64,000 nt of DNA from contig JAQSXC010000006.1 of assembly GCA_029266335.1 (NCBI GenBank), forward strand, positions 1 through 64,000, read 5' to 3'. Made by a program: the position numbers and the translations under genes. Within the stretch, counting starts at the first letter, position 1, and every line of letters starts with the position of its first letter. The notes under the pieces are model-generated. The model made no database searches and had not been told where the DNA came from. It saw only the letters and a list, made by a program, of their open reading frames with translations. This DNA comes from Eubacterium sp. Lineage in GTDB: Bacteria; Bacillota; Clostridia; Acetivibrionales; DSM-1351. Shown here in pieces: positions 1 through 64,000 of the stretch.

Positions 1-1826
1 AATATTTTCCCGGCAACCTTTTCATTTATTCCATCCACTTCAAGCAATTTTGACACATCTGCCTTTTTTATTGCTGCCAATGATTTGAAATGTTTTAAAA
101 GTGCTTTTTTTCTGGATTCTCCGATTCCATCTATTTCATCAAGCTCAGAATGGGTGTATCTTTTCTCTCTGAGCTTTCTATTATATTGTACTGCAACACG
201 GTGTGTTTCATCCTGTATCTCGGTAATTAATCTCAAAAGCGGCATATTTGAGGCCATATCGTATTCGCTGCCCTTGTAAACAAGTGCTTTTGTACGGTGC
301 CGGCTGTCCTTTGCCATTCCTGCTATTACCAGTTCAAAGCCCAGCTCATCAACAACCTGCTGCGCCGCACCCACATGTGCAAGTCCTCCATCCACGAGAA
401 TGAGGTCGGGGAGTTTTGAAAACTTGGTCTGTTCTGTTTGCTCCTCAGTTTCCTTCTTTGCTCTCGAAAGTCTTCTGAACAGTGTTTCCTGCATACTGGC
501 ATAGTCGTTCTGTTCCAATACAGACTTCATCTTGAACTTTCTGTATTCATCACGGGCCGGTCTTCCTTTCTCAAATACCACCATTGAGGCTACGATTTCA
601 GAAGAACCCGTGTTTGATATATCATAAGATTCTATCCTGTCAGGAATACACTCCAGTCTCAGAACTTTGGTTAATTCCTTCAAACCCTCTTCATGAACCG
701 AACCCTCCCGTTTAAGCCTCTCACCATACAGCTTCAATGATATTTCAGCATTCTGGGAGACCATTTTCACCAGTTTGACCAGCTCGCCTCTTTGGGGAAT
801 TCTCAGATTTACCTTAAAGCCTCTTTTTCCGGTTAGCCACTGCTCAATAATTTCACTGTCCTCAATTTCCTGCTGCAGCACTACCTCTGAGGGCACAAAT
901 TGCACAGTATTATAAAATTGCTTGATAAAGGTGGAAAGTGAATATTTTACATCCTCACTACCTTCACCCTCAAAAACAAAGTGCTCTCTTCCCACAACTC
1001 TGCCGTTCCTGACAAAGAAGACCTGAATACACAGGTCGGTGACATTCTGTGCATAGCCGATAATATCCCTGTCCTGCCCGTCGGTGGACAATACCTTCTG
1101 AGCTTCTGAGAGCTGAACAATGCTGTTTATCTTGTTTCTCAGCTGAGCCGCCTTTTCAAACTCCAGATTCTGCGCGGCAGTGTCCATCTGACTCTTAAGA
1201 TCATTTAGAATCTCATCATATTGTCCGCCCAGGAAGGAACATATCTTTTTCATCATATTCCTGTATTCTTCTTTGTTCACCTCACCCTGACAGGGCCCAA
1301 GACATTGCCTGATGTGAAAATTCAGACAGGGTCTGAATTTCCCTATATCTTTGGGAAGGTTCTTGTTGCAGGTTTTTATGGGAAAAAGCTTTTTAATGGT
1401 ATCTATAGCATCATTGACGGCAAATGCACTGGAATATGGTCCGAAGTATTTTGCTCCATCCTTTTCAACACGACGTGTCTTTAAAATCCTTGGATAGCTT
1501 TCATTCATTGTAACCTTTATATAAGGGTAATGTTTATCGTCCTTTAAAAGAATGTTATATTTGGGTTTGTACTTCTTTATAAGATTGCATTCCAGCATCA
1601 GGGCTTCAACTTCAGTATCAGTAACAATGTACTCGAATTCATGAATTTTTGAAACCATTGCACAAACTTTCGGAGGATGATTTGAGGATTGCTGAAAATA
1701 CTGCCTTACCCTGTTTTTCAGCACAACTGCCTTGCCGACGTAAATGACAATACCATTAACATCCTTCATTATATATACACCCGGCTTATCGGGCAGTTTT
1801 TTTAATTCTTCCTGTATGTCAAACAT
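1..1826 (-). CDS. uvrC: UvrC, excinuclease ABC subunit C (3' end cut by window)
   Basis: Incision subunit of UvrABC nucleotide excision repair, which cuts the damaged strand on both sides of a lesion. I translated it from the minus strand. It starts MFDIQEELKKLPDKPGVY and has the GIY-YIG nuclease core (GVYIMKD, IYVGKA) in the first 40 residues. A UVR motif (LEFEKAAQLRNKI) follows at about residues 205-220, then the RNase H-like C-terminal nuclease half (LILVDGGLAHVGAAQ) and a helix-hairpin-helix segment (IDGIGESRKKALL) near the window edge. About 608 codons are visible, so only the last few residues are missing. I chose ATG 1826 because GGAG lies 6 nt upstream; an in-frame ATG at 1838 lacks a good site. 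An imperfect inverted repeat at 1887-1944 lies just upstream. Confidence 0.96.
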   Translation of the reverse strand, partial: MFDIQEELKKLPDKPGVYIMKDVNGIVIYVGKAVVLKNRVRQYFQQSSNHPPKVCAMVSKIHEFEYIVTDTEVEALMLECNLIKKYKPKYNILLKDDKHYPYIKVTMNESYPRILKTRRVEKDGAKYFGPYSSAFAVNDAIDTIKKLFPIKTCNKNLPKDIGKFRPCLNFHIRQCLGPCQGEVNKEEYRNMMKKICSFLGGQYDEILNDLKSQMDTAAQNLEFEKAAQLRNKINSIVQLSEAQKVLSTDGQDRDIIGYAQNVTDLCIQVFFVRNGRVVGREHFVFEGEGSEDVKYSLSTFIKQFYNTVQFVPSEVVLQQEIEDSEIIEQWLTGKRGFKVNLRIPQRGELVKLVKMVSQNAEISLKLYGERLKREGSVHEEGLKELTKVLRLECIPDRIESYDISNTGSSEIVASMVVFEKGRPARDEYRKFKMKSVLEQNDYASMQETLFRRLSRAKKETEEQTEQTKFSKLPDLILVDGGLAHVGAAQQVVDELGFELVIAGMAKDSRHRTKALVYKGSEYDMASNMPLLRLITEIQDETHRVAVQYNRKLREKRYTHSELDEIDGIGESRKKALLKHFKSLAAIKKADVSKLLEVDGINEKVAGKI

Positions 1827-1988
1827 CGTATTCTCCATCTGCGTGCCGGGCACGCTGGCAAAAAGTAATAAATACGCTTGCTTTTTAAAGCATGAAATTC
1901 AGAACATTCTTCAAAACATCTTATAGTTCTTAATTTTCATGCTTTTGACCTCTGATTATAGCAACCATAATTTCTTTAACATAAACAA

Positions 1989-2014
1989 AAAGTGGTTTAT
2001 GCAAAAACCACTTT
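1989..2014 (-). terminator. Rho-independent terminator after the HPr-like gene
   Basis: A perfect 10-bp stem, AAAGTGGTTT (1989-1998) with AAACCACTTT (2005-2014), is followed on the minus strand by a T-rich tract. It sits downstream of the HPr-like gene and upstream of uvrC, so the two are probably separate transcripts. Confidence 0.8.
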
Positions 2015-2076
2015 CTTTTTGCAAAAGCCACTGCTGTTTTTTTACATATTTAAATATGAACGTAATTACAATTCAA

Positions 2077-2334
2077 TTAAAATCCAGTGGAAAAATATTC
2101 AGAAATCTCTCTGGATGCTTTTTCTTCGTCTTCTCCATCAGTAATGATAGTAATCGTAGCCTGTCTCTCAACGCCAAGAGAAAGTAAACCCAGAAGGCTT
2201 TTTGCATTAGCTCTTCTCTCTCCCTTTTCAAGCCAGATACTTGAGCTGTATTTTGATACCTTTTGTACAAGCAAGGCTGCCGCTTTTGAATCTAACCCTG
2301 ATGGACAATTTATAACAACTTTATTTGAAATCAT
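2077..2334 (-). CDS. HPr-family protein lacking His15 (Crh-type regulatory HPr)
   Basis: HPr is the phosphocarrier of the sugar PTS. Its His15 accepts phosphate from enzyme I, and its Ser46 is phosphorylated by HprK to make a CcpA co-repressor. This 85-residue protein has the HPr fold and normal length, but position 15 is Asp ([13 protein letters not shown] instead of GLHARPA). Ser46 is intact in [11 protein letters not shown]. Known family behaviour (Bacillus Crh has Gln15 and keeps Ser46) suggests a regulatory protein in catabolite repression that cannot carry PTS phosphate. It has its own promoter, a GGGGGAG ribosome binding site 6 nt before the ATG, and a terminator, so it is monocistronic. 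No enzyme I gene is nearby. Confidence 0.88.
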
Positions 2335-2376
2335 CTTTCGCTCCCCCGTCTATTGTACTTGACAATGTATAATAGT

Positions 2377-2406
2377 ATTATACCAAATAAAAGCTATACA
2401 AATCAA
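2377..2406 (-). promoter_or_regulatory. Sigma-A promoter of the HPr-like gene
   Basis: On the minus strand, TTGATT (2401-2406) and TATAAT (2377-2382) are separated by 18 bp and lie about 45 bp upstream of the HPr-like start codon. Confidence 0.6.
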
Positions 2407-2509
2407 ACTCTGAAAATATTATATTTCATTTAGGATAAATTTATCAAGGGCTTACGAAATGTTTATGTGTTTTTTATAAAAAATTGCCCAAAACTCAGTT
2501 CAAATAAGG

Positions 2510-3427
2510 TTAAGTTTGCCCATCTTTTCTGATTAGTCCGGTGTTTTTGCCGAAGCCTGTATCAATTACTGTTCCTATTCCGAAGGAAGCAAGAGATAAC
2601 TCAACAATTACAAAGCATATTCCATAAATCATAAGAGCTATATACGAACCTGTCGGAATAAATATCAAAGGTACAATTTTAATAATACTTATAAGAATAT
2701 GTCCTACAAAAAACTCCAGATATATGGCAGATCTGTCGTAATTATTTTTAAATATAACGGTTCCAAGATATATACTGCCTATTATGTCAGCCAGCATAAT
2801 TACCAGAATATATAGTACCGGAGCCACCAGCAGGAATATAAAAAATGCAAGTACAATAGTAAGACTGACTACTATCAACGCTCCAAGAACCATTCTCCTT
2901 GACAGGGCTTTACCAATGGAATAGGACATGGATCTGAACCTGGAGGTGAAAATAGTTATTAGTAAAAGTCCGGCAACCAGCGTAAACAGAGAGCTGACTA
3001 TCAACGTATTTAAAATAATACCATTTGACTTAAACATTGATATAAAGTCAAAGTTTATTGTCATTTTGGTGCCGCTTATTTTAACCCCTTCAGCTTTTTG
3101 AAGTTTTCCCACCGATACAAGATTTCCGCTTATCTCGGAATTCTCTTTCAGGTATAGCTCTCCAAAGGCTGAAACAACATCTCCGCTTACATTACCATTA
3201 ATGGTGGCTCTTCCGAATACTACTATTATACTGCCATTTACATTGGAATTTATATCGGCAGAGCCAAGAACGACTGTAACATTCCCACAGCTTGTGTCGG
3301 CAATGGTTTTTTCTTCAAAAATAATCAGATTACTTATGGTCAGGTCATTTTTTGCAGCTGATACAAGACCTGGTACAAACAATGTAAACAAAACAAGAAA
3401 TACTGTTATTTTTATACCTTTACTCAT
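2510..3427 (-). CDS. Bactofilin-like / polytopic membrane protein, third gene of an ECF sigma operon
   Basis: A 305-residue protein with a signal peptide or N-terminal anchor (residues 1-24). A Gly/Asn/Val-rich stretch of short strand repeats (VNGSIIVVFG, INGNVSGDVVSAFGE, ISGNLVSVG; about 50-110) resembles the right-handed beta-helix of polymer-forming bactofilins. Then come four or five hydrophobic segments (about 130-295) and a short basic tail. The predicted topology puts the beta domain outside the cell. Its ATG overlaps the anti-sigma stop by 4 nt (ATGA), so it is translationally coupled to the sigma/anti-sigma pair. It may be a stress sensor or the output of that system. The specific function is unknown. 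Confidence 0.75.
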   Translation of the reverse strand: MSKGIKITVFLVLFTLFVPGLVSAAKNDLTISNLIIFEEKTIADTSCGNVTVVLGSADINSNVNGSIIVVFGRATINGNVSGDVVSAFGELYLKENSEISGNLVSVGKLQKAEGVKISGTKMTINFDFISMFKSNGIILNTLIVSSLFTLVAGLLLITIFTSRFRSMSYSIGKALSRRMVLGALIVVSLTIVLAFFIFLLVAPVLYILVIMLADIIGSIYLGTVIFKNNYDRSAIYLEFFVGHILISIIKIVPLIFIPTGSYIALMIYGICFVIVELSLASFGIGTVIDTGFGKNTGLIRKDGQT

Positions 3428-3987
3428 TGTGCTGCACCATTACCCTCTCTGACCATTCTGAAGAACACACCCTGAATGACCAGCAAAAGGATTCCAAGTA
3501 AAATGTAAGCATAGTAATAGGTTTTGTACAGTGATGCCGTAACACCCATTACTGCTATCCCTATACCTTTTACCATTGTAACAGCGGCAGACAGGAATTC
3601 CTTGGCGATTTCAGTAGCAATTTGCACATCCTGATAAAGCGCAAGGGGATGTTTTACAGCTTCCCACAATATCCCGCCAAACAAAATCACAAAAATGAAG
3701 GAAACTGCAACTAACAGGATATTATAAACAAAGTCATTTTGCTGAGTTGGTTTGGAATACATAACTGTTTCTTTTTCTATCCTGCTCATAACTTGTAGTT
3801 CAAAGTCCTCAGGAGGCTCAATTGCTGAGTCTTGTTCTATTTCCGAAAAAATTTCCTTAAGTGATAGAAATTCTTCAGAACACTTGGTGCAGGTCCTAAT
3901 ATGCTGCTTCAATAGTGCCTCTTCAATATCGTTGATATTCCTATCGAAGAATTTCATCATTAAAACTTGAGATTCATTACATTTCAT
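3424..3987 (-). CDS. Anti-sigma factor with zinc-finger (zf-HC2/ZAS) domain
   Basis: A 187-residue membrane protein. The cytoplasmic N-terminus has the HxxxCxxC signature of zinc-containing anti-sigma domains (HIRTCTKC, about residues 29-36). A linker follows, then two transmembrane helices at about 107-128 and 160-178. ZAS proteins sequester their cognate ECF sigma factor and release it after a signal or proteolysis. The gene overlaps the sigma gene upstream and the membrane protein gene downstream, each by 4 nt, which supports a coupled three-gene unit. Confidence 0.88.
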   Translation of the reverse strand: MKCNESQVLMMKFFDRNINDIEEALLKQHIRTCTKCSEEFLSLKEIFSEIEQDSAIEPPEDFELQVMSRIEKETVMYSKPTQQNDFVYNILLVAVSFIFVILFGGILWEAVKHPLALYQDVQIATEIAKEFLSAAVTMVKGIGIAVMGVTASLYKTYYYAYILLGILLLVIQGVFFRMVREGNGAAQ

Positions 3988-4550
3988 AATACCTCCTCCT
4001 TTCTTGCACTATCAAGCTTTTCCTTTAACATAAGCCTGGCTCTGTATAGCCTGTTCTTTATAATTGACATGGGTTCATTCAGCACCTTTGTCATTTCTTC
4101 ATAAGACATTCCGTTATTATGAAAGAGTACTATAAGTATTCTATATTTTTCAGGTAATTCATTAATAGCTTTTTTAATTAATTGTGACCTTTGTTTTTTT
4201 ATCAAGGTCTGTTCAGGTGTATCAATATCGCTCGAAACTCCAATAGCATCATCCAGTGTAACAGTATCCTGCTTTTTCTTTCTTAAGGTGTCCAGACACA
4301 AATTAGAAGTAATCTTTACAATCCAGGTTGACATTTTGTATTCGGGATTATATTTTTCAAGAGACTTGTACAATCTGATAAAAACCTCTTGAGATACGTC
4401 ATTGACTTCTTCTTTATCCGATATCATCTTGTAGACTACACTGTATACCAGTTTTTTATATCTGGTTACTATTTCTTCAAACGCACTACTATCACCGTTT
4501 ATACATCGTGATACTAGTTCTGCATCTGTAAGCACCAAAGCTTGATACAC
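3984..4550 (-). CDS. ECF-family RNA polymerase sigma factor (SigW-like)
   Basis: An extracytoplasmic-function sigma factor of about 185 residues. Region 2 is recognisable (FEEIVTRYKKLVYSVVYKMI, then VNDVSQEVFIRLYKSLEKY and MSTWIVKITSNLCLD). Region 4 is at the C-terminus (LPEKYRILIVLFHNNGMSYEEM, IIKNRLYRARLMLKEKL). It directs transcription of an unknown regulon in response to an envelope signal and is held by the anti-sigma factor encoded downstream. The start is uncertain: GTG 4550 directly abuts the GGGGG ribosome binding site, so TTG 4538 or GTG 4535, with better spacing, may be the real start. Confidence 0.9.
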   Translation of the reverse strand: MYQALVLTDAELVSRCINGDSSAFEEIVTRYKKLVYSVVYKMISDKEEVNDVSQEVFIRLYKSLEKYNPEYKMSTWIVKITSNLCLDTLRKKKQDTVTLDDAIGVSSDIDTPEQTLIKKQRSQLIKKAINELPEKYRILIVLFHNNGMSYEEMTKVLNEPMSIIKNRLYRARLMLKEKLDSARKEEVL

Positions 4551-4606
4551 CCCCTTTCACATTGCAATATATAATAGTTACGCTGAAAACTGTAATATGT
4601 CTGAAA

Positions 4607-7009
4607 TTATTTTTTCCTTTTTAAGGTGTTCATTACTGTTCTTGCATATCTCTCCAGCTTACTGTTGACAAGATAATTAATGGTACCTTTTTTGTAATAG
4701 CCATTAGAATCCTTATTTCCAGCCTCCAATCCTGTTAATAATTGTATACCCTGGTCAATGGAAGCAACAGGATAAATATGGAACAACTTCTTACGAACCG
4801 CATCCAGCACTTCTTCATTCAAAACCAGATTTTTGACGTTCTGATGCGGTATTATAACTCCATGCTTCCCGTCAAGTCCCCTAAGTTTGCACAATTCAAA
4901 GAAGCCTTCAATCTTATATGAAACTCCACCTACAGGCTGTATTTCTCCCTTCTGGTTTACCGATCCCGTTACTGCAATATACTGCTTGATAGGTACCTCA
5001 GAAAGGCTGGACAGTATTGCATATAATTCCGCACTAGATGCACTGTCCCCGTCCACGCCTCCATACAATTGTTCAAAACACAGGCTGGCAGTCAGGGATA
5101 AGGGGAAATCCTGAGCATATTTCTGTCCTATGTATCCGCTTAATATGAGAACTCCCTTACTATGTGAGGTTCCACTCAGATCAACCTCTCTTTCAACATT
5201 CACAATACCGCTTTCACCTATATATGTTGATGCGGTAATTCTTGAAGGCTTTCCGAAAGAGTAGTCTCCCATGTCCATTACTGTCAAACCATTGATCTGT
5301 CCTATCTGCTCTCCATCGGTATCTACTATGATTGTACCGTCATTCAGCATTTCCAGCATTTTTTTATCCAGCCGGTCACATCTGGCAGCCTTTTCAACTA
5401 TTGCCTGCTTCACATGCTTCGACTTTACGGACCTGGCACCGTCATCTTCAGCCCACATACATGCTTCGCAAAGTATTTCCACTATGTCATTGAATCTGGT
5501 GGAAAGTTTATTCTGATCCTCCACAAGCCAGGAAGCATATTCCACAACCTTTGCCACACCCGATTTATCAAAATGAAGAGTGTTTTCTTTTCTGCAGAAA
5601 CCGCTGATAAAAGCAGCCAGCTTGAGAATATTATCCTCGCTCCTATTCATTTCTTCATCAAAATCCACTTTTACTTTGAACAGCTTTCTGAAATCCTCTT
5701 CATATTCGTACAAAAGCTGATAAATGGAAGTATTCCCAACCAATATAACCTTTATATCAACCGTGATAGGCTGTGGTTTAAGAGCAGGAACCGCTACAAC
5801 ACCGGACTGGTCCTTCATGTTTTCAATGTTTATTTTTTTGGTCTTCAGAACCCTGTTTATTGCTTCATATGCCTGAGGATTGCCAAGGACATCCTTAGCC
5901 TGAAGAATGAGATATCCTCCGTTTGCCATGTGAAACAAACCGGGTTTTATTTTTGTATAGTCTGTTGATACTGAACCAAATTCGCTGTCATATTCAATCT
6001 TTCCAATAAGGTTCGGATATGTTGGATTAAAGTCCACAATTACAGGTGCACCCTTGAGGCTGCTGTTATCAACCAGTACGTTGACTTTGTATTTGTATAC
6101 CGGAGTTTCTTCCTTTTGCATGAAGGGAATAATAAATTGAGGCTGTTCCTCACTAACCTCCTCTTCCCTGAAGTCATCCAGATTATCGAGAATATCCTGC
6201 TGAATACTGTCAAGATATTCTTCAATGACACTGAACTTTTTATATTTTACCTTCAGATCATTCATCTGCACTCCAAGTGCCAGAAGAGCTATTTTGTTTT
6301 CCCACTGTGAAACCTTCTGCTTGGTTTCCTTGTCGTTGTTTTTCAATTTCCGGATTATATCAAGAGTGTCCTGTTGCAGGATATTTGTCTTCTCATTGAT
6401 TTCCACCTTTATATCCTCATCCAGTGTGTCGAATTCCTCTTCGCTGATAGTTTTACCTTCAATTATAGGTAAAAAATATATTCCCGAGCTGCCTGTATTT
6501 ACCTTGAAACCGTGTTGTTCAGCATCATGGCTCAGCTTGTTCAGAAGCTCATCCTTTTTGCTTTCGTACTCCTCCATAATTTCGGCTTTTTCTTTTTCAT
6601 ACTGATCATTATCAAAGGCATTTACTATTTCCTGCTTGATAATCTTCACAAAAGCTTCCATATCGGCCTGAAATTCCTTGCCCATACCTGAGGGAAGATT
6701 TATAGCCATAGGCTGATTGGGTTTGCTGAAGTTGTATATGTAGCACCAGTCATCCGGAACCTTCATGGTTGAGGCTATTTCATTTACAATCTGCTTTGCA
6801 AAGCTGGTCTTGCCTGTACCGGTGGGACCTGACATATATATATTGTAGCCCCTCATTTTCATCTTAAGTCCAAACTTCATTGCCTTGGAAGCTCTCTCCT
6901 GTCCTATAATTCCCTCATAAGTATTTAATTCAGCTGTAGTTTTGAAAGGGAATATGGCTTCACTGCATTTATTATCCAAATCTTTATAAGTTAGTTCCTT
7001 TGGTTTCAT
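4607..7009 (-). CDS. LonB-like ATP-dependent protease (AAA_32 plus Lon proteolytic domain)
   Basis: An 800-residue AAA+ serine protease of the Lon family without the classical N-terminal Lon domain. Walker A is GPTGTGKT (61-68). A coiled-coil/insert region spans about 150-300. The C-terminal Lon domain has the Ser-Lys dyad at Ser656 (GDSAS) and Lys699 (GGVSYKIEG), with the 43-residue spacing typical of Lon. It degrades damaged or regulatory proteins in the cytosol; its substrates are unknown. ATG 7009 has a clear AGGAGG 6 nt upstream, and a small hairpin (AAGCCAT/ATGGCTT, 7020-7036) lies directly before that site. It follows the rimI gene by about 150 nt on the same strand. Confidence 0.92.
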   Translation of the reverse strand: MKPKELTYKDLDNKCSEAIFPFKTTAELNTYEGIIGQERASKAMKFGLKMKMRGYNIYMSGPTGTGKTSFAKQIVNEIASTMKVPDDWCYIYNFSKPNQPMAINLPSGMGKEFQADMEAFVKIIKQEIVNAFDNDQYEKEKAEIMEEYESKKDELLNKLSHDAEQHGFKVNTGSSGIYFLPIIEGKTISEEEFDTLDEDIKVEINEKTNILQQDTLDIIRKLKNNDKETKQKVSQWENKIALLALGVQMNDLKVKYKKFSVIEEYLDSIQQDILDNLDDFREEEVSEEQPQFIIPFMQKEETPVYKYKVNVLVDNSSLKGAPVIVDFNPTYPNLIGKIEYDSEFGSVSTDYTKIKPGLFHMANGGYLILQAKDVLGNPQAYEAINRVLKTKKINIENMKDQSGVVAVPALKPQPITVDIKVILVGNTSIYQLLYEYEEDFRKLFKVKVDFDEEMNRSEDNILKLAAFISGFCRKENTLHFDKSGVAKVVEYASWLVEDQNKLSTRFNDIVEILCEACMWAEDDGARSVKSKHVKQAIVEKAARCDRLDKKMLEMLNDGTIIVDTDGEQIGQINGLTVMDMGDYSFGKPSRITASTYIGESGIVNVEREVDLSGTSHSKGVLILSGYIGQKYAQDFPLSLTASLCFEQLYGGVDGDSASSAELYAILSSLSEVPIKQYIAVTGSVNQKGEIQPVGGVSYKIEGFFELCKLRGLDGKHGVIIPHQNVKNLVLNEEVLDAVRKKLFHIYPVASIDQGIQLLTGLEAGNKDSNGYYKKGTINYLVNSKLERYARTVMNTLKRKK

Positions 7010-7156
7010 ATTAACCTCCTAAGCCATGTTATGGCTTTGAGCCGTATAGCCGGCCATAAATTCAACAGGTTAGTCTGACAGACCAGCTTCCGGATCTATC
7101 AAGCTAACCCTTCTATATCCGTAATCAATAGCGGTAAATTAATTGAGTTTTCAGGT

Positions 7157-7609
7157 TTACCCCTGGTATCTCCACATAATAAGGGCATCCTCTCCAGTAT
7201 CCGAGTAATAGCCCTTTCGTACTCCCTCCGCCTTAAACCCGTAATTTTCATACAACTTTATTGCAGGAAGGTTGCTCTTTCTCACTTCAAGTGTCAGGTT
7301 CCTGACTCCGTTCAGTTCACATACTTCAAGAAGCTTATCCATTATACGCGAACCAGCTCTGCAGCGTCTGAATTCAGGATGAACTGCAATATTTGTTATA
7401 TGCCCTTCATCAAAAATCTTCCATAAGCCACCGTAGCCGATTACTTCATTACCTGAAACCGCAACCACGTATATTGCCATTTGGTTAGTGGTAAGTTCAT
7501 CAATAAAAGCACTTCTGGACCAGGGTATTTTAAAGCTCAGATTTTCAATGACCATTACACTGTCCAAATGCTCTTTGGTCATTTTTATTACTTCAATATT
7601 ATTAACCAT
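7157..7609 (-). CDS. rimI: Ribosomal protein alanine N-acetyltransferase RimI
   Basis: A single-domain GNAT of 150 residues. It has the acetyl-CoA binding motif A (ITNIAVHPEFRRCRAGSRIMD, about 72-92) and the C-terminal LYENYGFKAEGVRKGYY segment typical of RimI. It acetylates the N-terminal alanine of ribosomal protein S18 in studied bacteria. It starts 5 nt after the tsaB stop, in the common tsaE-tsaB-rimI arrangement of Firmicutes. Confidence 0.92.
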   Translation of the reverse strand: MVNNIEVIKMTKEHLDSVMVIENLSFKIPWSRSAFIDELTTNQMAIYVVAVSGNEVIGYGGLWKIFDEGHITNIAVHPEFRRCRAGSRIMDKLLEVCELNGVRNLTLEVRKSNLPAIKLYENYGFKAEGVRKGYYSDTGEDALIMWRYQG

Positions 7610-7614
7610 TCCTG

Positions 7615-8307
7615 TTACCTTTCAGCTTCTCTTTCGGCCTGTGACTTTCTTAAATAGAAAGGAACCATATCATAGCAGCTCTCCAGCTTACCTGCTTCAA
7701 ATGCCTTGCCTGCCAATACTGCTACAGATGCAGCTCTTGCCGCAACAGCATTGGATGGTGCCAGGCCCGCTCTGCCGCCAAGCCTTTCGGAAAAATAGTC
7801 CTTGTGCATTCCTGCAGCATCGCCAAGGAAAAGCACATCTCCTTCCATAGCATCTAAAATATCGGCTAATTCATTAATATGTATTCCCAGGTAGTCTGTG
7901 AGCCTTTCCAGCTTATCTCCTGAAAATTTATATACAGCCGTAAACACCTGATTGTTTCTGGCGTCAATAACAGGACATAATATGGCTTTTGACAGGGGAA
8001 GATTGTATGCCAGCGCATCCAGAGTGTGAACACTTATCACAGGCTTTTGTGCTGCAAAAGCCATGGCTTTGACTGTGGTGACGCCAATACGGAGACCAGT
8101 AAAGGAACCAGGGCCGACAGACGCGGCAAAAGCATCCATGTCAGTAGCTTTTAACCCTACTGCCTCAAGAAGAGACTGAATCATTGGCATTAACCTCTGA
8201 GAATGGGTTTTGCCTTTATTACAGCTGTATTCACCTATTATGATCCCATCCTCCAGTATTGCTGCAGTGGCAACATTTGTAGATGTATCTAAAGCAAGAA
8301 TTCGCAT
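7615..8307 (-). CDS. tsaB: tRNA threonylcarbamoyladenosine biosynthesis protein TsaB
   Basis: An ASKHA-fold partner of TsaD in the TsaBDE complex that makes t6A37 in ANN-decoding tRNAs. The 230-residue protein begins MRILALDTSTN and carries the diagnostic SVGPGSFTGLRIG stretch (about 63-76) and VISVHTLDALA. It lies between tsaE and rimI and has a TAGGAGT ribosome binding site. The tsaD gene is not in the window. Confidence 0.95.
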   Translation of the reverse strand: MRILALDTSTNVATAAILEDGIIIGEYSCNKGKTHSQRLMPMIQSLLEAVGLKATDMDAFAASVGPGSFTGLRIGVTTVKAMAFAAQKPVISVHTLDALAYNLPLSKAILCPVIDARNNQVFTAVYKFSGDKLERLTDYLGIHINELADILDAMEGDVLFLGDAAGMHKDYFSERLGGRAGLAPSNAVAARAASVAVLAGKAFEAGKLESCYDMVPFYLRKSQAEREAER

Positions 8308-8343
8308 AATTAACTACTCCTATACTGATATCATTTCTTCACA

Positions 8344-8805
8344 CTATTGCAATAAAGCCTCATAGCCGGAATATTTCTGTCCTCTGAAATCCACAGATAT
8401 TACTCTGATATCAAGGCCTTTCTGAAGATTTTTTTTAATATCCACCTTTATTATTTCCCCGGGAAGTATTTCTGAAATCAACTCCCCCCATTCTACAATA
8501 GTAATTCCGTCTCCGCTTATATATTCGTCAAACCCGATGTCGAACATTTCGTCGGGATCAGCAATTCTATATACATCAAAATGGTAAAGAGGATACTTCC
8601 CCTGATATTCGTTGACCAGAGTAAAAGTTGGGCTTGTTATATATGAGTTTATACCTAGTTCTTTTGCTATCCCGTTTGTCAGAGCTGTTTTTCCTGTACC
8701 CAGGTCGCCGGACAGACAAATAACATCTCCGGGTTTAAGTATTCTCCCCAACTTTTTTCCAAACTCAACAGTCTCTTCAAAAGACTGCGTTTCAACATTA
8801 ATCAT
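8344..8805 (-). CDS. tsaE: TsaE, ATPase for tRNA t6A modification
   Basis: A P-loop ATPase of 153 residues, with Walker A GDLGTGKT (about 33-40), the TSPTFTLVNEY element and HFDVYR Walker-B region typical of TsaE/YjeE. It drives turnover of the TsaBD complex in t6A synthesis. It overlaps the 3' end of the amidohydrolase gene by 8 nt, so the two are probably co-transcribed. Confidence 0.95.
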   Translation of the reverse strand: MINVETQSFEETVEFGKKLGRILKPGDVICLSGDLGTGKTALTNGIAKELGINSYITSPTFTLVNEYQGKYPLYHFDVYRIADPDEMFDIGFDEYISGDGITIVEWGELISEILPGEIIKVDIKKNLQKGLDIRVISVDFRGQKYSGYEALLQ

Positions 8806-9988
8806 TGCTTACCCTTTCGTATACGACAGCCCCGTTTATAATTGTCTTCTGTACCTTTGTTTTTAATTCCAAAGGGTCTCCATCATATATAACTATATCG
8901 GCATCCTTGCCATTTTCAATTGAACCAACTCTATTGCCAATTCCAACTATTTCAGCAGCATTTATTGTTATTGCCTTAAGAGCTTCTTTTGGTTCCATTC
9001 CTTCACGGACGGCAATAGAAGCACAAAGGCACAAATGCTGAACCGGAACACATGGGTGATCGGTCATAATCGCCAGCTTGATTCCCTGCTTCGAAAGTAT
9101 GCCCGGATTCTTCAGGTTCTGGTTTCTCAACTCAGGCTTGGACCGGTCGGTAAGCATCGGACCGACAATAACAGGAAGTCCCGATTCCAAAAGCAAATCT
9201 TTTATAAGATAACCTTCGGTACAGTGTTCCAGCGTAATATTCAAATCAAATTCTTTTGCAATCCTCATTGCGGTTATAATATCATCAGCCCTGTGAGCAT
9301 GGGCTTTTAAAGGGATCTCCTTGTTTAGCACCTGTACCAGGGATTCAAGCTTGAAGTCAAATTCAGGTTTATCAAGTTCTTCCGTATTCTTTCTGTATTC
9401 TTCCCAAAGTTCTTTATATTCTTTGGCCTTAAACAGATTTTCTCTTAAAATGGCGGCAGTTGCCATTCTTGTCATTGGTGACAGATGCTTTTCATTGTAT
9501 ACAGTCTTTGGGTTTTCACCAAAAGCTACCTTCATGGCAACGGGTTGTTTTATTATCATTTCATCCACACATCTGCCGAAGGTCTTAAGGGCAGCAAACT
9601 GGCCGCCGATAACGTTTGCGCTTCCGGGACCGGTTACAACTGACGTAACCCCACTTTCATAAGCTTCAACAAATGCCCGGTCGGCATGGTAAACAGCATC
9701 AATGGCTCTCAGCTGAGGTGTGACAGGGTCGGTGGATTCATTTCCGTCGTCCCCTTCAAAACCTATGGCATCCTCCCACATTCCGATGTGGCTGTGTGCA
9801 TCAATAAACCCTGGTAACACATAGCCTCCTTTGGCATCAATTTTCGTTACATCTGATGTCAAACCGGCCTCAATCTCGCTTAAATCATTGCCTACAGCTA
9901 TTATTTTATCTTTATCGCATAAAATATATCCGTTACTATAATCTACATCTGTCATTGTCATTATTTTTCCATTATATATTAAAAGCAT
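8798..9988 (-). CDS. Amidohydrolase (imidazolonepropionase-like metal-dependent hydrolase)
   Basis: A 396-residue cytosolic enzyme of the amidohydrolase superfamily. A small N-terminal beta domain (GKIMTMTDVDYSNGYIL) precedes the TIM barrel. The HxH metal motif is GFIDAHSHIGMWED (about 60-73). Further likely metal ligands are in KAHAHRADD (about 229-237) and TLEHCTEGY (about 254-262), with MTDHPCVP (about 312-319) supplying the catalytic Asp. The C-terminus has GSIENGKDADIVIYDGDPL. Similar genes occur next to ordinary housekeeping genes in many clostridia and the physiological substrate is not established. A GGGGG site precedes ATG 9988. Confidence 0.85.
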   Translation of the reverse strand: MLLIYNGKIMTMTDVDYSNGYILCDKDKIIAVGNDLSEIEAGLTSDVTKIDAKGGYVLPGFIDAHSHIGMWEDAIGFEGDDGNESTDPVTPQLRAIDAVYHADRAFVEAYESGVTSVVTGPGSANVIGGQFAALKTFGRCVDEMIIKQPVAMKVAFGENPKTVYNEKHLSPMTRMATAAILRENLFKAKEYKELWEEYRKNTEELDKPEFDFKLESLVQVLNKEIPLKAHAHRADDIITAMRIAKEFDLNITLEHCTEGYLIKDLLLESGLPVIVGPMLTDRSKPELRNQNLKNPGILSKQGIKLAIMTDHPCVPVQHLCLCASIAVREGMEPKEALKAITINAAEIVGIGNRVGSIENGKDADIVIYDGDPLELKTKVQKTIINGAVVYERVSND

Positions 9989-10326
9989 AAAACCCCCATA
10001 TTATAAATATTTTTTGATAATGCTGAAATTTTTTAAAATTTATATTGCCGGTTATATTAATAGAAACAAATCCTTCCTTATATTATATAACCCCGCAAAC
10101 TTTTTCGGCATTATTAATTTTATTATATTATAACGCATTGGTTCAATAGAAACTTTTTCGATAGTAAAAAAATCTCCTTACCTTGCGAAAATTAAAATAT
10201 GCAATACTTCATCAAATATCTTTTATATTTGCCTATATCCCGGTTATATATCACCATATTTTGAATATATTTATATTAAGAACAAAAATCTTCTCACTTG
10301 GTTATAAGAAGTAGCTTAAGATGATT
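9989..10326. other. AT-rich intergenic region
   Basis: It presumably carries the promoter of the leftward amidohydrolase gene, but no promoter stands out among the many AT-rich hexamers. I see no open reading frame, RNA gene or long repeat. Confidence 0.5.
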
Positions 10327-10578
10327 TACATAAATAGCCTTGTGGAAAGCATCTAAGAATCAACACCTTCCGGAGCTTTTAAATGTTGCCGCTCCATCAG
10401 CAACAAAGATGGTTCAAAAAATCATTAAACTTGGTCTGCTGAATTACAAAAAATATGGAATTATCTCTCTGACTGAAAATGGAATTATCTCTCTGACAGA
10501 TTACGGACCATAAATAGGTAAGTTCCTTTTGGAGCGGCACAATCATTCAGGAGTTTTTATTAAAATTCTCATAAACAT
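10327..10578 (+). pseudogene. Decayed DtxR/MntR-family metalloregulator gene
   Basis: One frame reads LPELLNVAAPSATKMVQKI, then KLGLLNYKKYGIISLTENG, which matches the winged helix-turn-helix of DtxR/MntR-type iron or manganese repressors. After an in-frame TAA it continues IGKFLLERHNHSG, which is also family-like. Upstream coding is scrambled (a stop follows NSLVES in another frame). A near-exact tandem duplication of GGAATTATCTCTCTGAC sits inside the wing segment just before the stop. There is no intact start, the dimerisation domain is gone, and no ribosome binding site is visible. This is a remnant, not a functional regulator. Confidence 0.7.
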
Positions 10579-10680
10579 CCTGAAACTTAAATGTAGAGTG
10601 AAATTATTAAACTTAATACTTAAAATAATGTTCAACATTAAATTAATATTTCTGCGGAGATTAATAAAAACATAAAACTC

Positions 10681-10751
10681 CAAAGGCATACCGGGTAACA
10701 TCAGATAGATTGGCTTTACATTCAACTATGGGATTCGCCGGTATGCCTTTG
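10681..10751. repeat. Perfect 14-bp inverted repeat with 43-nt loop
   Basis: CAAAGGCATACCGG (10681-10694) is exactly complementary to CCGGTATGCCTTTG (10738-10751). The right arm is followed by TTTTCC on the plus strand. It could be a terminator-like hairpin or the end product of a small mobile element. Apart from this, 10579-10898 is AT-rich and holds no convincing gene; the 60-codon minus-strand frame across it has no homology I recognise. Confidence 0.6.
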
Positions 10752-10898
10752 TTTTCCTTCCGGTAAAAACCGTATTAATAATGCAGGTATGATTAAATTA
10801 ATGAAATGCATAAAAAAAAGTTCATTGTTAATTGATTTCATAATTCTATAATTAGTGATAGAAGTTAATGAAATAAGGCTTTTACGGGGGTGCATGTC

Positions 10899-11081
10899 AT
10901 GTTGAACTGCAGTTATTGTGATTATTATTCAGCAGAAAAAGGAAAAAAGGTCTGTCAATTTGCAGATCATTTGTTTATAAAAAATCCGGCTGATCTGAAG
11001 AATTATCCCTGTGAGGATATGAGTTATGATGAATATTTATCCAAACAGGACAAGAAAAATGTTATAGAGATTGTAGCCTGA
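10899..11081 (+). CDS. Small four-cysteine protein of unknown function
   Basis: A 60-residue acidic-basic protein with cysteines as CSYC near the N-terminus, then Cys at VCQF and YPCED, a pattern that could bind one metal ion. It ends in a charged tail. ATG 10899 is 8 nt from a GGGGG ribosome binding site; GTG 10890 overlaps that site and is less likely. It is preceded by AT-rich DNA and followed by a terminator-like hairpin, so it is probably monocistronic. I recognise no named family. Confidence 0.65.
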   Translation: MLNCSYCDYYSAEKGKKVCQFADHLFIKNPADLKNYPCEDMSYDEYLSKQDKKNVIEIVA

Positions 11082-11100
11082 AATAATAGTGTATGTTTTT

Positions 11101-11140
11101 ATGCCATCTGTTCCCACAGGTGGTATTTTATTTATTTTTC
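11101..11140 (+). terminator. Terminator after the small Cys protein
   Basis: The stem GCCATCTG/CAGGTGGT, which includes G-U pairs, is followed by ATTTTATTTATTTTT on the plus strand just beyond the small gene. Confidence 0.6.
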
Positions 11141-11143
11141 AGA

Positions 11144-11184
11144 TATAATATCGGCTGCTGAAAAACTTCGCAGCCGATATTATA
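11144..11184. terminator. Strong 15-bp stem-loop between convergent genes
   Basis: The arms 11144-11158 and 11170-11184 are perfectly complementary (core ATATCGGCTGC/GCAGCCGATAT) with an 11-nt loop. It lies between the rightward small gene and the leftward isomerase gene. It has no classic T-run on either strand, so it may be a terminator or an mRNA 3'-end stabiliser. Confidence 0.6.
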
Positions 11185-11191
11185 AAATTAA

Positions 11192-11932
11192 TTATAAATA
11201 TGCCGAAATTCCCTTGCATGGATTTTCCAGAGGAAAATACTCCAACCCCACGTGGCCGTTATATCCGGTATCATCGATGGCCTTAATAACTTCCTTATAA
11301 TTTATCTCCCCGAAATACAGCTCATTTCTTCCAGGATTTCCTGCAGCATGGAAATGCCCTATTTGCTTAATGTTAGCTTGTATATTTCTTATCAGATTAC
11401 CTTCCATGTACTGCTGATGGTAAATATCATAAAGAAGCTTCACACATGGGCTGCCGACTTGGTCTACAATATTGAAGCCTTCCAGGGAACTATACAGGTA
11501 ATAACCCTTATGATCCACCAAAGTATTAAGTGGTTCTACCAATAATGTAATATTGGCTTCCTCAAGTAGAGGAGCACACAATTTCAGACCCTCGACCAGA
11601 TTCTTATGCTGTATTTCACGCGAGATGCCAATATCATTTCCGACTTGTGTAATCAACTTCCTGCAATCAAGAAATTTGGCCGTCTCAATGGATGCCTTAA
11701 GGCCCTCCAGATAATCTTCCCTCTTTGATGGATCAACCAGACTCTCAAATTTTGTACAAAAAGTAACAAGCTCAAGATCCAACTGTTCTTTTGCCGATTT
11801 TACAGCATTGACATCCTTATCCCACCAGGACCAGAATTCAAAGGATTTAACTCCTAACAAACTAATTGCTTCCATACTCTTTATAAAATCTTTTCCGCTA
11901 AAAAGTGCATCAATACAAACTGACATATTCAT
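11192..11932 (-). CDS. Hydroxypyruvate isomerase-like / sugar phosphate isomerase-epimerase (AP endonuclease 2 family TIM barrel)
   Basis: A 246-residue TIM-barrel protein. The likely divalent metal ligands are visible: Glu in LLVEPLN (about 143-149), Asp in LLYDIYHQQ (about 178), His in IGHFHAAG, and Glu in GLEYFPLEN near the C-terminus. This is the pattern of Hyi/IolI-type isomerases, which interconvert ketose and aldose or hydroxypyruvate and tartronate semialdehyde. The gene stands alone, with no sugar kinase or transporter beside it, so the substrate cannot be assigned. It ends right at a strong stem-loop. Confidence 0.82.
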   Translation of the reverse strand: MNMSVCIDALFSGKDFIKSMEAISLLGVKSFEFWSWWDKDVNAVKSAKEQLDLELVTFCTKFESLVDPSKREDYLEGLKASIETAKFLDCRKLITQVGNDIGISREIQHKNLVEGLKLCAPLLEEANITLLVEPLNTLVDHKGYYLYSSLEGFNIVDQVGSPCVKLLYDIYHQQYMEGNLIRNIQANIKQIGHFHAAGNPGRNELYFGEINYKEVIKAIDDTGYNGHVGLEYFPLENPCKGISAYL

Positions 11933-12137
11933 AAAATCCTACCCCTTAATCAACTACTAATAATATATTTTCCGCTATATCAGAATATTAGTCATTAATA
12001 TCAACTTTACAGCTTGTTGCCTGCTTTATCAACTGTTTCAGCTGATTTATCAATGTTTTTCATATGATTATAGCTGTGATTTCCGGGTTTTACAAGTGTG
12101 ATTTAGTTCTGATTTTAAGTTTCAGACTTTTTTCTTC

Positions 12138-12168
12138 TTGACTTTTACCTAAGGGCAAGGTTTAGAGT
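12138..12168 (+). promoter_or_regulatory. MerR-type promoter/operator of the ABC exporter operon
   Basis: TTGACT (12138-12143) and TAGAGT (12163-12168) are separated by 19 bp, the over-long spacer typical of MerR-activated promoters. An ACCT...AGGT dyad (12147-12150 and 12158-12161) sits in the spacer. The third gene of the operon encodes a MerR-family regulator, so autoregulated, ligand-dependent activation is the natural reading. The rest of 11933-12217 shows no gene. Confidence 0.7.
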
Positions 12169-12217
12169 AAGACCAAGCCAATAAAATATAATAGATTTTA
12201 TAAAAGGAGGCAAAACA

Positions 12218-12967
12218 ATGCAGGGAGCATTAAATAAAAATAATGTCCTGGAGGTTCATGGTCTTACCAAGTCATACGGAAGCACAGAAGCAGTCAAAAA
12301 TATAGCTTTTACGGTAGCTGAAGGAGAAATCTTCGGACTTTTAGGCCATAACGGAGCCGGCAAAACAACCACTATTGAGTGTATTCTTGATACCAGAAAA
12401 CCTGATTCGGGTGAAATATCACTTCTTGGACTCAAAATCAGTAAAGACCGTAAAAACATTTTCCAGCAGGTTGGAGTCCAGATGCAGGAATCCCACTTTC
12501 AGGATAAAATAAAGGTCTGGGAGTGCTGCAGTGCAACAGCAGTCTTATATTCAAAACCCCTGGATTACAATCAGCTTTTAAAGGATTTTTCTCTATATGA
12601 AAAGAGAAATAACTATGTATCAGAATTATCAGGGGGACAGCGACAGAAGCTTTCTGTACTGCTGGCATTAATTCCTGATCCAAGGATTCTTTTTCTGGAT
12701 GAATTGACTACAGGCCTGGACCCAAAAGCCAGAAGGGATATATGGATGTATCTGCACAGGCAGAAGGAGCATGGAAAAAGTATTTTGCTGACTTCTCATT
12801 ATATGGATGAAGTTGAAAACCTGTGTGACAGGATTTCTATTCTCAAGGGCGGTAAGCAGCAAATCACCGGAACACCGGAAGAAGTTATTAACAGCTGCGG
12901 AAAACAATCCCTTGAGGAGGCATACCTGTTCTATACGGGAGAGGAGGCATTACATGAAAACATTTAG
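12218..12967 (+). CDS. ABC transporter ATP-binding protein (drug/antibiotic exporter type)
   Basis: A 249-residue nucleotide-binding subunit. Walker A is GHNGAGKTT (about 43-51), the signature is LSGGQRQK (about 138-145), Walker B is ILFLDELTTGLDP and the H-loop is LTSHYMDE. It resembles CcmA/DrrA-type ATPases that pair with ABC-2 permeases. AGGAGG precedes the ATG by 8 nt. Its 3' end overlaps the permease gene by 14 nt, so the two subunits are translationally coupled. Together with the MerR-family gene it forms a likely inducible efflux operon. Confidence 0.93.
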   Translation: MQGALNKNNVLEVHGLTKSYGSTEAVKNIAFTVAEGEIFGLLGHNGAGKTTTIECILDTRKPDSGEISLLGLKISKDRKNIFQQVGVQMQESHFQDKIKVWECCSATAVLYSKPLDYNQLLKDFSLYEKRNNYVSELSGGQRQKLSVLLALIPDPRILFLDELTTGLDPKARRDIWMYLHRQKEHGKSILLTSHYMDEVENLCDRISILKGGKQQITGTPEEVINSCGKQSLEEAYLFYTGEEALHENI

Positions 12968-13697
12968 TACACTGTTCAAAACCGAAGTCAAACTTTCAAT
13001 AAGGCATTTGGATGCAATACTCTTCGGGGTCCTGTTTCCTGTGGGAATAGCATTGCTTTTGGGAGCAATCTATGGCAGCAAGCCGGCTTTTGAAGGCGCT
13101 GGCTATACAATGCTTCAGCAGTCCTTCGGAGCTTTTGCCACAATCGGAATTTGTGCAACAGGTCTTATGGGCCTGCCACTTGTTCTGGCTGACTACAGGC
13201 ATAAAAAAATACTTAAGCACTACAAGGTAACGCCGGTAAGCCCTTCCACACTGCTGGTAATACAGGTTCTTATATCCTTTATGCTTGCAGTAATTTCAGC
13301 TACCTGTACTGCAATAGTATCCATTGCAATATTCGGCTATTCCATGCCGGGCTCAATAATAAAATTCATATTGTCCTTCCTGCTGCTCACAGTTACAATT
13401 TACAGTATAGGAATGTTGGTTGCAAGCCTTGCTCCCAACATAAAAATTGCAAACCTTGCATGTACACTGCTTTATTTCCCCATGTTGTTCCTGTCCGGTG
13501 CCACGGTTCCCTATGAAATTATGCCAGGGGCACTTCAGTCGGTATCGGACATTTTCCCGATGTCCCAGGGAATAAAGCTTTTAAAAGCTGCTTCTCTCGG
13601 ATTGCCGGTGGGGGATATGTTTATCCAGATAGTAATAATGGCAGTCATAAGTATTATTTGTATTGCACTTTCAATAAAATTCTTTAAATGGGAATAG
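12954..13697 (+). CDS. ABC-2 type transporter permease
   Basis: A 247-residue membrane protein with six predicted helices and no signal peptide. The ABC-2 pattern shows as a long first segment (FGVLFPVGIALLLGAIYG), central hydrophobic pairs, and LLYFPMLFLSGATVPYEIMPG before the last helices. It forms the membrane channel for the ATPase encoded upstream. I chose ATG 12954 because GGAGG lies directly before it; the reading frame is open further 5' but that stretch is inside the ATPase gene. Confidence 0.92.
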   Translation: MKTFSTLFKTEVKLSIRHLDAILFGVLFPVGIALLLGAIYGSKPAFEGAGYTMLQQSFGAFATIGICATGLMGLPLVLADYRHKKILKHYKVTPVSPSTLLVIQVLISFMLAVISATCTAIVSIAIFGYSMPGSIIKFILSFLLLTVTIYSIGMLVASLAPNIKIANLACTLLYFPMLFLSGATVPYEIMPGALQSVSDIFPMSQGIKLLKAASLGLPVGDMFIQIVIMAVISIICIALSIKFFKWE

Positions 13698-13733
13698 CTA
13701 AACTGAAAAATCGAGGTATAAGGAGGATGGAAT

Positions 13734-14546
13734 ATGTATTCGATAGGAGTGTTTTCTCAAATAAACAAAGTAACCGCCAAAACCTTGAGGCACTATGATG
13801 AAATGGGGTTACTGAAGCCGGAATATGTTGATAAAATTACCGGTTACAGATATTATACTTCCAATCAGCTTCCAACAATGCATAAAATTCTGACTCTGAA
13901 GCAATTGGGGCTGAGTCTGTCAGAAATAAAAGAAGTTCAGGCTAACCCAATGGCTGCCGAAATGTATTTGAGATTAAAGGAACATGAAATTACTGAAAAT
14001 ATTAAGAATGAGCAGTTAAAACTGCTGCAGATTCAGAATTATTCAAATATTTTAAAGGGAGATATAAAATTCATGTACACACCGATAGTCAAAGAGCTTC
14101 CCGAGGTAATTGTGGCATCCATGAGACAGGTTGTCAACAGCTATGACGACTTCTTCTATCTCTGTCCGAATATCATGGCCGGAGAAATGGAAAGACTTGG
14201 CTGTGTATGCGCAATACCCGAATACTGTTTCAATATATATCATGACGGCGAATTCAAGGAAAAAAATATTGACGTGGAAATTTGTGAAGCCGTTACTGAA
14301 ATGAAAGAGGATACCGGCATTCTGAAGTTTAAAAAGATGCCCGGAGTTGGAACAGCAGTCTGTGTTCTGCACAAAGGTCCGTACAGCACCTTAAGAGATG
14401 CATATATATTTATTTTCGAGTGGATAAAGGATAATAACTACGAAGCAGTTGATTTCCCCAGAGAATCTTATATAGACGGCATCTGGAACAAGAAAAATCA
14501 GGAGGATTGGCTTACAGAAGTACAGGTACCTGTGACCATAAGATGA
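13734..14546 (+). CDS. MerR-family activator with GyrI-like effector domain (BmrR/TipA type)
   Basis: A 270-residue regulator. The N-terminal MerR winged helix reads VFSQINKVTAKTLRHYDEMG, then DKITGYRYYTSNQL, followed by the dimerisation helix (about 75-115). The C-terminal half (about 120-270) is a GyrI/AraC effector-binding domain (VVASMRQVV, MPGVGTAVCVLHKGPY, EVQVPV) that binds bulky drugs in related proteins. As the last gene of the exporter operon it probably activates the 19-bp-spaced promoter upstream of the ATPase gene when a toxic ligand binds. Confidence 0.92.
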   Translation: MYSIGVFSQINKVTAKTLRHYDEMGLLKPEYVDKITGYRYYTSNQLPTMHKILTLKQLGLSLSEIKEVQANPMAAEMYLRLKEHEITENIKNEQLKLLQIQNYSNILKGDIKFMYTPIVKELPEVIVASMRQVVNSYDDFFYLCPNIMAGEMERLGCVCAIPEYCFNIYHDGEFKEKNIDVEICEAVTEMKEDTGILKFKKMPGVGTAVCVLHKGPYSTLRDAYIFIFEWIKDNNYEAVDFPRESYIDGIWNKKNQEDWLTEVQVPVTIR

Positions 14547-14560
14547 TAAAGCTGCACTGT

Positions 14561-14607
14561 AAAAAAGCTGCATCAGCACAAATTAACGGCTGATACAGCT
14601 TTTTTTA
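14561..14607. terminator. Bidirectional terminator between the MerR operon and metG
   Basis: GCTGCATCAGC (14567-14577) pairs with GCTGATACAGC (14589-14599) with one mismatch. The stem is flanked by A6 on the left and T8 on the right, so it can work on both strands. Confidence 0.85.
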
Positions 14608-14629
14608 TTTGTCAATAGGATGGCAGCAA

Positions 14630-16252
14630 TCAGATTTCCAGCTTTTCAATCTCCTCCTCAGCCCTGCTCTTATCTATCCTTTCAAACAGAAGCCCTGTTT
14701 CAGGCAGCGCGTAGCCGCAGGCAACATACTTTGGCTTCCAGCTGTCATCCAAGCCCAGCCAGCCTTGAATCTTTTGAGAGGAAAAGGGTAGAAAGGGTTT
14801 AAGCAGTACCGATAAGCTTGCTATTAGCTGAACACAATTATACAGAGTATTTTCACAGTCCTTAGGATCAGTATTCCGTGTTTCCCATGGCTTGCGGCTG
14901 TCAAAGTACTTATTTGACCAGCGGACAAATTCAAATATTCCGTCCAGTGCTTCTTTGAAGGAACCGTTCTCCAGTCTGCTTCCTGTTACGCAAAACAGCT
15001 TCTCTATATTATTTGTTGTCTCAACTTCCAGACTCCCCTCGGGAACTATCCCATTATAGTATTTTGCTATAAAGGCCAGATTTCGGTTTGCAAAGTTGCC
15101 GTAAGCACCCAATAGCTCTCCGTTGTGACTGTTAATATACTCTCTCCAGGTAAAATCCGTGTCTCTTTTTTCAGGTCCGTTGGTTATCAGAAAATATCTT
15201 ATTGAGTCGGGATCATAATTTTCCAGCATATCCTTCACCCAGACAGCGTAGTTTTTACTGGTTGAAATTTTCCTCCCTTCAAGTGTCAGATATTCACAGG
15301 ATATCATCTCATCAGGCAAATGCCAGCCTTTTCCGTTGGCCAGCAATAGACCAGGGAGAATTATGGAGTGAAAAGGTATGTTATCCTTACCATGAACGTA
15401 GTAGTGTTTTGAGGTATCTCCGAACCATAGCTCATTGAAATCATCCCCTCGACTTCCTGCAACCTGTGCACTGGCAGAGAGATACCCCAGCACATTTTCG
15501 GCCCAGATATATATCTTCTTTTCATCGAAGCCCTTTTCAGGTACTTCTATGCCCCAGTCAAGGTCACGTGTGACAGCCCTGTCTCTCAAGCCTTCATTTA
15601 TATACTTTTTTGAAAATGCTATTGCATTCCTTCTCCAATCAGGATGGCTGTCAATAAATTTGCTTATTGGGCCCTCCAACTGTGACAGTGCAATATAAAG
15701 GTGGTTTGTATCTCTGAATTCCGGAGTGTTTTTGCATACAGAGCAGCTTGGCGTCTTCAGCAGCTCCGGTTCAAGAACCTTACCACAAGCTTCGCACTGG
15801 TCCCCTCTCGCTTCCTGTCCACACTCGGGACATTTCCCTTCCACAAACCTGTCTGCCAGAAAGTTTTGACAGACAGGACAATATGCCTGAGGTACACTTT
15901 TTTCGTAAATATATTTGCCTTTATACATTGTTTTATGAAACTCTTTGACAAAGTTTTTGTGCTCGGCAGATGAAGTCTTGTCATACAAATCATAGGTAAA
16001 GCCCAGTCTCTTAAAGCAATCCAGGAACTCCAGGTGATAAAGATCGCTTATCTCTTCAGGTGTCCTCCCCTCCTGCTTCGCCCTGATAGCTACAGGTGTT
16101 CCATGGCAGTCACTTCCTGAGACATAGAAAACCTTGTCTCCTTTGGCCCTGTGGTATCTGGCCAGTATATCCCCCGGAATAAGTGCAGAAACCCGGCCTA
16201 TGTGAAGTGATCCGTTGGCATAAGGCCATGCCCCTCCAATTAAAATATTCAT
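14630..16252 (-). CDS. metG: Methionyl-tRNA synthetase, short form
   Basis: A class I aminoacyl-tRNA synthetase of 540 residues charging tRNA-Met. The HIGH motif is HIGR (17-20, after GGAWPYANGSL) and KMSKS is KISTS in LEGRKISTSKNY. The connective peptide keeps four Cys pairs (CPVC, CPEC, CEAC, CSVC), so it is a double zinc-knuckle form. It lacks the C-terminal tRNA-binding dimer domain found in longer bacterial enzymes. Expression is controlled by the T-box leader upstream, with a Met specifier codon. The bidirectional terminator at 14561-14607 ends the transcript. Confidence 0.96.
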   Translation of the reverse strand: MNILIGGAWPYANGSLHIGRVSALIPGDILARYHRAKGDKVFYVSGSDCHGTPVAIRAKQEGRTPEEISDLYHLEFLDCFKRLGFTYDLYDKTSSAEHKNFVKEFHKTMYKGKYIYEKSVPQAYCPVCQNFLADRFVEGKCPECGQEARGDQCEACGKVLEPELLKTPSCSVCKNTPEFRDTNHLYIALSQLEGPISKFIDSHPDWRRNAIAFSKKYINEGLRDRAVTRDLDWGIEVPEKGFDEKKIYIWAENVLGYLSASAQVAGSRGDDFNELWFGDTSKHYYVHGKDNIPFHSIILPGLLLANGKGWHLPDEMISCEYLTLEGRKISTSKNYAVWVKDMLENYDPDSIRYFLITNGPEKRDTDFTWREYINSHNGELLGAYGNFANRNLAFIAKYYNGIVPEGSLEVETTNNIEKLFCVTGSRLENGSFKEALDGIFEFVRWSNKYFDSRKPWETRNTDPKDCENTLYNCVQLIASLSVLLKPFLPFSSQKIQGWLGLDDSWKPKYVACGYALPETGLLFERIDKSRAEEEIEKLEI

Positions 16253-16296
16253 ATACTAATCCCTCTTTTCCATAAAGTCAGTTTATCCAAATTTGC

Positions 16297-16383
16297 TTAC
16301 CCTCTATTGACAATGTACAGCACGCCTCACGCAGGGCAGATTCACCACTCAAAAACGTATTGTACATTGCTAATAGAGGGTAA
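16297..16383. repeat. Long inverted-repeat element between T-box and metG
   Basis: The left arm 16297-16319 (starts TTACCCTCTATTGACAATG) and right arm 16361-16383 (ends AATAGAGGGTAA) are almost perfectly complementary over 23 nt, with a 41-nt loop. The element lies between the T-box terminator and the metG ribosome binding site, so it is transcribed when the T-box reads through. It resembles a small intergenic hairpin element. Confidence 0.65.
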
Positions 16384-16454
16384 CATCATATAAACCATAT
16401 AAATCAAATTAATTTTCTAAAAATTAAGCAATATGAGCTTAATCAGATTTTTTG

Positions 16455-16860
16455 CAAATAAAAAACTCCCACCTCCGAAAATAAATATTTTCGGAGACGA
16501 GAGCATGACTTCGCGTTACCACTCCAAATTCGACCGTACCTCGCGGTATGGACCTCATCAAGTACGGGTAAAATCCCGGCTGAAAAATACAGCTGCTGCA
16601 TACATTCCATAGTTCTGAAAGCAGTCCCGGCGAAAAAACCTTATCACAACAAATCTTTGTCCAGCCGTCAACAAACCGGCTGAATATAATTCATTTCCAA
16701 TGTGTTCGGTGCGCAACTCCAAGACCATGTTCAGTACCTTCCAGCTATGCCCACTCTCAGCTCAGGGAATTATATCATGCCCTAAAGGGTTCTCTGTAAA
16801 AGTATACGGTACTTACTCTTCTTTTCGCAGTCTTTATCAGCTTTCTTGATTTAAAATATT
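16455..16860 (-). ncRNA. T-box riboswitch, methionine-specific, controlling metG
   Basis: On the minus strand the conserved T-box sequence GGAGTGGTAACGCGAAG is at 16509-16525. It is followed by a strong terminator stem (CTCCGAAAAT/ATTTTCGGAG, 16473-16498) and a T-run. Upstream are Stem I elements (AGAGAACCC, then the paired segments GTACC and GGTAC). The specifier loop reads GGTACTGAACATGG, giving ATG followed by a purine, the Met codon. Uncharged tRNA-Met would stabilise the antiterminator and allow metG transcription. The 5' boundary is approximate. Confidence 0.9.
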
Positions 16861-16897
16861 AAAGCATGATTAAATCAAGAGAATAAAACTTTTTAAT

Positions 16898-16926
16898 ATT
16901 ATATGCTGATTGTTATTTTGTGTCAA
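16898..16926 (-). promoter_or_regulatory. Consensus sigma-A promoter of the T-box/metG transcript
   Basis: TTGACA (16921-16926) and TATAAT (16898-16903) on the minus strand match consensus exactly with a 17-bp spacer. A hairpin (TCTTGATTTAA/TTAAATCAAGA, 16844-16881) lies just downstream in the early transcript. Confidence 0.9.
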
Positions 16927-16960
16927 TTGAAAAAAACTGCCTTTCTTTTCAGGCAAGCAG

Positions 16961-17374
16961 TTATTTTATTCTTCCTATTGATAAATTCACTTTATAGTTT
17001 CCAAACTGCAGTATGCCATCCAATAACTCCTCCAGCTGCATATGGCTTTCCACTGCTACTTTAAGGTAATAGCAGCCCTCTCCGCTGATACGGTATGCCT
17101 CTGTAATAAGAATATTATCTCTTACAAATTTGTGCAGAAGTGCGTGATTGTTGGTCTTCATAAAAACCGTTACAAAAGCGGTCAGCTCCTGTCCCAGTTT
17201 GGCCAGATTTGTCTTTATTGTATAACCCTCGATAATACCCATTTTTTCAAGTCTTGCTATCCTGTTTCTGACTGCCTGACCCGTCAGATGAACTGCATTT
17301 CCTATCTCCTGCAACTGAATTCTTGAATTATCCTGTAATAACTTTATAATCTCTATATCTGTCTGATCCAGCAT
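16961..17374 (-). CDS. Lrp/AsnC-family transcriptional regulator
   Basis: A 137-residue protein. The N-terminal helix-turn-helix reads DIEIIKLLQDNSRIQLQEIG and TGQAVRNRIARLEKMGIIEGY (about 6-50). The C-terminal RAM ligand-binding domain covers about 60-135 (ITEAYRISGEGCYYLKVAV). Members sense amino acids and regulate amino acid transport or metabolism. It is divergent from the metallo-hydrolase gene at 17535 and lies just upstream of the metG promoter; neither is proven to be its target. Confidence 0.9.
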   Translation of the reverse strand: MLDQTDIEIIKLLQDNSRIQLQEIGNAVHLTGQAVRNRIARLEKMGIIEGYTIKTNLAKLGQELTAFVTVFMKTNNHALLHKFVRDNILITEAYRISGEGCYYLKVAVESHMQLEELLDGILQFGNYKVNLSIGRIK

Positions 17375-17534
17375 AAGCCATTAACCTTTCAAAATAATAT
17401 ACAAAAGCCTTTAACTGTTGAGTTTCACAATTATTTCAGACTCAAATCTTGAACCTGTAAAGTTCTTTATGAGCTATAATTTAAATAATTTAATTATTGT
17501 GTTTAGTATATCACATAGAAAAGAGGAAACATAC

Positions 17535-18293
17535 ATGAATCTGCAGCTTATACGCCATGCAACGCTTTTGCTCAGTATAAATAAGAAAACTATTCTGATA
17601 GATCCAATGCTCTCACCCAAAGGGGCTTTAGAGCCGGTGAAGAATGTTGCAAATCAAAGCCGGAATCCTCTGGTAGATCTTCCGGTTTCAGCAGAGGATT
17701 TGCTGACCTGTGACGCCGTACTTATTACACACACTCACAGGGATCACTTTGATGATGCGGCTGCCTGTTTCTTACCTAAAAACAAGCTGATATTTTGTCA
17801 GCCTAAAGATGTGGAAAAGATAAATAAGTCAGGTTTTATAAATGTTGTGCCGGTAAAACGGCATCTGAACTGGGAAGGTATAAGCATTGCCAGAACTCCC
17901 GCCCGACATGGCCACGGTGCCACTGCTCTGGGGCTTGCCCCTGTGTCGGGCTATGTATTATGCGGTCCGGCCGAGCCAACTGTATATATTACCGGCGACA
18001 GCATATTCTATTGTGAGACAAAAAAGGCGCTGGACAAATACAAGCCCAACATAGTAATCTGTAACGCCGGGCAAGCAGCTTTCTCCGCCGGCAGGCCAAT
18101 AACCATGGGAATAGAAGATATTCAAAAAATTCTCAGCTGTTCCCCGGGTTCAGATATAGTTGCCGTTCATATGGAGGCATGGAACCACTGTGTTCTTACA
18201 AGAAACCATCTAAAAAAGTATGTCGATGAAAACAACCTGCAAAGTAAAGTGCATGTTCCGGAGGATGGAGAGGAAATACAGTTTGTAAAATAA
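17535..18293 (+). CDS. MBL-fold metal-dependent hydrolase (UlaG-like)
   Basis: A 252-residue metallo-beta-lactamase-fold protein. The metal motif HxHxDH is THTHRDHFDD (about 72-81). Further ligands are likely in ARHGHG (about 124) and YITGDSIFY (about 157). The N-terminus MNLQLIRHATLLLSI is typical of UlaG/YtnP-like enzymes. Function unassigned; substrates in the family include lactones and phosphodiesters. I chose ATG 17535 for its GAGG site; the frame is open upstream to 17418 but that stretch has no site and is promoter-like. Confidence 0.85.
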   Translation: MNLQLIRHATLLLSINKKTILIDPMLSPKGALEPVKNVANQSRNPLVDLPVSAEDLLTCDAVLITHTHRDHFDDAAACFLPKNKLIFCQPKDVEKINKSGFINVVPVKRHLNWEGISIARTPARHGHGATALGLAPVSGYVLCGPAEPTVYITGDSIFYCETKKALDKYKPNIVICNAGQAAFSAGRPITMGIEDIQKILSCSPGSDIVAVHMEAWNHCVLTRNHLKKYVDENNLQSKVHVPEDGEEIQFVK

Positions 18294-18764
18294 CACCAAT
18301 TAATATACATTAACCTCCTGCACTCTGGTTCATCCAAAAAGAGAATCTCGGAATCTCTAATTTTAACTTTCCCCTTAAAATCTTCAGGCTTTAATTACGT
18401 TTGTATTTTCTTTGCTATGAAGAACCGTACCCACCGAAAAAGAATACCCATCTGCAAAGGATACTTGATTCATCGACTAAATGAATAGAATTGATATGAG
18501 AATTTGAAACCGCCACTACAACCGGCATATTCAATAACATAATAATTAATGTGCTGAACTTGATCCTTCTGAGATCAAAGACCTTTGCCCGGACTCAGTG
18601 GACCGACAGTCGGTCTAATTAATTACTATAATACTACTAAAATTTAGTAATTATTAAACTCAAATATTAAGAACATACAAACACTACAACAATTAATTGT
18701 TAGAATCGTGTATAATTAAGTTCTAATTGAATAAAAATTTAAAGATGAATGGAAGGTAGAATTA
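18294..18764. other. Intergenic region with one perfect palindrome
   Basis: No open frame of substance. GACCGACAGTCGGTC (18601-18615) is a perfect 15-bp dyad with a one-base centre, the kind of site bound by TetR-type dimers. The sequence between it and the next gene at 18765 is AT-rich and probably holds that gene's promoter. Confidence 0.45.
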
Positions 18765-19349
18765 ATGAGTATTCAACAAAAATTTTTAGAAGCAATACCC
18801 CTACTAATTGTTATTGCCTTGTTAATCTTTGCACTTATATTTTGCATCTTTATGGTTGTTAGAATATTCCAACTCAGGAATCAGGCAAAATTTGACTTAC
18901 AAAGAAGGATGATAGAATCCGGAGCATATTTTAATGCAGTGTTTAATCATGCGATAGGACTTCCAGTTTCTGAAGGTACTTTATGCAAATTATTTTTATG
19001 CCCTGATAAAGTTGAAATTGAATGCTGTGGAAATAAATTTAATTTAGATAAGTCAAAAATTACTGATGTATGTATAAAAACGGATATTGAAATTCAGACT
19101 CAATATGTATCAAGTATTGGAGATGCTGTTGCCGGTGCTGCAATGTTCGGTACTTTAGGGGCCATAGTTGGCGGGAGGGCAAAAGAAAAAGAACTTAAAA
19201 CTGTTAATACATATCTTATATTTACTTATATAAAGGATACAGGTATTAATTATATCAGCTTTGATGTTACACATGCATTTTTTCAAGCTCAAAAATTTGT
19301 TGATGATTTTAAGATACTCAATAAAGAATTAAATTCTGTAGACCTATAA
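18765..19349 (+). CDS. Membrane-anchored protein with glycine-zipper segment, unknown function
   Basis: A 194-residue protein. One transmembrane helix (about 11-32, IPLLIVIALLIFALIFCIFMV) is followed by a basic segment, then a soluble domain. A glycine-zipper-like stretch (GDAVAGAAMFGTLGAIVGG, about 124-142) could insert in or pack against membranes. GGAAGG precedes the ATG. The gene stands alone, followed by a strong terminator shared with rpsI. No family is recognised. Confidence 0.65.
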   Translation: MSIQQKFLEAIPLLIVIALLIFALIFCIFMVVRIFQLRNQAKFDLQRRMIESGAYFNAVFNHAIGLPVSEGTLCKLFLCPDKVEIECCGNKFNLDKSKITDVCIKTDIEIQTQYVSSIGDAVAGAAMFGTLGAIVGGRAKEKELKTVNTYLIFTYIKDTGINYISFDVTHAFFQAQKFVDDFKILNKELNSVDL

Positions 19350-19402
19350 AAGGATTTAGAAAGCTCGAATTTTTAGGCTTTTTTAATAAGGTTGTAAAAT
19401 TG

Positions 19403-19440
19403 AAAAACCCCAAAACCATTGGATTTTGGGGTTTATTTTT
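19403..19440. terminator. Bidirectional terminator between the 18765 gene and rpsI
   Basis: AACCCCAAAA and TTTTGGGGTT form a 10-bp stem with an 8-nt loop, flanked by A-rich and T-rich tracts on both sides. It ends the leftward rplM-rpsI transcript and the rightward gene. Confidence 0.88.
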
Positions 19441-19450
19441 ATTAATAATA

Positions 19451-19843
19451 TTATCTCTTTGAGAACTGTGGAGCTCTTCTTGCCTTCTTGAGACCGTATT
19501 TCTTTCTTTCCTTCATTCTTGGGTCTCTTGTCAGGAAGCCTGCCTTCTTAAGAGCAGGTCTGAGTTCTTCGTCAGCCTTTAAGAGAGCTCTTGATATACC
19601 GTGTCTGATTGCACCAGCTTGACCAGTGAAACCTCCGCCGATAACTTTGCATATAACATCAAACTTTGATAATGTATCAGTGAGGGTTAATGGTTGTTTA
19701 ACTATAACCTTCAAAGTATCCAATCCAAAGTAATCATCCAATGATCTTTCATTTATAAGAATCTTTCCTTCTCCAGGAACAAGTCTTACTCTTGCTACTG
19801 ATTTCTTTCTACGTCCTGTACCATAGTAGTATACTTTAGCCAT
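19451..19843 (-). CDS. rpsI: Ribosomal protein S9
   Basis: A 30S head protein of 130 residues. The N-terminus [16 protein letters not shown] and C-terminus [17 protein letters not shown] are diagnostic; the basic C-terminal tail reaches the P-site tRNA. It follows rplM by 18 nt in the universal L13-S9 operon and ends at a strong terminator. Confidence 0.98.
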
Positions 19844-19861
19844 TATTTTGTCCTCCCTCCA

Positions 19862-20296
19862 TTAAATGTTTAAATCAAGTACTTCAGGTTTCTGAGCCTG
19901 ATGGTTGTGTTCAGTTCCAGCATAAACTTTGAGCTTTCTGAACATTTGTCTTCCAAGACTGTTCTTAGGAAGCATTCCCTTAATAGCTATCTCAATAGCT
20001 CTTTCAGGGTGTTTTTCCATCAAGTGCTTGTACTTGACTTCCTTCAATCCGCCTGGATGAAGAGAGTGAGTTCTGTAAAGCTTCTGATCAAGTTTTTTAC
20101 CTGTCAAAACAACTTTTTCTGCATTCAGTACTATTACATGATCGCCAGTATCAACGTGTGGTGTAAATATTGGCTTATTTTTTCCTCTCAGAATAGCAGC
20201 AACTTCACTTGCCAATCTTCCAAGCGGCTTACCTTCAGCATCAATAATGTACCATTTTCTTTCAATCTGTTCCGCTTTTGCCATGAAAGTTTTCAT
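19862..20296 (-). CDS. rplM: Ribosomal protein L13
   Basis: An early-assembling 50S protein of 144 residues, with [28 protein letters not shown] and [18 protein letters not shown] lies 11 nt before ATG 20296. It is first in the L13-S9 operon, behind a dedicated promoter and a structured leader. In related clostridia truA commonly precedes it directly; here truA is 11.6 kb away. Confidence 0.98.
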
Positions 20297-20325
20297 TTCT
20301 TAATACTACCTCCTTAAAAATCTAT

Positions 20326-20400
20326 AAACTGTCTATGTCAAACAGTGTTCACCGTATATGTGACGGTTTCAGTTGTAACCGTATCAGTCTTCGAAAAATA
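20326..20400 (-). promoter_or_regulatory. Structured rplM leader, possibly an L13 autoregulatory element
   Basis: The minus-strand leader has two hairpins: ACGGTT/AACCGT (20363-20382) and ACTGT/ACAGT (20328-20346). They are joined by GGTGAACACT and end just before the rplM ribosome binding site. Firmicute rplM genes are known to have an L13-binding leader; identity here is inferred from position only. Confidence 0.35.
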
Positions 20401-20457
20401 TATAATTTCTAGTAAAAATTACTTATTATACATATTGCAGACCTCGGACACTAGAAC

Positions 20458-20486
20458 ATTTTAATATACCCATTTAACTATGTCAA
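20458..20486 (-). promoter_or_regulatory. Sigma-A promoter of rplM-rpsI
   Basis: TTGACA (20481-20486) and TAAAAT (20458-20463) on the minus strand have a 17-bp spacer. Confidence 0.75.
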
Positions 20487-20510
20487 GTATAAATTCCCGA
20501 GAATTTAATT

Positions 20511-20566
20511 TACCTCTCATTATCTCTCGATTTTTCTCGATATATCTCCATATCTCTCATATAATC
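20511..20566. repeat. Short tandem CTC-type repeats upstream of the rplM promoter
   Basis: The plus strand shows five or six irregular copies of TATCTCTC/TTTCTCGAT between the kinase gene and the rplM promoter, read as GAGAGATA on the other strand. The units are close but not exact. Confidence 0.45.
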
Positions 20567-20584
20567 GTTTTTCATTTCACTTTT

Positions 20585-21961
20585 TTATTTTAAAGTAAAG
20601 CCTATCTCGCAACCTTGATTATGGCGGCTTTTGCAATAAATTTCTCCTTCATGCACATCGATTATATATTTGCAGATGGAAAGACCCAGGCCTGAGCCGG
20701 GTATACTTGAGCTTCTGGATTTTTCAGCTCTGTAAAACTTATCAAAAACATGGGGAATATCGTCCGGGCTGATGCCTATACCGTTATCCTTAACCTTTAT
20801 TAATACGGATGTTCCTTCCCGTTCAGCTTCGATTACAATTATACCCTTTTTTTCTCCAATATATTTAATACTGTTTTCCACTATATTATATAAGACCTCT
20901 GTGATACGTCTTGTATCAATGTTTACAATCATATCGGGAGTTTTAATATCATGGGAAAATTGCATGCCGCTCTGCTTGACAAACAGCTCCAGCTCATTAA
21001 TTACACCCTTAAAGTATTCAAGAAAATAAATCTCTTGGCGGTTGATCTCCAGTTGATTCAATTGAGCATTTGAGAAAACCAGCAATTCATTTATCATATC
21101 TGTTAACAGATTTGTCTTGTTAATTATAATATTTACATATTCCTCCTGCAGCTTGGGCGTCCTTGCAAGGCCGTCACGGATTCCCTCGCTATAGGCCTTT
21201 ATTGTAGAAATAGGTGTTTTAAGGTCATGGGATATGCAGGATATCAGCTCCTGCTGAGACTTTTTCAATTCCTCTTCACGAAGCTGTTTCTGTTTCAGTT
21301 CATCTCTCATTAATTCAAAGGAATAGGTCAGTTCACCAACCTCATTATCACCTATTGTGCTGCTGTAGGTTCTCACTACCTCCAGGTCGTAATTTCCGGC
21401 TATTATTCCTTTTGCTGAACCCGATATTTCTTTCAAAGGTTTTATAATACGGGTATTACAGTAAATAGTTCTTAGTGTAAGAATTATTATACAGAGCAGT
21501 ATACCTGCTATTAAGGGTAAAAAAGCCTTGAAGGCTCTGCTTAAGGACGTGTCCTTTACAACATCGGCTTCAGGCACTAAAAAAACTGCAAAACCAATAG
21601 TTTTCCCATCCTTTTGAATTACAAAGTTCTCCTTAAGATCGCTTTTATTGCCGTATCTAAAGCTTTTGTCAGTCTGAAGCATTTCCTGAACATTGACTAT
21701 TTCTCCCGGTTTAGCAGCAAAGGGTGCTTCACTGTATTTAACTTTTCCATCCAGTCCGAAAACTATATAAACATACTTTCCCTTACTGTAGACACCTTTA
21801 TCTATATTTTTTTTCTGCTCAGAAACCAGCATACGGATATCATTATCATATATTTTATTATCTGTTTCAACATACAGATAGATACTTGAAAGTAAAGAAA
21901 CTAAAAGCAGGACTGCCATCAACAAAGCTGTTACAATATTTACTTTATATATTCTGTTCAC
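20585..21961 (-). CDS. Sensor histidine kinase
   Basis: A 458-residue membrane kinase. There are two transmembrane helices (about 9-30 and 146-164) around an extracytoplasmic sensor of about 115 residues. A HAMP linker follows (about 165-225), then HisKA with the phosphoacceptor His245 in CISHDLKTPIS, and HATPase with N, G1 and G2 boxes (NIVENSIKYIG, DNGIGIS, GSGLGLSI). It is the last gene of the permease-ATPase-regulator-kinase operon and presumably phosphorylates the response regulator encoded upstream. The large outer domain differs from the tiny loop of BceS-type kinases. Confidence 0.93.
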   Translation of the reverse strand: MNRIYKVNIVTALLMAVLLLVSLLSSIYLYVETDNKIYDNDIRMLVSEQKKNIDKGVYSKGKYVYIVFGLDGKVKYSEAPFAAKPGEIVNVQEMLQTDKSFRYGNKSDLKENFVIQKDGKTIGFAVFLVPEADVVKDTSLSRAFKAFLPLIAGILLCIIILTLRTIYCNTRIIKPLKEISGSAKGIIAGNYDLEVVRTYSSTIGDNEVGELTYSFELMRDELKQKQLREEELKKSQQELISCISHDLKTPISTIKAYSEGIRDGLARTPKLQEEYVNIIINKTNLLTDMINELLVFSNAQLNQLEINRQEIYFLEYFKGVINELELFVKQSGMQFSHDIKTPDMIVNIDTRRITEVLYNIVENSIKYIGEKKGIIVIEAEREGTSVLIKVKDNGIGISPDDIPHVFDKFYRAEKSRSSSIPGSGLGLSICKYIIDVHEGEIYCKSRHNQGCEIGFTLK

Positions 21962-22049
21962 CGGGCAGCCTCCTACAGATAAGAGTTAAGCTTTTATTCT
22001 GAAGTTCATAATAATAAACACAATAAATAAAAAATAAGAAATATGGCAT

Positions 22050-22721
22050 TCAGCCGGCAGAAAACTTGTAACCTGCTCCCCAGACAGTCTTTATGTAATC
22101 CAGGTTGAATTTGTTCAGCTTTTCACGGATTCTGTTTATGTATACTGTTACACTATTGTCGTCGCAAACACCTTCATATATCTGTTCTTTTGAAAACACC
22201 TGGTTTGGGTTTCTGGCAAAGAAGAACAATATTTCGAATTCCTTCGTAGTGAGAGTTAAGCTTTGTCCGTCAACGTCTGCTGTATAGGCTGCTTTGTTAA
22301 GAGAGAGTTTTCCCGTGCTGATTTCTTCCCTGTTCATACCCGAATTATCCATGGACTTCTCATATCTTCTGAGCTGCGCTTTTACCCTTGCAATCAACTC
22401 CAACGGACTGAAAGGTTTTGTTACATAATCATCGGCACCTATTCCCAAGGCAATAACCTTATCCATCTCTCCGCTTTTTGCAGATATCATTATAACAGGT
22501 ATATCAGAGCTTTCTCGAACCTCTTTGCAAACCTTTATTCCATCAACTTTAGGCAGCATTATGTCCAGGAGCATAAGGTCGGGTTTATTTTCATAAAATG
22601 CGCTTAAACCTTCTTTTCCGTCTTTTGCTACTATAGGGGTAAAGCCTTCCACCTCCAAATATGCGCCAAGAATGTCTGCCAGCTCTCTTTCGTCCTCAAC
22701 TATCAGAATTTTTTGTCCCAT
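22050..22721 (-). CDS. OmpR/PhoB-family response regulator
   Basis: A 223-residue regulator. The receiver domain spans 1-120, with Asp53 (LLDIMLP) as phosphoacceptor and Lys of YVTKPFSPLEL near 103. The C-terminal winged helix covers about 130-220 (LTTKEFEILFFFARNPNQVFSKEQIYE, INRIREKL, VWGAGYKF). ATG 22721 follows GGAG by 5 nt; the frame is open further upstream but without a site. It lies between the ABC ATPase and kinase genes and probably controls this operon. Confidence 0.94.
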   Translation of the reverse strand: MGQKILIVEDERELADILGAYLEVEGFTPIVAKDGKEGLSAFYENKPDLMLLDIMLPKVDGIKVCKEVRESSDIPVIMISAKSGEMDKVIALGIGADDYVTKPFSPLELIARVKAQLRRYEKSMDNSGMNREEISTGKLSLNKAAYTADVDGQSLTLTTKEFEILFFFARNPNQVFSKEQIYEGVCDDNSVTVYINRIREKLNKFNLDYIKTVWGAGYKFSAG

Positions 22722-22812
22722 ATATACTCCGATCCCAAACCTGTTAACTATCCTAATCAATCCACTAAACATTCAATAAAATGATATCTTAAAAAGCGTG
22801 ATTCCACAAGTT

Positions 22813-23571
22813 CTACCAGCCCTTTTCCTTTAAAAACTTATACACTGTTTCTTCTCTTTCATTTGCTGCTTCCTTGTCATAATCCTCAAGTCTTAAGTCA
22901 CCATCTATTCTGCCGTCTTTAAGATAAATAATCCTGTTTCCTCTCAATGCAGCCTTAAGATCATGGGTAACCATTACCACCGACTGTTTCTCTCTGTTAA
23001 TGTCAGTAAAAATATCAAGGACATTTTGTCCCTGTGATGAGTTTAAAGCCCCGGTGGGTTCATCGGCAAAGAGAATTTTGGGCTCATTGATCAAGGCTCT
23101 GCATATAGCTGCTTTTTGTTTTTGACCTCCTGACATCTGATTAGGAAACTTTTTTCTATGTGCCGACAAATCCATCCTTTCAAGCAGCTCTTCTATCTTG
23201 CTTTCAATTTTTCTGCGTTCCTTGTTTGTCTTGTAGGTAGGGCTAAGGATATTTTCATAAACGTTAAGGTTTGGAATCAGGTTGATACCCTGAAATACAA
23301 ATCCCAGTTTATTTTTCCGGAGTCCGGCTATATCCTTTTCCTTAAGTCTTGTTATATCCTCTCCTTCAAAATACACCTTTCCGGTTATCACATTATCCAT
23401 TCCGCTTAAGGTATACAAAAGAGTAGACTTTCCCGAGCCGGAGCTTCCCATGATAACGGTAAAATCTCCTTCAAATATGTCCAGGTCCAGGTTCTTTATA
23501 ACATTGTTAATCTCTCCGTCACTGATAAAACTCTTACATAATAATTCTGTCTTTACTATTATATTTTTCAT
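22813..23571 (-). CDS. ABC transporter ATP-binding protein (MacB/LolD/BceA type)
   Basis: A 252-residue ATPase, with Walker A GSSGSGKST, Q-loop GFVFQGINLIPNL, signature MSGGQKQK, Walker B ILFADEPTGALNS and H-loop VTHD. It belongs to the group that powers FtsX-type permeases for lipid or peptide handling rather than import. ATG 23571 is preferred because GGAGG is 5 nt upstream; the ATG at 23583 overlaps that site. It starts 25 nt after the permease stop. Confidence 0.93.
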   Translation of the reverse strand: MKNIIVKTELLCKSFISDGEINNVIKNLDLDIFEGDFTVIMGSSGSGKSTLLYTLSGMDNVITGKVYFEGEDITRLKEKDIAGLRKNKLGFVFQGINLIPNLNVYENILSPTYKTNKERRKIESKIEELLERMDLSAHRKKFPNQMSGGQKQKAAICRALINEPKILFADEPTGALNSSQGQNVLDIFTDINREKQSVVMVTHDLKAALRGNRIIYLKDGRIDGDLRLEDYDKEAANEREETVYKFLKEKGW

Positions 23572-23595
23572 ATTGACCTCCATATAATTTCATTT

Positions 23596-25911
23596 TTACT
23601 CCTGAACCAGATCCCTGACATTTACTTTTTTTAATGATCGTGAGGAAACCAGGGTACTTATTATGAATAAAGCAAGGATACCTAAATTGGATAAGGCTAT
23701 ATGCCATAGGTTATAACTGACTGGATATTCCAGAAATCCGAACATCCCAAGACATGCCCTCATGATGGCAGGATAGAATACCAAAATCATGGGTACAGAC
23801 AGTATTATTGATGCTGCGGCTACCATTCCCACATAATAAAGGTTTGATATTACCAGATGACTGTTTGTATAACCTATACATTTGTAAATTCCGTTAGTTT
23901 TTTCACTGTTGGCGTTTTTAAGCATAACAATGCAAAATATATTTATAGCCCCTACCAGAAGCACCAGCACCACAACCGGAGGAATAGCACTCTGTTGAGG
24001 TTTAACTATCATATCCATAATGCTGCTGAAAGCCTCGGTTCTTTTTATTACATTACCGTTTCCGCCTATTTCCTTCTTTATATCCTGCATGAAACTATCA
24101 ATATCCTTATTATTCTTAAGATAAATTGAATAGTTGTCGTATTTAAAAGCAACGCCATTCTCTTCAAACAAACTGCTGGTCACTCTGCAGCTTTCTCCCA
24201 TCTGGTAATAGGTTTGAAAAATACCGGTTATCAGCAAATCAACCCTTTTGTTTCCACCCAGATAAACCTCTATATAATCACCAACATCCTTATGAAGTTC
24301 ATTTGTTATTTTACTGGATATAGCAATCTCTGTTGGGGAAGAAGGGTTTCTTCCCCTCGTTACAGGAAGAATTGCTTTGGAATAGTCCTCATAAATAAAT
24401 GCATCCATACTGGTTGTTTTGACACCCTTGCTCCACTTCATGGTGATTCTGTTTCCCAATCGGCTTTTAAAATAATAATCAACTCTATTGTCCTTATTAA
24501 TAACCTCTTCAACATTCTTGAGTTTTGTGCTGTCTGAAACTCCCACCATAACGTCGCATTTGTCGACTCCAAGCCAGTAGTCATTGTTTTCTTTCATGGT
24601 TGCTGCAACATCCAGAGATATGACCGCGAAGTTAACACTGAATATGGTTATAATAGCAGTAATTACAATGCTGACAGCACCTTTTTTATTTCTCAAAAGT
24701 GTTCTGAGTGCTATTCCAAAAGCTGAAAACTGTATTTTTGAATTACCCTTATACTTCTTTTTCTTCCTGGTGCTTGATTCTGACATGCCGTTCAGAGTGT
24801 AAACAGGCTTTACTTTTCGTGTTTTACCTATTATCAGATAAATGATTCCTATTACCAGACCCACTGTTATGACATAACATGTAATCCCCGGCAGCAGTAT
24901 ATTATTGGCAGCTACCTGACCCATATTCCTGAATACCGAACTAAGTATCATGTTTGATATAAATATGGAGCTGCCTATTCCAATTAAACAGGCAAGGGTT
25001 ACTACAATAAAGTAAAAGACCGTATATATTCTTAATATATCGCCCGAGGTATAACCTATGGTTTTGTATACAGCAATGGTTTTAGCATCGGTAATCATGG
25101 CATTGCGTATCATAAAGTTGATTATAAGGCAGCTGACAAGCAGCATTATAACTCCTATAGCCAGAAAAACCGCTCCAATAACTTTTCCTGCCAGAAGACC
25201 ATTACTTATCCTATCCTCCAGAGTCTGCATCTCTCCATTCATTTCACCGGCATTTTGAACTCTGAATGCCTCTTCTATCTGACTGCCTGTAAATCCGTCT
25301 TTTGCGTAAAGTATAATATGAAGCTTATGGTTCAGAACTGATGGAAGATTTTTGATCAATATATCACTGTCAAAGGCTGTTGAAGTACTGTAAGGATCTG
25401 TGTATACTCCCTTTACAGTGTAAATAAGATTTTCATCGGGAAGTTTTATGCTGATCCTGTCTCCTGTGTATATGTCGTACTCGGTGCTTATGCAGGCAGG
25501 TAGAATACATTCGTCAGCCTTAAGTTTCTCGAATAATTCCTTATTTCCTTCTAAAAACCGTACTTTTGAATTTATTCCGGGGTTAAACTCGGCCAGCTTA
25601 AAAAAGCCCTCCAGTTTCTCACCCTGGTATGTAAGCTCTTCTGAAATATAATGAGATTTTTTATACTCTACTCTTTCAACCTGTTCAAGCTTTTTGAAAT
25701 GCTCTCCCAAAGCAATTACCTCAGCATCCTCATCAGCATAGGGAAAAATAATGGCTGATGGTGCTTCACACTCTTTTGCAAAATCCTCATAAGGTTTATC
25801 CAGCGAGATTAATATGCTTACTGAAGCATTCAGAAGCATTGTACACAGCAATATAATGAGGAAAATCAACAACGTTTGCAGCTTTTTGTGCCTGAAATTT
25901 TTTAAAATCAT
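23596..25911 (-). CDS. FtsX-family ABC transporter permease
   Basis: A 771-residue membrane protein with a duplicated FtsX architecture. There is an N-terminal helix (about 11-31), a large extracellular domain, and a group of three helices (about 245-360). A cytoplasmic linker rich in Lys follows (TRKKKKYKGNSK), then a helix (about 412-432), a second extracellular domain, and a final three-helix group ending SRSLKKVNVRDLVQE. Such permeases with a MacB-type ATPase and a two-component system usually respond to cell envelope antibiotics, peptides or lipids; the ligand here is unknown. It is first in a four-gene leftward operon. Confidence 0.9.
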   Translation of the reverse strand: MILKNFRHKKLQTLLIFLIILLCTMLLNASVSILISLDKPYEDFAKECEAPSAIIFPYADEDAEVIALGEHFKKLEQVERVEYKKSHYISEELTYQGEKLEGFFKLAEFNPGINSKVRFLEGNKELFEKLKADECILPACISTEYDIYTGDRISIKLPDENLIYTVKGVYTDPYSTSTAFDSDILIKNLPSVLNHKLHIILYAKDGFTGSQIEEAFRVQNAGEMNGEMQTLEDRISNGLLAGKVIGAVFLAIGVIMLLVSCLIINFMIRNAMITDAKTIAVYKTIGYTSGDILRIYTVFYFIVVTLACLIGIGSSIFISNMILSSVFRNMGQVAANNILLPGITCYVITVGLVIGIIYLIIGKTRKVKPVYTLNGMSESSTRKKKKYKGNSKIQFSAFGIALRTLLRNKKGAVSIVITAIITIFSVNFAVISLDVAATMKENNDYWLGVDKCDVMVGVSDSTKLKNVEEVINKDNRVDYYFKSRLGNRITMKWSKGVKTTSMDAFIYEDYSKAILPVTRGRNPSSPTEIAISSKITNELHKDVGDYIEVYLGGNKRVDLLITGIFQTYYQMGESCRVTSSLFEENGVAFKYDNYSIYLKNNKDIDSFMQDIKKEIGGNGNVIKRTEAFSSIMDMIVKPQQSAIPPVVVLVLLVGAINIFCIVMLKNANSEKTNGIYKCIGYTNSHLVISNLYYVGMVAAASIILSVPMILVFYPAIMRACLGMFGFLEYPVSYNLWHIALSNLGILALFIISTLVSSRSLKKVNVRDLVQE

Positions 25912-26145
25912 GTTTTTCCCTTTCTGAATAAAATCTGCCTATTTGCTATAACGCCCATTACTTCTATAAGCATAAAGGGTAAATATAAAATAAAAAGGTT
26001 GAAAATATTAATAATTATTAATAAGTAACTCAGCTTCTTAAAATTAGTACTGGAAAATATCAAACGGAAAAACAGCATTTAAACCTTTAAATACATTCAA
26101 CCCTCTTTTGGAATACTTTGTCAATTGAGTACTCCGGCATCATAA
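25912..26145. other. Divergent intergenic region
   Basis: AT-rich spacer between the leftward permease operon and the rightward isomerase operon. It must contain the permease promoter, but I see no strong match. No gene or repeat is evident. Confidence 0.4.
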
Positions 26146-26197
26146 TTGACAAAACAAGACAAAATGAGTATGTTATAATAAAGTGTGCACGGGCACA
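26146..26197 (+). promoter_or_regulatory. Promoter and LacI-type operator of the isomerase operon
   Basis: TTGACA (26146-26151) and TATGTT (26169-26174) have a 17-bp spacer; an overlapping TATAAT lies at 26174-26179. Just downstream, at the likely transcription start, is TGTGCACGGGCACA (26184-26197), a 14-bp dyad matching at 6 of 7 pairs with a central CG as in LacI/GalR operators. The operon's second gene encodes a LacI-family repressor. Confidence 0.65.
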
Positions 26198-26270
26198 GTC
26201 ATAACTGACCAGGCCGGTAATCCGAGCAATACTGAAGTAGTTCTTACTAAAATTAAAGGAGGATTTTTTG

Positions 26271-27740
26271 ATGATTAACATCCCTGAAGTAAAATTAGGG
26301 ATAGCAGCCGTGTCTAGAGACTGCTTTCCTATGACATTATCGGAGTCACGAAGAAAGGCCGTTGTAAAGGTATACCAGGAGAAGTACGGAGAAATTTATG
26401 AATGTCCAACCTGTATTGAAAGCGAGTTGGATATGAGAAAAGCTCTGGCACAGCTGAAAGAGGCCGGATGTAATGCACTGGTTGTCTATCTTGGCAATTT
26501 TGGGCCTGAAACTGCTGAAACATTGTTAGCAAAAGAATTTGACGGTCCTGCCATGTTTATTGCAGCAGCAGAAGAAACAGGAGATAACTTAATCGGCGGT
26601 CGAGGCGATGCCTATTGCGGAATGCTGAATGCCAGCTATAACTTAAAGCTAAGAGAGATCAAAGCTTACATACCGGAATATCCCGTTGGTGACGCCTCCG
26701 ATTGCGCCGCTATGATTAACGATTTTGTTCCTATAGCAAGAACCATTATCGGACTGAATAATCTAAAGATTATAGGCTTCGGTCCAAGACCTCAGGACTT
26801 CCTTGCCTGTAACGCACCGATTAAGCCGCTTTACAGCATGGGAGTAGAAATCGAAGAAAATTCGGAACTGGATTTATTTGAAGCCTATAACAAACATGCA
26901 GGTGATCCCAGAATTCCTGATGTAGTAAAAAGCATGGAAGAAGAATTAGGAAAGGGAAATATGAAGCCGGAAATCCTTCCTAAGCTGGCACAATATGAAA
27001 TTACATTACTGGACTGGGTGGAGGCACACAAAGGTTCAAGAGAGTTTGTTGCCATAGCAGGTAAATGCTGGCCTGCATTCCAGACACAGTTTGGATTTGT
27101 TCCCTGCTATGTAAACAGTAGATTAACGGCAATGGGAATTCCCGTATCCTGTGAGGTGGACATCTACGGGGCGCTAAGTGAATTTATAGGTACTTGTGTA
27201 AGCTTGGATGCGGTTACTTTGTTGGATATTAATAATACCGTTCCTAAGGATATGTATACGGAAGAAATTAAAGGTAAATTTAAATATAGCTTTACCGATA
27301 CCTTTATGGGATTCCATTGCGGTAATACTGCAGCCAAGAAGCTGGCTTTCTGCGAGATGAAATACCAGATGATTATGGCGAGAAATTTACCCGAAGAAGT
27401 AACACAGGGTACGTTGGAAGGAGATATCATTCCCGGAAATATTACGTTCTTCCGTCTGCAAAGCACGGCAGATGCGGAATTACGTGCTTATGTGGCTGAG
27501 GGAGAAGTGCTGCCTGTCAGAACAAAATCCTTCGGTGGTATCGGTATCTTTGCTATAGAAGAAATGGGCAGATTTTATCGTCATGTCCTGGTAGAAAAAA
27601 ATTATCCGCACCATGGCGCTGTTGCTTTCGGACACAATGGAAAATTAATTTTTGAAGTATTTAAATATCTTGGTGTAAAGGATATCGGCTTTAATCAGCC
27701 AAAGGGCATGTTGTATCCTTCAGAAAATCCTTTTGCATAA
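26271..27740 (+). CDS. L-fucose/L-arabinose isomerase-family protein
   Basis: A 489-residue cytosolic sugar isomerase-like protein. The C-terminal half has likely metal ligands: Glu in CEVDIYGALS (about 298), Asp in TLLDINN (about 318) and His in PHHGAVAFGHNG (about 450). The N-terminal half resembles the substrate-binding domain of FucI-like enzymes (NALVVYLGNFGPE). Family members interconvert aldoses and ketoses with Mn2+; the sugar is not predictable. ATG 26271 has AAGGAGG 8 nt upstream. It is followed by a LacI-type regulator, so it is probably sugar-induced. No kinase, aldolase or transporter follows; the operon ends at IS110 debris. Confidence 0.85.
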   Translation: MINIPEVKLGIAAVSRDCFPMTLSESRRKAVVKVYQEKYGEIYECPTCIESELDMRKALAQLKEAGCNALVVYLGNFGPETAETLLAKEFDGPAMFIAAAEETGDNLIGGRGDAYCGMLNASYNLKLREIKAYIPEYPVGDASDCAAMINDFVPIARTIIGLNNLKIIGFGPRPQDFLACNAPIKPLYSMGVEIEENSELDLFEAYNKHAGDPRIPDVVKSMEEELGKGNMKPEILPKLAQYEITLLDWVEAHKGSREFVAIAGKCWPAFQTQFGFVPCYVNSRLTAMGIPVSCEVDIYGALSEFIGTCVSLDAVTLLDINNTVPKDMYTEEIKGKFKYSFTDTFMGFHCGNTAAKKLAFCEMKYQMIMARNLPEEVTQGTLEGDIIPGNITFFRLQSTADAELRAYVAEGEVLPVRTKSFGGIGIFAIEEMGRFYRHVLVEKNYPHHGAVAFGHNGKLIFEVFKYLGVKDIGFNQPKGMLYPSENPFA

Positions 27741-27791
27741 ATTTACATTGAAATAGATAAATGAAATATTAGAAGAATAGGCGAAGTATTT

Positions 27792-28814
27792 ATGGCAGTG
27801 ACAATCAGACAAATTGCAGAACTTAGCGGAGTTTCCCGCGGTACTGTAGATAGAGTGCTGAACAATCGGGGACGAGTGAACTTGGAGACGGAACGACTTG
27901 TCCGTAATGTAGCTAAAGAGCTTGGTTACCAGCCCAATGTGGCTGGTAAAGCTCTGGCAGCTATTAAGAAAAACTTTATAATAGGCATTATTCTGTCATC
28001 GGAAGGAAATGAGTTCTTTGACGACGTCATTTCCGGAATGGAACAGGCTGAAAAAGAAGCGGCTGCTTATGGTATACAGGTAATCATGAAAACCATGAAA
28101 GGCTATGATGTGGATGTTCAGTTATCCCTGATGCGGGAACTGGAACCGTTTATTCATATTTTAATTATTCAACCTATAAATTTTGACAGTATTGTTAAAG
28201 AGATTAGGAACTTAACACAGCAGGGCATAAGAGTCATAACGATTAATAACGATATTGAAAACAGCAACCGGTTATGCTATGTAGGCAGCGATTATTTCAA
28301 GAGCGGTCGGACAGCCTGCGGATGTCTCGGATTATTAACCGGAGGAAAAGCTAATGTGGGAATCGCTACGGGCTCTGTTAAAATACTGGGACATAATCAA
28401 AGGATATTGGGGTTTAACAGTGTACTTGAGAAAAAATATAAAGAATTCATCATATCTGACATTATTGAGACAAATGATGACGATTTGCAAGGTTATGAAG
28501 AGACTCTGAAAATGTTAAATAAATATCCGCAAATCAACGCCATATACATTGTAGCTGCCGGTGCAGCAGGTGTTTGCAGGGCTGTTACCGAATTGGGAAA
28601 AAAAGACCGTATGGAAATTGTAGCATGTGATAATACTCCCGCCGTTAAAGGACTGATAGAGAAGGGAATCATTAAAGCTACCATATGTCAGCAGCCTTAT
28701 TTGCAGGGGTACCAGGCTCTTATAATTGCGGTGGAGTTTTTAATACACGGAACCGCTCCGAAGCAGGAATATAATATTATTAGCAGTGAAATTAAAATAC
28801 CTGAAAATTTATAA
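27792..28814 (+). CDS. LacI-family transcriptional regulator
   Basis: A 340-residue repressor. The N-terminal LacI helix-turn-helix reads TIRQIAELSGVSRGTVDRVL, with the hinge helix at PNVAGKALA (about 3-58). A periplasmic-binding-protein-like ligand domain covers about 60-335 (NFIIGIILSSEGNEFF, VGIATGSVKILGHNQRI, IVACDNTPAVKGLI). The D-ribose/xylose-like ligand fold suggests a monosaccharide effector. It is 51 nt downstream of the isomerase gene and probably binds the operator at 26184-26197. Confidence 0.92.
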   Translation: MAVTIRQIAELSGVSRGTVDRVLNNRGRVNLETERLVRNVAKELGYQPNVAGKALAAIKKNFIIGIILSSEGNEFFDDVISGMEQAEKEAAAYGIQVIMKTMKGYDVDVQLSLMRELEPFIHILIIQPINFDSIVKEIRNLTQQGIRVITINNDIENSNRLCYVGSDYFKSGRTACGCLGLLTGGKANVGIATGSVKILGHNQRILGFNSVLEKKYKEFIISDIIETNDDDLQGYEETLKMLNKYPQINAIYIVAAGAAGVCRAVTELGKKDRMEIVACDNTPAVKGLIEKGIIKATICQQPYLQGYQALIIAVEFLIHGTAPKQEYNIISSEIKIPENL

Positions 28815-28861
28815 CACAAAGAGGCGGGAAATATTCGCTCACCACCTGAAAACCCACATGG

Positions 28862-29285
28862 TACCGCCATTTGACCCGTTATCTTAAAAGTGTTGTTAAT
28901 GATATTACTTCTCAGAAAAACCGTATTGAAAAGTTTACAGAGTTCAGGATTTAGGATTTCAACTTTCATCTCTGATATATTTGGTGCTTCAGGTATAAAT
29001 ATCCTTAATCACTTAATCCATAATGGACAAATTGACCGTATTGCACTGGATACATGCCTTAAAACCAAAACTCGTAACTGGATAGAAGAAATATTAATTG
29101 CAGTTAACGGTACCCTATCCGAACACCAACGCAGTTTTCTTAAACTGCGCACTAAAATGGGCAGTAAAAAACCGCAGTTCAGTTTCTGTTTGAATGCAGT
29201 ACTAATTTTTGAAATTGCTTACTATTTTGTTAATATTAGTCTGGATAAATTACCTAATGCTATAAGTTGTACAATAATATTATAG
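28862..29285 (+). pseudogene. IS110-family transposase remnant
   Basis: One frame reads WYRHLTRYLKSVVNDITS, then QKNRIEKF, and then shifts by 2 nt to LQSSGFRISTFISDIFGASG, followed by WIEEILIAVNGTLSEHQRSF. This matches the central part of IS110-type DEDD transposases. Both the N-terminal catalytic DEDD domain and most of the C-terminal Ser domain are missing, and the copy carries the 2-nt deletion near 28937. No inverted ends are visible, as expected for IS110. It marks a past insertion just after the lacI-type gene. Confidence 0.75.
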
Positions 29286-29323
29286 AGAACTAATCTAACC
29301 TATAAAACCATAATTATAAGCTA

Positions 29324-29737
29324 TTAATCATAGTTTTTATTTGAATCTTCAGTGATACCTGCGTAATCCTCTAGAATATTCATTATTTCTTTCAAATTCT
29401 TTTTATGTGAAATTTCCATATCCATCTGTTGTCTACATTCAAAAGCTGTTCTAGCATTTTTTACAGCATTATAATCACAAGGCCTTACATCATCAGTTTC
29501 ACGTTCCATTCCCAAGCCTTTCTGTTCTTTTACTTGATCTGCAGGAATCCTCTTTAGCAGTATCTTCTGTCCTTTTTCATCCACTATGTACGTACAGTAA
29601 TAATTACCTTCTCTTACTGACAGAATTTGTTTCTTTTTTTGCTTCACCTGGGTATTTTCATCATTATTCTTATCATCCAGTGCTGCAATAGAAGTATATG
29701 TTTTTCCAGCCCGCACACTATTGATAAATAAACTCAT
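29324..29737 (-). CDS. Hypothetical protein, charged, cytosolic
   Basis: A 137-residue hydrophilic protein with no transmembrane segment. An N-terminal MSLFINSVRAGKTY is followed by a Lys/Asn-rich linker, a small beta-rich central part (REGNYYCTYIVDEKGQKILLKRI) and an acidic C-terminal helix. GAGGAGG lies 6 nt before ATG 29737; an upstream in-frame ATG lies at the site itself. It sits between transposon and phage-type remnants, so recent acquisition is likely. No family is recognised. Confidence 0.55.
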   Translation of the reverse strand: MSLFINSVRAGKTYTSIAALDDKNNDENTQVKQKKKQILSVREGNYYCTYIVDEKGQKILLKRIPADQVKEQKGLGMERETDDVRPCDYNAVKNARTAFECRQQMDMEISHKKNLKEIMNILEDYAGITEDSNKNYD

Positions 29738-29928
29738 TTTATGCCTCCTCATTTAAATTCTAAATCTATATCATGTATATCGGCAAAAATATGGAAATTA
29801 TAAGTAATATAGCATACCTAATAATTCTTAAATATCAAGTTGTGCACTACTTGCTACTTTTATATAGTGCCGCACTATTCAGTTGCCAAAGATCATGTAT
29901 TTCCGTTACTATCTATTCAAATAGCGTA

Positions 29929-30391
29929 TCAACTTACTTCCCATATTGTTTTTTGCTCCTTAGGATACTTTGCTGCCATCACTCTCGGTCTACTCGGTAC
30001 ATCCCAGCCTTTAGGCTTAAATTGAGTTTGCCCTATTACACTTCCACCCAGCAGCCTTTAAACTTGTTCCCGGCCCTGATATCAGAGTATATGTAATCAA
30101 CCTCTTATATCCTAAGTTTCTTGCAACTCTCCAAGCAGCTGCGTAGAGCAAACTGTTTGCATCCTTATAGCCTTCCTTCACGCAGCACCTTGTCACTTCT
30201 AATGTCCAGCCATCCTGATTAAAACGTGCAATCGGTCTGCCAACGGTAACAACTCCTATTACTTCTTTCCCGTCATTCAGCCCAATAGAATATTTATGCC
30301 CCTGTGGTGGAGAATTGTGCCGATGAAATTCTTCAATGAATTTCTGAACCTCACCCCATTCAATTGGCTGCAACATGTACTTTTTACTCAA
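29929..30391 (-). pseudogene. Phage-type XF1762-family gene, frameshifted near its 3' end
   Basis: The main frame encodes SKKYMLQPIEWGEVQKFIEE, then EFHRHNSPPQGHKYSIGL through YTLISGPGTSLKAAGWKC, typical of the small XF1762 proteins found in prophages. It stops at 30017-30019. A one-base shift continues the family's usual C-terminus, FKPKGWDVPSRPRVMAAKY and KEQKTIWEVS, down to a stop at 29929-29931. TTG 30391 follows AAAGGAAG and is the best start. Function is unknown; the gene is either newly inactive or makes a shortened protein. Confidence 0.65.
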
Positions 30392-30630
30392 GATATCACT
30401 TCCTTTCGTACGCATAAGACATATGATCCGACGCATCTTTCTTATTTGGCGACTGACTTTCGGACATAAAAATACCGCAAGTTCAGTTTACTAAATAATG
30501 CGGTACCGATCTTAGGAATCTATTAACTTGTTATAGATATCATTTTGATAGATTAAAATTGATCATATAATACAAACATTGTGAAGTAAAACAACTTCTG
30601 TTTATACTTATTTGGAGTATATAGATATAT

Positions 30631-31011
30631 CTAAATGGCTATCCACCAGAATACACCATATTTATCAATCAAATTAGAACAGTAAGCGTTCCAATCACAC
30701 GGCCCCAGTGGGTCTATCACGGTACCTCCGTCACTCAATATATCATATGCATTTCGTACAACTTCTTCGCTACCTATATCGTATGCATTGAATGACATAG
30801 TTTGCCACATGCTTTTTTTGCTTACATCGCAATTATCTGGTGCCTCGCTTACAGCCATAAACAATTGACCGTTGACCGATAACTCGCAATGAGCATATGC
30901 GTTTTTTTCTTTATCTTTGATCTGAAAACTGATTTCTGCACCGAAAGCTTTGCAATACATTTCAACAGCTTCAATACTGCCTCTAACATATACCTGTGGG
31001 CCAATTTTCAT
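30631..31011 (-). CDS. VOC-superfamily (glyoxalase/PhnB-like) protein
   Basis: A 126-residue protein with the paired beta-alpha-beta-beta-beta modules of the VOC fold (QVYVRGSIEAVEMYCKAFGAEI; GGTVIDPLGPCDWNAYCSNLIDKYGVFWWI). PhnB-like members bind a metal, but typical uses are resistance or detoxification and no substrate is evident here. GAGG precedes ATG 31011. Monocistronic. Confidence 0.85.
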   Translation of the reverse strand: MKIGPQVYVRGSIEAVEMYCKAFGAEISFQIKDKEKNAYAHCELSVNGQLFMAVSEAPDNCDVSKKSMWQTMSFNAYDIGSEEVVRNAYDILSDGGTVIDPLGPCDWNAYCSNLIDKYGVFWWIAI

Positions 31012-31221
31012 GACATATTCCTCTATTCCATAAATATAAATAATTTTTACTTCACAAGTTATTACAATTCTGACGTATAAAAAACCGTTACATTTATACT
31101 AAGAGAGTGAGTTACTTAGAGGAGGCAGCCAGTAAGCTCAGAACAAATTGTATCAAGTTGTTTATAAATCAGAATTGTAGGATAATGTAATATAAGAGTA
31201 TTTGCTATAGTGAGGTGTTAA

Positions 31222-31725
31222 ATGAAAAAAAGTATTTTAATTGTACCTTTACTTTTAATTTTTATAAGTAGCTGCTCATACAATCAAACTTTTAATAATG
31301 TTCCGTCAATGGAAGCTAAGATTGCAAAAGAGCTGGATGTAAAACAGGTTTCCATATTTGATTCTGAAGACGTGGGTGATTATCGTTTTGTAGGATACAC
31401 TTCAAATAACCAGCAAGGGTATGCCGCATTCAAGCTGAATGAAAATGGGGACTATGTTTTTGATATTTTAAAAAAAACAGATAAAATGATATCAAGAGCC
31501 AGAGATATTTATAATGACAGCCATATTTCCTATTGGATTGTTTTAAATAACAACAAAGATCTTAATACAATTCAGTGGAAGATTAAGTATAATTCAGGCA
31601 CCGGTGATGAAATAAAAACCATTGAAGTAACAGACTGTCCGGGTATAAGTATACTAAAATTACCTGAAGGTGATTACACCGGAGAGTACAATTTTTATGA
31701 TAATAAAGGTAATTTGATTAAGTGA
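31222..31725 (+). CDS. Small lipoprotein, unknown function
   Basis: A 167-residue secreted lipoprotein. The signal peptide is MKKSILIVPLLLIFISSC, with Cys18 as the lipidation site in an ISSC lipobox. The mature part is soluble and mostly beta (DYRFVGYTSNNQQGYAAF; PEGDYTGEYNFYDNKGN). A GAGG site precedes the ATG. Monocistronic; an 11-bp inverted repeat lies downstream. No family is recognised. Confidence 0.7.
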   Translation: MKKSILIVPLLLIFISSCSYNQTFNNVPSMEAKIAKELDVKQVSIFDSEDVGDYRFVGYTSNNQQGYAAFKLNENGDYVFDILKKTDKMISRARDIYNDSHISYWIVLNNNKDLNTIQWKIKYNSGTGDEIKTIEVTDCPGISILKLPEGDYTGEYNFYDNKGNLIK

Positions 31726-31754
31726 AATTAATCTTAACCAAACTCAATGATAAA

Positions 31755-31828
31755 AATAATAGCCAATAAGTGCAATCCTGAAAACAGAAAAACGGTTAGT
31801 AAGTTAATATACAGATATGGCTATTATT
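31755..31828. repeat. 11-bp inverted repeat with long loop
   Basis: AATAATAGCCA (31755-31765) and TGGCTATTATT (31818-31828) are perfectly complementary around a 52-nt loop, between the convergent lipoprotein gene and truA. It may end transcripts, although it lacks a T-run. Confidence 0.4.
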
Positions 31829-31889
31829 CCAACTTATGAATCTCTGGAAGACGTAATTCAATACAATTAGCAGGATGGACTATATCTCA

Positions 31890-32627
31890 TTAATAGTATA
31901 TCTCCATCAGGTACAGCCCCTGTGCCGGAGCAGTCTTGCCTGCTTTTGTCCTGTCAAGGCCTTTGATTATCCCGGGAATCAGGCTTTCCTTAAGTTTTCC
32001 CATTCCTACATATATCAGTGTGCCTGCAATTATTCTTACCATGTTGTATAAAAAGCCGTTCCCTGTTACCTCTATTTCAATCAGGTTATCTTCTTTTTTA
32101 GAAACATTCATGCTGTAGATTTCACGGACTGTGCTCCGGACTTGTCCTCCCGTAGCCTGAAAAGCTGCAAAATCATGCTCACCGACAAAATGTGCCGCAG
32201 CTTTTTTTATCTGTTCGAAATCAAGCTCCGGTCTCACATGACATGCTCTGTTGCGCATTATTGCGGATTGGTGGGCTGAATTGCATATGAGATATCTATA
32301 TTTCTTGCCTTTTGAGGAATATCTGGCGTGAAAATCTCCTGATACCTCCTCGGATTTCTGTATTACTATATCATCAGGCAGGAGATTATTTATGGCGTAT
32401 GAAAACTTTTCTCCGGGTATGGTGGAATTTGTGAAGAAATGCGCAACCTGGCCGTAGGCATGAACCCCAACATCCGTCCTGCTGCAGCCAATAACTCCGG
32501 CCTCTGTTCCCAGCAGCTTTGCAAGGGCTTTTTCAACACACTCCTGCACAGTTAAGGCATTCTTTTGAACCTGCCAGCCATGGTAATTTGTTCCGTCGTA
32601 TTCTATTGTTAATTTGATATTCCGCAT
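31890..32627 (-). CDS. truA: tRNA pseudouridine(38-40) synthase TruA
   Basis: Makes pseudouridine at positions 38-40 in the anticodon arm. The 245-residue protein starts MRNIKLTIEYDGTNYHGWQ and has catalytic Asp52 in GCSRTDVGVHAYGQ, with GNGFLYNMVRIIAGTL near the end. AGGTGG precedes the ATG. It follows ecfT in the conserved ecfA-ecfT-truA order, but the next usual gene, rplM, lies far away behind accessory genes. Confidence 0.97.
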   Translation of the reverse strand: MRNIKLTIEYDGTNYHGWQVQKNALTVQECVEKALAKLLGTEAGVIGCSRTDVGVHAYGQVAHFFTNSTIPGEKFSYAINNLLPDDIVIQKSEEVSGDFHARYSSKGKKYRYLICNSAHQSAIMRNRACHVRPELDFEQIKKAAAHFVGEHDFAAFQATGGQVRSTVREIYSMNVSKKEDNLIEIEVTGNGFLYNMVRIIAGTLIYVGMGKLKESLIPGIIKGLDRTKAGKTAPAQGLYLMEIYY

Positions 32628-32781
32628 TTAACCACCTGTATATCATGGGTTTTCTCATTAGATTTTGCCGGTTTCGACCAATAATATCCGCCGTTAACCT
32701 ATTGTCCTATACATTTTATCGACTGCCGTCTTCTGCCTGAGGTCTTTTTATTGCTATCATCTGTCTTCCGACTTCCGCCGG

Positions 32782-33585
32782 TTAAAGCACCATATTCTGC
32801 ATTACCAGTACCCATGCCATAAATACGACAGTTATTGCTGCTGCAATCAAATCATACCTTGTGAAGCTCAGCTGCTTCATCCTTGTCCTGCCTTCACTGC
32901 CCCTGTAGCACCTTGCCTCCATTGCAGTAGCCAGCTCGTCAGCCCTGCGGAACGCGCTGATAAACAAAGGTATAAGTACAGGGATAAAACTTTTGGCGCG
33001 TTCCACCATGTTTCCCGTATCGAAATCAGCACCTCTTGATGACTGAGCCTTGATTATCTTGTCCGTTTCTTCAAGAAGTGTGGGTATAAACCTTAAAGCT
33101 ATTGTCATCATCATAGCTATTTCATGCACCGGTACCCTTATTTTTCTAAGAGGTCCTAAAAGCTTCTCAATTCCGTCTGTCAATGCAATTGGTGTAGTGG
33201 TGTACGTTAGCAGACTTGCAATGATTATGAGCAGAAAAAGCCTTATAGCCATCTTTATGGCCGTATCCACACCCTCGTAAGTCATTTTAAGAAAACCTAT
33301 CCGGAAAATCTCTGTTCCCCCAATGGTAAACATGTTTATTATTCCTGCAAAAATCACAATAAATATGACAGGCTTTAAACCCTTCAGCACAAATTTGACC
33401 GGAATATTTGCAGTTACAATGGTCAAGGCTGTAAAAATCGTTAACAGCAGATAACCCCAATAAGTATTTATCAAAAATATAAAAATCATCATTACAAACG
33501 TCAGAATTATTTTTGTACGGGGATCTGATTTGTGAAGAAGGGATTCTCCCGGTACATACTGACCTATTGTTATATCTCTTATCAT
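32782..33585 (-). CDS. ecfT: EcfT, transmembrane scaffold of a group 1 ECF vitamin transporter
   Basis: A 267-residue membrane protein starting MIRDITIGQYVPGESLLHKSDPRTK. It has four or five hydrophobic segments and the two coupling motifs of EcfT in the cytoplasmic arm (AQSSRGADFD and EARCYRGSEGRTR). It connects exchangeable S components to the EcfA1/EcfA2 ATPases. ATG 33585 has GGAG 5 nt upstream; the frame extends to 33609 without a site. It lies directly after ecfA2. Confidence 0.95.
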   Translation of the reverse strand: MIRDITIGQYVPGESLLHKSDPRTKIILTFVMMIFIFLINTYWGYLLLTIFTALTIVTANIPVKFVLKGLKPVIFIVIFAGIINMFTIGGTEIFRIGFLKMTYEGVDTAIKMAIRLFLLIIIASLLTYTTTPIALTDGIEKLLGPLRKIRVPVHEIAMMMTIALRFIPTLLEETDKIIKAQSSRGADFDTGNMVERAKSFIPVLIPLFISAFRRADELATAMEARCYRGSEGRTRMKQLSFTRYDLIAAAITVVFMAWVLVMQNMVL

Positions 33586-33637
33586 TAAAGCTCCATTTCC
33601 GCCTGGCAAAAAAACTTGCCAAAGTACATTAGTTCCT

Positions 33638-34480
33638 CTATGCTTTCAAATGCTTTTTCAATTCTCTGGCTGCAGCTTCCACAGTAAATATATTTTCATC
33701 TATATCAGGAAAAATAGTTTTGAGCCTTTTCATCAGGTAGGTTATCTGCGGTGCTGAAAGACCAATTCTTTCAAGTTCCCCGGGTTGAGTGTATACCTCA
33801 TTTGAAGGCTTATCCATAAATACAGTGCCCTGATTCATGACTATTACCCTTTGAGCCAGTTTCGCAATATCCTCCATGCTGTGGGAAACCAGGATAATTG
33901 TCATACTGAAATCTCTGTGAAGTCTTTTAATATATCCGAATATCTCATCCCTTCCACTGGGGTCCAGACCGGCTGTCGGCTCATCAAGTACCAGTATTTT
34001 AGGCATCATGGCTACAACTCCTGCAATAGCAACTCTGCGCTTCTGTCCTCCTGACAGTTCAAAGGGTGATTTTTCTAAAATCAACTCATCAAGTCCTACC
34101 GAAAACAGTGCAGAAATAACCCTCTTCCGGATTTCCTCCTCTGAAAGCCCCTGCTTTATAAGTCCAAAGGAAATATCCTTTTTAACGGTATCTTCAAAAA
34201 GCTGATGCTCAGGATATTGAAATACAATACCGACCTGACGCCTCAGTTCCTTCAGATCCTTTTGCTTTGTATCTATACCGTTAATTATTACACGTCCCCG
34301 CGTCGGCTTGAGTATACCGTTCAAATGCTGAATAAAGGTGGATTTGCCTGAACCGGTATGCCCGATTATACCAATAAACTCACCGTCATTTATATCAATA
34401 TTTATATCGCTTAACGCATTTTTCTCAAATGGCCCGCCGTTGGAATATGTATACGACAGACCTTCTATATTAATAGGCAT
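33638..34480 (-). CDS. ecfA2: EcfA2, energy-coupling factor ATPase
   Basis: A 280-residue ABC ATPase, with Walker A GHTGSGKST, Q-loop GIVFQYPEHQLFE, signature LSGGQKRR, Walker B ILVLDEPTAGLDP and H-loop VSHSMED. The QYPEHQLF Q-loop matches EcfA2 paralogues. It pairs with EcfA1 and EcfT. Its partner ecfA1 normally sits directly upstream, but here it is 7.5 kb away, so the ECF module is split. Confidence 0.94.
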   Translation of the reverse strand: MPINIEGLSYTYSNGGPFEKNALSDINIDINDGEFIGIIGHTGSGKSTFIQHLNGILKPTRGRVIINGIDTKQKDLKELRRQVGIVFQYPEHQLFEDTVKKDISFGLIKQGLSEEEIRKRVISALFSVGLDELILEKSPFELSGGQKRRVAIAGVVAMMPKILVLDEPTAGLDPSGRDEIFGYIKRLHRDFSMTIILVSHSMEDIAKLAQRVIVMNQGTVFMDKPSNEVYTQPGELERIGLSAPQITYLMKRLKTIFPDIDENIFTVEAAARELKKHLKA

Positions 34481-34687
34481 AACTTACTCCCGAATATCCT
34501 TCTATTTATTATTATGGCAAAATTAATCCTCCGTGGCTTTAAGCCGCAGTAGTTAACTTTAGGCATGATTAAATATTACCACATCTTCGTGCATATAGTG
34601 AATAGTCAATAATAAAAACTGTACAGTTGCAGAAAGCCAGCATACGCCGGCCCTCTATCAATAAAAACCATTAATAAATAATTTCCC

Positions 34688-36511
34688 CTATTTAATCATT
34701 TTAATAAGCTGTTCCGAGGAAATATTTTCGGTAATCCCAAACCGTTTCATGGCTCGCAGCGATTGTGGCAAGCCTTTGATTATGGTATTTGTTCCGGCCT
34801 TGGTGGTAACTGTAGCTTTGATATCCATTCTGCTCAGAAAAACCTCTGTAAGCGTACTGTACTTTCCAAGGGGATAGGCCAGTGCTGTCACCTTGTTTCC
34901 AGTACCATCTTTTATTCCGTTTCCAGACTGCAAAATATCTTTCTTTAATAAATCAAGATAAGCATTTTCCTTATCCCCCTCAAGCGGCAATATGTTTGAT
35001 CTGGCCTTGCCCTTTTCAAAGTCGGCCCATTGATGCATATCGAAAGTGTGGCTCTGAATGTCAATCAGGCCAGAATCCAGCATTTCCTTTGCCTGTTCAT
35101 AGGTGAAATGAGGAGTAATGGGCTTACCGGTATCTTTATACGTATCCTTTCCAACAGAAACTCCTATTACAAAAATTGTGGCTTTCAAATTGTACTTTTT
35201 GAGAATAGGATAGGCCAGCTTGTAATTACTCAGATATCCGTCATCAAAGGTTATTAAAACCGGCTTCTCAGGCAGTTCTATTCCCTTTTCAACATAATCT
35301 GTCATCTGGTTGACAGTAATACCTGTGTACCCGGCTTCCGAGAGTGCCTTTATCTGCTCTTCAAATTTCCCGGTTGATACTACCATATCACCTGAAGACT
35401 TTTCTGCCATGTCATGATACATCAGTATCGGAACTCTTTTTGTATATGAGCTTTCGTCCATTTTCCGTATTTTAACCAGTGACTTTGACTGTTCTACTGC
35501 ATTTTCAGGTGTAACATAAACACCGATATTTCCAGGTCTGTAAACCTCATTATCTCCAAATATTTCAGCCAATGCCATCTTTCCCATGGCATTTCTGAAG
35601 TGTGTGCTGTCATAGAAGAATCTGCAATCCGATGTCAGGGAATTAACGGAAAAATCCCAGAAGTTCGTAATTTCAGCCAGGCGGGTATAAACCTCCGTCA
35701 ACTGCTGAGGATCGAAATTCTGTACATATTCATTGTACATTGGTGGAAAAAGCACCAGCAAATTTATATTATTCCTGTCGCAAAGTGCTTTGATTGATGC
35801 TACATCGTCTATAAAATCATCTATACTTGCAAGATTATGCTTGTCCTTGGGATAAGCCTTGAATACAGGATAATTCTCCAGATATGACCTGGTATCCTGT
35901 ATCGACTCGGTATCTCTGACGGATTTGTCATAAGCACCTGTTTCCACCTCAAAAACCTTGTATTTATTCTGAAGATAACTGTCATTTTTAAAAGCCCGGA
36001 GCTTTTCAAAAGCGTAATTGGGATTTGCAAAAAGGTATCTCTTGTAAAAATCCAACTTTGAGGATTGTTCGGTTTTGTAGTGCAGACTGCCTGTATATGG
36101 GTCTGACTCTACATTGTACCTCATGGCGTTTATAAATCCCAGATTCAGAACAAGATTTTTAACCTTATAATTATTGATTATATATTCCGTTGTATGCTTA
36201 ACATCATACATATCTGCGCCATACATAAATAGATTGTAGAACTTTGCATCCATATACCTGTTGAGCTGCTCTACGGGGAAGGATGAAGTAGAGGAGCTGC
36301 CTACGATAAATGAATCATACTCATCCTTATGCTGGTCCATATACGATATTTTTGCCACCCTGGGATTCTTGGTGAAATCGTAGGCATACCATTTCATAAT
36401 ATGGTCGCCGAAAGCACCGAAAGGGTCAACTACTATATTAATGCCGGCTATTCCCAATATGAGAAGCAGACCGGTCAATAAAAACATTATAAACCACTTT
36501 TTTGACGACAT
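34688..36511 (-). CDS. SGNH/DltD-like acyltransferase fused to NodB polysaccharide deacetylase
   Basis: A 607-residue membrane-anchored extracytoplasmic protein with an N-terminal helix (about 7-28). The first domain (about 30-330) resembles DltD/AlgX-type SGNH proteins. It has a serine-rich GSSSTSS (71-77) after a beta-strand and a C-terminal DSTH (301-304), consistent with a Ser...Asp-x-x-His triad. The second domain (about 355-607) is carbohydrate esterase family 4: PILMYHD, TFDDGY (421-426), SHTFDMH (487-493, metal His pair) and AYPLGKYS (545-552). It is last in a five-gene dlt-like operon. A protein that can both add and remove acyl groups at the surface is inferred, not shown. AAGGAG precedes the ATG. 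Confidence 0.82.
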   Translation of the reverse strand: MSSKKWFIMFLLTGLLLILGIAGINIVVDPFGAFGDHIMKWYAYDFTKNPRVAKISYMDQHKDEYDSFIVGSSSTSSFPVEQLNRYMDAKFYNLFMYGADMYDVKHTTEYIINNYKVKNLVLNLGFINAMRYNVESDPYTGSLHYKTEQSSKLDFYKRYLFANPNYAFEKLRAFKNDSYLQNKYKVFEVETGAYDKSVRDTESIQDTRSYLENYPVFKAYPKDKHNLASIDDFIDDVASIKALCDRNNINLLVLFPPMYNEYVQNFDPQQLTEVYTRLAEITNFWDFSVNSLTSDCRFFYDSTHFRNAMGKMALAEIFGDNEVYRPGNIGVYVTPENAVEQSKSLVKIRKMDESSYTKRVPILMYHDMAEKSSGDMVVSTGKFEEQIKALSEAGYTGITVNQMTDYVEKGIELPEKPVLITFDDGYLSNYKLAYPILKKYNLKATIFVIGVSVGKDTYKDTGKPITPHFTYEQAKEMLDSGLIDIQSHTFDMHQWADFEKGKARSNILPLEGDKENAYLDLLKKDILQSGNGIKDGTGNKVTALAYPLGKYSTLTEVFLSRMDIKATVTTKAGTNTIIKGLPQSLRAMKRFGITENISSEQLIKMIK

Positions 36512-36520
36512 TGTTTCTCC

Positions 36521-38113
36521 TTAAAATTGCTTGTAAATAAACTCTGAGGCTATATAACCCTCTCTGAATATCCCGAAAAATACAATTATTATTAAGCCGG
36601 CAGCCAGCACCAGCCACTGTATGAACATATTTTTCTTTTCCAAGGACTCTCTAATATGTATTCCCTTTTCCTTCAAATACCCGATAAATAATATGATCAA
36701 TCCGCATAGGAAAACCACCAGAAGGTCAAATGAACTCAAGCCCAATGAGAACACATTGGACACCAATGCTCTGGCATCAAAATGTAAAACAGTGCGTTTT
36801 ATCATTCGTAACGCAGTCATTAAGGTCTCTCCACGGGTAAAATATCTGCCGATAAATACTAGAACAGTTGTTCTAAGTATCTGAAACAGCTTCCAATATG
36901 TACTGTCGGAATTTATATGCAGCTTGTTTAATATTTTTGCATAGATTGGTGCATTTATCAGTGAAAAGGTAATGATACCGCCATTCCAAATACCAAAAGC
37001 AATGTACTTCCAGCTGGCACCATGCCAGATACCTATGGTGAAGAACACAATGAAAGTAACTAATGAAACAGGCAATATCTTGCCTAAATTGCCTTTCAGC
37101 CTCTTTCTGGCAAACTTGCCCAGCCTTCCAAAGGGTTTTGACAGTGACAGCGGGTAAAACAGATAGTCCTTCATCCATGCCCCAAGACTGATATGCCATC
37201 TTCTCCAGAAATCTGACAGGGAGGTTGCAAAATAAGGACGTTGAAAGTTTTCTATCATATCGATCCCAAGTATTTGTGCAACTCCTCTTATTATATCTAT
37301 GCCACCTGAAAAGTCGCAGTAAATCTGTATGCAATACATAAATACCGCAAAAGCTATTTCAGAACCTGAATATTTCTGATAGTTTGCAAAAACATTGTTT
37401 ACAATTACAGCTGTCCGGTCAGCAACTATGAGTTTTTTAAAAAAACCCCACATCATCAGCTGGATACCGTATTTTAATCGGTCGAAGCTGAAGGAGTGCC
37501 CTTTGTACAGCTGATGGGCCAACTGATCAAACCTGCTGATAGGTCCCTGGATTATCTGCGGAAAAAATGACACGAAAAGAGCGAACTTGAAGAAGTTCTG
37601 CTCGGGTGGATACTTGGATCTGTAGACATCTATTACATACCCTATTGATTGGAATGTATAAAAAGACAAACCAACAGGCAGCAGCCATTTATATGTCGGT
37701 AAACTGAAATCACTGAATAAACCCAAAAGTACATTTAAATTTTCAGCTGTAAAGTTATAGTATTTTATTGCGGCTAATATACCAAAGTTAATTAATAAAA
37801 TTCCAACTACAATCCACTTTTTGTTTCTTGTAATCCTATCTGAAATTGCCTTTTTTTCTTCGCTGGTAACCTCTTTGCCAAACTGCTGGAACCGGGCCTT
37901 CTTTTTGCTGTTAATAAGCCCCAGCAGTCTTCCTCCTGCATAGGTTGTAAAAGTTGTCATAAGCAGAAATGCTACTATCTTATATCCATAGGATAAATAA
38001 TAATAGTAGCTTGCTACAAGAAGAACCATCCACTGAACCTTTTTAGGAAGCAGATAATACAGTACGACAGTTACCGCCAAAAAGATTAGAAATGAGGCTG
38101 ACGACAATGACAT
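36521..38113 (-). CDS. MBOAT-family membrane O-acyltransferase (DltB/AlgI-like)
   Basis: A 530-residue polytopic protein with about ten hydrophobic segments. MBOAT hallmarks are SFFPQIIQGPI (about 182-192), DFWRRWHISLGAWM with His307 and the catalytic-type His364 in GIWHGASW. DltB and AlgI use this fold to move acyl groups from a carrier across the membrane to an acceptor. It lies between the carrier protein gene (5 nt upstream) and the SGNH-NodB gene (9 nt downstream), fitting the DltB role in this operon. Confidence 0.93.
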   Translation of the reverse strand: MSLSSASFLIFLAVTVVLYYLLPKKVQWMVLLVASYYYYLSYGYKIVAFLLMTTFTTYAGGRLLGLINSKKKARFQQFGKEVTSEEKKAISDRITRNKKWIVVGILLINFGILAAIKYYNFTAENLNVLLGLFSDFSLPTYKWLLPVGLSFYTFQSIGYVIDVYRSKYPPEQNFFKFALFVSFFPQIIQGPISRFDQLAHQLYKGHSFSFDRLKYGIQLMMWGFFKKLIVADRTAVIVNNVFANYQKYSGSEIAFAVFMYCIQIYCDFSGGIDIIRGVAQILGIDMIENFQRPYFATSLSDFWRRWHISLGAWMKDYLFYPLSLSKPFGRLGKFARKRLKGNLGKILPVSLVTFIVFFTIGIWHGASWKYIAFGIWNGGIITFSLINAPIYAKILNKLHINSDSTYWKLFQILRTTVLVFIGRYFTRGETLMTALRMIKRTVLHFDARALVSNVFSLGLSSFDLLVVFLCGLIILFIGYLKEKGIHIRESLEKKNMFIQWLVLAAGLIIIVFFGIFREGYIASEFIYKQF

Positions 38114-38118
38114 GGCTG

Positions 38119-38349
38119 CTATTCCCCATCTCTCAATCTATTTATCAGAGCCATGATTGACTCAACAGAATTGAAGTTTTCAGGGATCAGATCCTCTACT
38201 CCTATCTGCACATCAAATGTCTCATCAATTTCTCCCACAAGTGCAACAATATCAAAGGAGTCCAATATACCATCGTCTATAAGAGCTTTCTTTTCTTCAA
38301 AGTTTATATCAGGTCTTAATTCCTTTAAAATCCTATATAATTCTTCCAT
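38119..38349 (-). CDS. Acyl/aminoacyl carrier protein (DltC-like)
   Basis: A 76-residue four-helix carrier protein. The phosphopantetheine Ser is in GILDSFDIVALVGEI (Ser31), as in DltC-type LDSF motifs. It carries the activated acid from the ligase to the MBOAT protein. ATG 38349 has GGAG 6 nt upstream; the first ATG at 38361 is less well placed. Confidence 0.92.
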   Translation of the reverse strand: MEELYRILKELRPDINFEEKKALIDDGILDSFDIVALVGEIDETFDVQIGVEDLIPENFNSVESIMALINRLRDGE

Positions 38350-38446
38350 TTTATTCTCCATTTCCGATCAGGCTTCCTTCCTGATCTTCTTCGCTAAATT
38401 TCATTATTTCAATTTAATATATCACATTTATTATATAAGATAATAC

Positions 38447-39250
38447 TTATGATTTTTTTATCAGCCCTGCTGATTCCCAGCTGTCATATCTGAAACCTGT
38501 TGTCTCATATAATTTTCTTGCACTTATATTATCTTTTTTGACCCAGAGCTGAATTTTTGAGTTTTCATGTTCCTGAAGCATATTTCTATAAAAAGCAAGC
38601 AGCTTTTTTGCAATCCCCCGGTTACGTGCTTCCGGAAGGACTAAAAGATGCCATACGAACCAGGTGGTGCTTTTGCTGCCGATGTGCAACAGACCTAATA
38701 TCCGTCCATTCTCATCTTCAGCCGTAATTATTTCTTTTCTTGAAATACATTCTACAACCTCATCCTTGCAGGGAACACAACCAAGATATGGGTCAAAAGC
38801 GTCTGCTATCATTTTTTGTATTATTTCAGCTTGTCCTTGATCAGCAAAGCCTATGCCCTGCAAGTTATCACAGACAATATCCAATTCTTTCGGGGTAACC
38901 TTCATCCTTGCTCTGTTGATATAAGGTGAAAATCCCTTGGAAGTCCAGTAATCAAGCTGTCTGATTACCGAGTCGTTTTCATTTCTATATACAAGCTCCA
39001 TTACCAGAGGTTTATCACCCGGCAATTGAATATCACTGTCAGCATCTTTAATATGGTAATATATGCGCCAGCAGTTTTTACAGTCCAAAAACAAAGCCAG
39101 TATTGCCTCTGTTCTTTCGTAATATAAAGTCCCTGCCTTTATATAGGCATTGTATTTATCCTGCATTATAAAATTGTTTGATAAAACACCCTTTTTCATA
39201 AAATCTGTTAAAAGGCTGTTTAATTCACCGAGTTCCTTAATTTTTTTCAT
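38447..39250 (-). CDS. GNAT-family acetyltransferase in dlt-like operon
   Basis: A 267-residue protein. The C-terminal half (about 130-265) is a GNAT domain (LLHIGSKSTTWFVWHLLVLP, EARNRGIAKKLLAFYRN, ISARKLYETTGFRYDSW). The N-terminal half (about 1-125) looks like a degenerate second GNAT or binding domain. It overlaps the ligase gene by 14 nt and is followed by the carrier gene 97 nt later, so it is part of the pathway. It could make or modify the activated acid or acylate the carrier-bound group. Not found in canonical dlt operons. Confidence 0.82.
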   Translation of the reverse strand: MKKIKELGELNSLLTDFMKKGVLSNNFIMQDKYNAYIKAGTLYYERTEAILALFLDCKNCWRIYYHIKDADSDIQLPGDKPLVMELVYRNENDSVIRQLDYWTSKGFSPYINRARMKVTPKELDIVCDNLQGIGFADQGQAEIIQKMIADAFDPYLGCVPCKDEVVECISRKEIITAEDENGRILGLLHIGSKSTTWFVWHLLVLPEARNRGIAKKLLAFYRNMLQEHENSKIQLWVKKDNISARKLYETTGFRYDSWESAGLIKKS

Positions 39251-40775
39251 CAGTGTATTTCTCCACTAACTTTCTTCTGTCAATCTTGCCATTTGCATTA
39301 TAGGGAAAAGCCTCAAAGCATTTTAAAGTATTGGGAATCATATACTTTGGAAGCTTATCATTCAACTTTATTATCAATTGGGGTGTATCAATTCTTCCAA
39401 CATAAAAAAGCACTATTTTTGAGTCCTCATGATCATAGAAACATACGCATGCCGATACCTCATGAACAGTATTGACAGCTGCTTCAATTTCACCCAGCTC
39501 AATACGATTTCCCATATGCTTGACCTGACCGTCTTTCCTGGAAATGAACACAATTTCACCGTACTCATTGTATTTTCCAATATCACCGGTGCAGTACAGA
39601 ATGTCACGGTAGGAATTATTAAGCGGATTCTGAATAAAAACCTCATTTGATAGCTCAGGATTATTAATATAACCTAAAGCTACTCCGGTTCCTCTGACAC
39701 ATACCTCACCGGGATTACTTCCCGATACAGGTTTGCTATCCTCATCCAGCAGCATTACGTCCATGTTGCGGCAGGCATTTCCTATTGGTATTACTTCATC
39801 ATCACCAAACTCCCGGTTAACTATATAATAAGTACAATCCACCGTAGCCTCGGTTGGCCCGTACAGATTAACATACATTACTTCGGGCAGATAAGTGCGC
39901 CAGGCATTCATATGCCTTGCAAACATTGCTTCTCCTGCAAAAAATACCTTGTTCAAATAAGCCGGAAGTGATTTCTTTAATATCCGTGAATTGGCTACAA
40001 GTGTTATGGCCGAGGTAGCCCAAAGTATTGAAGTTACACGGTTATTATTAAGGTATTCCACAAGCTTTATAGGAAACATAAATAGTTTTTTAGGAATTAT
40101 ACACAGAGTAATTGCCTTTTTAATGCATAAGTAAATATCCTTTACAGATGCATCAAAATAGAAAGGAGTCTGATTTCCGATAACATCCTCACTGCTGAAG
40201 CCGAAGGTGTCATCCAGCCATTCAGCCAGATCTATTACATTCCTGTGAGGAACAACTATACCCTTGGGCGTACCGGTGGAACCTGAAGTAAATATTGTAT
40301 AAACCGGATCAGTATCAATTATCCTGTTTCTTACACTGTTCAGTTTTTTCTGGTCTTCCACATTGATTTTAGTTTCATATTTACAGTAATTATCAATACT
40401 CAATATTTCAGGAAGTCTTTCAACTCCCTCAAATACTTTGTTATCCTTTTCCTCAGCCAGTATAAGCCCGGGCTTCAGAGTATCGATAATTAACTGAAGT
40501 CGTTGTTTCGGGGTTTGATTATCAACGGGAACATAATAATTTCCACTATATAATACAGCCATAAATGAAACTACTGTTGAGCAAGTCCTGTCAACCATGA
40601 CAATTACAGGGGTTCTGATTGAGCCCGATATTGCATTTACTATAGCATAACCCAGAGACTTGGCCTTTTGTTCAAATTGAGAAAAAGTAATTTCCTGAGT
40701 CTCATCCTTTAAGGCAATTTTATCAGGAAAGCTGTATGCTGATTGTTCCAGGTATTCAAGTACATTTATACGCAA
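39237..40775 (-). CDS. Stand-alone amino acid adenylation enzyme (DltA/NRPS A-domain like)
   Basis: A 512-residue adenylate-forming ligase. Core motifs are FTSGSTGTPKG (163-172), FDASVKD with the Asp that binds an alpha-amino group in NRPS A domains (207-213), YGPTEAT (305-311), CTGDIG, and the C-terminal Lys497 in NANGKIDRRKL. It lacks condensation or thiolation domains. The Asp suggests an amino acid substrate; the side-chain pocket differs from both DltA and typical NRPS codes (Lys after the FDASV motif). It would load the carrier encoded two genes downstream. TTG 40775 is chosen because GGAGG is 5 nt upstream; GTG 40799 has no site. Confidence 0.88.
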   Translation of the reverse strand: MRINVLEYLEQSAYSFPDKIALKDETQEITFSQFEQKAKSLGYAIVNAISGSIRTPVIVMVDRTCSTVVSFMAVLYSGNYYVPVDNQTPKQRLQLIIDTLKPGLILAEEKDNKVFEGVERLPEILSIDNYCKYETKINVEDQKKLNSVRNRIIDTDPVYTIFTSGSTGTPKGIVVPHRNVIDLAEWLDDTFGFSSEDVIGNQTPFYFDASVKDIYLCIKKAITLCIIPKKLFMFPIKLVEYLNNNRVTSILWATSAITLVANSRILKKSLPAYLNKVFFAGEAMFARHMNAWRTYLPEVMYVNLYGPTEATVDCTYYIVNREFGDDEVIPIGNACRNMDVMLLDEDSKPVSGSNPGEVCVRGTGVALGYINNPELSNEVFIQNPLNNSYRDILYCTGDIGKYNEYGEIVFISRKDGQVKHMGNRIELGEIEAAVNTVHEVSACVCFYDHEDSKIVLFYVGRIDTPQLIIKLNDKLPKYMIPNTLKCFEAFPYNANGKIDRRKLVEKYTDEKN

Positions 40776-41178
40776 AAAAACCTCCAAAAGAGAACCCACC
40801 CATAATATCTTTTACTGCCCACTTCTGTATAACAGGCAAATTTTCTTTTTATAACTCATAACATAATCTCCGTTTAAGTCTTAGCAACTTGTTCAGAAGG
40901 TCAGTTATTCATTTGAATCTTATAATTATTAAAAGCCCTATATTTCAGGCTTTTCTCATTAATGACATAATTATATGGATTATTTCCAAATATATATTAT
41001 AACGAGGCGATAAAGAAACATACAAAGGTAATAATTTTTTCTACACTCGTAAAAATTTATCTAAACCTATGTGTTATAATAATAGTTATTATTATAAAAG
41101 TCAAGTAATCCACAAATCATTCGGCATGCAGGTACGATGCAAACTTGAATTATTTTTACCGGAGGTAAAAACAAAAAT
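40776..41178. other. Divergent promoter region of the dlt-like operon and methyltransferase
   Basis: It contains the hairpin AAAAGCC/GGCTTTT (40933-40956), which could act as an attenuator upstream of the ligase operon. It also holds a copy of a repeated sequence (41014-41080) with a TATAAT near 41074. No gene is seen. Confidence 0.5.
41014..41080. repeat. Copy 1 of a short dispersed repeat
   Basis: This segment is closely related to 58573-58640. Both read GAAACA, then GTAATAA, a T-run with TTCTACA, a run of A/T, TTATCT, and end in CCTATGTGTTATAA or TCTATGTGTTATAA. Confidence 0.6.
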
Positions 41179-41781
41179 ATGAGTCAACATTACTTTACTG
41201 AAAATCCCGATTCAGAAATAAAAGAAAAAAACTTTACTGAGAATATAAATGGAAAACAGTTAAGCTTCACCTCTGTCAGCGGAGTGTTTTCTTTTGAAAA
41301 TAAAGTTGATAAGGTATCGCATAATCTAATAAAAAATTTTACTCCTACGGGCAGCTCAATTCTTGACGTAGGCTGTGGCTACGGAGCTATTGGCTTATTC
41401 CTGAAAGCGCTTTTCCCTGCTCAAAACTTAACTATGATAGACATAAACAACAGGGCTCTTGATTATACAAAAAAAAATGCAGCTGCCAACACTCTGGAAG
41501 TAGAGATTATTCACAGTAATCTATATGATGCCCTGCCAGGAAGGGTTTTTGATGACATAGTTTCAAATCCGCCCTTTGCTGCAGGTAAGGAACTGAATAC
41601 CAGGCTCATATCCCAAGCCTTTGAGCACCTTTCAACCAATGGTTCCCTATGGCTTGTTGCTTTTCATAACAAAGGCGGCTCTAGTCTTAAGGAAATTATG
41701 AAAAACACATTCGGAAATGTAACTGATATTGATAAAAGCGGCGGTATAAGGGTATATAAAGCAATCAAGAAAATTTACTAA
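41179..41781 (+). CDS. Class I SAM-dependent methyltransferase (RsmC-like)
   Basis: A 200-residue enzyme. The SAM motif is LDVGCGYGAIGLF (about 61-73), with an acidic motif II ending IDINNRALDYTKKN. NPPFAAGKE (about 129-137) is the NPPF motif of amino-group methyltransferases, as in RsmC/YbxB enzymes that methylate 16S rRNA guanine N2. The GGAGG site is 11 nt before the ATG. It is the only rightward gene in this segment and separates the dlt-like operon from ecfA1. Confidence 0.88.
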   Translation: MSQHYFTENPDSEIKEKNFTENINGKQLSFTSVSGVFSFENKVDKVSHNLIKNFTPTGSSILDVGCGYGAIGLFLKALFPAQNLTMIDINNRALDYTKKNAAANTLEVEIIHSNLYDALPGRVFDDIVSNPPFAAGKELNTRLISQAFEHLSTNGSLWLVAFHNKGGSSLKEIMKNTFGNVTDIDKSGGIRVYKAIKKIY

Positions 41782-41973
41782 CTCATTAATCTGCTTCTCT
41801 TTTATGCAATAATCAGATTACTCTCTAAGAGTCCCTTGCGGACTCTTGCGGGAACTACACCCTTTGGCAAGCTACTTCTCATTGATAACCTACTCCATCT
41901 AGATAAATTACTCACTTCTACAAACACTCAACTTCAACCAAATACTCCTCAGTTCTCTTATCAGGAACTTACA

Positions 41974-42822
41974 CTACCTTGTCAAATCCTTTATAATCTC
42001 GAATGCCTCATCTACCGTTAACGGGAGCTTATTTATATTTACACCTTGTTTCTTCAGGTCATACATCAGTTCTGTTACCTGAGGCACATCCAGTCCGAGG
42101 TTCTTGACCTTGTCGACATTACTGAAAACCTCTTGTGGAGTACCATCCAGCACAATGTTGCCATCATCAATTATAATTAATCTGTTTGCTATTGCAGCTT
42201 CATCCATATGATGTGTTATATGAATAATAGTTATATTCTCTTCCTTATTGAGCTTTTTCAATACTTTTATTACCTCCCTGCGGCCGACAGGATCCAGCAT
42301 TGAGGTGGCTTCATCAAGAATTATACATTCAGGCTTCATGGCCAGTATACCTGCAATGGCAACACGCTGCTTCTGACCTCCTGACAAAAGATGGGGTGCA
42401 TTTTTCTTAAATTCGCTGATACCCACAGTCTCCAGGGACTCGTCCACCCTTCTGCGGATTTCTGAAGGTTCCACTCCCAGATTTTCAGGGCCGAAGGCCA
42501 CATCTTCCTCAACAGTAGTAGCAATAATTTGATTGTCAGGATTCTGAAATACCATACCGGCAGTACTTCTGATCTCCCAGACATTATCTTCATTGGAGGT
42601 ATCCTTTCCTGCGACAAGCACAATACCCTTTTTAGGAACTAAAAGAGCATTAAGCAGCCTTGAGAATGTAGATTTTCCCGAACCGTTCCTGCCTAAAATA
42701 ACTACAAAGTCACCTCTGTCTATCTTGACAGAGACATCCTCCAAAGCCGGTACTTCAACAGGTACTTCCCCATATGTGTTGTATGAAAAACTTACTTCCT
42801 GAACATCAAAAAATATACTCAT
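41974..42822 (-). CDS. ecfA1: EcfA1, energy-coupling factor ATPase
   Basis: A 282-residue ABC ATPase, with Walker [11 protein letters not shown]-loop [28 protein letters not shown], signature LSGGQKQR, Walker [14 protein letters not shown] and H-loop ITHHMDE. The QNPDNQ Q-loop and AFGPENLG match EcfA1. It works with EcfA2 and EcfT. ATG 42822 follows GGGG by 6 nt; the frame begins at 42834. Unusually it is 7.5 kb from ecfA2 and preceded by a hairpin-rich leader. Confidence 0.95.
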
Positions 42823-42865
42823 TACAATCCCCATCCCGCTGTGAAGCAGCGTTTTAAAAAGTTAT

Positions 42866-42887
42866 AAAAACCTGCCTGCAGGTTTTT
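42866..42887. terminator. Terminator/attenuator hairpin just upstream of ecfA1
   Basis: AAAAACCTGC and GCAGGTTTTT are perfectly paired with a 2-nt loop, about 45 nt upstream of the ecfA1 start. GCGTGAAA/TTTCACGC just upstream and CGCTG/CAGCG before the ribosome binding site form two more hairpins. It could end a transcript entering from rplQ or act as a regulated attenuator of ecfA1. Confidence 0.7.
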
Positions 42888-42983
42888 AATGCGTGAAAAC
42901 AACGATTATACACAAAACTTTACTTTCACGCAGACCTCCATAATTCCTTATGCATATACTATTCCGTGTAACACATCATATAA

Positions 42984-43042
42984 ATATAGGGACTAAACAT
43001 ATCGGCGACGCTTACGCTGCCGGCATGTCTAGTCCCCTATAT
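42984..43042. terminator. Long hairpin after rplQ
   Basis: A stem of about 26 bp with a few mismatches (ATATAGGGACTA at 42984 pairs with TAGTCCCCTATAT ending 43042). It lies 30 nt after the rplQ stop and probably ends the alpha operon transcript. Confidence 0.75.
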
Positions 43043-43071
43043 CATTATCTCATACTTTAATTTTTACTGAA

Positions 43072-43596
43072 TTATACTAACTCAAGGATAACCATTTCAG
43101 CAGCGTCGCCTCTTCTTGGTCCGAGCTTGTATATTCTAGTGTATCCGCCATTTTTGCCCTTGTACTTAGGAGCAATTTCATCAAAAAGCTTATCTGTGAT
43201 GTTTACGTTCTTTCCATCAGCAGTTGATGGTCTGTAAACCCAATTCATTATAAGTCTTCTTGCATGAAGTCTTGATGCACTGTCAACTGAAACCATATCA
43301 GTCTTCTGTTCTCTGTCGATTACCAAGTACTTGTTACCGTTCTTGGAAGTCTTGGAGTCAGTAAGCTTACTACCTTTGCTGTCAACTTTTGCTGCACTTA
43401 CCTTTACCTGCTTTGAAGTAAAGTTGTCAGCTTCCTTGATCGCTATAGTGATAAGTTTTTCTGCAATATTTTTAACTTCTTTAGCTCTCGCTTCAGTAGT
43501 TTCAATTCTTCCACTTACAAATAATGCTGTTGTAAGGTTCTTTAAAATTGCCTTTCTTTGGTCAGTTGCACGCCCTAACTTTCTTTGAACTGGCAT
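43072..43596 (-). CDS. rplQ: Ribosomal protein L17 with internal insertion
   Basis: A 174-residue 50S protein. The N-terminus [18 protein letters not shown] and C-terminus [28 protein letters not shown] are typical. A lysine/serine-rich insertion (about 68-112, [20 protein letters not shown] and following) makes it some 50 residues longer than the usual 113-130. It is last in the alpha operon after rpoA. Confidence 0.97.
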
Positions 43597-43713
43597 TACC
43601 TATCCCTCCTTACCCGATGTTTTACTTAATACTAATGTATTGTTTATAGTAAATACTCATATATCCAATATTGAAAAAACTCTTTAGTTTTCTCACCGTG
43701 ATATTAATCACGC

Positions 43714-44664
43714 TTATTCTTCACTTGGAGCTAATAAAAGTCCGAGTGCCTGCAGCTTCTGAAGAACTTCTTCCAGAGACTTTCTACCGAGATTTCTTAC
43801 CTTCATCATATCCTCTTCGGTCTTGTTGGTAAGATCTTCTACGGTGTTTATGCCAGCTCTCTTAAGACAATTGTATGATCTGACAGACAGATCAAGTTCT
43901 TCAATTGTCATTTCAAGAACCTTTTCCTTCTTAGTTTCTTCTTTTTCTACCATTATTTCAGTGTGCTTAGCCTGATCAGACAAATCAACAAACAGATTTA
44001 GATGCTCGCTCAATATCTTTGCTCCAAGGCTTATTGCCTCGTCAGGATTGATGCTTCCATCAGTCCAAACTTCCAAAGTAAGCTTGTCGTAGTCGGTAAT
44101 CTGACCAACACGGGTATTCTCAACAGTGTAGTTAACCTTCTTGACAGGAGTATAAATCGAGTCAACAGGAATTACGCCGATTGGCTGTCCTGCCTGCTTA
44201 TTCTTTTCAGCAGACACATACCCTCTACCCTTACTGATTACAAGTTCCATGTAGAATCTATGGTCACCGTTCAACGTTGCAATATGGAGATCAGGATTTA
44301 ATATCTCAACATCCTGATCAGTGATGATATCACCTCCGGTGATAGGTCCTTCACCATTTGCATCAATATAGATAACTTTAGATCCTTCGCCGTGCATCTT
44401 TAAAGAAAGAGATTTAATATTAAGTATTATTTCGGTTACGTCTTCTACTACACCAGGAACTGTAGAGAATTCATGCAGAACTCCATCAATTTTGATTGAA
44501 TTAACAGCCGCACCTGGTAATGAAGAAAGTAATATTCTTCTTAATGAGTTACCGAGCGTAATACCATAGCCTCTTTCCAAAGGCTCAACTATAAACTTGC
44601 CATATGTGTTATCATCGCTATTAGCTACACATTCAATTCTAGGCTTTTCTATTTCTATCACCAA
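43714..44664 (-). CDS. rpoA: RNA polymerase alpha subunit
   Basis: A 316-residue subunit that nucleates core assembly. N-terminal dimerisation domain: [29 protein letters not shown]-terminal domain (about 245-316) with helix-hairpin-helix DNA-binding residues ([32 protein letters not shown]) that contact UP elements and activators. Located between rpsD and rplQ as usual. Confidence 0.98.
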
Positions 44665-44814
44665 GAACCCTCCCTTAACAACTTTTTATTTTTTGAGGGC
44701 AACTGATTCGATATAGGCTGCTTCAGCAGCTTATATAGCATACATTCTCATAGAGAACTATTATATCAATAATCCTTTCAGTTGCTTCCAAGTCAATTAT
44801 GAATTCACTTATTA

Positions 44815-45441
44815 TTACTTGGAGTACAACTCTACGATCAAGTGTTCCTTGATTGGTAAATCGATATCTTCTCTTGCAGGAAGAGCGGCAACTTTTCCTG
44901 TGAAGTTTTCTGCATCATACTCAAGCCATTTTGGAACTACTTTTCCACCAGTGATATCACTGATAGCTTTAACTTTTTCTGAGCTTCTGCTCTTAGGAGC
45001 AAGTGCTATAACATCTCCAACCTTCAAGAGGTATGAAGGAATGTTAACGCGCTTACCATTTACGGTAAAATGACCATGAGTTACTAATTGTCTTGATTCA
45101 GGTCTTGAAGTTCCAAGTCCAAGTCTGTAAACAACGTTATCAAGTCTGGTTTCTAGGATTTGTAACAAGTTTTCACCTGTTATACCCTTACGTCTTGCAG
45201 CCATTTCAAAGTATTCACTGAACTGGCCTTCCAGTACGCCATAAAATCTTCTTACTTTTTGCTTCTCACGAAGCTGTATACCATATTCAGACATTTTCTT
45301 CTTTGCCTGTCCATGTTGTCCGGGAGCATACGCTCTTTTCGCTATAGAACATTTATCAGTATAGCATCTCTCGCCCTTCAAGAACAGCTTTAAACCTTCT
45401 CTACGGCAGAGTCTGCAAGATGCTTCAGTATATCTTGCCAT
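44815..45441 (-). CDS. rpsD: Ribosomal protein S4 (zinc-binding form)
   Basis: A 208-residue protein that initiates 30S assembly. The N-terminal zinc-type motif is CRLCRREG...CYTDKC, and the S4 RNA-binding domain is [21 protein letters not shown]4 represses its own operon in many bacteria. It lies between rpsK and rpoA. Confidence 0.98.
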
Positions 45442-45468
45442 CTAATCTTACACCTCCATATTAATCAA

Positions 45469-45873
45469 TTATACTCTTCTACGTTTAGGTGGTCTGCAGC
45501 CATTATGAGGAATTGGTGTAACATCCTTTATAAGGCTTACTTCTAAACCAGCAGCCTGCAATGCTCTGATTGCTGCTTCTCTACCTGCTCCAGGTCCCTT
45601 TACGTAAACTTCAACAGTCTTAAGTCCATGTTCCATTGCCGCCTTTGCAGCTGTTTCTGCTGCCATCTGAGCAGCAAATGGTGTGCTCTTTCTTGAGCCT
45701 CTGAAACCCAATCCACCCGCACTTGCCCATGAAAGCGCATTTCCGGCAGTATCTGTCAAGGTAACAATTGTATTATTAAAAGATGAACGGATATGAGCAG
45801 CTCCACGTTCAATATTTTTACGCTCTCTTCTTTTTCTGGTAGTCCTTTTAGCACCAGCAGTCTTTGTTGCCAT
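45469..45873 (-). CDS. rpsK: Ribosomal protein S11
   Basis: A 134-residue 30S platform protein with [20 protein letters not shown] and the C-terminal [18 protein letters not shown]. It is 21 nt after rpsM. Confidence 0.98.
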
Positions 45874-45894
45874 GTGTTCGCAAACCTCCTTTAA

Positions 45895-46263
45895 CTATTT
45901 CTTTCTACCGCTAACGGTTTTTGAAGGGCCTTTTCTAGTCCTTGCGTTAGTCTTTGTACGTTGACCTCTTACTGGAAGACCCATTCTATGTCTTCTTCCC
46001 CTGTAGCACCCGATTTCAATAAGACGCTTGATGTTCAACGCCACTTCTCTTCTAAGGTCACCTTCAACCTTATATTCTTTGTCAATGATTTCTCTGAGTT
46101 TGCTGATTTCATCGTCAGTCAGATCTCTTACTCTTGTATCGGGATTGATACCAGTCTTTACGAGTATCTCGTTTGACTTAGCTCTTCCGATTCCAAAAAT
46201 GTAAGTGAGACCAATTTCAACCCTTTTTTCTCTGGGCAAATCTACTCCGGAAATACGTGCCAT
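45895..46263 (-). CDS. rpsM: Ribosomal protein S13
   Basis: A 122-residue 30S head protein: [52 protein letters not shown] 46263 is the correct start; the open frame that extends upstream to 46434 is not S13-like. It follows a 420-nt spacer from rpmJ that is far longer than usual. Confidence 0.97.
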
Positions 46264-46685
46264 ACTTTTCCTACACCTCCAAATAAATTCTATTACAATT
46301 ATTCTTGCAAAAAGCCAAGAGGCCTTTTGTTGCATGAAGACTTCGCTTTTTAACCGAAGTAACACCTCATGCTTCCACGCTAATTCTCCACCGCAGAATC
46401 CAGATGTAATAAATATTGCCATTCCCCTAGGCATCTTAGTCCATGCGATATCGTCAAATATTTAAAATATCATCAAGAATAACAATGAATTGGGATGATT
46501 CTCTTGTTCAGCCGCTTCTTGTTGAGATTTTACGAAAGTAAGAGTCAATTACTATGGACTGAAAGCCGATAGCTTAGGTTTGAACCGTAATTGACTTTGG
46601 TAATACCGGGTTGTATTCCAACCCTTTTAAAGGTACTGCTGTTAATAGTTTAAATCGGGACAGCAAATAACCCCACAGATTTGAA
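46264..46685. other. Unusually long rpmJ-rpsM spacer with hairpins
   Basis: In most Firmicutes rpmJ and rpsM are tens of bases apart. This 422-nt spacer has a terminator-like hairpin (CAAAAGGCC/GGCTTTTTG, about 46307-46331) and a second stem (GCATGA/TCATGC with ACTTCG/CGAAGT, 46332-46372). A TCAATTAC/GTAATTGA inverted repeat lies at 46543-46596. No gene is seen. Confidence 0.6.
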
Positions 46686-46799
46686 TTAACCCTGTTTTTG
46701 CTTGTGCTTTGGGTTTTCGCAGATTATCATTACTCTGCCTTTTCTCTTAATGATCTTGCATTTTTCACATATAGTCTTAACTGATGGTTTAACTTTCAT
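46686..46799 (-). CDS. rpmJ: Ribosomal protein L36
   Basis: A 37-residue zinc-ribbon protein translated from the minus strand: [18 protein letters not shown] and so on, ending PKHKQKQG. The zinc ligands are CEKC, Cys in IICE and His in PKHK. It is the last-assembled 50S protein and lies between infA and rpsM. Confidence 0.97.
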
Positions 46800-46896
46800 T
46801 GTTGTAGCCTCCTTATAGTAAAAAACAAATTCGCTTAATTAAATAAAACTGCTTTTATATTTAATAATACCTTTGTACCAGTAGTAAAGGTATGTA

Positions 46897-47115
46897 TTAT
46901 TTTGCTCTCCAAGTAATCCTTCCTCTGGTAAGGTCGTATGGGGATAATTCAATTGTCACCTTATCACCTGGAAGTATTCTGATAAAGTTCATCCTAAGTT
47001 TTCCTGAAATATGGGCCAATACCTTATGACCATTTTCAAGTTCTACCTGGAACATAGCATTTGGTAATGCTTCAACAACTGTTCCTTCCACTTCTATAAC
47101 ATCATCTTTTGCCAA
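46897..47115 (-). CDS. infA: Translation initiation factor IF-1
   Basis: A 72-residue S1/OB-fold protein: [49 protein letters not shown]. It blocks the A site during initiation. It lies between the KOW protein gene and rpmJ. Confidence 0.98.
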
Positions 47116-47206
47116 ACTTGCACCTCCTCCAGAAGCTTTTTCAAAGAGCCTATCAAAATAAGTCTTTAAAATGGATTATTATATTAATTAATACTATAAG
47201 CCGAAA

Positions 47207-47488
47207 CTATTCTTTACCTGCTTCAGCTGCTTTTAGCTCAGCCAGATACTTTCTAATCTCAGCATTTGTAATTTTTATGCCGGCATTGAGCTTCTGTGAA
47301 AGATACTCAATGTTAATAGTAGTACTGTCCAAATGCTTTATTTTCTTCTTCTTGGGATTTTCAACTCTTCTTAAATCACCATCGCTGACAAACACAAACT
47401 TATCATCAATGATACCGCAAATTATGAAAACCCTGCCTTCGTCCCGCCCTGCTTTTGAATACACTACCTGTCCAAGCGTTATATTCAT
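47207..47488 (-). CDS. KOW-domain RNA-binding protein (L14e-like)
   Basis: A 93-residue basic protein with an N-terminal KOW motif (MNITLGQVVYSKAGRDEGR) and a Lys-rich loop. The C-terminal helix reads NAEIRKYLAELKAAEAG. Such proteins sit between map and infA in many clostridia and are related to archaeal/eukaryotic L14e; the role is unknown but probably ribosome-linked. ATG 47488 has GGAGG 5 nt upstream. Confidence 0.9.
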   Translation of the reverse strand: MNITLGQVVYSKAGRDEGRVFIICGIIDDKFVFVSDGDLRRVENPKKKKIKHLDSTTINIEYLSQKLNAGIKITNAEIRKYLAELKAAEAGKE

Positions 47489-47792
47489 GCTAACCTCCAA
47501 GCCTTAAAAAGGCACCGGCGAAACAAAATAAAAATAAATTCTGAAACATTACCTGCATATTTGCCATACAAACGCGAGGGATACCGATGCCGCTCTAAGA
47601 ATGTCTTACTCGCGTTATTCAAGCCTTGTCACCTCTGCGCATAAAATTTACATTGTCAATTACTTTCAGCTAAATTGCATATACTATAAAGGGTAATTGA
47701 CATTGGTCAAACCAAATATAAATTATACAGGAAAACTAATATAATAACAATACATTTATCAAAAAACTTTTGTAAAAAGTTTTTTGTAATTT
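47489..47792. other. Long map-KOW spacer with inverted repeats
   Basis: It contains ACGCGAG/CTCGCGT (about 47571-47616) and an imperfect repeat CATTGTCAATTACTTT / AAAGGGTAATTGACATTG (47651-47706), related to the one in the rpmJ-rpsM spacer. No gene is seen. Confidence 0.55.
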
Positions 47793-48563
47793 TTAGAACT
47801 TTGTTAAAATTAATGGTCCATTTTCTGTAATTGCCACCGTATTCTCATAATGCGCCGAGAGCGATCCATCAGCAGTAATTACGGTCCAGCTGTTCTCCAA
47901 TACTCTTATACTGTATCCCCCGGCATTTACCATGGGCTCGACAGCTATGGTCATTCCATTTTCCAGTTTCACACCTCTACGCTTTGTGACGTAGTTAGGT
48001 ATATCGGGCAATTCATGAAGTTCCCTTCCTATGCCATGACCGACAAAATCTCTGACCACTGACATGCCCTTACTTTCAACATGGTTCTGTATTGCTTCGG
48101 AAATATCTCTAATGTGTTTACCCACAACCATGTGCTTTAAACCTTCGTAGAAGCTTTGACGTGTTTCGGAAATCAAGCTCTGAGCTTCCTCTGATATTGT
48201 TCCTACTCCATATGTTCTTGCTGCATCAGCATGAAAACCATTTAAATAAACGCCAACATCTATGCTAATAATATCGCCATCTTTTAAGTGATTTAAACTG
48301 TTTGGTATTCCATGAACCACTTCTTCGTTGACAGATGAACAAATACTTGCAGGAAAAGGTACTACACCAGGTACTCCCGGTTCATACCCCAAAAAGGAAG
48401 GAACAGCATTCTTCTTTTTGATATGTTCAAAAGCAATTCTGTCTAATTCCTTTGTACTCACACCGGGAACAATATTCTTTTTTAGAAGCTGGAGAGTTTC
48501 ATATAATACCTCTCCTGCTTTTCTCATCTTATCTATTTCAGATTGCGACTTAATTGTAAACAT
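47793..48563 (-). CDS. map: Methionine aminopeptidase, type I
   Basis: A 256-residue pita-bread-fold enzyme that removes initiator Met. Metal ligands are visible in DVGVYLNGFHADAART (two Asp), GHGIGRELHE (His), AVEPMV (Glu) and the C-terminal Glu in HYENTVAI. It is 3 nt from the adk stop, in the normal secY-adk-map order. Confidence 0.97.
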   Translation of the reverse strand: MFTIKSQSEIDKMRKAGEVLYETLQLLKKNIVPGVSTKELDRIAFEHIKKKNAVPSFLGYEPGVPGVVPFPASICSSVNEEVVHGIPNSLNHLKDGDIISIDVGVYLNGFHADAARTYGVGTISEEAQSLISETRQSFYEGLKHMVVGKHIRDISEAIQNHVESKGMSVVRDFVGHGIGRELHELPDIPNYVTKRRGVKLENGMTIAVEPMVNAGGYSIRVLENSWTVITADGSLSAHYENTVAITENGPLILTKF

Positions 48564-48566
48564 TTC

Positions 48567-49211
48567 TTAAATACCCAAAGCCTTAAACACTCTGGCAGTT
48601 GTTTCATCAACTTCGTCTGCACCCTGAGCAACTTTGAGCTTACCTGCCTTTTCATAATAGCTTATAAGCGGTTGTGTCTGCTTGTGGTAAGTTTCAAGCC
48701 TGTTCAATACTGTTTCTGCAGCATCGTCAGGTCTTTGAATTACAGGTGTGCTGCAAACATCACAAACACCCTCAACCTTTGTAGGATTGAAAACAACATG
48801 ATATGATGCTCCACAATTAGGACATGTACGTCTTCCGGACATTCTTTCTATTATATCCTTATCGTCTACATTGATTAATAATGTAGCATCCAGATCAATT
48901 TTCATATTATTAAGAACCTTGTCAAGATACTCTGCTTGAGGAATGGTTCTTGGGAAACCATCAAGAATGAATCCTTTTTCACAGTCAGGATTTGCCAGTC
49001 TGTCCTTTACAATCTCAACTGTCAGTTCATCAGGAACCAGTTCTCCTTTGTCAATGTATCCCTTTGCCTTGATTCCAAGTGGAGTATTTCCCTTTATATT
49101 TGCTCTGAAAATGTCTCCAGTAGATATATGTGGTATGGATAATTTTTCAGATAATGCTTTTGCCTGAGTTCCCTTACCTGCACCCGGAGCTCCTAAAAGT
49201 ACGATTTTCAT
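48567..49211 (-). CDS. adk: Adenylate kinase, zinc-LID form
   Basis: A 214-residue kinase interconverting AMP, ADP and ATP. P-loop GAPGAGKGTQ (7-16), AMP-binding GFPRTIPQAE, and a zinc-finger LID with CPNC and CDVC. ATG 49211 has GGGGG 8 nt upstream. It lies between secY and map. Confidence 0.97.
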   Translation of the reverse strand: MKIVLLGAPGAGKGTQAKALSEKLSIPHISTGDIFRANIKGNTPLGIKAKGYIDKGELVPDELTVEIVKDRLANPDCEKGFILDGFPRTIPQAEYLDKVLNNMKIDLDATLLINVDDKDIIERMSGRRTCPNCGASYHVVFNPTKVEGVCDVCSTPVIQRPDDAAETVLNRLETYHKQTQPLISYYEKAGKLKVAQGADEVDETTARVFKALGI

Positions 49212-49308
49212 AATGTTTACCCCCATATTCCCATTCTACTTGCTTTGGGACTGTTAAAACCCTCAGCATACCCTATACAATAATTAAAAACTTATAAATT
49301 TAAAGCAA

Positions 49309-49332
49309 GGGTTTATGACGTATCATAAACCC
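49309..49332. terminator. Hairpin between secY and adk
   Basis: GGGTTTATGA and TCATAAACCC form a perfect 10-bp stem with a 4-nt loop, flanked by further AATTTAAAG/CTTTAAATT pairing. It has no clean T-run, so it may be a processing or partial termination site within the operon. Confidence 0.55.
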
Positions 49333-49377
49333 CAAACTCTTTAAATTATTTATTTAAGATATTAAAATGGTTAACGC

Positions 49378-50670
49378 TTACTCCAAGAAACCTTTATAAT
49401 GTCTCATAAGCATCTGTGACTCGATCTGTCTGACAGTATCAAGTGCAACACCAACGAGAATCAAAACGCTTGTTCCTGCAAACCATACACCCTGAACTCC
49501 TGTAATCCAAACGATTATATATGGGAATATGGATATAAGTGCAAGGAATAGTGCACCGAACCATGTAATTCTGTTTAAAACCTTTTGAATGTAATCTGAT
49601 GTTGGTTTACCAGGTCTGATACCAGGTATAAAACCACCGTTCTTCTTCATATTGTTTGCAAGTTCAATAGGATTGAACTGTACATATGTGTAGAAGAAGG
49701 TAAAACCAATAATCAATAAAGCATATAGTACTGCATATGACCAGTGTGACTGCCAGTTCTTCATAAAGCCGATAAAACCGGTAGTTGTACTTGGTGCTGC
49801 AAAAGCAAATATGGTTGATGGCAATGCCATTATTGACATTGCGAAGATTATTGGAATAACACCTGCCCAGTTTACCTTGATTGGCAAATGAGTGCTCTGT
49901 CCTCCGTAAACCTTTCTACCAACTACTCTTTTAGCATACTGTACTGGAATACGACGTTCTGCCTGGTTAACAAAAACAACACAAGCAATAATGGCAACGA
50001 ATACTGCCAAAATTCCAATAATTGCAATTATACCAACTATTCCTTCACCAAGCTTTCCAGCCTGATAGTTCTTGATAAGGTAATTCAATCCGTTTGGAGC
50101 TGCAGATACTATACCTGCAAAAATCAGCATTGATATACCGTTACCTATACCATATTCGGTGATCTGCTCACCAAGCCACATCAGAAATGCAGTTCCGGCA
50201 GTAAGTGTAAGTGTTACTGTAATGAAGGTCATAACGTTAAGTCCTGAAACAAGTGCGCCTCTTAAGCTAATCGTGATAGCAGTTGCCTGAACGAATGCCA
50301 GAATAACTGTAGCATATCGAATCCATTGGCCTATCTTTTTCCTGCCTTCTTCTCCCTCTTTAGAGAGCTGTTCCAGCTTTGGAATAGCTATGGTCAAAAG
50401 CTGCATAATAATTGATGCATTAATATATGGCGTTATGCTCATAGCAAAAATTGTTGCTGATTTAAATGCTCCTCCGCCAACTACATCAAGAAAACTAAAC
50501 AGCTGTCCGCCTTTTTCAATAAGGCTGGCAAAATAGGTAGGATCAAGTCCCGGAACCGGGATTCTGGATCCCAATCTAAAAACCAGGAGCAGACCTATTG
50601 TTATCAAGATTTTTCTTTTTAAATCAGGAATTTTCCAGGAATTCTTAAGTGTATCCAACATACCACTCAC
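49378..50670 (-). CDS. secY: SecY, protein translocase channel subunit
   Basis: A 430-residue, ten-helix membrane protein forming the SecYEG channel. Diagnostic parts are GSRIPVPGLDPTYF near the N-terminus, the plug region, GIGNGISMLIFAGI and RPGKPTSDYI. GTG 50670 lies 1 nt after the rplO stop and its GAGGTGG site is inside rplO, so the two are coupled. Confidence 0.98.
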   Translation of the reverse strand: MSGMLDTLKNSWKIPDLKRKILITIGLLLVFRLGSRIPVPGLDPTYFASLIEKGGQLFSFLDVVGGGAFKSATIFAMSITPYINASIIMQLLTIAIPKLEQLSKEGEEGRKKIGQWIRYATVILAFVQATAITISLRGALVSGLNVMTFITVTLTLTAGTAFLMWLGEQITEYGIGNGISMLIFAGIVSAAPNGLNYLIKNYQAGKLGEGIVGIIAIIGILAVFVAIIACVVFVNQAERRIPVQYAKRVVGRKVYGGQSTHLPIKVNWAGVIPIIFAMSIMALPSTIFAFAAPSTTTGFIGFMKNWQSHWSYAVLYALLIIGFTFFYTYVQFNPIELANNMKKNGGFIPGIRPGKPTSDYIQKVLNRITWFGALFLALISIFPYIIVWITGVQGVWFAGTSVLILVGVALDTVRQIESQMLMRHYKGFLE

Positions 50671-50671
50671 G

Positions 50672-51115
50672 TTATACCACCTCGACCTTTCCTCCCGCAG
50701 CTTCTATCTTAGCAGTAGCTGTCTTCGTAAATTTAGCCGCCTGAACTGTTAACTTTTTAGTTAACTCACCGTTACCTAAAATAGCTACTCCATCAATAAT
50801 CTTTTTAGCAAGGCCAGATGATTTAAATAGTTCTTCTGTTACAACAGTACCGTCTTCGAAAATGTTCAATTCAGAAACATTAACTTCTGTATACTTATTT
50901 GCAAACTCGTAGTTATTAAATCCTCTTTTAGGTAATCTCATATATAATGGCATCTGACCACCTTCGAAACCAGGTCTTACACCACCACCTGCACGAGCAT
51001 TTTGTCCTTTGTGACCTTTGCCGGCAGTTTTACCGTTACCAGTACCTATACCTCTACCTTTTCTGTTAGGTAGTTTTTTTGATCCAGGAGCAGGCTGTAA
51101 TTCAAATAATTTCAT
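50672..51115 (-). CDS. rplO: Ribosomal protein L15
   Basis: A 147-residue 50S protein: [52 protein letters not shown]. Located between rpmD and secY. Confidence 0.98.
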
Positions 51116-51129
51116 TGACTACACCTCCC

Positions 51130-51309
51130 TTATATTTCTTCTACACAAACAAGATGTGAAACTTTTCTTATCATACCTCTGATTTGTGGGTTATCATTGT
51201 GCTCAACAGATGTACCGATTTTACCTAAGCCAAGAGCCTTAACTGTAGCTACCTGACTTTCAACGGCCTTATTCGTGCTCTTTTTCAGAGTTATTTTCAA
51301 CTTAGCCAT
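51130..51309 (-). CDS. rpmD: Ribosomal protein L30
   Basis: A 59-residue protein translated from the minus strand: [42 protein letters not shown]. It lies between rpsE and rplO, as in most spc operons. Confidence 0.97.
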
Positions 51310-51321
51310 TAATGTCCCCCC

Positions 51322-51825
51322 CTAACCCAGAATCTCTTCTGCAGTTTTTCCGCGAAGTCTAGCAACCTCTTCAGCGGTCTTTAACTGTGCAAGACCCTTT
51401 ATAGTTGCATTAACCATGTTGATAGGGTTGTTTGAACCCAATGACTTCGTTCTGATATCACGTATTCCGGCAAGCTCCAGCACGGCTCTTACAGGACCAC
51501 CAGCGATAACACCAGTACCTTGTCCTGCTGGTTTGAGCAATACTTTACCTGCTCCGAATACACCTATAGCTTCATGTGGTATTGTTGTTTCTACCAATGG
51601 AACTTTTATAAGGTTTTTCTTTGCATCTTCTATACCCTTACGAATAGCTTCAGGTATTTCAGCAGCCTTACCCATTCCACTACCAACATAACCATTTTCG
51701 TCTCCAACTACTACTAAAGCGCTGAAACGAAAGTTTCTACCACCTTTAACAACCTTAGTTACACGACCTATATTAACGACTTTCTCTTTTAGTTCTCCCA
51801 AAGTGTTGGCATCAATTCGTTGCAA
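51322..51825 (-). CDS. rpsE: Ribosomal protein S5
   Basis: A 167-residue 30S protein with the double-stranded RNA-binding fold, [21 protein letters not shown], and [20 protein letters not shown]. Mutations in this region affect spectinomycin resistance and accuracy. Confidence 0.98.
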
Positions 51826-51843
51826 TGTATTCCCCTCCTTCTC

Positions 51844-52212
51844 TTAGAAATCCAAGCCTGCTTCTCTAGCAGCGTCAGCAAGCTCTTTTACTCTTCCGTG
51901 ATAGATATATCCGCCTCTATCAAATACAACCTGCTTTATACCCTTTTCAATAGCCTTTGTAGCTATTAATTTTCCAACTTCTTTAGCTGCTTCCTTGTTT
52001 CCAGCGTTAGCAACTTTACCTTTTAATGCAGCATCAAGGGTTGAAGCGGATACAAGAGTATTACCGGTTGAATCATCAATAATTTGTACATAAATGTTTT
52101 TTAAACTTCTAAAAACGTTCAGTCTAGGACGTTCTTGAGTTCCAGAGACTTTTTTACGTACTCTTACGTGCTTTCTAAGTCTTATTTCGTTCCTATTTTG
52201 TTTATTAATCAT
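51844..52212 (-). CDS. rplR: Ribosomal protein L18
   Basis: A 122-residue 5S rRNA-binding protein: [55 protein letters not shown]. Confidence 0.98.
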
Positions 52213-52229
52213 TTACTCTCATCTCCTTT

Positions 52230-52781
52230 CTACTTTTTACCCTTGCCACCGGTCTTACCTTCTTTACGTCTGATTACTTCATTTTCGTATTTGATACCTT
52301 TACCCTTATAAGGCTCAGGTGGTCTCTTTTCACGAATCTTTGCAGCAATCTCTCCAACAACCTGCTTGTCGATTCCCTTAACAATAATCTTGTTAGGTGC
52401 AGGTACTTCAGTAGTTATTCCTTCAGGATCATCCATTTCAACAGGATGTGAATATCCCAATGTCAATACCAACTTCTTACCCTGCTTCTGTGCTCTGTAA
52501 CCAACACCGTTGATATCAAGAGCCTTCTGGTATCCGTTTGTAACACCTTCAACCATATTGTTAACAAGTGTTCTGGTTAACCCATGAAGTGACTTGTGCA
52601 TTTTTAAATCAGAAGGTCTTTCTACAGTGATCTGTTCACCTTCCACTTTAATAATCATATCCTTGTGGAACTGCTTAGTTAATGTTCCTTTTGACCCTTT
52701 TACAGTCAACACGTTGTCGCCGCTGAGCTTTACATCTACTCCCTTGGGAACAGCTATTGGCAACTTACCTATTCTTGACAT
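52230..52781 (-). CDS. rplF: Ribosomal protein L6
   Basis: A 183-residue 50S protein with two alpha/beta repeats: [48 protein letters not shown]. It is separated from rpsH by a 145-nt hairpin-rich spacer. Confidence 0.98.
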
Positions 52782-52848
52782 GCCGTCAACCTCCAGTTCT
52801 TAAAATTATGAACGAATTAATCGTCCTTTTCAGACCTTTTATCTTCGT

Positions 52849-52924
52849 ATTCCAATAGACATTGGAATGGTAGCTAGCCAGGAAAAACACAAAGTGTTTT
52901 TCCTGCGCGAAGAAAAATTCGCGC
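52849..52924. other. Three adjacent hairpins between rpsH and rplF
   Basis: ATTCCAAT/ATTGGAAT (52849-52868); CAGGAAAAACAC/GTGTTTTTCCTG (52879-52905, perfect 12-bp stem with AAA loop); GCGCGAA/TTCGCGC (52905-52924). They fill a spacer that is normally only tens of bases, 3 nt after the rpsH stop. Confidence 0.75.
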
Positions 52925-52926
52925 TA

Positions 52927-53325
52927 TTACCATACGAATGCCAGAACTTCTCCGCCTACGCCTTCAGTTCTAGCTTTTCTGTCAGTCATAATTCCCTTTG
53001 ATGTTGAGATAATAGCTACTCCGAGACCGCCCAATACTTTAGGAAGCTCTTCCTTACCGGCATATACTCTCAAACCAGGTTTACTTATTCTCTTTATTCC
53101 GGTTATAACGTTCTGCTTGTTTCCAGTGTACTTCAAGCTAACTCTTATAACGCCTTGCTTACCATCGTTTAATTCTTCAAAACTCTTAATATAACCTTCT
53201 TCCAGCAATATAGTTGCTATGGACCTCTTAAGGTTGGAAGCGGGTATATCAACTGACTCATGTTTAGCAGAACCTGCATTTCTAATTCTGGTTAACATAT
53301 CAGCGATAGCATCAGTGATTTGCAT
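52927..53325 (-). CDS. rpsH: Ribosomal protein S8
   Basis: A 132-residue 30S protein: [49 protein letters not shown]8 represses the spc operon in E. coli. The hairpin-rich spacer directly follows it. Confidence 0.98.
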
Positions 53326-53350
53326 ATGTTTAACCTCCTTCCAAAGTCTA

Positions 53351-53536
53351 TTACCAGCTTGCTTTTTTAACGCCAGGTATTTGTCCCTTGTACGCTAACT
53401 GTCTAAAGCACAAACGGCAAATTCCAAATTTTCTAATGTATGCATGTGGTCTTCCACATATTTTACATCTGTTGTAGCCCCTAGTACTAAACTTGGGAGT
53501 ACGCTGCTGCTTAATTATCATAGATTTCTTTGCCAT
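53351..53536 (-). CDS. rpsN: Ribosomal protein S14, zinc-binding (type Z)
   Basis: A 61-residue zinc-ribbon form with [20 protein letters not shown] (two CxxC pairs), located between rplE and rpsH. Confidence 0.98.
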
Positions 53537-53551
53537 GCTCCAAATCCCTCC

Positions 53552-54094
53552 TTAGCTCTGGCTAAATGGCATACCAAGCAACTTGAGGAGCTCTTTAGCC
53601 TCTTCATCACTTTTCGCCGTAGTTACAAAAACTATATCCATACCTCTTATTTTGTCTATCTTGTCGTATTCGATTTCAGGGAATATCAACTGGTCTTTAA
53701 TACCCATTGAATAGTTACCTCTTCCATCAAATGAGTTGTTGGATACGCCTCTGAAGTCTCTTACTCTAGGGAGGGCTACATTAAAGAGTTTGTCAACGAA
53801 TTCATACATTCTTTCTCCTCTTAATGTTACCTTGCAGCCTATATTCATTCCTTCTCTCAACTTAAATGCCGCTACTGATTTCTTAGCTTTCGTAACAATT
53901 GGCTTTTGTCCGGAAATCAGCGTCATATCACTAACAGCAGAATCCATTGCTTTTGGATTATCTTTAACTTCCCCAACACCCATATTAAGAACTATCTTCT
54001 CAATTTTTGGAATCTGCATGTTGCTGCTATATTTAAATTTTGTTTGCAAAGCAGGAACTGCTTCTTTTAAATATTTTTCTTTCAACCTTGCCAT
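53552..54094 (-). CDS. rplE: Ribosomal protein L5
   Basis: A 180-residue 5S rRNA-binding protein: [54 protein letters not shown] 54094 has GGAGG 8 nt upstream; a TTG two codons earlier is unlikely. Confidence 0.98.
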
Positions 54095-54120
54095 CCACAA
54101 TACCTCCTTTCAGTATAACT

Positions 54121-54468
54121 TTATACTTCTTTCTTATCTAGGATAACATCAATTATTTCGTTACAGTGTTTGCAAGATCTGACCTTCTGGCCATTATCAA
54201 GAATTTTTTTAGCCACCTTTGTAGGCTTGCCACATTTGTCACAAACCAACATAACGTTTGAGCCGTTTACAGCTGATTCCTGATGTATAATTCCACCCTG
54301 CTGATATCTGCCTCTTGGTTTTTTGTGCTTTGTTGACATATTTACGCCTTCAACAAGTACTTGATTAGTAGAAGGATTTACGCTTAATACCTTGCCCTTC
54401 TTGCCTTTATCTTTACCTGAAAGCACAAGAACTGTGTCTTCCTTTTTAACATGAACTTTGTTTGCCAA
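54121..54468 (-). CDS. rplX: Ribosomal protein L24 with C-terminal zinc ribbon
   Basis: A 115-residue 50S protein with an N-terminal KOW motif ([23 protein letters not shown] is the first part) and [16 protein letters not shown]. Two CxxC pairs near the C-terminus (CDKC, CKHC) form a zinc ribbon, as in several clostridia. Confidence 0.97.
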
Positions 54469-54486
54469 ATTAAGCCGCCTCCTTCC

Positions 54487-54855
54487 TTACAATACTTCTG
54501 GTGCAAGAGAAAGAATCTTCATGAAATCTTTATCTCTTAATTCTCTCGCAACAGGTCCAAATATACGAGTACCTCTTGGGTTCTTATCTTCTTTTATAAT
54601 TACTGCAGCGTTTTCATCAAACTTGATGTAAGAGCCGTCTGGTCTTCTTACGCCTTTCCTGGAGCGTACGATAACGCACTTAACTACGTCACCTTTCTTT
54701 ACAACACCGCCGGGTGTTGCATTTTTAACAGAAGCTACTATTATATCTCCAATATTAGCATACTTTCTCCAAGAACCGCCAAGAACCTTTATACACATAA
54801 GTTCTTTAGCTCCAGTGTTATCAGCTACCTTCATTCTAGACTGGACTTGAATCAT
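54487..54855 (-). CDS. rplN: Ribosomal protein L14
   Basis: A 122-residue 50S protein: [52 protein letters not shown] 54855 is the usual start; the frame extends six codons upstream. Confidence 0.98.
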
Positions 54856-54933
54856 ACTGGTACCTCCTTCCAATAATTCTGTGCAAGGCCTATTGCCCGC
54901 AAATTGAATTTCATTTCCAAGCAGACACAGTAA

Positions 54934-55191
54934 TTATTGTGCCTTTTCAACAATTTCAACAAGTCTCCATCTTTTTTCTTTACTTAATGGTCTTGTTTCC
55001 ATAACTTTTACTTTATCGCCTATCTGACACACATTTTCTTCATCATGTGCCTTAAGCTTGTAAGTTCTCTTTACTATTTTTCCGTATAACGGATGTTTTA
55101 CACTAGTTTCTATAGCAACAACAATAGTCTTATCCATCTTATTGCTGACAACCTTGCCAACTCTAGTCTTTCTTAACGCTCTTTCAACCAA
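54934..55191 (-). CDS. rpsQ: Ribosomal protein S17
   Basis: An 85-residue OB-fold 30S protein: [54 protein letters not shown]. It is followed by an enlarged spacer of 181 nt before rpmC. Confidence 0.98.
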
Positions 55192-55290
55192 GTGGAATTA
55201 CCTCCTTTTCGAATACTCTACACCAAACTTCATCACATTCTTTTGTACGGTGTGATTACTATTGAAAAGACACTTTTGTGGCTTTTCCCT

Positions 55291-55332
55291 ATGCGAAGTA
55301 CTAAGTGTTTTTACATAATGTTTACTTCGCAT
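55291..55332. other. Perfect 10-bp hairpin in rpmC-rpsQ spacer
   Basis: ATGCGAAGTA (55291-55300) pairs exactly with TACTTCGCAT (55323-55332) around a 22-nt loop, in a 181-nt spacer that is normally nearly absent. Confidence 0.65.
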
Positions 55333-55372
55333 TGATATGGTTAAGGTCTTTCATAGCTTAGAGCAAATATGA

Positions 55373-55576
55373 TTACTTTTCAGCTCCACTAAGCTCTTTT
55401 TCCCTTATTATTGTCTTTACCTTAGCTATGGACTTTTTAACATCCTTTAGCTTCATTGGGTTTTCAAGCTGATTTGTAGCAAGCTGAAATCTAAGCTTAA
55501 AGAGTTCAGACTTTAAATCGCCCAATTCCTTGTTCAACTCAACTATATTCTTTTCTCTGATTTCACTAGCCTTCAT
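55373..55576 (-). CDS. rpmC: Ribosomal protein L29
   Basis: A 67-residue two-helix 50S protein near the exit tunnel: [38 protein letters not shown]. The ATG overlaps the 3' end of rplP by 11 nt. Confidence 0.97.
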
Positions 55577-56003
55577 TTGCTTCACCACCCATTTCTGACT
55601 CACGGGTTACAAATTTACATTTTACAGGAAGCTTATGCATAGCGAGTCTTAGTGCCTCTCTTGCAGTCTCTTCCGGTACCCCCGCAATTTCAAATAATAC
55701 TCTTCCTGGCTTAACTACCGCTACCCAGTACTCTGGTGAACCTTTACCGCTACCCATACGAGTTTCAGCAGGCTTCTTTGTTACCGGCTTATCTGGGAAT
55801 ATCTTTATCCAAACTTTACCACCACGCTTGATAAAACGAGTCATCGCTATTCTGGCAGCTTCGATTTGGTTGCTTGTGATCCAAGCGGGTTCCAGTGCTT
55901 GTATACCGAATTCACCGTTGCTTACAACATTTCCTCTTGTAGCTTTACCGGTCATTCTACCTCTGTGAACCCTTCTACGTTTTACTCTTTTGGGCATTAA
56001 CAT
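55566..56003 (-). CDS. rplP: Ribosomal protein L16
   Basis: A 145-residue 50S protein: [55 protein letters not shown]. It touches rpsC, sharing its last base with the end of that gene. Confidence 0.98.
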
Positions 56004-56671
56004 TACTTAACTCCTCCTTCCGCTTTTTTTTCTCTTTTAACAGCTGGAAGAACTTCTCCTTTATATATCCATACCTTGACACCGATCTTACCATAGGTTG
56101 TGTCTGCTTCAGCAAAGCCATAATCTATGTCAGCACGAAGTGTTTGAAGCGGAATAGTTCCTTCATGATAGTGCTCAGTTCTTGCGATTTCAGCACCGCC
56201 GAGTCTACCAGCACATGCAGTTTTTATTCCCTTTGCTCCAAGCTTCATAGTTCTTGACATAGCCTGCTTCATAGCTCTTCTGAAGGATATACGCTTTTCA
56301 AGCTGTGATGCGATATTCTCTGCAACAAGTTGAGCATCCATTTCAGGACTTTTGATCTCAGTAATGTTGATGAGAACACTTTTACCTGTCATTTTTTCAA
56401 CTTCTTTTCTAAGCTCTTCAATACCCTGGCCACCCTTGCCGATTACAAGACCTGGCTTAGCAGTATTTACATTGATCTTAACTTTGTTTGCTGCACGGTC
56501 TATTTCAATTCTTGATATACCGGAGATATAAAGTTTCTTCTTGATAAACTTTCTTATCTTCACGTCTTCAACAAGATAACTGCTGAAATTTTTGTCATTG
56601 GCATACCATTTTGTATCCCAATCTTTAATTATTCCAATTCTCAATCCATGTGGATTAACTTTCTGGCCCAT
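56003..56671 (-). CDS. rpsC: Ribosomal protein S3
   Basis: A 222-residue 30S protein at the mRNA entry: [21 protein letters not shown] domain [40 protein letters not shown] 56671 has a GGAGG site; the frame is open to 56710 inside the rplV end. Confidence 0.98.
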
Positions 56672-56690
56672 TATCCAACCTCCTTCTCGC

Positions 56691-57167
56691 TTATTGTCTT
56701 TCCTTAACAATCAATGTTATATGACTGGTTCTTTTTTGAATTTTGAATGCTCTACCTTGTGCACGTGGCATGATTCTCTTCAATGTAGGTCCCTGTGTTG
56801 CAAATGCTTCTGCAACATACAGTTCATCGTGGTTCAAACCGTTGTTGTTTACAGCGTTTGCTTCTGCTGACTTAAGAAGCTTGTACAAAACTTCTGATGC
56901 AGCCTTAGGAGTGAACTTAAGAACACCATATGCCTCATCAATACCTTTGTTCTTAATTAAGTCAAGCACTATTTTAACTTTTCTTGAGGAAATACGTGCG
57001 TAATTTAATACCGCTCTTCCTTCATCCTTACCAACTCCGAGAACTTTTCTTTCCTTTTTGGTAAGAAGTGCAGGCTTATTTGACTTTCTATGCTTTGCAT
57101 TTTGTTCAGCTAAAATCTGATCTTTATTTTTTAATAGCTCCTCTTTGGACAATACCTTTTTCTCCAA
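56691..57167 (-). CDS. rplV: Ribosomal protein L22 with N-terminal extension
   Basis: A 158-residue 50S protein lining the exit tunnel. The L22 core starts near residue 50 ([20 protein letters not shown]) and ends [12 protein letters not shown]. About 45 charged residues, rich in Lys and Glu, precede it; the family is usually about 110-120 residues. The extension is probably real because AAAGGAGG lies 8 nt before TTG 57167. Confidence 0.95.
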
Positions 57168-57220
57168 CTGAATAGCCTCCTTTCAGTTTTTAATTCTTAA
57201 ACTTAACTTTCAGTAGGTTC

Positions 57221-57502
57221 TTATCTGAGTGAAGTTGATTTCTCATTTCCACTGTGTCCCTTATATGTTCTTGTTGGTGCAAATTCACCAAGCTTGTGGC
57301 CAACCATTTCTTCAGTTATATAAACTGGAACATGCTTTTTTCCGTCATGAACAGCAATTGTATGTCCGACCATCTGAGGGAATATAGTTGAAGCTCTTGA
57401 CCAAGTTTTGATAACTTTCTTATCATTAACTTTATTCATTTCTTCAATCTTCTTAAGCAATGAATCTAGTATATAAGGTCCCTTTTTTACTGATCTACTC
57501 AT
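57221..57502 (-). CDS. rpsS: Ribosomal protein S19
   Basis: A 93-residue 30S head protein: [53 protein letters not shown]. The 137-nt spacer before it from rplB contains small hairpins such as GAGCGG/CCGCTC. Confidence 0.98.
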
Positions 57503-57639
57503 TTATCTAAATCCTCCCTTCGCCGCCATCTCAAAGGATTTGGCGGAGCGGTTATCCCGCTCTCACTTCCAAGTCTGTTTTAAAGACCAAGTCCTCTATA
57601 TAGAACCGAGCCCTTTTTAAGGACTTTTTATCCTGTTTA

Positions 57640-58473
57640 TTACTTTTGATTTCTTCTCTTAACAATAAACTTATCTGATTTATTCTTCTTCTTTCTTGTC
57701 TTGTAGCCAAGAGTTGGTTTACCCCAAGGAGTAACCGGGCTTGGTCTACCGATTGGTGATTTACCTTCACCACCACCGTGTGGGTGATCAACCGGATTCA
57801 TAACAACACCACGAACGGTAGGTCTTACGCCCATCCATCTTTTTCTGCCGGCTTTACCGATCTTAACGTTTTCGTGATCGATATTACCGATCTGACCGAT
57901 AGTAGCTTTACAGTTAATTCTAACCATACGAACTTCACCGGAAGGTAATCTTACCTGAGCATATTCGCCTTCTTTAGCCATCAGCTGAGCAGAGTTTCCT
58001 GCTGATCTTACCATCTGACCGCCTTTGCCAGGCTTAAGTTCAATATTGTGAATTAATGAACCTACAGGAATATTAGCAAGCGGAAGTGCATTACCTGATC
58101 TGATATCTGCTGATCCACCGGATTCAACAACATCTCCTACTTTTAAACCGACTGGTGCAAGAATGTATCTCTTTTCACCATCAACATAGTTAAGAAGCGC
58201 AATATTTGCAGTCCTGTTTGGATCATATTCGATCGTAGCAACTTTTGCTTTTATTCCGTCTTTATCTCTTTTAAAATCTATAACTCTATATTTTTGTCTG
58301 TTACCGCCGCCCTGATGACGAACAGTAATTCTACCATATGAGTTTCTTCCCCCGTTTTTGCTGTTAGGTTGTAGTAATGACTTTTCAGGTTCTACCTTTG
58401 ATAATTCTGAATAATCCTGTGATGTCATAAACCTTCTTGCAGGGGTAATAGGACTATACTTTTTTACTGCCAT
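57640..58473 (-). CDS. rplB: Ribosomal protein L2
   Basis: A 277-residue core 50S protein at the peptidyl transferase centre: [53 protein letters not shown] frame at 57552-57791 in the same stretch is a shadow. Confidence 0.98.
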
Positions 58474-58487
58474 TTCTTCTCACTCCT

Positions 58488-58654
58488 TTATAACGAGTCA
58501 ATTATTTTCCCACCTCTACAGGTGGCAAGTACTTCTTTATTTTGAGACAGTGATCAACTATCTCCTACCTCGTTGAAACACTTAAATGTAATAAAATTTT
58601 TCTACAGTCAAAAAAATTTTATCTGAATCTATGTGTTATAACGAGTCTTAATTA
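58488..58654. repeat. Insertion-like spacer between rplW and rplB flanked by direct repeats
   Basis: TTATAACGAGTCAATTA (58488-58504) and TTATAACGAGTCTTAATTA (58636-58654) flank about 130 nt that contain a hairpin (CCACCT/AGGTGG, 58510-58525) and copy 2 of a dispersed repeat (58573-58640). The second repeat includes the rplW stop codon. The pattern looks like an insertion with target duplication or a local duplication. Confidence 0.6.
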
Positions 58655-59005
58655 CTGAGCAACGCCGAATTCTTCGATATTGCTCTTGTATTTCTTATTG
58701 TTTGATACTGTTTTACCGCCCTTAGTAAGGTATGAAATCTGCTTAGGATCAGTATCTATCTTTACAATTGCCTTTTTCCAATCGGCACGTGGTCCCTCAT
58801 GAACACCAGTGCGCTTAACTTTACCTTCGTACTTCATTGTGTTAACCTGAAGTACCTTTACACTAAATAATGCTTCAACTGCTTTTTTGATCTCGGTCTT
58901 AGTTGAATTAACATCAACTATAAAAGTGTACTTACCAGCAGCGATTTCCATATTACTTTTTTCAGTGATATGTGGCTTTAAAATTATGTCTTGTGGTAAT
59001 CTCAT
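58652..59005 (-). CDS. rplW: Ribosomal protein L23
   Basis: A 117-residue 50S exit-site protein: [54 protein letters not shown]. It has a slightly longer C-terminus than usual. It overlaps rplD by one base. Confidence 0.98.
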   Translation of the reverse strand: MRLPQDIILKPHITEKSNMEIAAGKYTFIVDVNSTKTEIKKAVEALFSVKVLQVNTMKYEGKVKRTGVHEGPRADWKKAIVKIDTDPKQISYLTKGGKTVSNNKKYKSNIEEFGVAQ

Positions 59006-59628
59006 TATGCGTACACCTCCTCAACCTTTTCAACAGCTTCCTTGGTTATTATGAATTTGTCATACTTTAATATATCAAATACATTAATAGTATTAACAAG
59101 TGCAGTTTTAACTCCAGGAATATTTCTTGCTGACTTGGCAATGACATCATTTTTTGAATCAATTACTATCAAAGCAGTTGAATCAATCTTGAGGCTGTTA
59201 AGAACGCCTACCATTGCCTTAGTCTTTATAGCTTCCAATGCCAGTTTATCAAGAACTAATATTTCATTAGCCGATACCTTTGATGTCAATGCTGACTTCA
59301 ATGCGATACGCTTAACCTTCTTTGGAAGAGTGTAGCTGTAGCTGCGTGGCTTAGGTCCTAATACTATACCACCCTTGATCCACTGAGCTGAACGAATGCT
59401 ACCTTGTCTTGCACGACCGGTTCCCTTTTGTCTCCATGGCTTTCTACCGCCACCTCTAACCTCACTCTTGGTCTTTGTTGACTGGGTTCCCTGTCTTTTA
59501 TTTGCTAACTGATTAACTACTACAGTGTGAAGTACTTCTTTGTTTATGTCTGCGCCAAAAACATTATCGCTAAGCTGGATATCTCCAACTACTTCACCTT
59601 TCATGTTATATAAATCAACCTTTGGCAT
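59005..59628 (-). CDS. rplD: Ribosomal protein L4
   Basis: A 207-residue 50S protein, also an S10 operon repressor in E. coli: [55 protein letters not shown]. Confidence 0.98.
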
Positions 59629-59653
59629 GTGTTACTTCCTCCCTTCAACGTTA

Positions 59654-60292
59654 TTATTTACCGGATTTAACCGTATTTTTAATAACAAGCAATCCGCCCT
59701 TAGGTCCTGGAACAGCTCCCTTAATAAGAATAAGGCTTCTGTCTGCATCAACTCTTACAACTTCAAGATTTTGAACTGTAGTGTTGTCCATACCCATGTG
59801 ACCTGGCAACTTCTTGCCCTTAAATACTCTTGCAGGATTGGTATTAGCACTCATAGAACCAACTCTTCTGTGATACATTGAACCGTGAGTTTTTGGACCA
59901 CCCTTTTGTCCGTATCTCTTAATAGTACCTTGGAATCCTTTACCTTTTGAGATACCGCTTACGTCTATTTTATCTCCAGCCTGGAACATATCCTCAGCTT
60001 TGATTTCCTGTCCAACTTCGAAACCTGAAACGTCTTCAAATCTGAATTCCTTCAAATGTTTCATCGGAGCCAGCTTAGTCTTTGTAAACTGTCCTAAATT
60101 TGGTTTGCTGAGTTTCTTTTCCTGAACCTTTTCATATCCAACCTTTATGGCATCATATCCGTCAGTATCAACTGTCTTCTTCTGAACAACAGTTAATGGA
60201 CCTGCTTCAACAACTGTAACTGGTATAACCAAACCATTTTCGTCAAATATTTGGGTCATTCCGATTTTCTTACCGATCATTGCCTTTTTCAT
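59654..60292 (-). CDS. rplC: Ribosomal protein L3
   Basis: A 212-residue early-assembly 50S protein: [59 protein letters not shown]. Confidence 0.98.
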
Positions 60293-60381
60293 TTTTAAAT
60301 TACCTCCTATGGTTATTGGTTCATAATTATATGAACATGACCTTTGTTACCCTGGCACAAAGAGCTAAAGCTCTCTTGAGA

Positions 60382-60693
60382 TTATAATTTGATCTCTATG
60401 TCTACGCCAGCTGGAAGATCCAGTCTCATCAATGCGTCAACAGTCTTAGGTGTTGGCAAAAGAATGTCAATCAATCTCTTGTGAGTTCTCATTTCAAACT
60501 GCTCTCTTGAGTCCTTGTATTTGTGTGGAGCTCTTAAGATTGTAATAATCTCTTTTTCAGTAGGCAGCGGCACTGGTCCTGAAACCTTTGCTCCTGTCCT
60601 CTTTGCAGTTTCAACGATCTTCTCAGCTGATTGATCTAACACCTGATGATCGAACGCCTTTAGTCTGATGCGTATTTTCTGTTTGTTTGACAT
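60382..60693 (-). CDS. rpsJ: Ribosomal protein S10
   Basis: A 103-residue 30S head protein: [54 protein letters not shown]. It is the first gene of the large S10 operon here. The usual upstream str operon (fusA-tuf) is absent and a sugar transporter lies upstream instead. Confidence 0.98.
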
Positions 60694-60780
60694 ACATAAA
60701 CCTCCTCGTACGTTTTATTATTGTCACGTACAACAAGCATCTTGTCTGTACACTATGCCGGGTGTTTCATAACGTTTTAT

Positions 60781-60829
60781 ATAAAAACCCAGGATCGTTC
60801 TTATCCAAATGGACAAACTTAACCTGGGC
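60781..60829 (-). promoter_or_regulatory. Possible attenuator hairpin in the rpsJ leader
   Basis: On the minus strand GCCCAGG (60829-60823) pairs with CCTGGG (60793-60788), with a small inner stem TCC/GGA, and is followed by TTTTTAT (60787-60781). This looks like a terminator about 90 nt before rpsJ and could be an S10 operon attenuation site. Two TATAAT-like sequences lie just upstream (near 60840-60865). I see no gene between 60694 and 61158. Confidence 0.5.
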
Positions 60830-61158
60830 ATTTAAAGCGATTATATTACACAGCAAAATATTATATAACGCAAAATGTACAGTGACTTGTCGCCCGGTTT
60901 CTTGAATCGGACATTCTCAGTAAAAGTTACCTATCTCTTATGGCCTTGAGTTATCAAGTCCTGGATAGCAATCTCCTACGTCATCGTATGCCTTCGCCAC
61001 AACATTCAATATTTTACTACATATTTTACACATTTGCAAGGATTTTTTTTAAATATTCCAGCTTTAATTTTACCTGTTTATCAGGAACTGCAATTACCAA
61101 ATTTCTGCTATAAAAAACTATTAGTTTTTTTATAATTAAACCTTATTTTTTCCCAAAT

Positions 61159-61380
61159 ATGTAATTTTATTATTTCTATAATTTTATCATATCTGAATTT
61201 TGAAATTCTGTAATTTTGCCACTCCTGCATTTTTATTATATCTTGAATTTTATCATAACTGCACTTTATTTTATTTTAAATTTTATCATCTGCAATTTGC
61301 TATTTCAGCGCTTTATCATATTTACATTTCGTCATATCTACATTTATGTAATATCCTGCAGTTTATCATATCTTCTATAT
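61159..61380. repeat. Degenerate tandem repeat array, about 13 units of about 17 nt
   Basis: Reading the plus strand, units such as CTATAATTTTATCATAT, CTGAATTTTGAAATT, CTGCATTTTTATTATATC, TTGAATTTTATCATAA and CTGCAGTTTATCATATC follow head to tail. The consensus is CTGNAATTTTATCATAT, 15-18 nt per unit. No spacer sequences intervene and no reading frame spans it. Confidence 0.7.
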
Positions 61381-61479
61381 TAATTATAATAGTAGGTTAC
61401 TAAAGCTTCTAAAATTCAAGCTCACGAAAGTTGTAAATGTGAATGTCAGTCTGAACCACTTTGAGTAACATACTAAAAC

Positions 61480-61511
61480 AGCCCTGTTCAGATTTCTTCC
61501 TGAACAGGGCT
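61480..61511 (-). terminator. Terminator after the solute-binding protein gene
   Basis: AGCCCTGTTCAG (61480-61491) pairs perfectly with CTGAACAGGGCT (61500-61511). The minus strand continues GTTTTAGTATG, a short T-run. Confidence 0.85.
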
Positions 61512-61546
61512 TGTTTGTTTGACATATATATGCTATTGCGTTTAGT

Positions 61547-63256
61547 TTACTTCCACAATTCCGTTCTATCCTTCAATGCTTGTGAGAACTGCTGCTGTAC
61601 TTTTTCAAGTCCGGCATCCTTCAATGCCTTCATGTATTCATCCCACTTCTTGTCAAAGTCAGCAGGCTTTGCAAGTATGGCTGCAGGTATCATCTTGTAT
61701 CCGGTCTTTAATATCTTGTCGTCAGCTGCTTTCCATTCAGGATCTTCGATGTTGACCAGCCATGCAGCGCCGTAGTGTTTAACAGGGAAATCGCTGGCCT
61801 GTGGATACAGTTCTTTCCATGCCTTAACTCCATAGTGGCTGAGTACATCATTTTCAATATCGGAGTGCGTAGCAATTATAGTTTCAAGAGTATCAAATGC
61901 TTCATAGTATTGACCTGTTGAATCCTTAACAGCATTACCGTATGTCGGGAATGGATATTTATACTTCCAAATACCCGTTTTCTGCTGCCAAGCCGGATCA
62001 TCATATCTCATCTTTACTACTTCCGGCTTCATAACTCTCTTGCCGTTTTCAATATTATAGTGCTCACCTTCCAGACCCCAGTGAGTGAGAATCTGTGCTT
62101 CTTCAGTAGTCATCCAGTCAAAGAACTCCATAGCTCTTTCTACGTCTTTACACTTTGTTGTAATTGAAAGATAGTAGCCACCCAGGTAACCTGCGCTCTG
62201 GAAGTCTGCATATTTAATATTTTCATTTAGGGTAACAGGGAAGAAACCATATGTGTTATCATATTTTCCATCTTTCTTAAGTGCCGCAACAGGTTCATCT
62301 ATTTCCCATCTTGCATCAGCCAAACCTATAACTCTGCCTGTAGCAATTTTTGCTTTGTATTGGTCATACTTCTGAACGAAGCTTTCAGGATCGAGTAATC
62401 CTATATCGTTCATGTGATTTAACCATCTGAAATATTCCTTTTCTTCAGGTCTTGTCAAGTGCTTAATTGCATCAAGAGTTTCAGGATTTACAAACCATTC
62501 GCCGTCATCACTGTTACCCAATGCAGCATTAGCAGGGTTGGTAACTGTAATCATCGTTCTCCAGTCATCACCTAAAAGTGACAAACCAATTGATTTCTGT
62601 CCATTTATTTCAGGATGCTTATCCTTATACTGCTTGATAACATTTTCAAAATCAGTTAATGTCTTTACTTTAGGATATCCCAATTCCTTGATTGCACCAA
62701 GCTGTAGCTGGAAGCCAGAGTTTGGCTGCATATTTTCCTGACCAAGCTCCTTACCTCCGATACCATATATACCTGGGTCTTCCTTGCTCCAACGCAACCT
62801 CTTTAAATCATCGCCATAGAATTTTTTGATATTAGGTAGTTTGTCAATATACTCATCCAGCTTAACTACTCCATTAACATTTTTGAGTATGTTCAGGTCA
62901 CCCTTGGCATAAACAAAGTCCGGATAATCGCCGCTGGCCGCCATCAAAGAGAGCTTCTGCTTTCCGGCATCACTGCTGATTGCATTTTCAATTTCCAGAG
63001 TTACACCTGTCTTTTTTGTGATTTCCTGTGCTACAGGACTCTTGAACCCTGTATCAGGATATGGATCTACTTCAACACTGTACATAGTAAATGTAATAGG
63101 TTCCTTTGTTTCGGCGGCTGATGATGTCGCAGCTGCACTGCTTTCGCTTGCTGCAGTCGACGTACTTGCAGCAGCCGGTTCTTCTGATTTACCGCATCCA
63201 CTAAAAAGTGTAAGAGCCATAACACCGGCAAGTGCTAAACTAATTACTTTTTTCAT
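61547..63256 (-). CDS. Carbohydrate ABC transporter solute-binding lipoprotein
   Basis: A 569-residue extracytoplasmic substrate-binding protein. A lipoprotein signal peptide has Cys21 in TLFSGCGKSEE, followed by an Ala/Ser-rich linker (about 25-50). The rest is a cluster D periplasmic-binding fold (KLDEYIDKLPNIKKF, FDWMTTEEAQILTHWGLEGE). The size and neighbouring permease suggest a YtcQ/LplA-type oligosaccharide importer. It is followed by a strong terminator and a tandem repeat array. The substrate is unknown. Confidence 0.9.
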   Translation of the reverse strand: MKKVISLALAGVMALTLFSGCGKSEEPAAASTSTAASESSAAATSSAAETKEPITFTMYSVEVDPYPDTGFKSPVAQEITKKTGVTLEIENAISSDAGKQKLSLMAASGDYPDFVYAKGDLNILKNVNGVVKLDEYIDKLPNIKKFYGDDLKRLRWSKEDPGIYGIGGKELGQENMQPNSGFQLQLGAIKELGYPKVKTLTDFENVIKQYKDKHPEINGQKSIGLSLLGDDWRTMITVTNPANAALGNSDDGEWFVNPETLDAIKHLTRPEEKEYFRWLNHMNDIGLLDPESFVQKYDQYKAKIATGRVIGLADARWEIDEPVAALKKDGKYDNTYGFFPVTLNENIKYADFQSAGYLGGYYLSITTKCKDVERAMEFFDWMTTEEAQILTHWGLEGEHYNIENGKRVMKPEVVKMRYDDPAWQQKTGIWKYKYPFPTYGNAVKDSTGQYYEAFDTLETIIATHSDIENDVLSHYGVKAWKELYPQASDFPVKHYGAAWLVNIEDPEWKAADDKILKTGYKMIPAAILAKPADFDKKWDEYMKALKDAGLEKVQQQFSQALKDRTELWK

Positions 63257-63329
63257 GTAATATCCTCCCTTATTTCTTTTAGTATTTTAAATGGGAATGC
63301 CCATATAAAAACAGTTTGTTGAGAAGCAC

Positions 63330-64000
63330 TCAGGCTTTGACACCACCTAAAGTCAAGCCTTTAATAAAATATTTCTGCACAAACGGATAGACAAACAGTA
63401 TTGGAAGAGTTGCCACTATTGTCATAGCCATTCTTAAGGATTCAGGAGACACTCTCTTTTGTGAAACCATATCGGAGGATCCGTATATATCCTGTTGGCC
63501 TGAAGACTGGGCACTGAGTAAAATCTTCTGAAGCTCAAACTGAAGCGTACTCAGCCACTTTTTCGTCCCGGCGTACAAGTACGTGTCAAACCAGGAGTTC
63601 CACTGTCCAACTGCAATAAAAAGCGAAAGAGTAGCAACAACCGGCAGACAAAGCGGGAATATGATTCTGATGAAAATCACCAGGTCATTTGCTCCATCAA
63701 GCTTTGCCGACTCCTGAAGCTCAAAGGGCAGTGCATCAATGAAGGATCTCAGCACAATTACATTAAATACGCTTATTAATCCCGGTAATATGTATACAAA
63801 GAAGTTTCCTGTCAAATGAATATTTCTCATTAACATATATTCAGGTATCAAGCCACCACTGACATACATTGTAATTATAAAAGCAACTGTTACAAATTTC
63901 TTTGCAAAAAAATCTTCTCTGCTGATTACAAAAGCAACCATGCCCGTGCTGATGATTCCCGTAATTGTTCCTACTACTGTTCTCAATACCGACATTAAAG
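63330..64000 (-). CDS. Carbohydrate ABC transporter permease (LplC/YtcP/MalG type), 5' end outside window
   Basis: A membrane subunit that continues past position 64000; the Met at 63995 is probably internal. Visible are several hydrophobic segments and the EAA cytoplasmic loop (ELQESAKLDGANDLVIFIRI, then FPLCLPV), which docks on the ATPase. The C-terminus reads PFVQKYFIKGLTLGGVKA, typical of LplC-type permeases. A small hairpin (ATGGG/CCCAT, 63290-63304) lies between it and the binding-protein gene and may set their expression ratio. Confidence 0.92.
   Translation of the reverse strand, partial: LMSVLRTVVGTITGIISTGMVAFVISREDFFAKKFVTVAFIITMYVSGGLIPEYMLMRNIHLTGNFFVYILPGLISVFNVIVLRSFIDALPFELQESAKLDGANDLVIFIRIIFPLCLPVVATLSLFIAVGQWNSWFDTYLYAGTKKWLSTLQFELQKILLSAQSSGQQDIYGSSDMVSQKRVSPESLRMAMTIVATLPILFVYPFVQKYFIKGLTLGGVKA

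Follow-up and report, generated by a model that had tools for sequence, protein, structure and literature searches.

A Dlt-like operon of Eubacterium sp. with an SGNH-CE4 fusion protein and an exchangeable donor module, a putative system for acylation of a surface polymer

Described systems and the layout of the operon

In the Dlt system (dltXABCD), which D-alanylates teichoic acid, a ligase, a carrier protein, an MBOAT protein and an SGNH protein occur together, and feeding of the MBOAT by the carrier thioester has been shown there. Stand-alone NRPS adenylation domains and FkbH enzymes, each with a carrier, likewise form a thioester on a free carrier, aminoacyl with the former and glyceryl with FkbH, and the product goes to a peptide or polyketide line. 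The CE4 de-N-acetylases PgaB/IcaB and PplD have the CE4 fold with its metal-binding motifs. The PatAB, AlgIJ/X and clostridial CcsHI systems combine an MBOAT ending in the FXYXXF acyl-shuttle motif with a separate membrane-anchored SGNH-type partner (accessible part of PMC12148441; PMC7710045), and the same accessible part of PMC12148441 gives these non-Dlt MBOAT-SGNH pathways as having no carrier, evidently because they are acyl-CoA users.

Here we analyzed a window of 64,000 nucleotides (the whole stretch of DNA, contig JAQSXC010000006.1 of assembly GCA_029266335.1), which holds an operon sharing ligase, carrier, MBOAT and a predicted SGNH protein with Dlt and in which the carrier thioester would also feed the MBOAT. 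It differs from Dlt by having no DltX gene, the motif being placed on the MBOAT itself, by an extra tandem GNAT, by the fusion of SGNH to CE4, by a ligase of another clade with another pocket and by the gene order. It has the FXYXXF-ended MBOAT and the membrane-anchored SGNH-type partner in common with PatAB, AlgIJ/X and CcsHI, and differs from them in its carrier, ligase, GNAT and the CE4 domain on the partner. Unlike in PgaB/IcaB and PplD, this CE4 domain sits behind an SGNH transferase domain in one protein, and unlike in the NRPS and FkbH loaders, the thioester product would go to an MBOAT-SGNH pair. The features are given below.

34688-40775, minus strand: operon of five genes, in the order ligase, GNAT, carrier, MBOAT, SGNH-CE4 fusion
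39237..40775, minus strand: ligase that stands alone and would adenylate amino acids, an AMP-binding enzyme of DltA/NRPS type; start codon TTG, pocket code DAKSFALVDK
38447..39250, minus strand: tandem GNAT acyltransferase (degenerate N-terminal GNAT and acetyl-CoA-binding C-terminal GNAT)
38119..38361, minus strand: carrier protein, phosphopantetheine serine Ser35 at 38257-38259
36521..38113, minus strand: MBOAT acyltransferase with His307 and His364
36524..36541, minus strand: C-terminal hexapeptide FIYKQF of the MBOAT, fitting the FXYXXF motif and containing Tyr527
34688..36511, minus strand: membrane-anchored SGNH-CE4 fusion, single ORF
35552..36382, minus strand: SGNH domain within the fusion, roughly residues 44-320, with Ser73, Asp301 and His304
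34691..35443, minus strand: CE4/NodB domain within the fusion, roughly residues 357-607, with D423, D424, H488 and H493
33638..34480, minus strand: ecfA1, neighbour gene at one edge of the insertion
41179..41781, plus strand: methyltransferase gene, neighbour at the opposite edge

An earlier note, made from the sequence alone, had placed five same-strand genes here; all five lie on the minus strand and are supported by motifs and by the Pfam families AMP-binding (E 1.3e-61), GNAT, PP-binding, MBOAT and Polysacc_deac_1, and the SGNH part of the fusion has no Pfam family match. The ligase starts with a TTG directly behind GGAGG, whereas the mechanical ORF opens earlier, at GTG 40799. Ligase and GNAT overlap by 14 nt, GNAT and carrier are 85 nt apart, and the gaps between carrier and MBOAT (5 nt) and between MBOAT and fusion (9 nt) leave no space for a DltX microprotein. 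The operon is an insertion within its genus and is present in 2 of 11 genomes; the methyltransferase gene adjoins ecfA1 in 9 of the 11. An Rfam search of 32000-43000 gave zero matches, tRNA genes were not found in the window, and neither promoter-like sites (27 against 24.4 in shuffles) nor terminator-like sites (4 against 4.4) were in excess. No named system matching the operon gene for gene was found in the literature searched; the qim operon of S. pyogenes was rejected as a match, its genes in the accessible part of PMC13059722 being different.

The MBOAT and SGNH-CE4 transfer pair

The MBOAT protein is recognized by Pfam (MBOAT, E 1.1e-12), its sole PDB sequence match is DltB, and it stays below the cut-off of the DltB profile TIGR04091 (132.1 against 375 bits). 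The His307 and His364 of the earlier note, as well as the LDSF serine of the carrier (Ser35), are confirmed. Among the MBOATs of 440 aa or more the C-terminal tyrosine (Tyr527) is kept in 72/72, and the catalytic position 364 is His in 65/72 and Gln in 7/72, the Gln weighing against the proposal made below. Residue 307 is Asn in 17/72, every one in an FkbH locus; it was rejected as a mark of donor type and tracks descent instead, because His is found in L111 (FkbH), L035 (no loader) and L036 (ligase).

Fusion of an SGNH protein to a CE4 deacetylase is borne out by conserved motifs and by the AlphaFold2 model (mean pLDDT 95.5, pTM 0.92), which has both domains confidently placed relative to each other. 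The N-terminal half resembles SGNH esterases (structural Z up to about 12) and the PatB O-acetyltransferase (Z 10.7); the fold match to DltD is weak (Foldseek E 2.1e-4, TM 0.25/0.36, rmsd 12.4), and DltD is not among the 50 structural matches listed for the fusion, which weighs against the proposal made below. This half has the conserved G-x-S and D-x-x-H, represented by Ser73, Asp301 and His304, and with the one N-terminal helix of the model the SGNH partner would be extracytoplasmic. The CE4 half resembles PgaB (3vus, Z 29.4) and PplD (6dq3, Z 29.3) and bears the motifs TFDDG, H-x4-H and P-x-G (D423, D424, H488, H493, P547, G549), and the fusion scores 119.4 bits with the PgaB profile, against a cut-off of 321.9.

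In the alignment of 81 fusions D301, H304 and D423 are kept in 81/81 and S73, D424, H488 and H493 in 80/81; the conservation counts cover MBOATs of at least 440 aa, carrier ORFs of 60-160 aa and fusions of at least 560 aa, with L033-L042 excluded. Two loci apparently have one half of the fusion inactive, as judged from their residues: L099 has S73A with intact CE4 residues and no MBOAT in the stretch examined, and L052 keeps the SGNH residues and all partner genes and has four CE4 positions changed. The fusion of genome G131 (L148) has no MBOAT in the stretch examined, yet it keeps Ser73, which weighs against the proposal. NodB-only matches in G329, G126 and G435 were considered as split versions of the fusion and rejected, and the plasmid and phage searches matched the CE4 half only.

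The donor module and its exchange among related loci

The ligase stays below both DltA profile cut-offs (283.6 against 559.85 bits and 285.1 against 476 bits; TIGR01734, NF003417), and in the tree the operon ligases form a clade of 100/100 separate from 6 DltA. For this tree 31 NRPS-like loci were fetched and 30 entered, of which 11 were skipped (one was too short, and 10 contained stops, all of them matches on the minus strand that had been translated from the opposite one), and L033 was omitted as a copy of L045. The marks of an alpha-amino acid substrate, Asp235 and Lys517, are present in 53/53 aligned ligase rows, and Lys/Arg239 in 52/53. DltA has Met/Leu239, Cys301 and Ala/Cys331, where the operon ligase has Lys, Ala and Asp, and such a pocket speaks against D-Ala as the predicted substrate.

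The pocket appears Glu-like: Lys239 and the VD at 330-331 occur as in DAKDLGVVDK, which we take to be the glutamate code, and position 278 is Ser instead of Asp. With 6/10 letters in common between the two codes and this Ser278, the assignment is a guess, and glutamate itself may be the substrate, which we hold to be plausible and somewhat short of probable. The first domain of surfactin, predicted for Glu/Asp, has the code DAKDLGVV (accessible part of PMC10548584), and the fragments DAKDLG and DAQDLGVVD are printed in the accessible parts of PMC10548584 and PMC12283262, respectively; the full code DAKDLGVVDK was not found in print in the literature searched. The Paenibacillus ligase (DIFTWALLDK) and that of L036 (DNVTLCLDVK) have no Lys239, which counts against the proposal. 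The table of pocket codes leaves out L057 and L094, whose ligases do not exceed 250 aa, and contains R. hungatei twice (L033, L045).

The tandem GNAT (Pfam Acetyltransf_1, E 4.8e-12) has a predicted model of pLDDT 95.9 which aligns with MshD (2c27) over 256 positions (Z 18.4, rmsd 4.0), and across 398 genomes of the phylum its profile finds only its own genome and two others, both with the entire operon. It probably acts on the donor, because GNAT and carrier are a single protein in L071 and because Paenibacillus has a ligase-GNAT-carrier trio, followed by a KASIII-like gene, in a 19.5-kb stretch from which an MBOAT is absent. The GNAT step is not obligatory, since GNAT-less relatives have the same or nearly the same pocket code as GNAT-bearing ones (L089, L090 and L093 the same as L059; L115 one letter apart from L061). 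The carrier passes the PP-binding cut-off (21.1 against 20.8 bits), its serine is kept in 73/73 aligned carrier ORFs, and DltC is among its best matches; with the DltC profiles NF003464 and TIGR01688 it stays below the cut-offs (35.8 against 68 and 25.4 against 52.35 bits).

Related loci were searched with patterns built from fused proteins, and the best 80 of the 158 found, in Clostridia and other Bacillota, were compared. The fusion is one ORF in 80/80, a count valid for this clade because of the origin of the patterns; unfused SGNH relatives adjoin MBOATs in L040-L042. The five-gene set with the fusion recurs as in the window in 42 of these best 80 loci, far beyond chance; the GNAT is missing in 10, an FkbH-type loader replaces ligase and GNAT in 20 (including L095 with its nearest MBOAT 8.6 kb off, L107 which starts at a contig end and L111 with a broken MBOAT frame), and 8 are cut or incomplete. 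The MBOAT/fusion pair has a carrier beside it in 75/80 and a ligase or FkbH in 72/80. Judged by length, five locus pairs are the same contig each (L033/L045, L034/L096, L039/L087, L146/L050 and L147/L048). Three FkbH proteins were scanned against TIGR01686 (276.7-281.4 bits, cut-off 146.65), and the remaining ones were assigned by a profile built in this analysis. Many of the Clostridia having related loci are, going by their records, known only from animal-gut metagenomes.

The transfer pair (MBOAT and SGNH-CE4) is constant, and the donor module is exchangeable between ligase+GNAT+carrier, ligase+carrier and FkbH+carrier. A FastTree of 83 fusions requires 6 donor changes, with the FkbH locus L111 among ligase loci and the ligase locus L036 among FkbH loci. 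As the CE4 domain is fused whichever donor module is present (80/80 loci), it probably acts on the acceptor. In the literature searched no description of a different loading enzyme feeding the same transfer enzymes was found. Neighbour clustering of 81 loci, many with short flanks, gave as its largest two clusters the GNAT itself (33 loci) and apparent antisense ORFs (29 loci), no other conserved neighbour in more than 10/81 and no glycan gene linked to the operon.

Proposed mechanism and its alternatives

We consider it likely that the operon encodes an MBOAT-SGNH system which is fed by a carrier, whose donor module can be exchanged and which acylates a polymer of sugars at the cell surface, the acyl group being probably a small acidic amino acid. 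The ligase would adenylate an alpha-amino acid, most likely Glu or another one with a side-chain carboxylate, and load it on the carrier. The tandem GNAT may then N-acylate the carrier-bound amino acid, probably from acetyl-CoA, a step to which we give an even chance. By analogy with the published Dlt/PatAB mechanism, the MBOAT would move the acyl group from the carrier to the tyrosine of its own C-terminal FIYKQF. The SGNH half would accept it on Ser73 and esterify an extracytoplasmic polymer, and the CE4 half would de-N-acetylate amino sugars of the same polymer. PNAG appears a less likely acceptor, the own genome having no PgaC/IcaA above cut-off (best 180.1 against 422.3 bits). The earlier note had proposed a Dlt-like variant by which a surface polysaccharide receives an amino acid or another small acid; this core agrees with the tests, and the probable roles of GNAT and CE4 are revised to the donor and the acceptor side, respectively.

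A wider and speculative version, which we rate as improbable though above each alternative below, is a transmembrane platform in which one MBOAT/SGNH-CE4 pair has in evolution been fed by acidic amino acid modules (N-acetylated or not) or glycerate modules, the fused enzyme couples de-N-acetylation of an amino-sugar polymer to its acylation, perhaps at the very nitrogen set free, and a swap of the loader lets a species reset the charge of its polymer.

It is unlikely that an N-acyl exchange takes place, in which CE4 frees the nitrogen of an amino sugar and SGNH places the carrier-derived acyl group there, as an extracytoplasmic counterpart of the NodB and NodA steps. The union of both domains in one protein with every donor type and their confident relative placement would suit it, but L052 retains SGNH and all partners with four CE4 positions changed, and the MBOAT-SGNH systems in the accessible part of PMC12148441 form esters.

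Slightly less likely again is a diverged Dlt system which D-alanylates teichoic acid and gained GNAT and CE4 later. Ligase, carrier, MBOAT and SGNH protein each have a Dlt counterpart, DltB and DltC are matched as described, and the own genome has no canonical DltA above cut-off, so that the Dlt site is vacant. Against this, the mismatch with canonical dltXABCD which the earlier note had seen holds: by profile cut-off and by clade the ligase is not DltA, and its pocket is unlike that of DltA. The operon does not fit Dlt because the clade of its ligases is a separate one, none of ligase, MBOAT and carrier exceeds a Dlt cut-off, no dltX fits in the gaps and the MBOAT ends in the motif.

Plain O-acetylation, with an incidental carrier and an MBOAT using acetyl-CoA, appears very improbable: the C-terminal motif is that of AlgI/PatA types, but the operon does not look like a plain system of this kind because a carrier is present, as it is beside the pair in most of the best 80 loci along with a ligase or FkbH, and the PDB sequence match of the MBOAT is DltB. 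Protection of the amino acid by GNAT acetylation and removal of the acetyl group by CE4 after transfer is hardly credible. In its favour, the GNAT travels with the donor and the fold of CE4 is that of amide hydrolases; against it, the fusion includes CE4 just as well in the 20 FkbH loci and the 10 lacking a GNAT, where there would be no such acetyl group.

In the proposed reading of a carrier-fed system, the operon family, having both a carrier and an MBOAT shuttle motif, joins the Dlt branch with the carrier-less one, so that the features by which an MBOAT selects a carrier as donor could be tested on it. That one transfer pair switches between FkbH and amino-acid loaders predicts aminoacyl, N-acetylaminoacyl and glyceryl decorations on clostridial surface polymers, and with one fusion half apparently inactive in each of L052 and L099, the roles of the two halves are directly testable.

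Gene content, predicted folds and genomic setting

The operon occupies 34688-40775 on the minus strand, and its genes are as follows.

First gene, minus strand: ligase, 512 residues
Second gene, minus strand: GNAT, 267 residues
Third gene, minus strand: carrier, 80 residues
Fourth gene, minus strand: MBOAT, 530 residues
Fifth gene, minus strand: SGNH-CE4 fusion, 607 residues

This five-gene set had been proposed in the earlier note, and Pfam/NCBIfam recovered every part of it other than SGNH, where no family gave a score. The fusion was modelled by AlphaFold2 from an alignment of 46 sequences (mean pLDDT 95.5, pTM 0.92) as an N-terminal helix (residues 3-28) followed by the SGNH domain and then the CE4 domain. 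In structure comparison of the model, the best rows for the CE4 half were tied between PgaB 3vus (Z 29.4, rmsd 2.6, 242 aligned) and PplD 6dq3 (Z 29.3, rmsd 2.1, 221 aligned). The SGNH half gave Z of about 12 with esterases such as TesA and Z 10.7 with PatB 7tlv (rmsd 4.3, 168 aligned), and DltD 6pfx matched the fusion model weakly, by Foldseek only (E 2.1e-4, TM 0.25/0.36, rmsd 12.4). Two structures tie as closest to the modelled tandem GNAT (pLDDT 95.9, alignment of 39 sequences): 7q3a (Z 18.0) and mycothiol synthase MshD 2c27 (Z 18.4, rmsd 4.0, 256 aligned). MshD adds an acetyl group to a cysteinyl amine; the likeness of the modelled fold to it does not establish function.

Judged by its sequences, the operon is not a Dlt system. 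None of the five genes passed an NCBIfam Dlt cut-off, and no DltA above cut-off was found in the window's own genome (92.6 percent complete), in 60 relatives or in 81 phylum genomes (own genome included in both sets), with Bacillus subtilis and Lactococcus lactis positive as controls. The cut-off alone underestimates Dlt, because two likely DltA from these sets fall just under it (549 and 544.7 against 559.85 bits) and cluster with annotated DltA in the ligase tree; the window ligase reaches half that score.

The operon is an inserted accessory block. Of 11 genomes of the genus, 9 have a methyltransferase gene and ecfA1 as direct neighbours without it, with ecfA2 visible beyond ecfA1 in 8 of those 9 and outside the stretch in the ninth (L200). 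In the window and in one compared genome (G004) the five genes sit between ecfA1 and the methyltransferase gene, the fusion gene adjoining ecfA1. A possible leader ORF of 15 residues (MSYKKKICLLYRSGQ; 40812-40859, minus strand) was read by eye upstream of the window ligase and may be due to chance. At related locus L146 a same-strand gene of the arylamine N-acetyltransferase family (14830-15612; Pfam Acetyltransf_2, 230 bits) lies directly upstream of the ligase, and the gene so placed at L147 (10740-11558) resembles it by eye.

Distribution and donor modules

The fusion was present in 8 of 60 relatives, own genome included: complete in G000, G004, G048, G040 and G054, as two matched pieces within one open frame in G014, and as partial matches in G028 and G044. 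At class level 14 of 391 genomes, own included, match it over full or nearly full length. At phylum level 14 of 398 fall under E 1e-60, 4 of them (own included) over full length and the remaining 10 over the CE4 half. A pattern scan of named genomes gave 158 loci, and the best 80 were retained; most of these come from metagenome-assembled Oscillospiraceae and other Clostridia, with Ruminiclostridium hungatei and Agathobaculum butyriciproducens among them.

SGNH and CE4 form a single ORF in all 80 of these best loci. The whole set described in the earlier note (ligase, GNAT, carrier, MBOAT, fusion) does recur, in 42/80; the GNAT is missing in 10/80, FkbH is found in 20/80, and 8/80 fall in an "other" class. 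Of these eight, four (L062, L063, L070, L101) are interrupted by contig ends, L078 has GNAT, carrier, MBOAT and fusion without ligase, L076 and L113 have carrier, MBOAT and fusion without a loader, and L099 has the fusion alone. FkbH enzymes load a glyceryl unit on a carrier. All three FkbH proteins scanned were above the TIGR01686 cut-off. Carrier and FkbH stand downstream of the fusion in 19 of the 20 FkbH loci and upstream in L111. The FastTree of 83 fusions requires six switches between donor classes A, B and C, with L111 placed among ligase loci and L036, having a ligase and a short GNAT, among FkbH loci; the number of swaps is approximate because deep support in this tree is uneven. L036 also carries a transposase-like gene (DUF772; 9313-10020) on the opposite strand between the MBOAT and fusion genes.

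An operon of such composition was not found described in the open-access papers searched, judged by titles and abstract openings; this is weak evidence of novelty.

Putative shuttle motif of the MBOAT

According to PMC12148441, the DltX hexapeptide of Dlt receives carrier-bound D-Ala on its Tyr and hands it on to DltD, whereas in PatAB the same FXYXXF motif ends the MBOAT, acetyl-CoA is the donor and no carrier takes part. The window MBOAT bears FIYKQF and the operon also has a carrier. It thus shares the carrier with Dlt, where the motif is on DltX, and the motif position with PatAB, where the carrier is absent. The Tyr of this motif is kept in 72/72 long MBOATs, but its last residue is not fixed, being F in 47, Y in 14, I in 9 and V in 2. 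In one clade of seven loci (L103, L104, L105, L108, L113, L122, L123) Gln replaces the catalytic His364, and Tyr replaces Phe525 within the motif; its six ligase-bearing loci have the pocket code DVK[SA]MSLCNK and are without GNAT. The own genome has a second MBOAT and SGNH pair of unfused type (contig C102, L043, 5030-6975), with only a short SGNH match and an MBOAT ORF that ends without the usual motif, naturally or by assembly error.

Predicted ligase substrate and proposed roles of GNAT and CE4

In the IQ-TREE analysis 52 ligases and a Paenibacillus ligase form one clade of 53 (100/100), separate from 6 DltA (100/100) and 19 NRPS domains (100/98). The window pocket code is DAKSFALVDK and the most frequent is DLKSIGLVDK (14/53 rows); position 239 is Lys or Arg in 52/53, and position 331 holds Asp (46 rows), Asn (6) or Val (1). 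The same reading gives DLMSLCTVAK for 3/6 DltA and near variants for the other three. Two papers report that the first surfactin domain reads DAKDLGVV, predicted Glu/Asp (PMC10548584), and that DAQDLGVVDK recognises Glu and Gln (PMC12283262). From the pocket codes and these published ones, glutamate or a similar diacid is therefore favoured as the candidate substrate, the chance that it is glutamate itself being somewhat less than even. The L036 ligase (DNVTLCLDVK) must, on its code, use a substrate other than a glutamate-like one.

The GNAT appears to go with the donor side, because one protein of 353 residues at L071 (7062-8120) comprises both the GNAT (residues 4-267) and the carrier (281-350), and because Paenibacillus cellulosilyticus has ligase, GNAT and carrier, then a KASIII-like gene, with no MBOAT found in the 19.5-kb stretch around them. 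The Paenibacillus ligase pocket (DIFTWALLDK) is without Lys239, and the trio is therefore not bound to one amino acid. Upstream at this site (L184, 6879-12664, plasmid unnamed4) lie genes for a second carrier, an SDR and an AAC(3)-like protein; the cluster perhaps acylates an amino sugar or some other small molecule from a carrier-bound donor.

The CE4 half most likely acts on the acceptor, because it is retained with every donor type, even where the predicted acyl is without nitrogen. Two single metagenome loci agree with such a role. At L099 the fusion (1831-3669) has Ser73 changed to Ala with CE4 residues intact, and no MBOAT was found in its 12.9 kb, the contig beginning 1.8 kb upstream; at L052 the fusion (3892-5715) has H366, D424, H488 and H493 changed with SGNH residues intact and all partners present. 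The SGNH half of the former and the CE4 half of the latter are apparently inactive. A contrary case is genome G131 (L148), where no MBOAT was seen nearby, yet Ser73 is kept.
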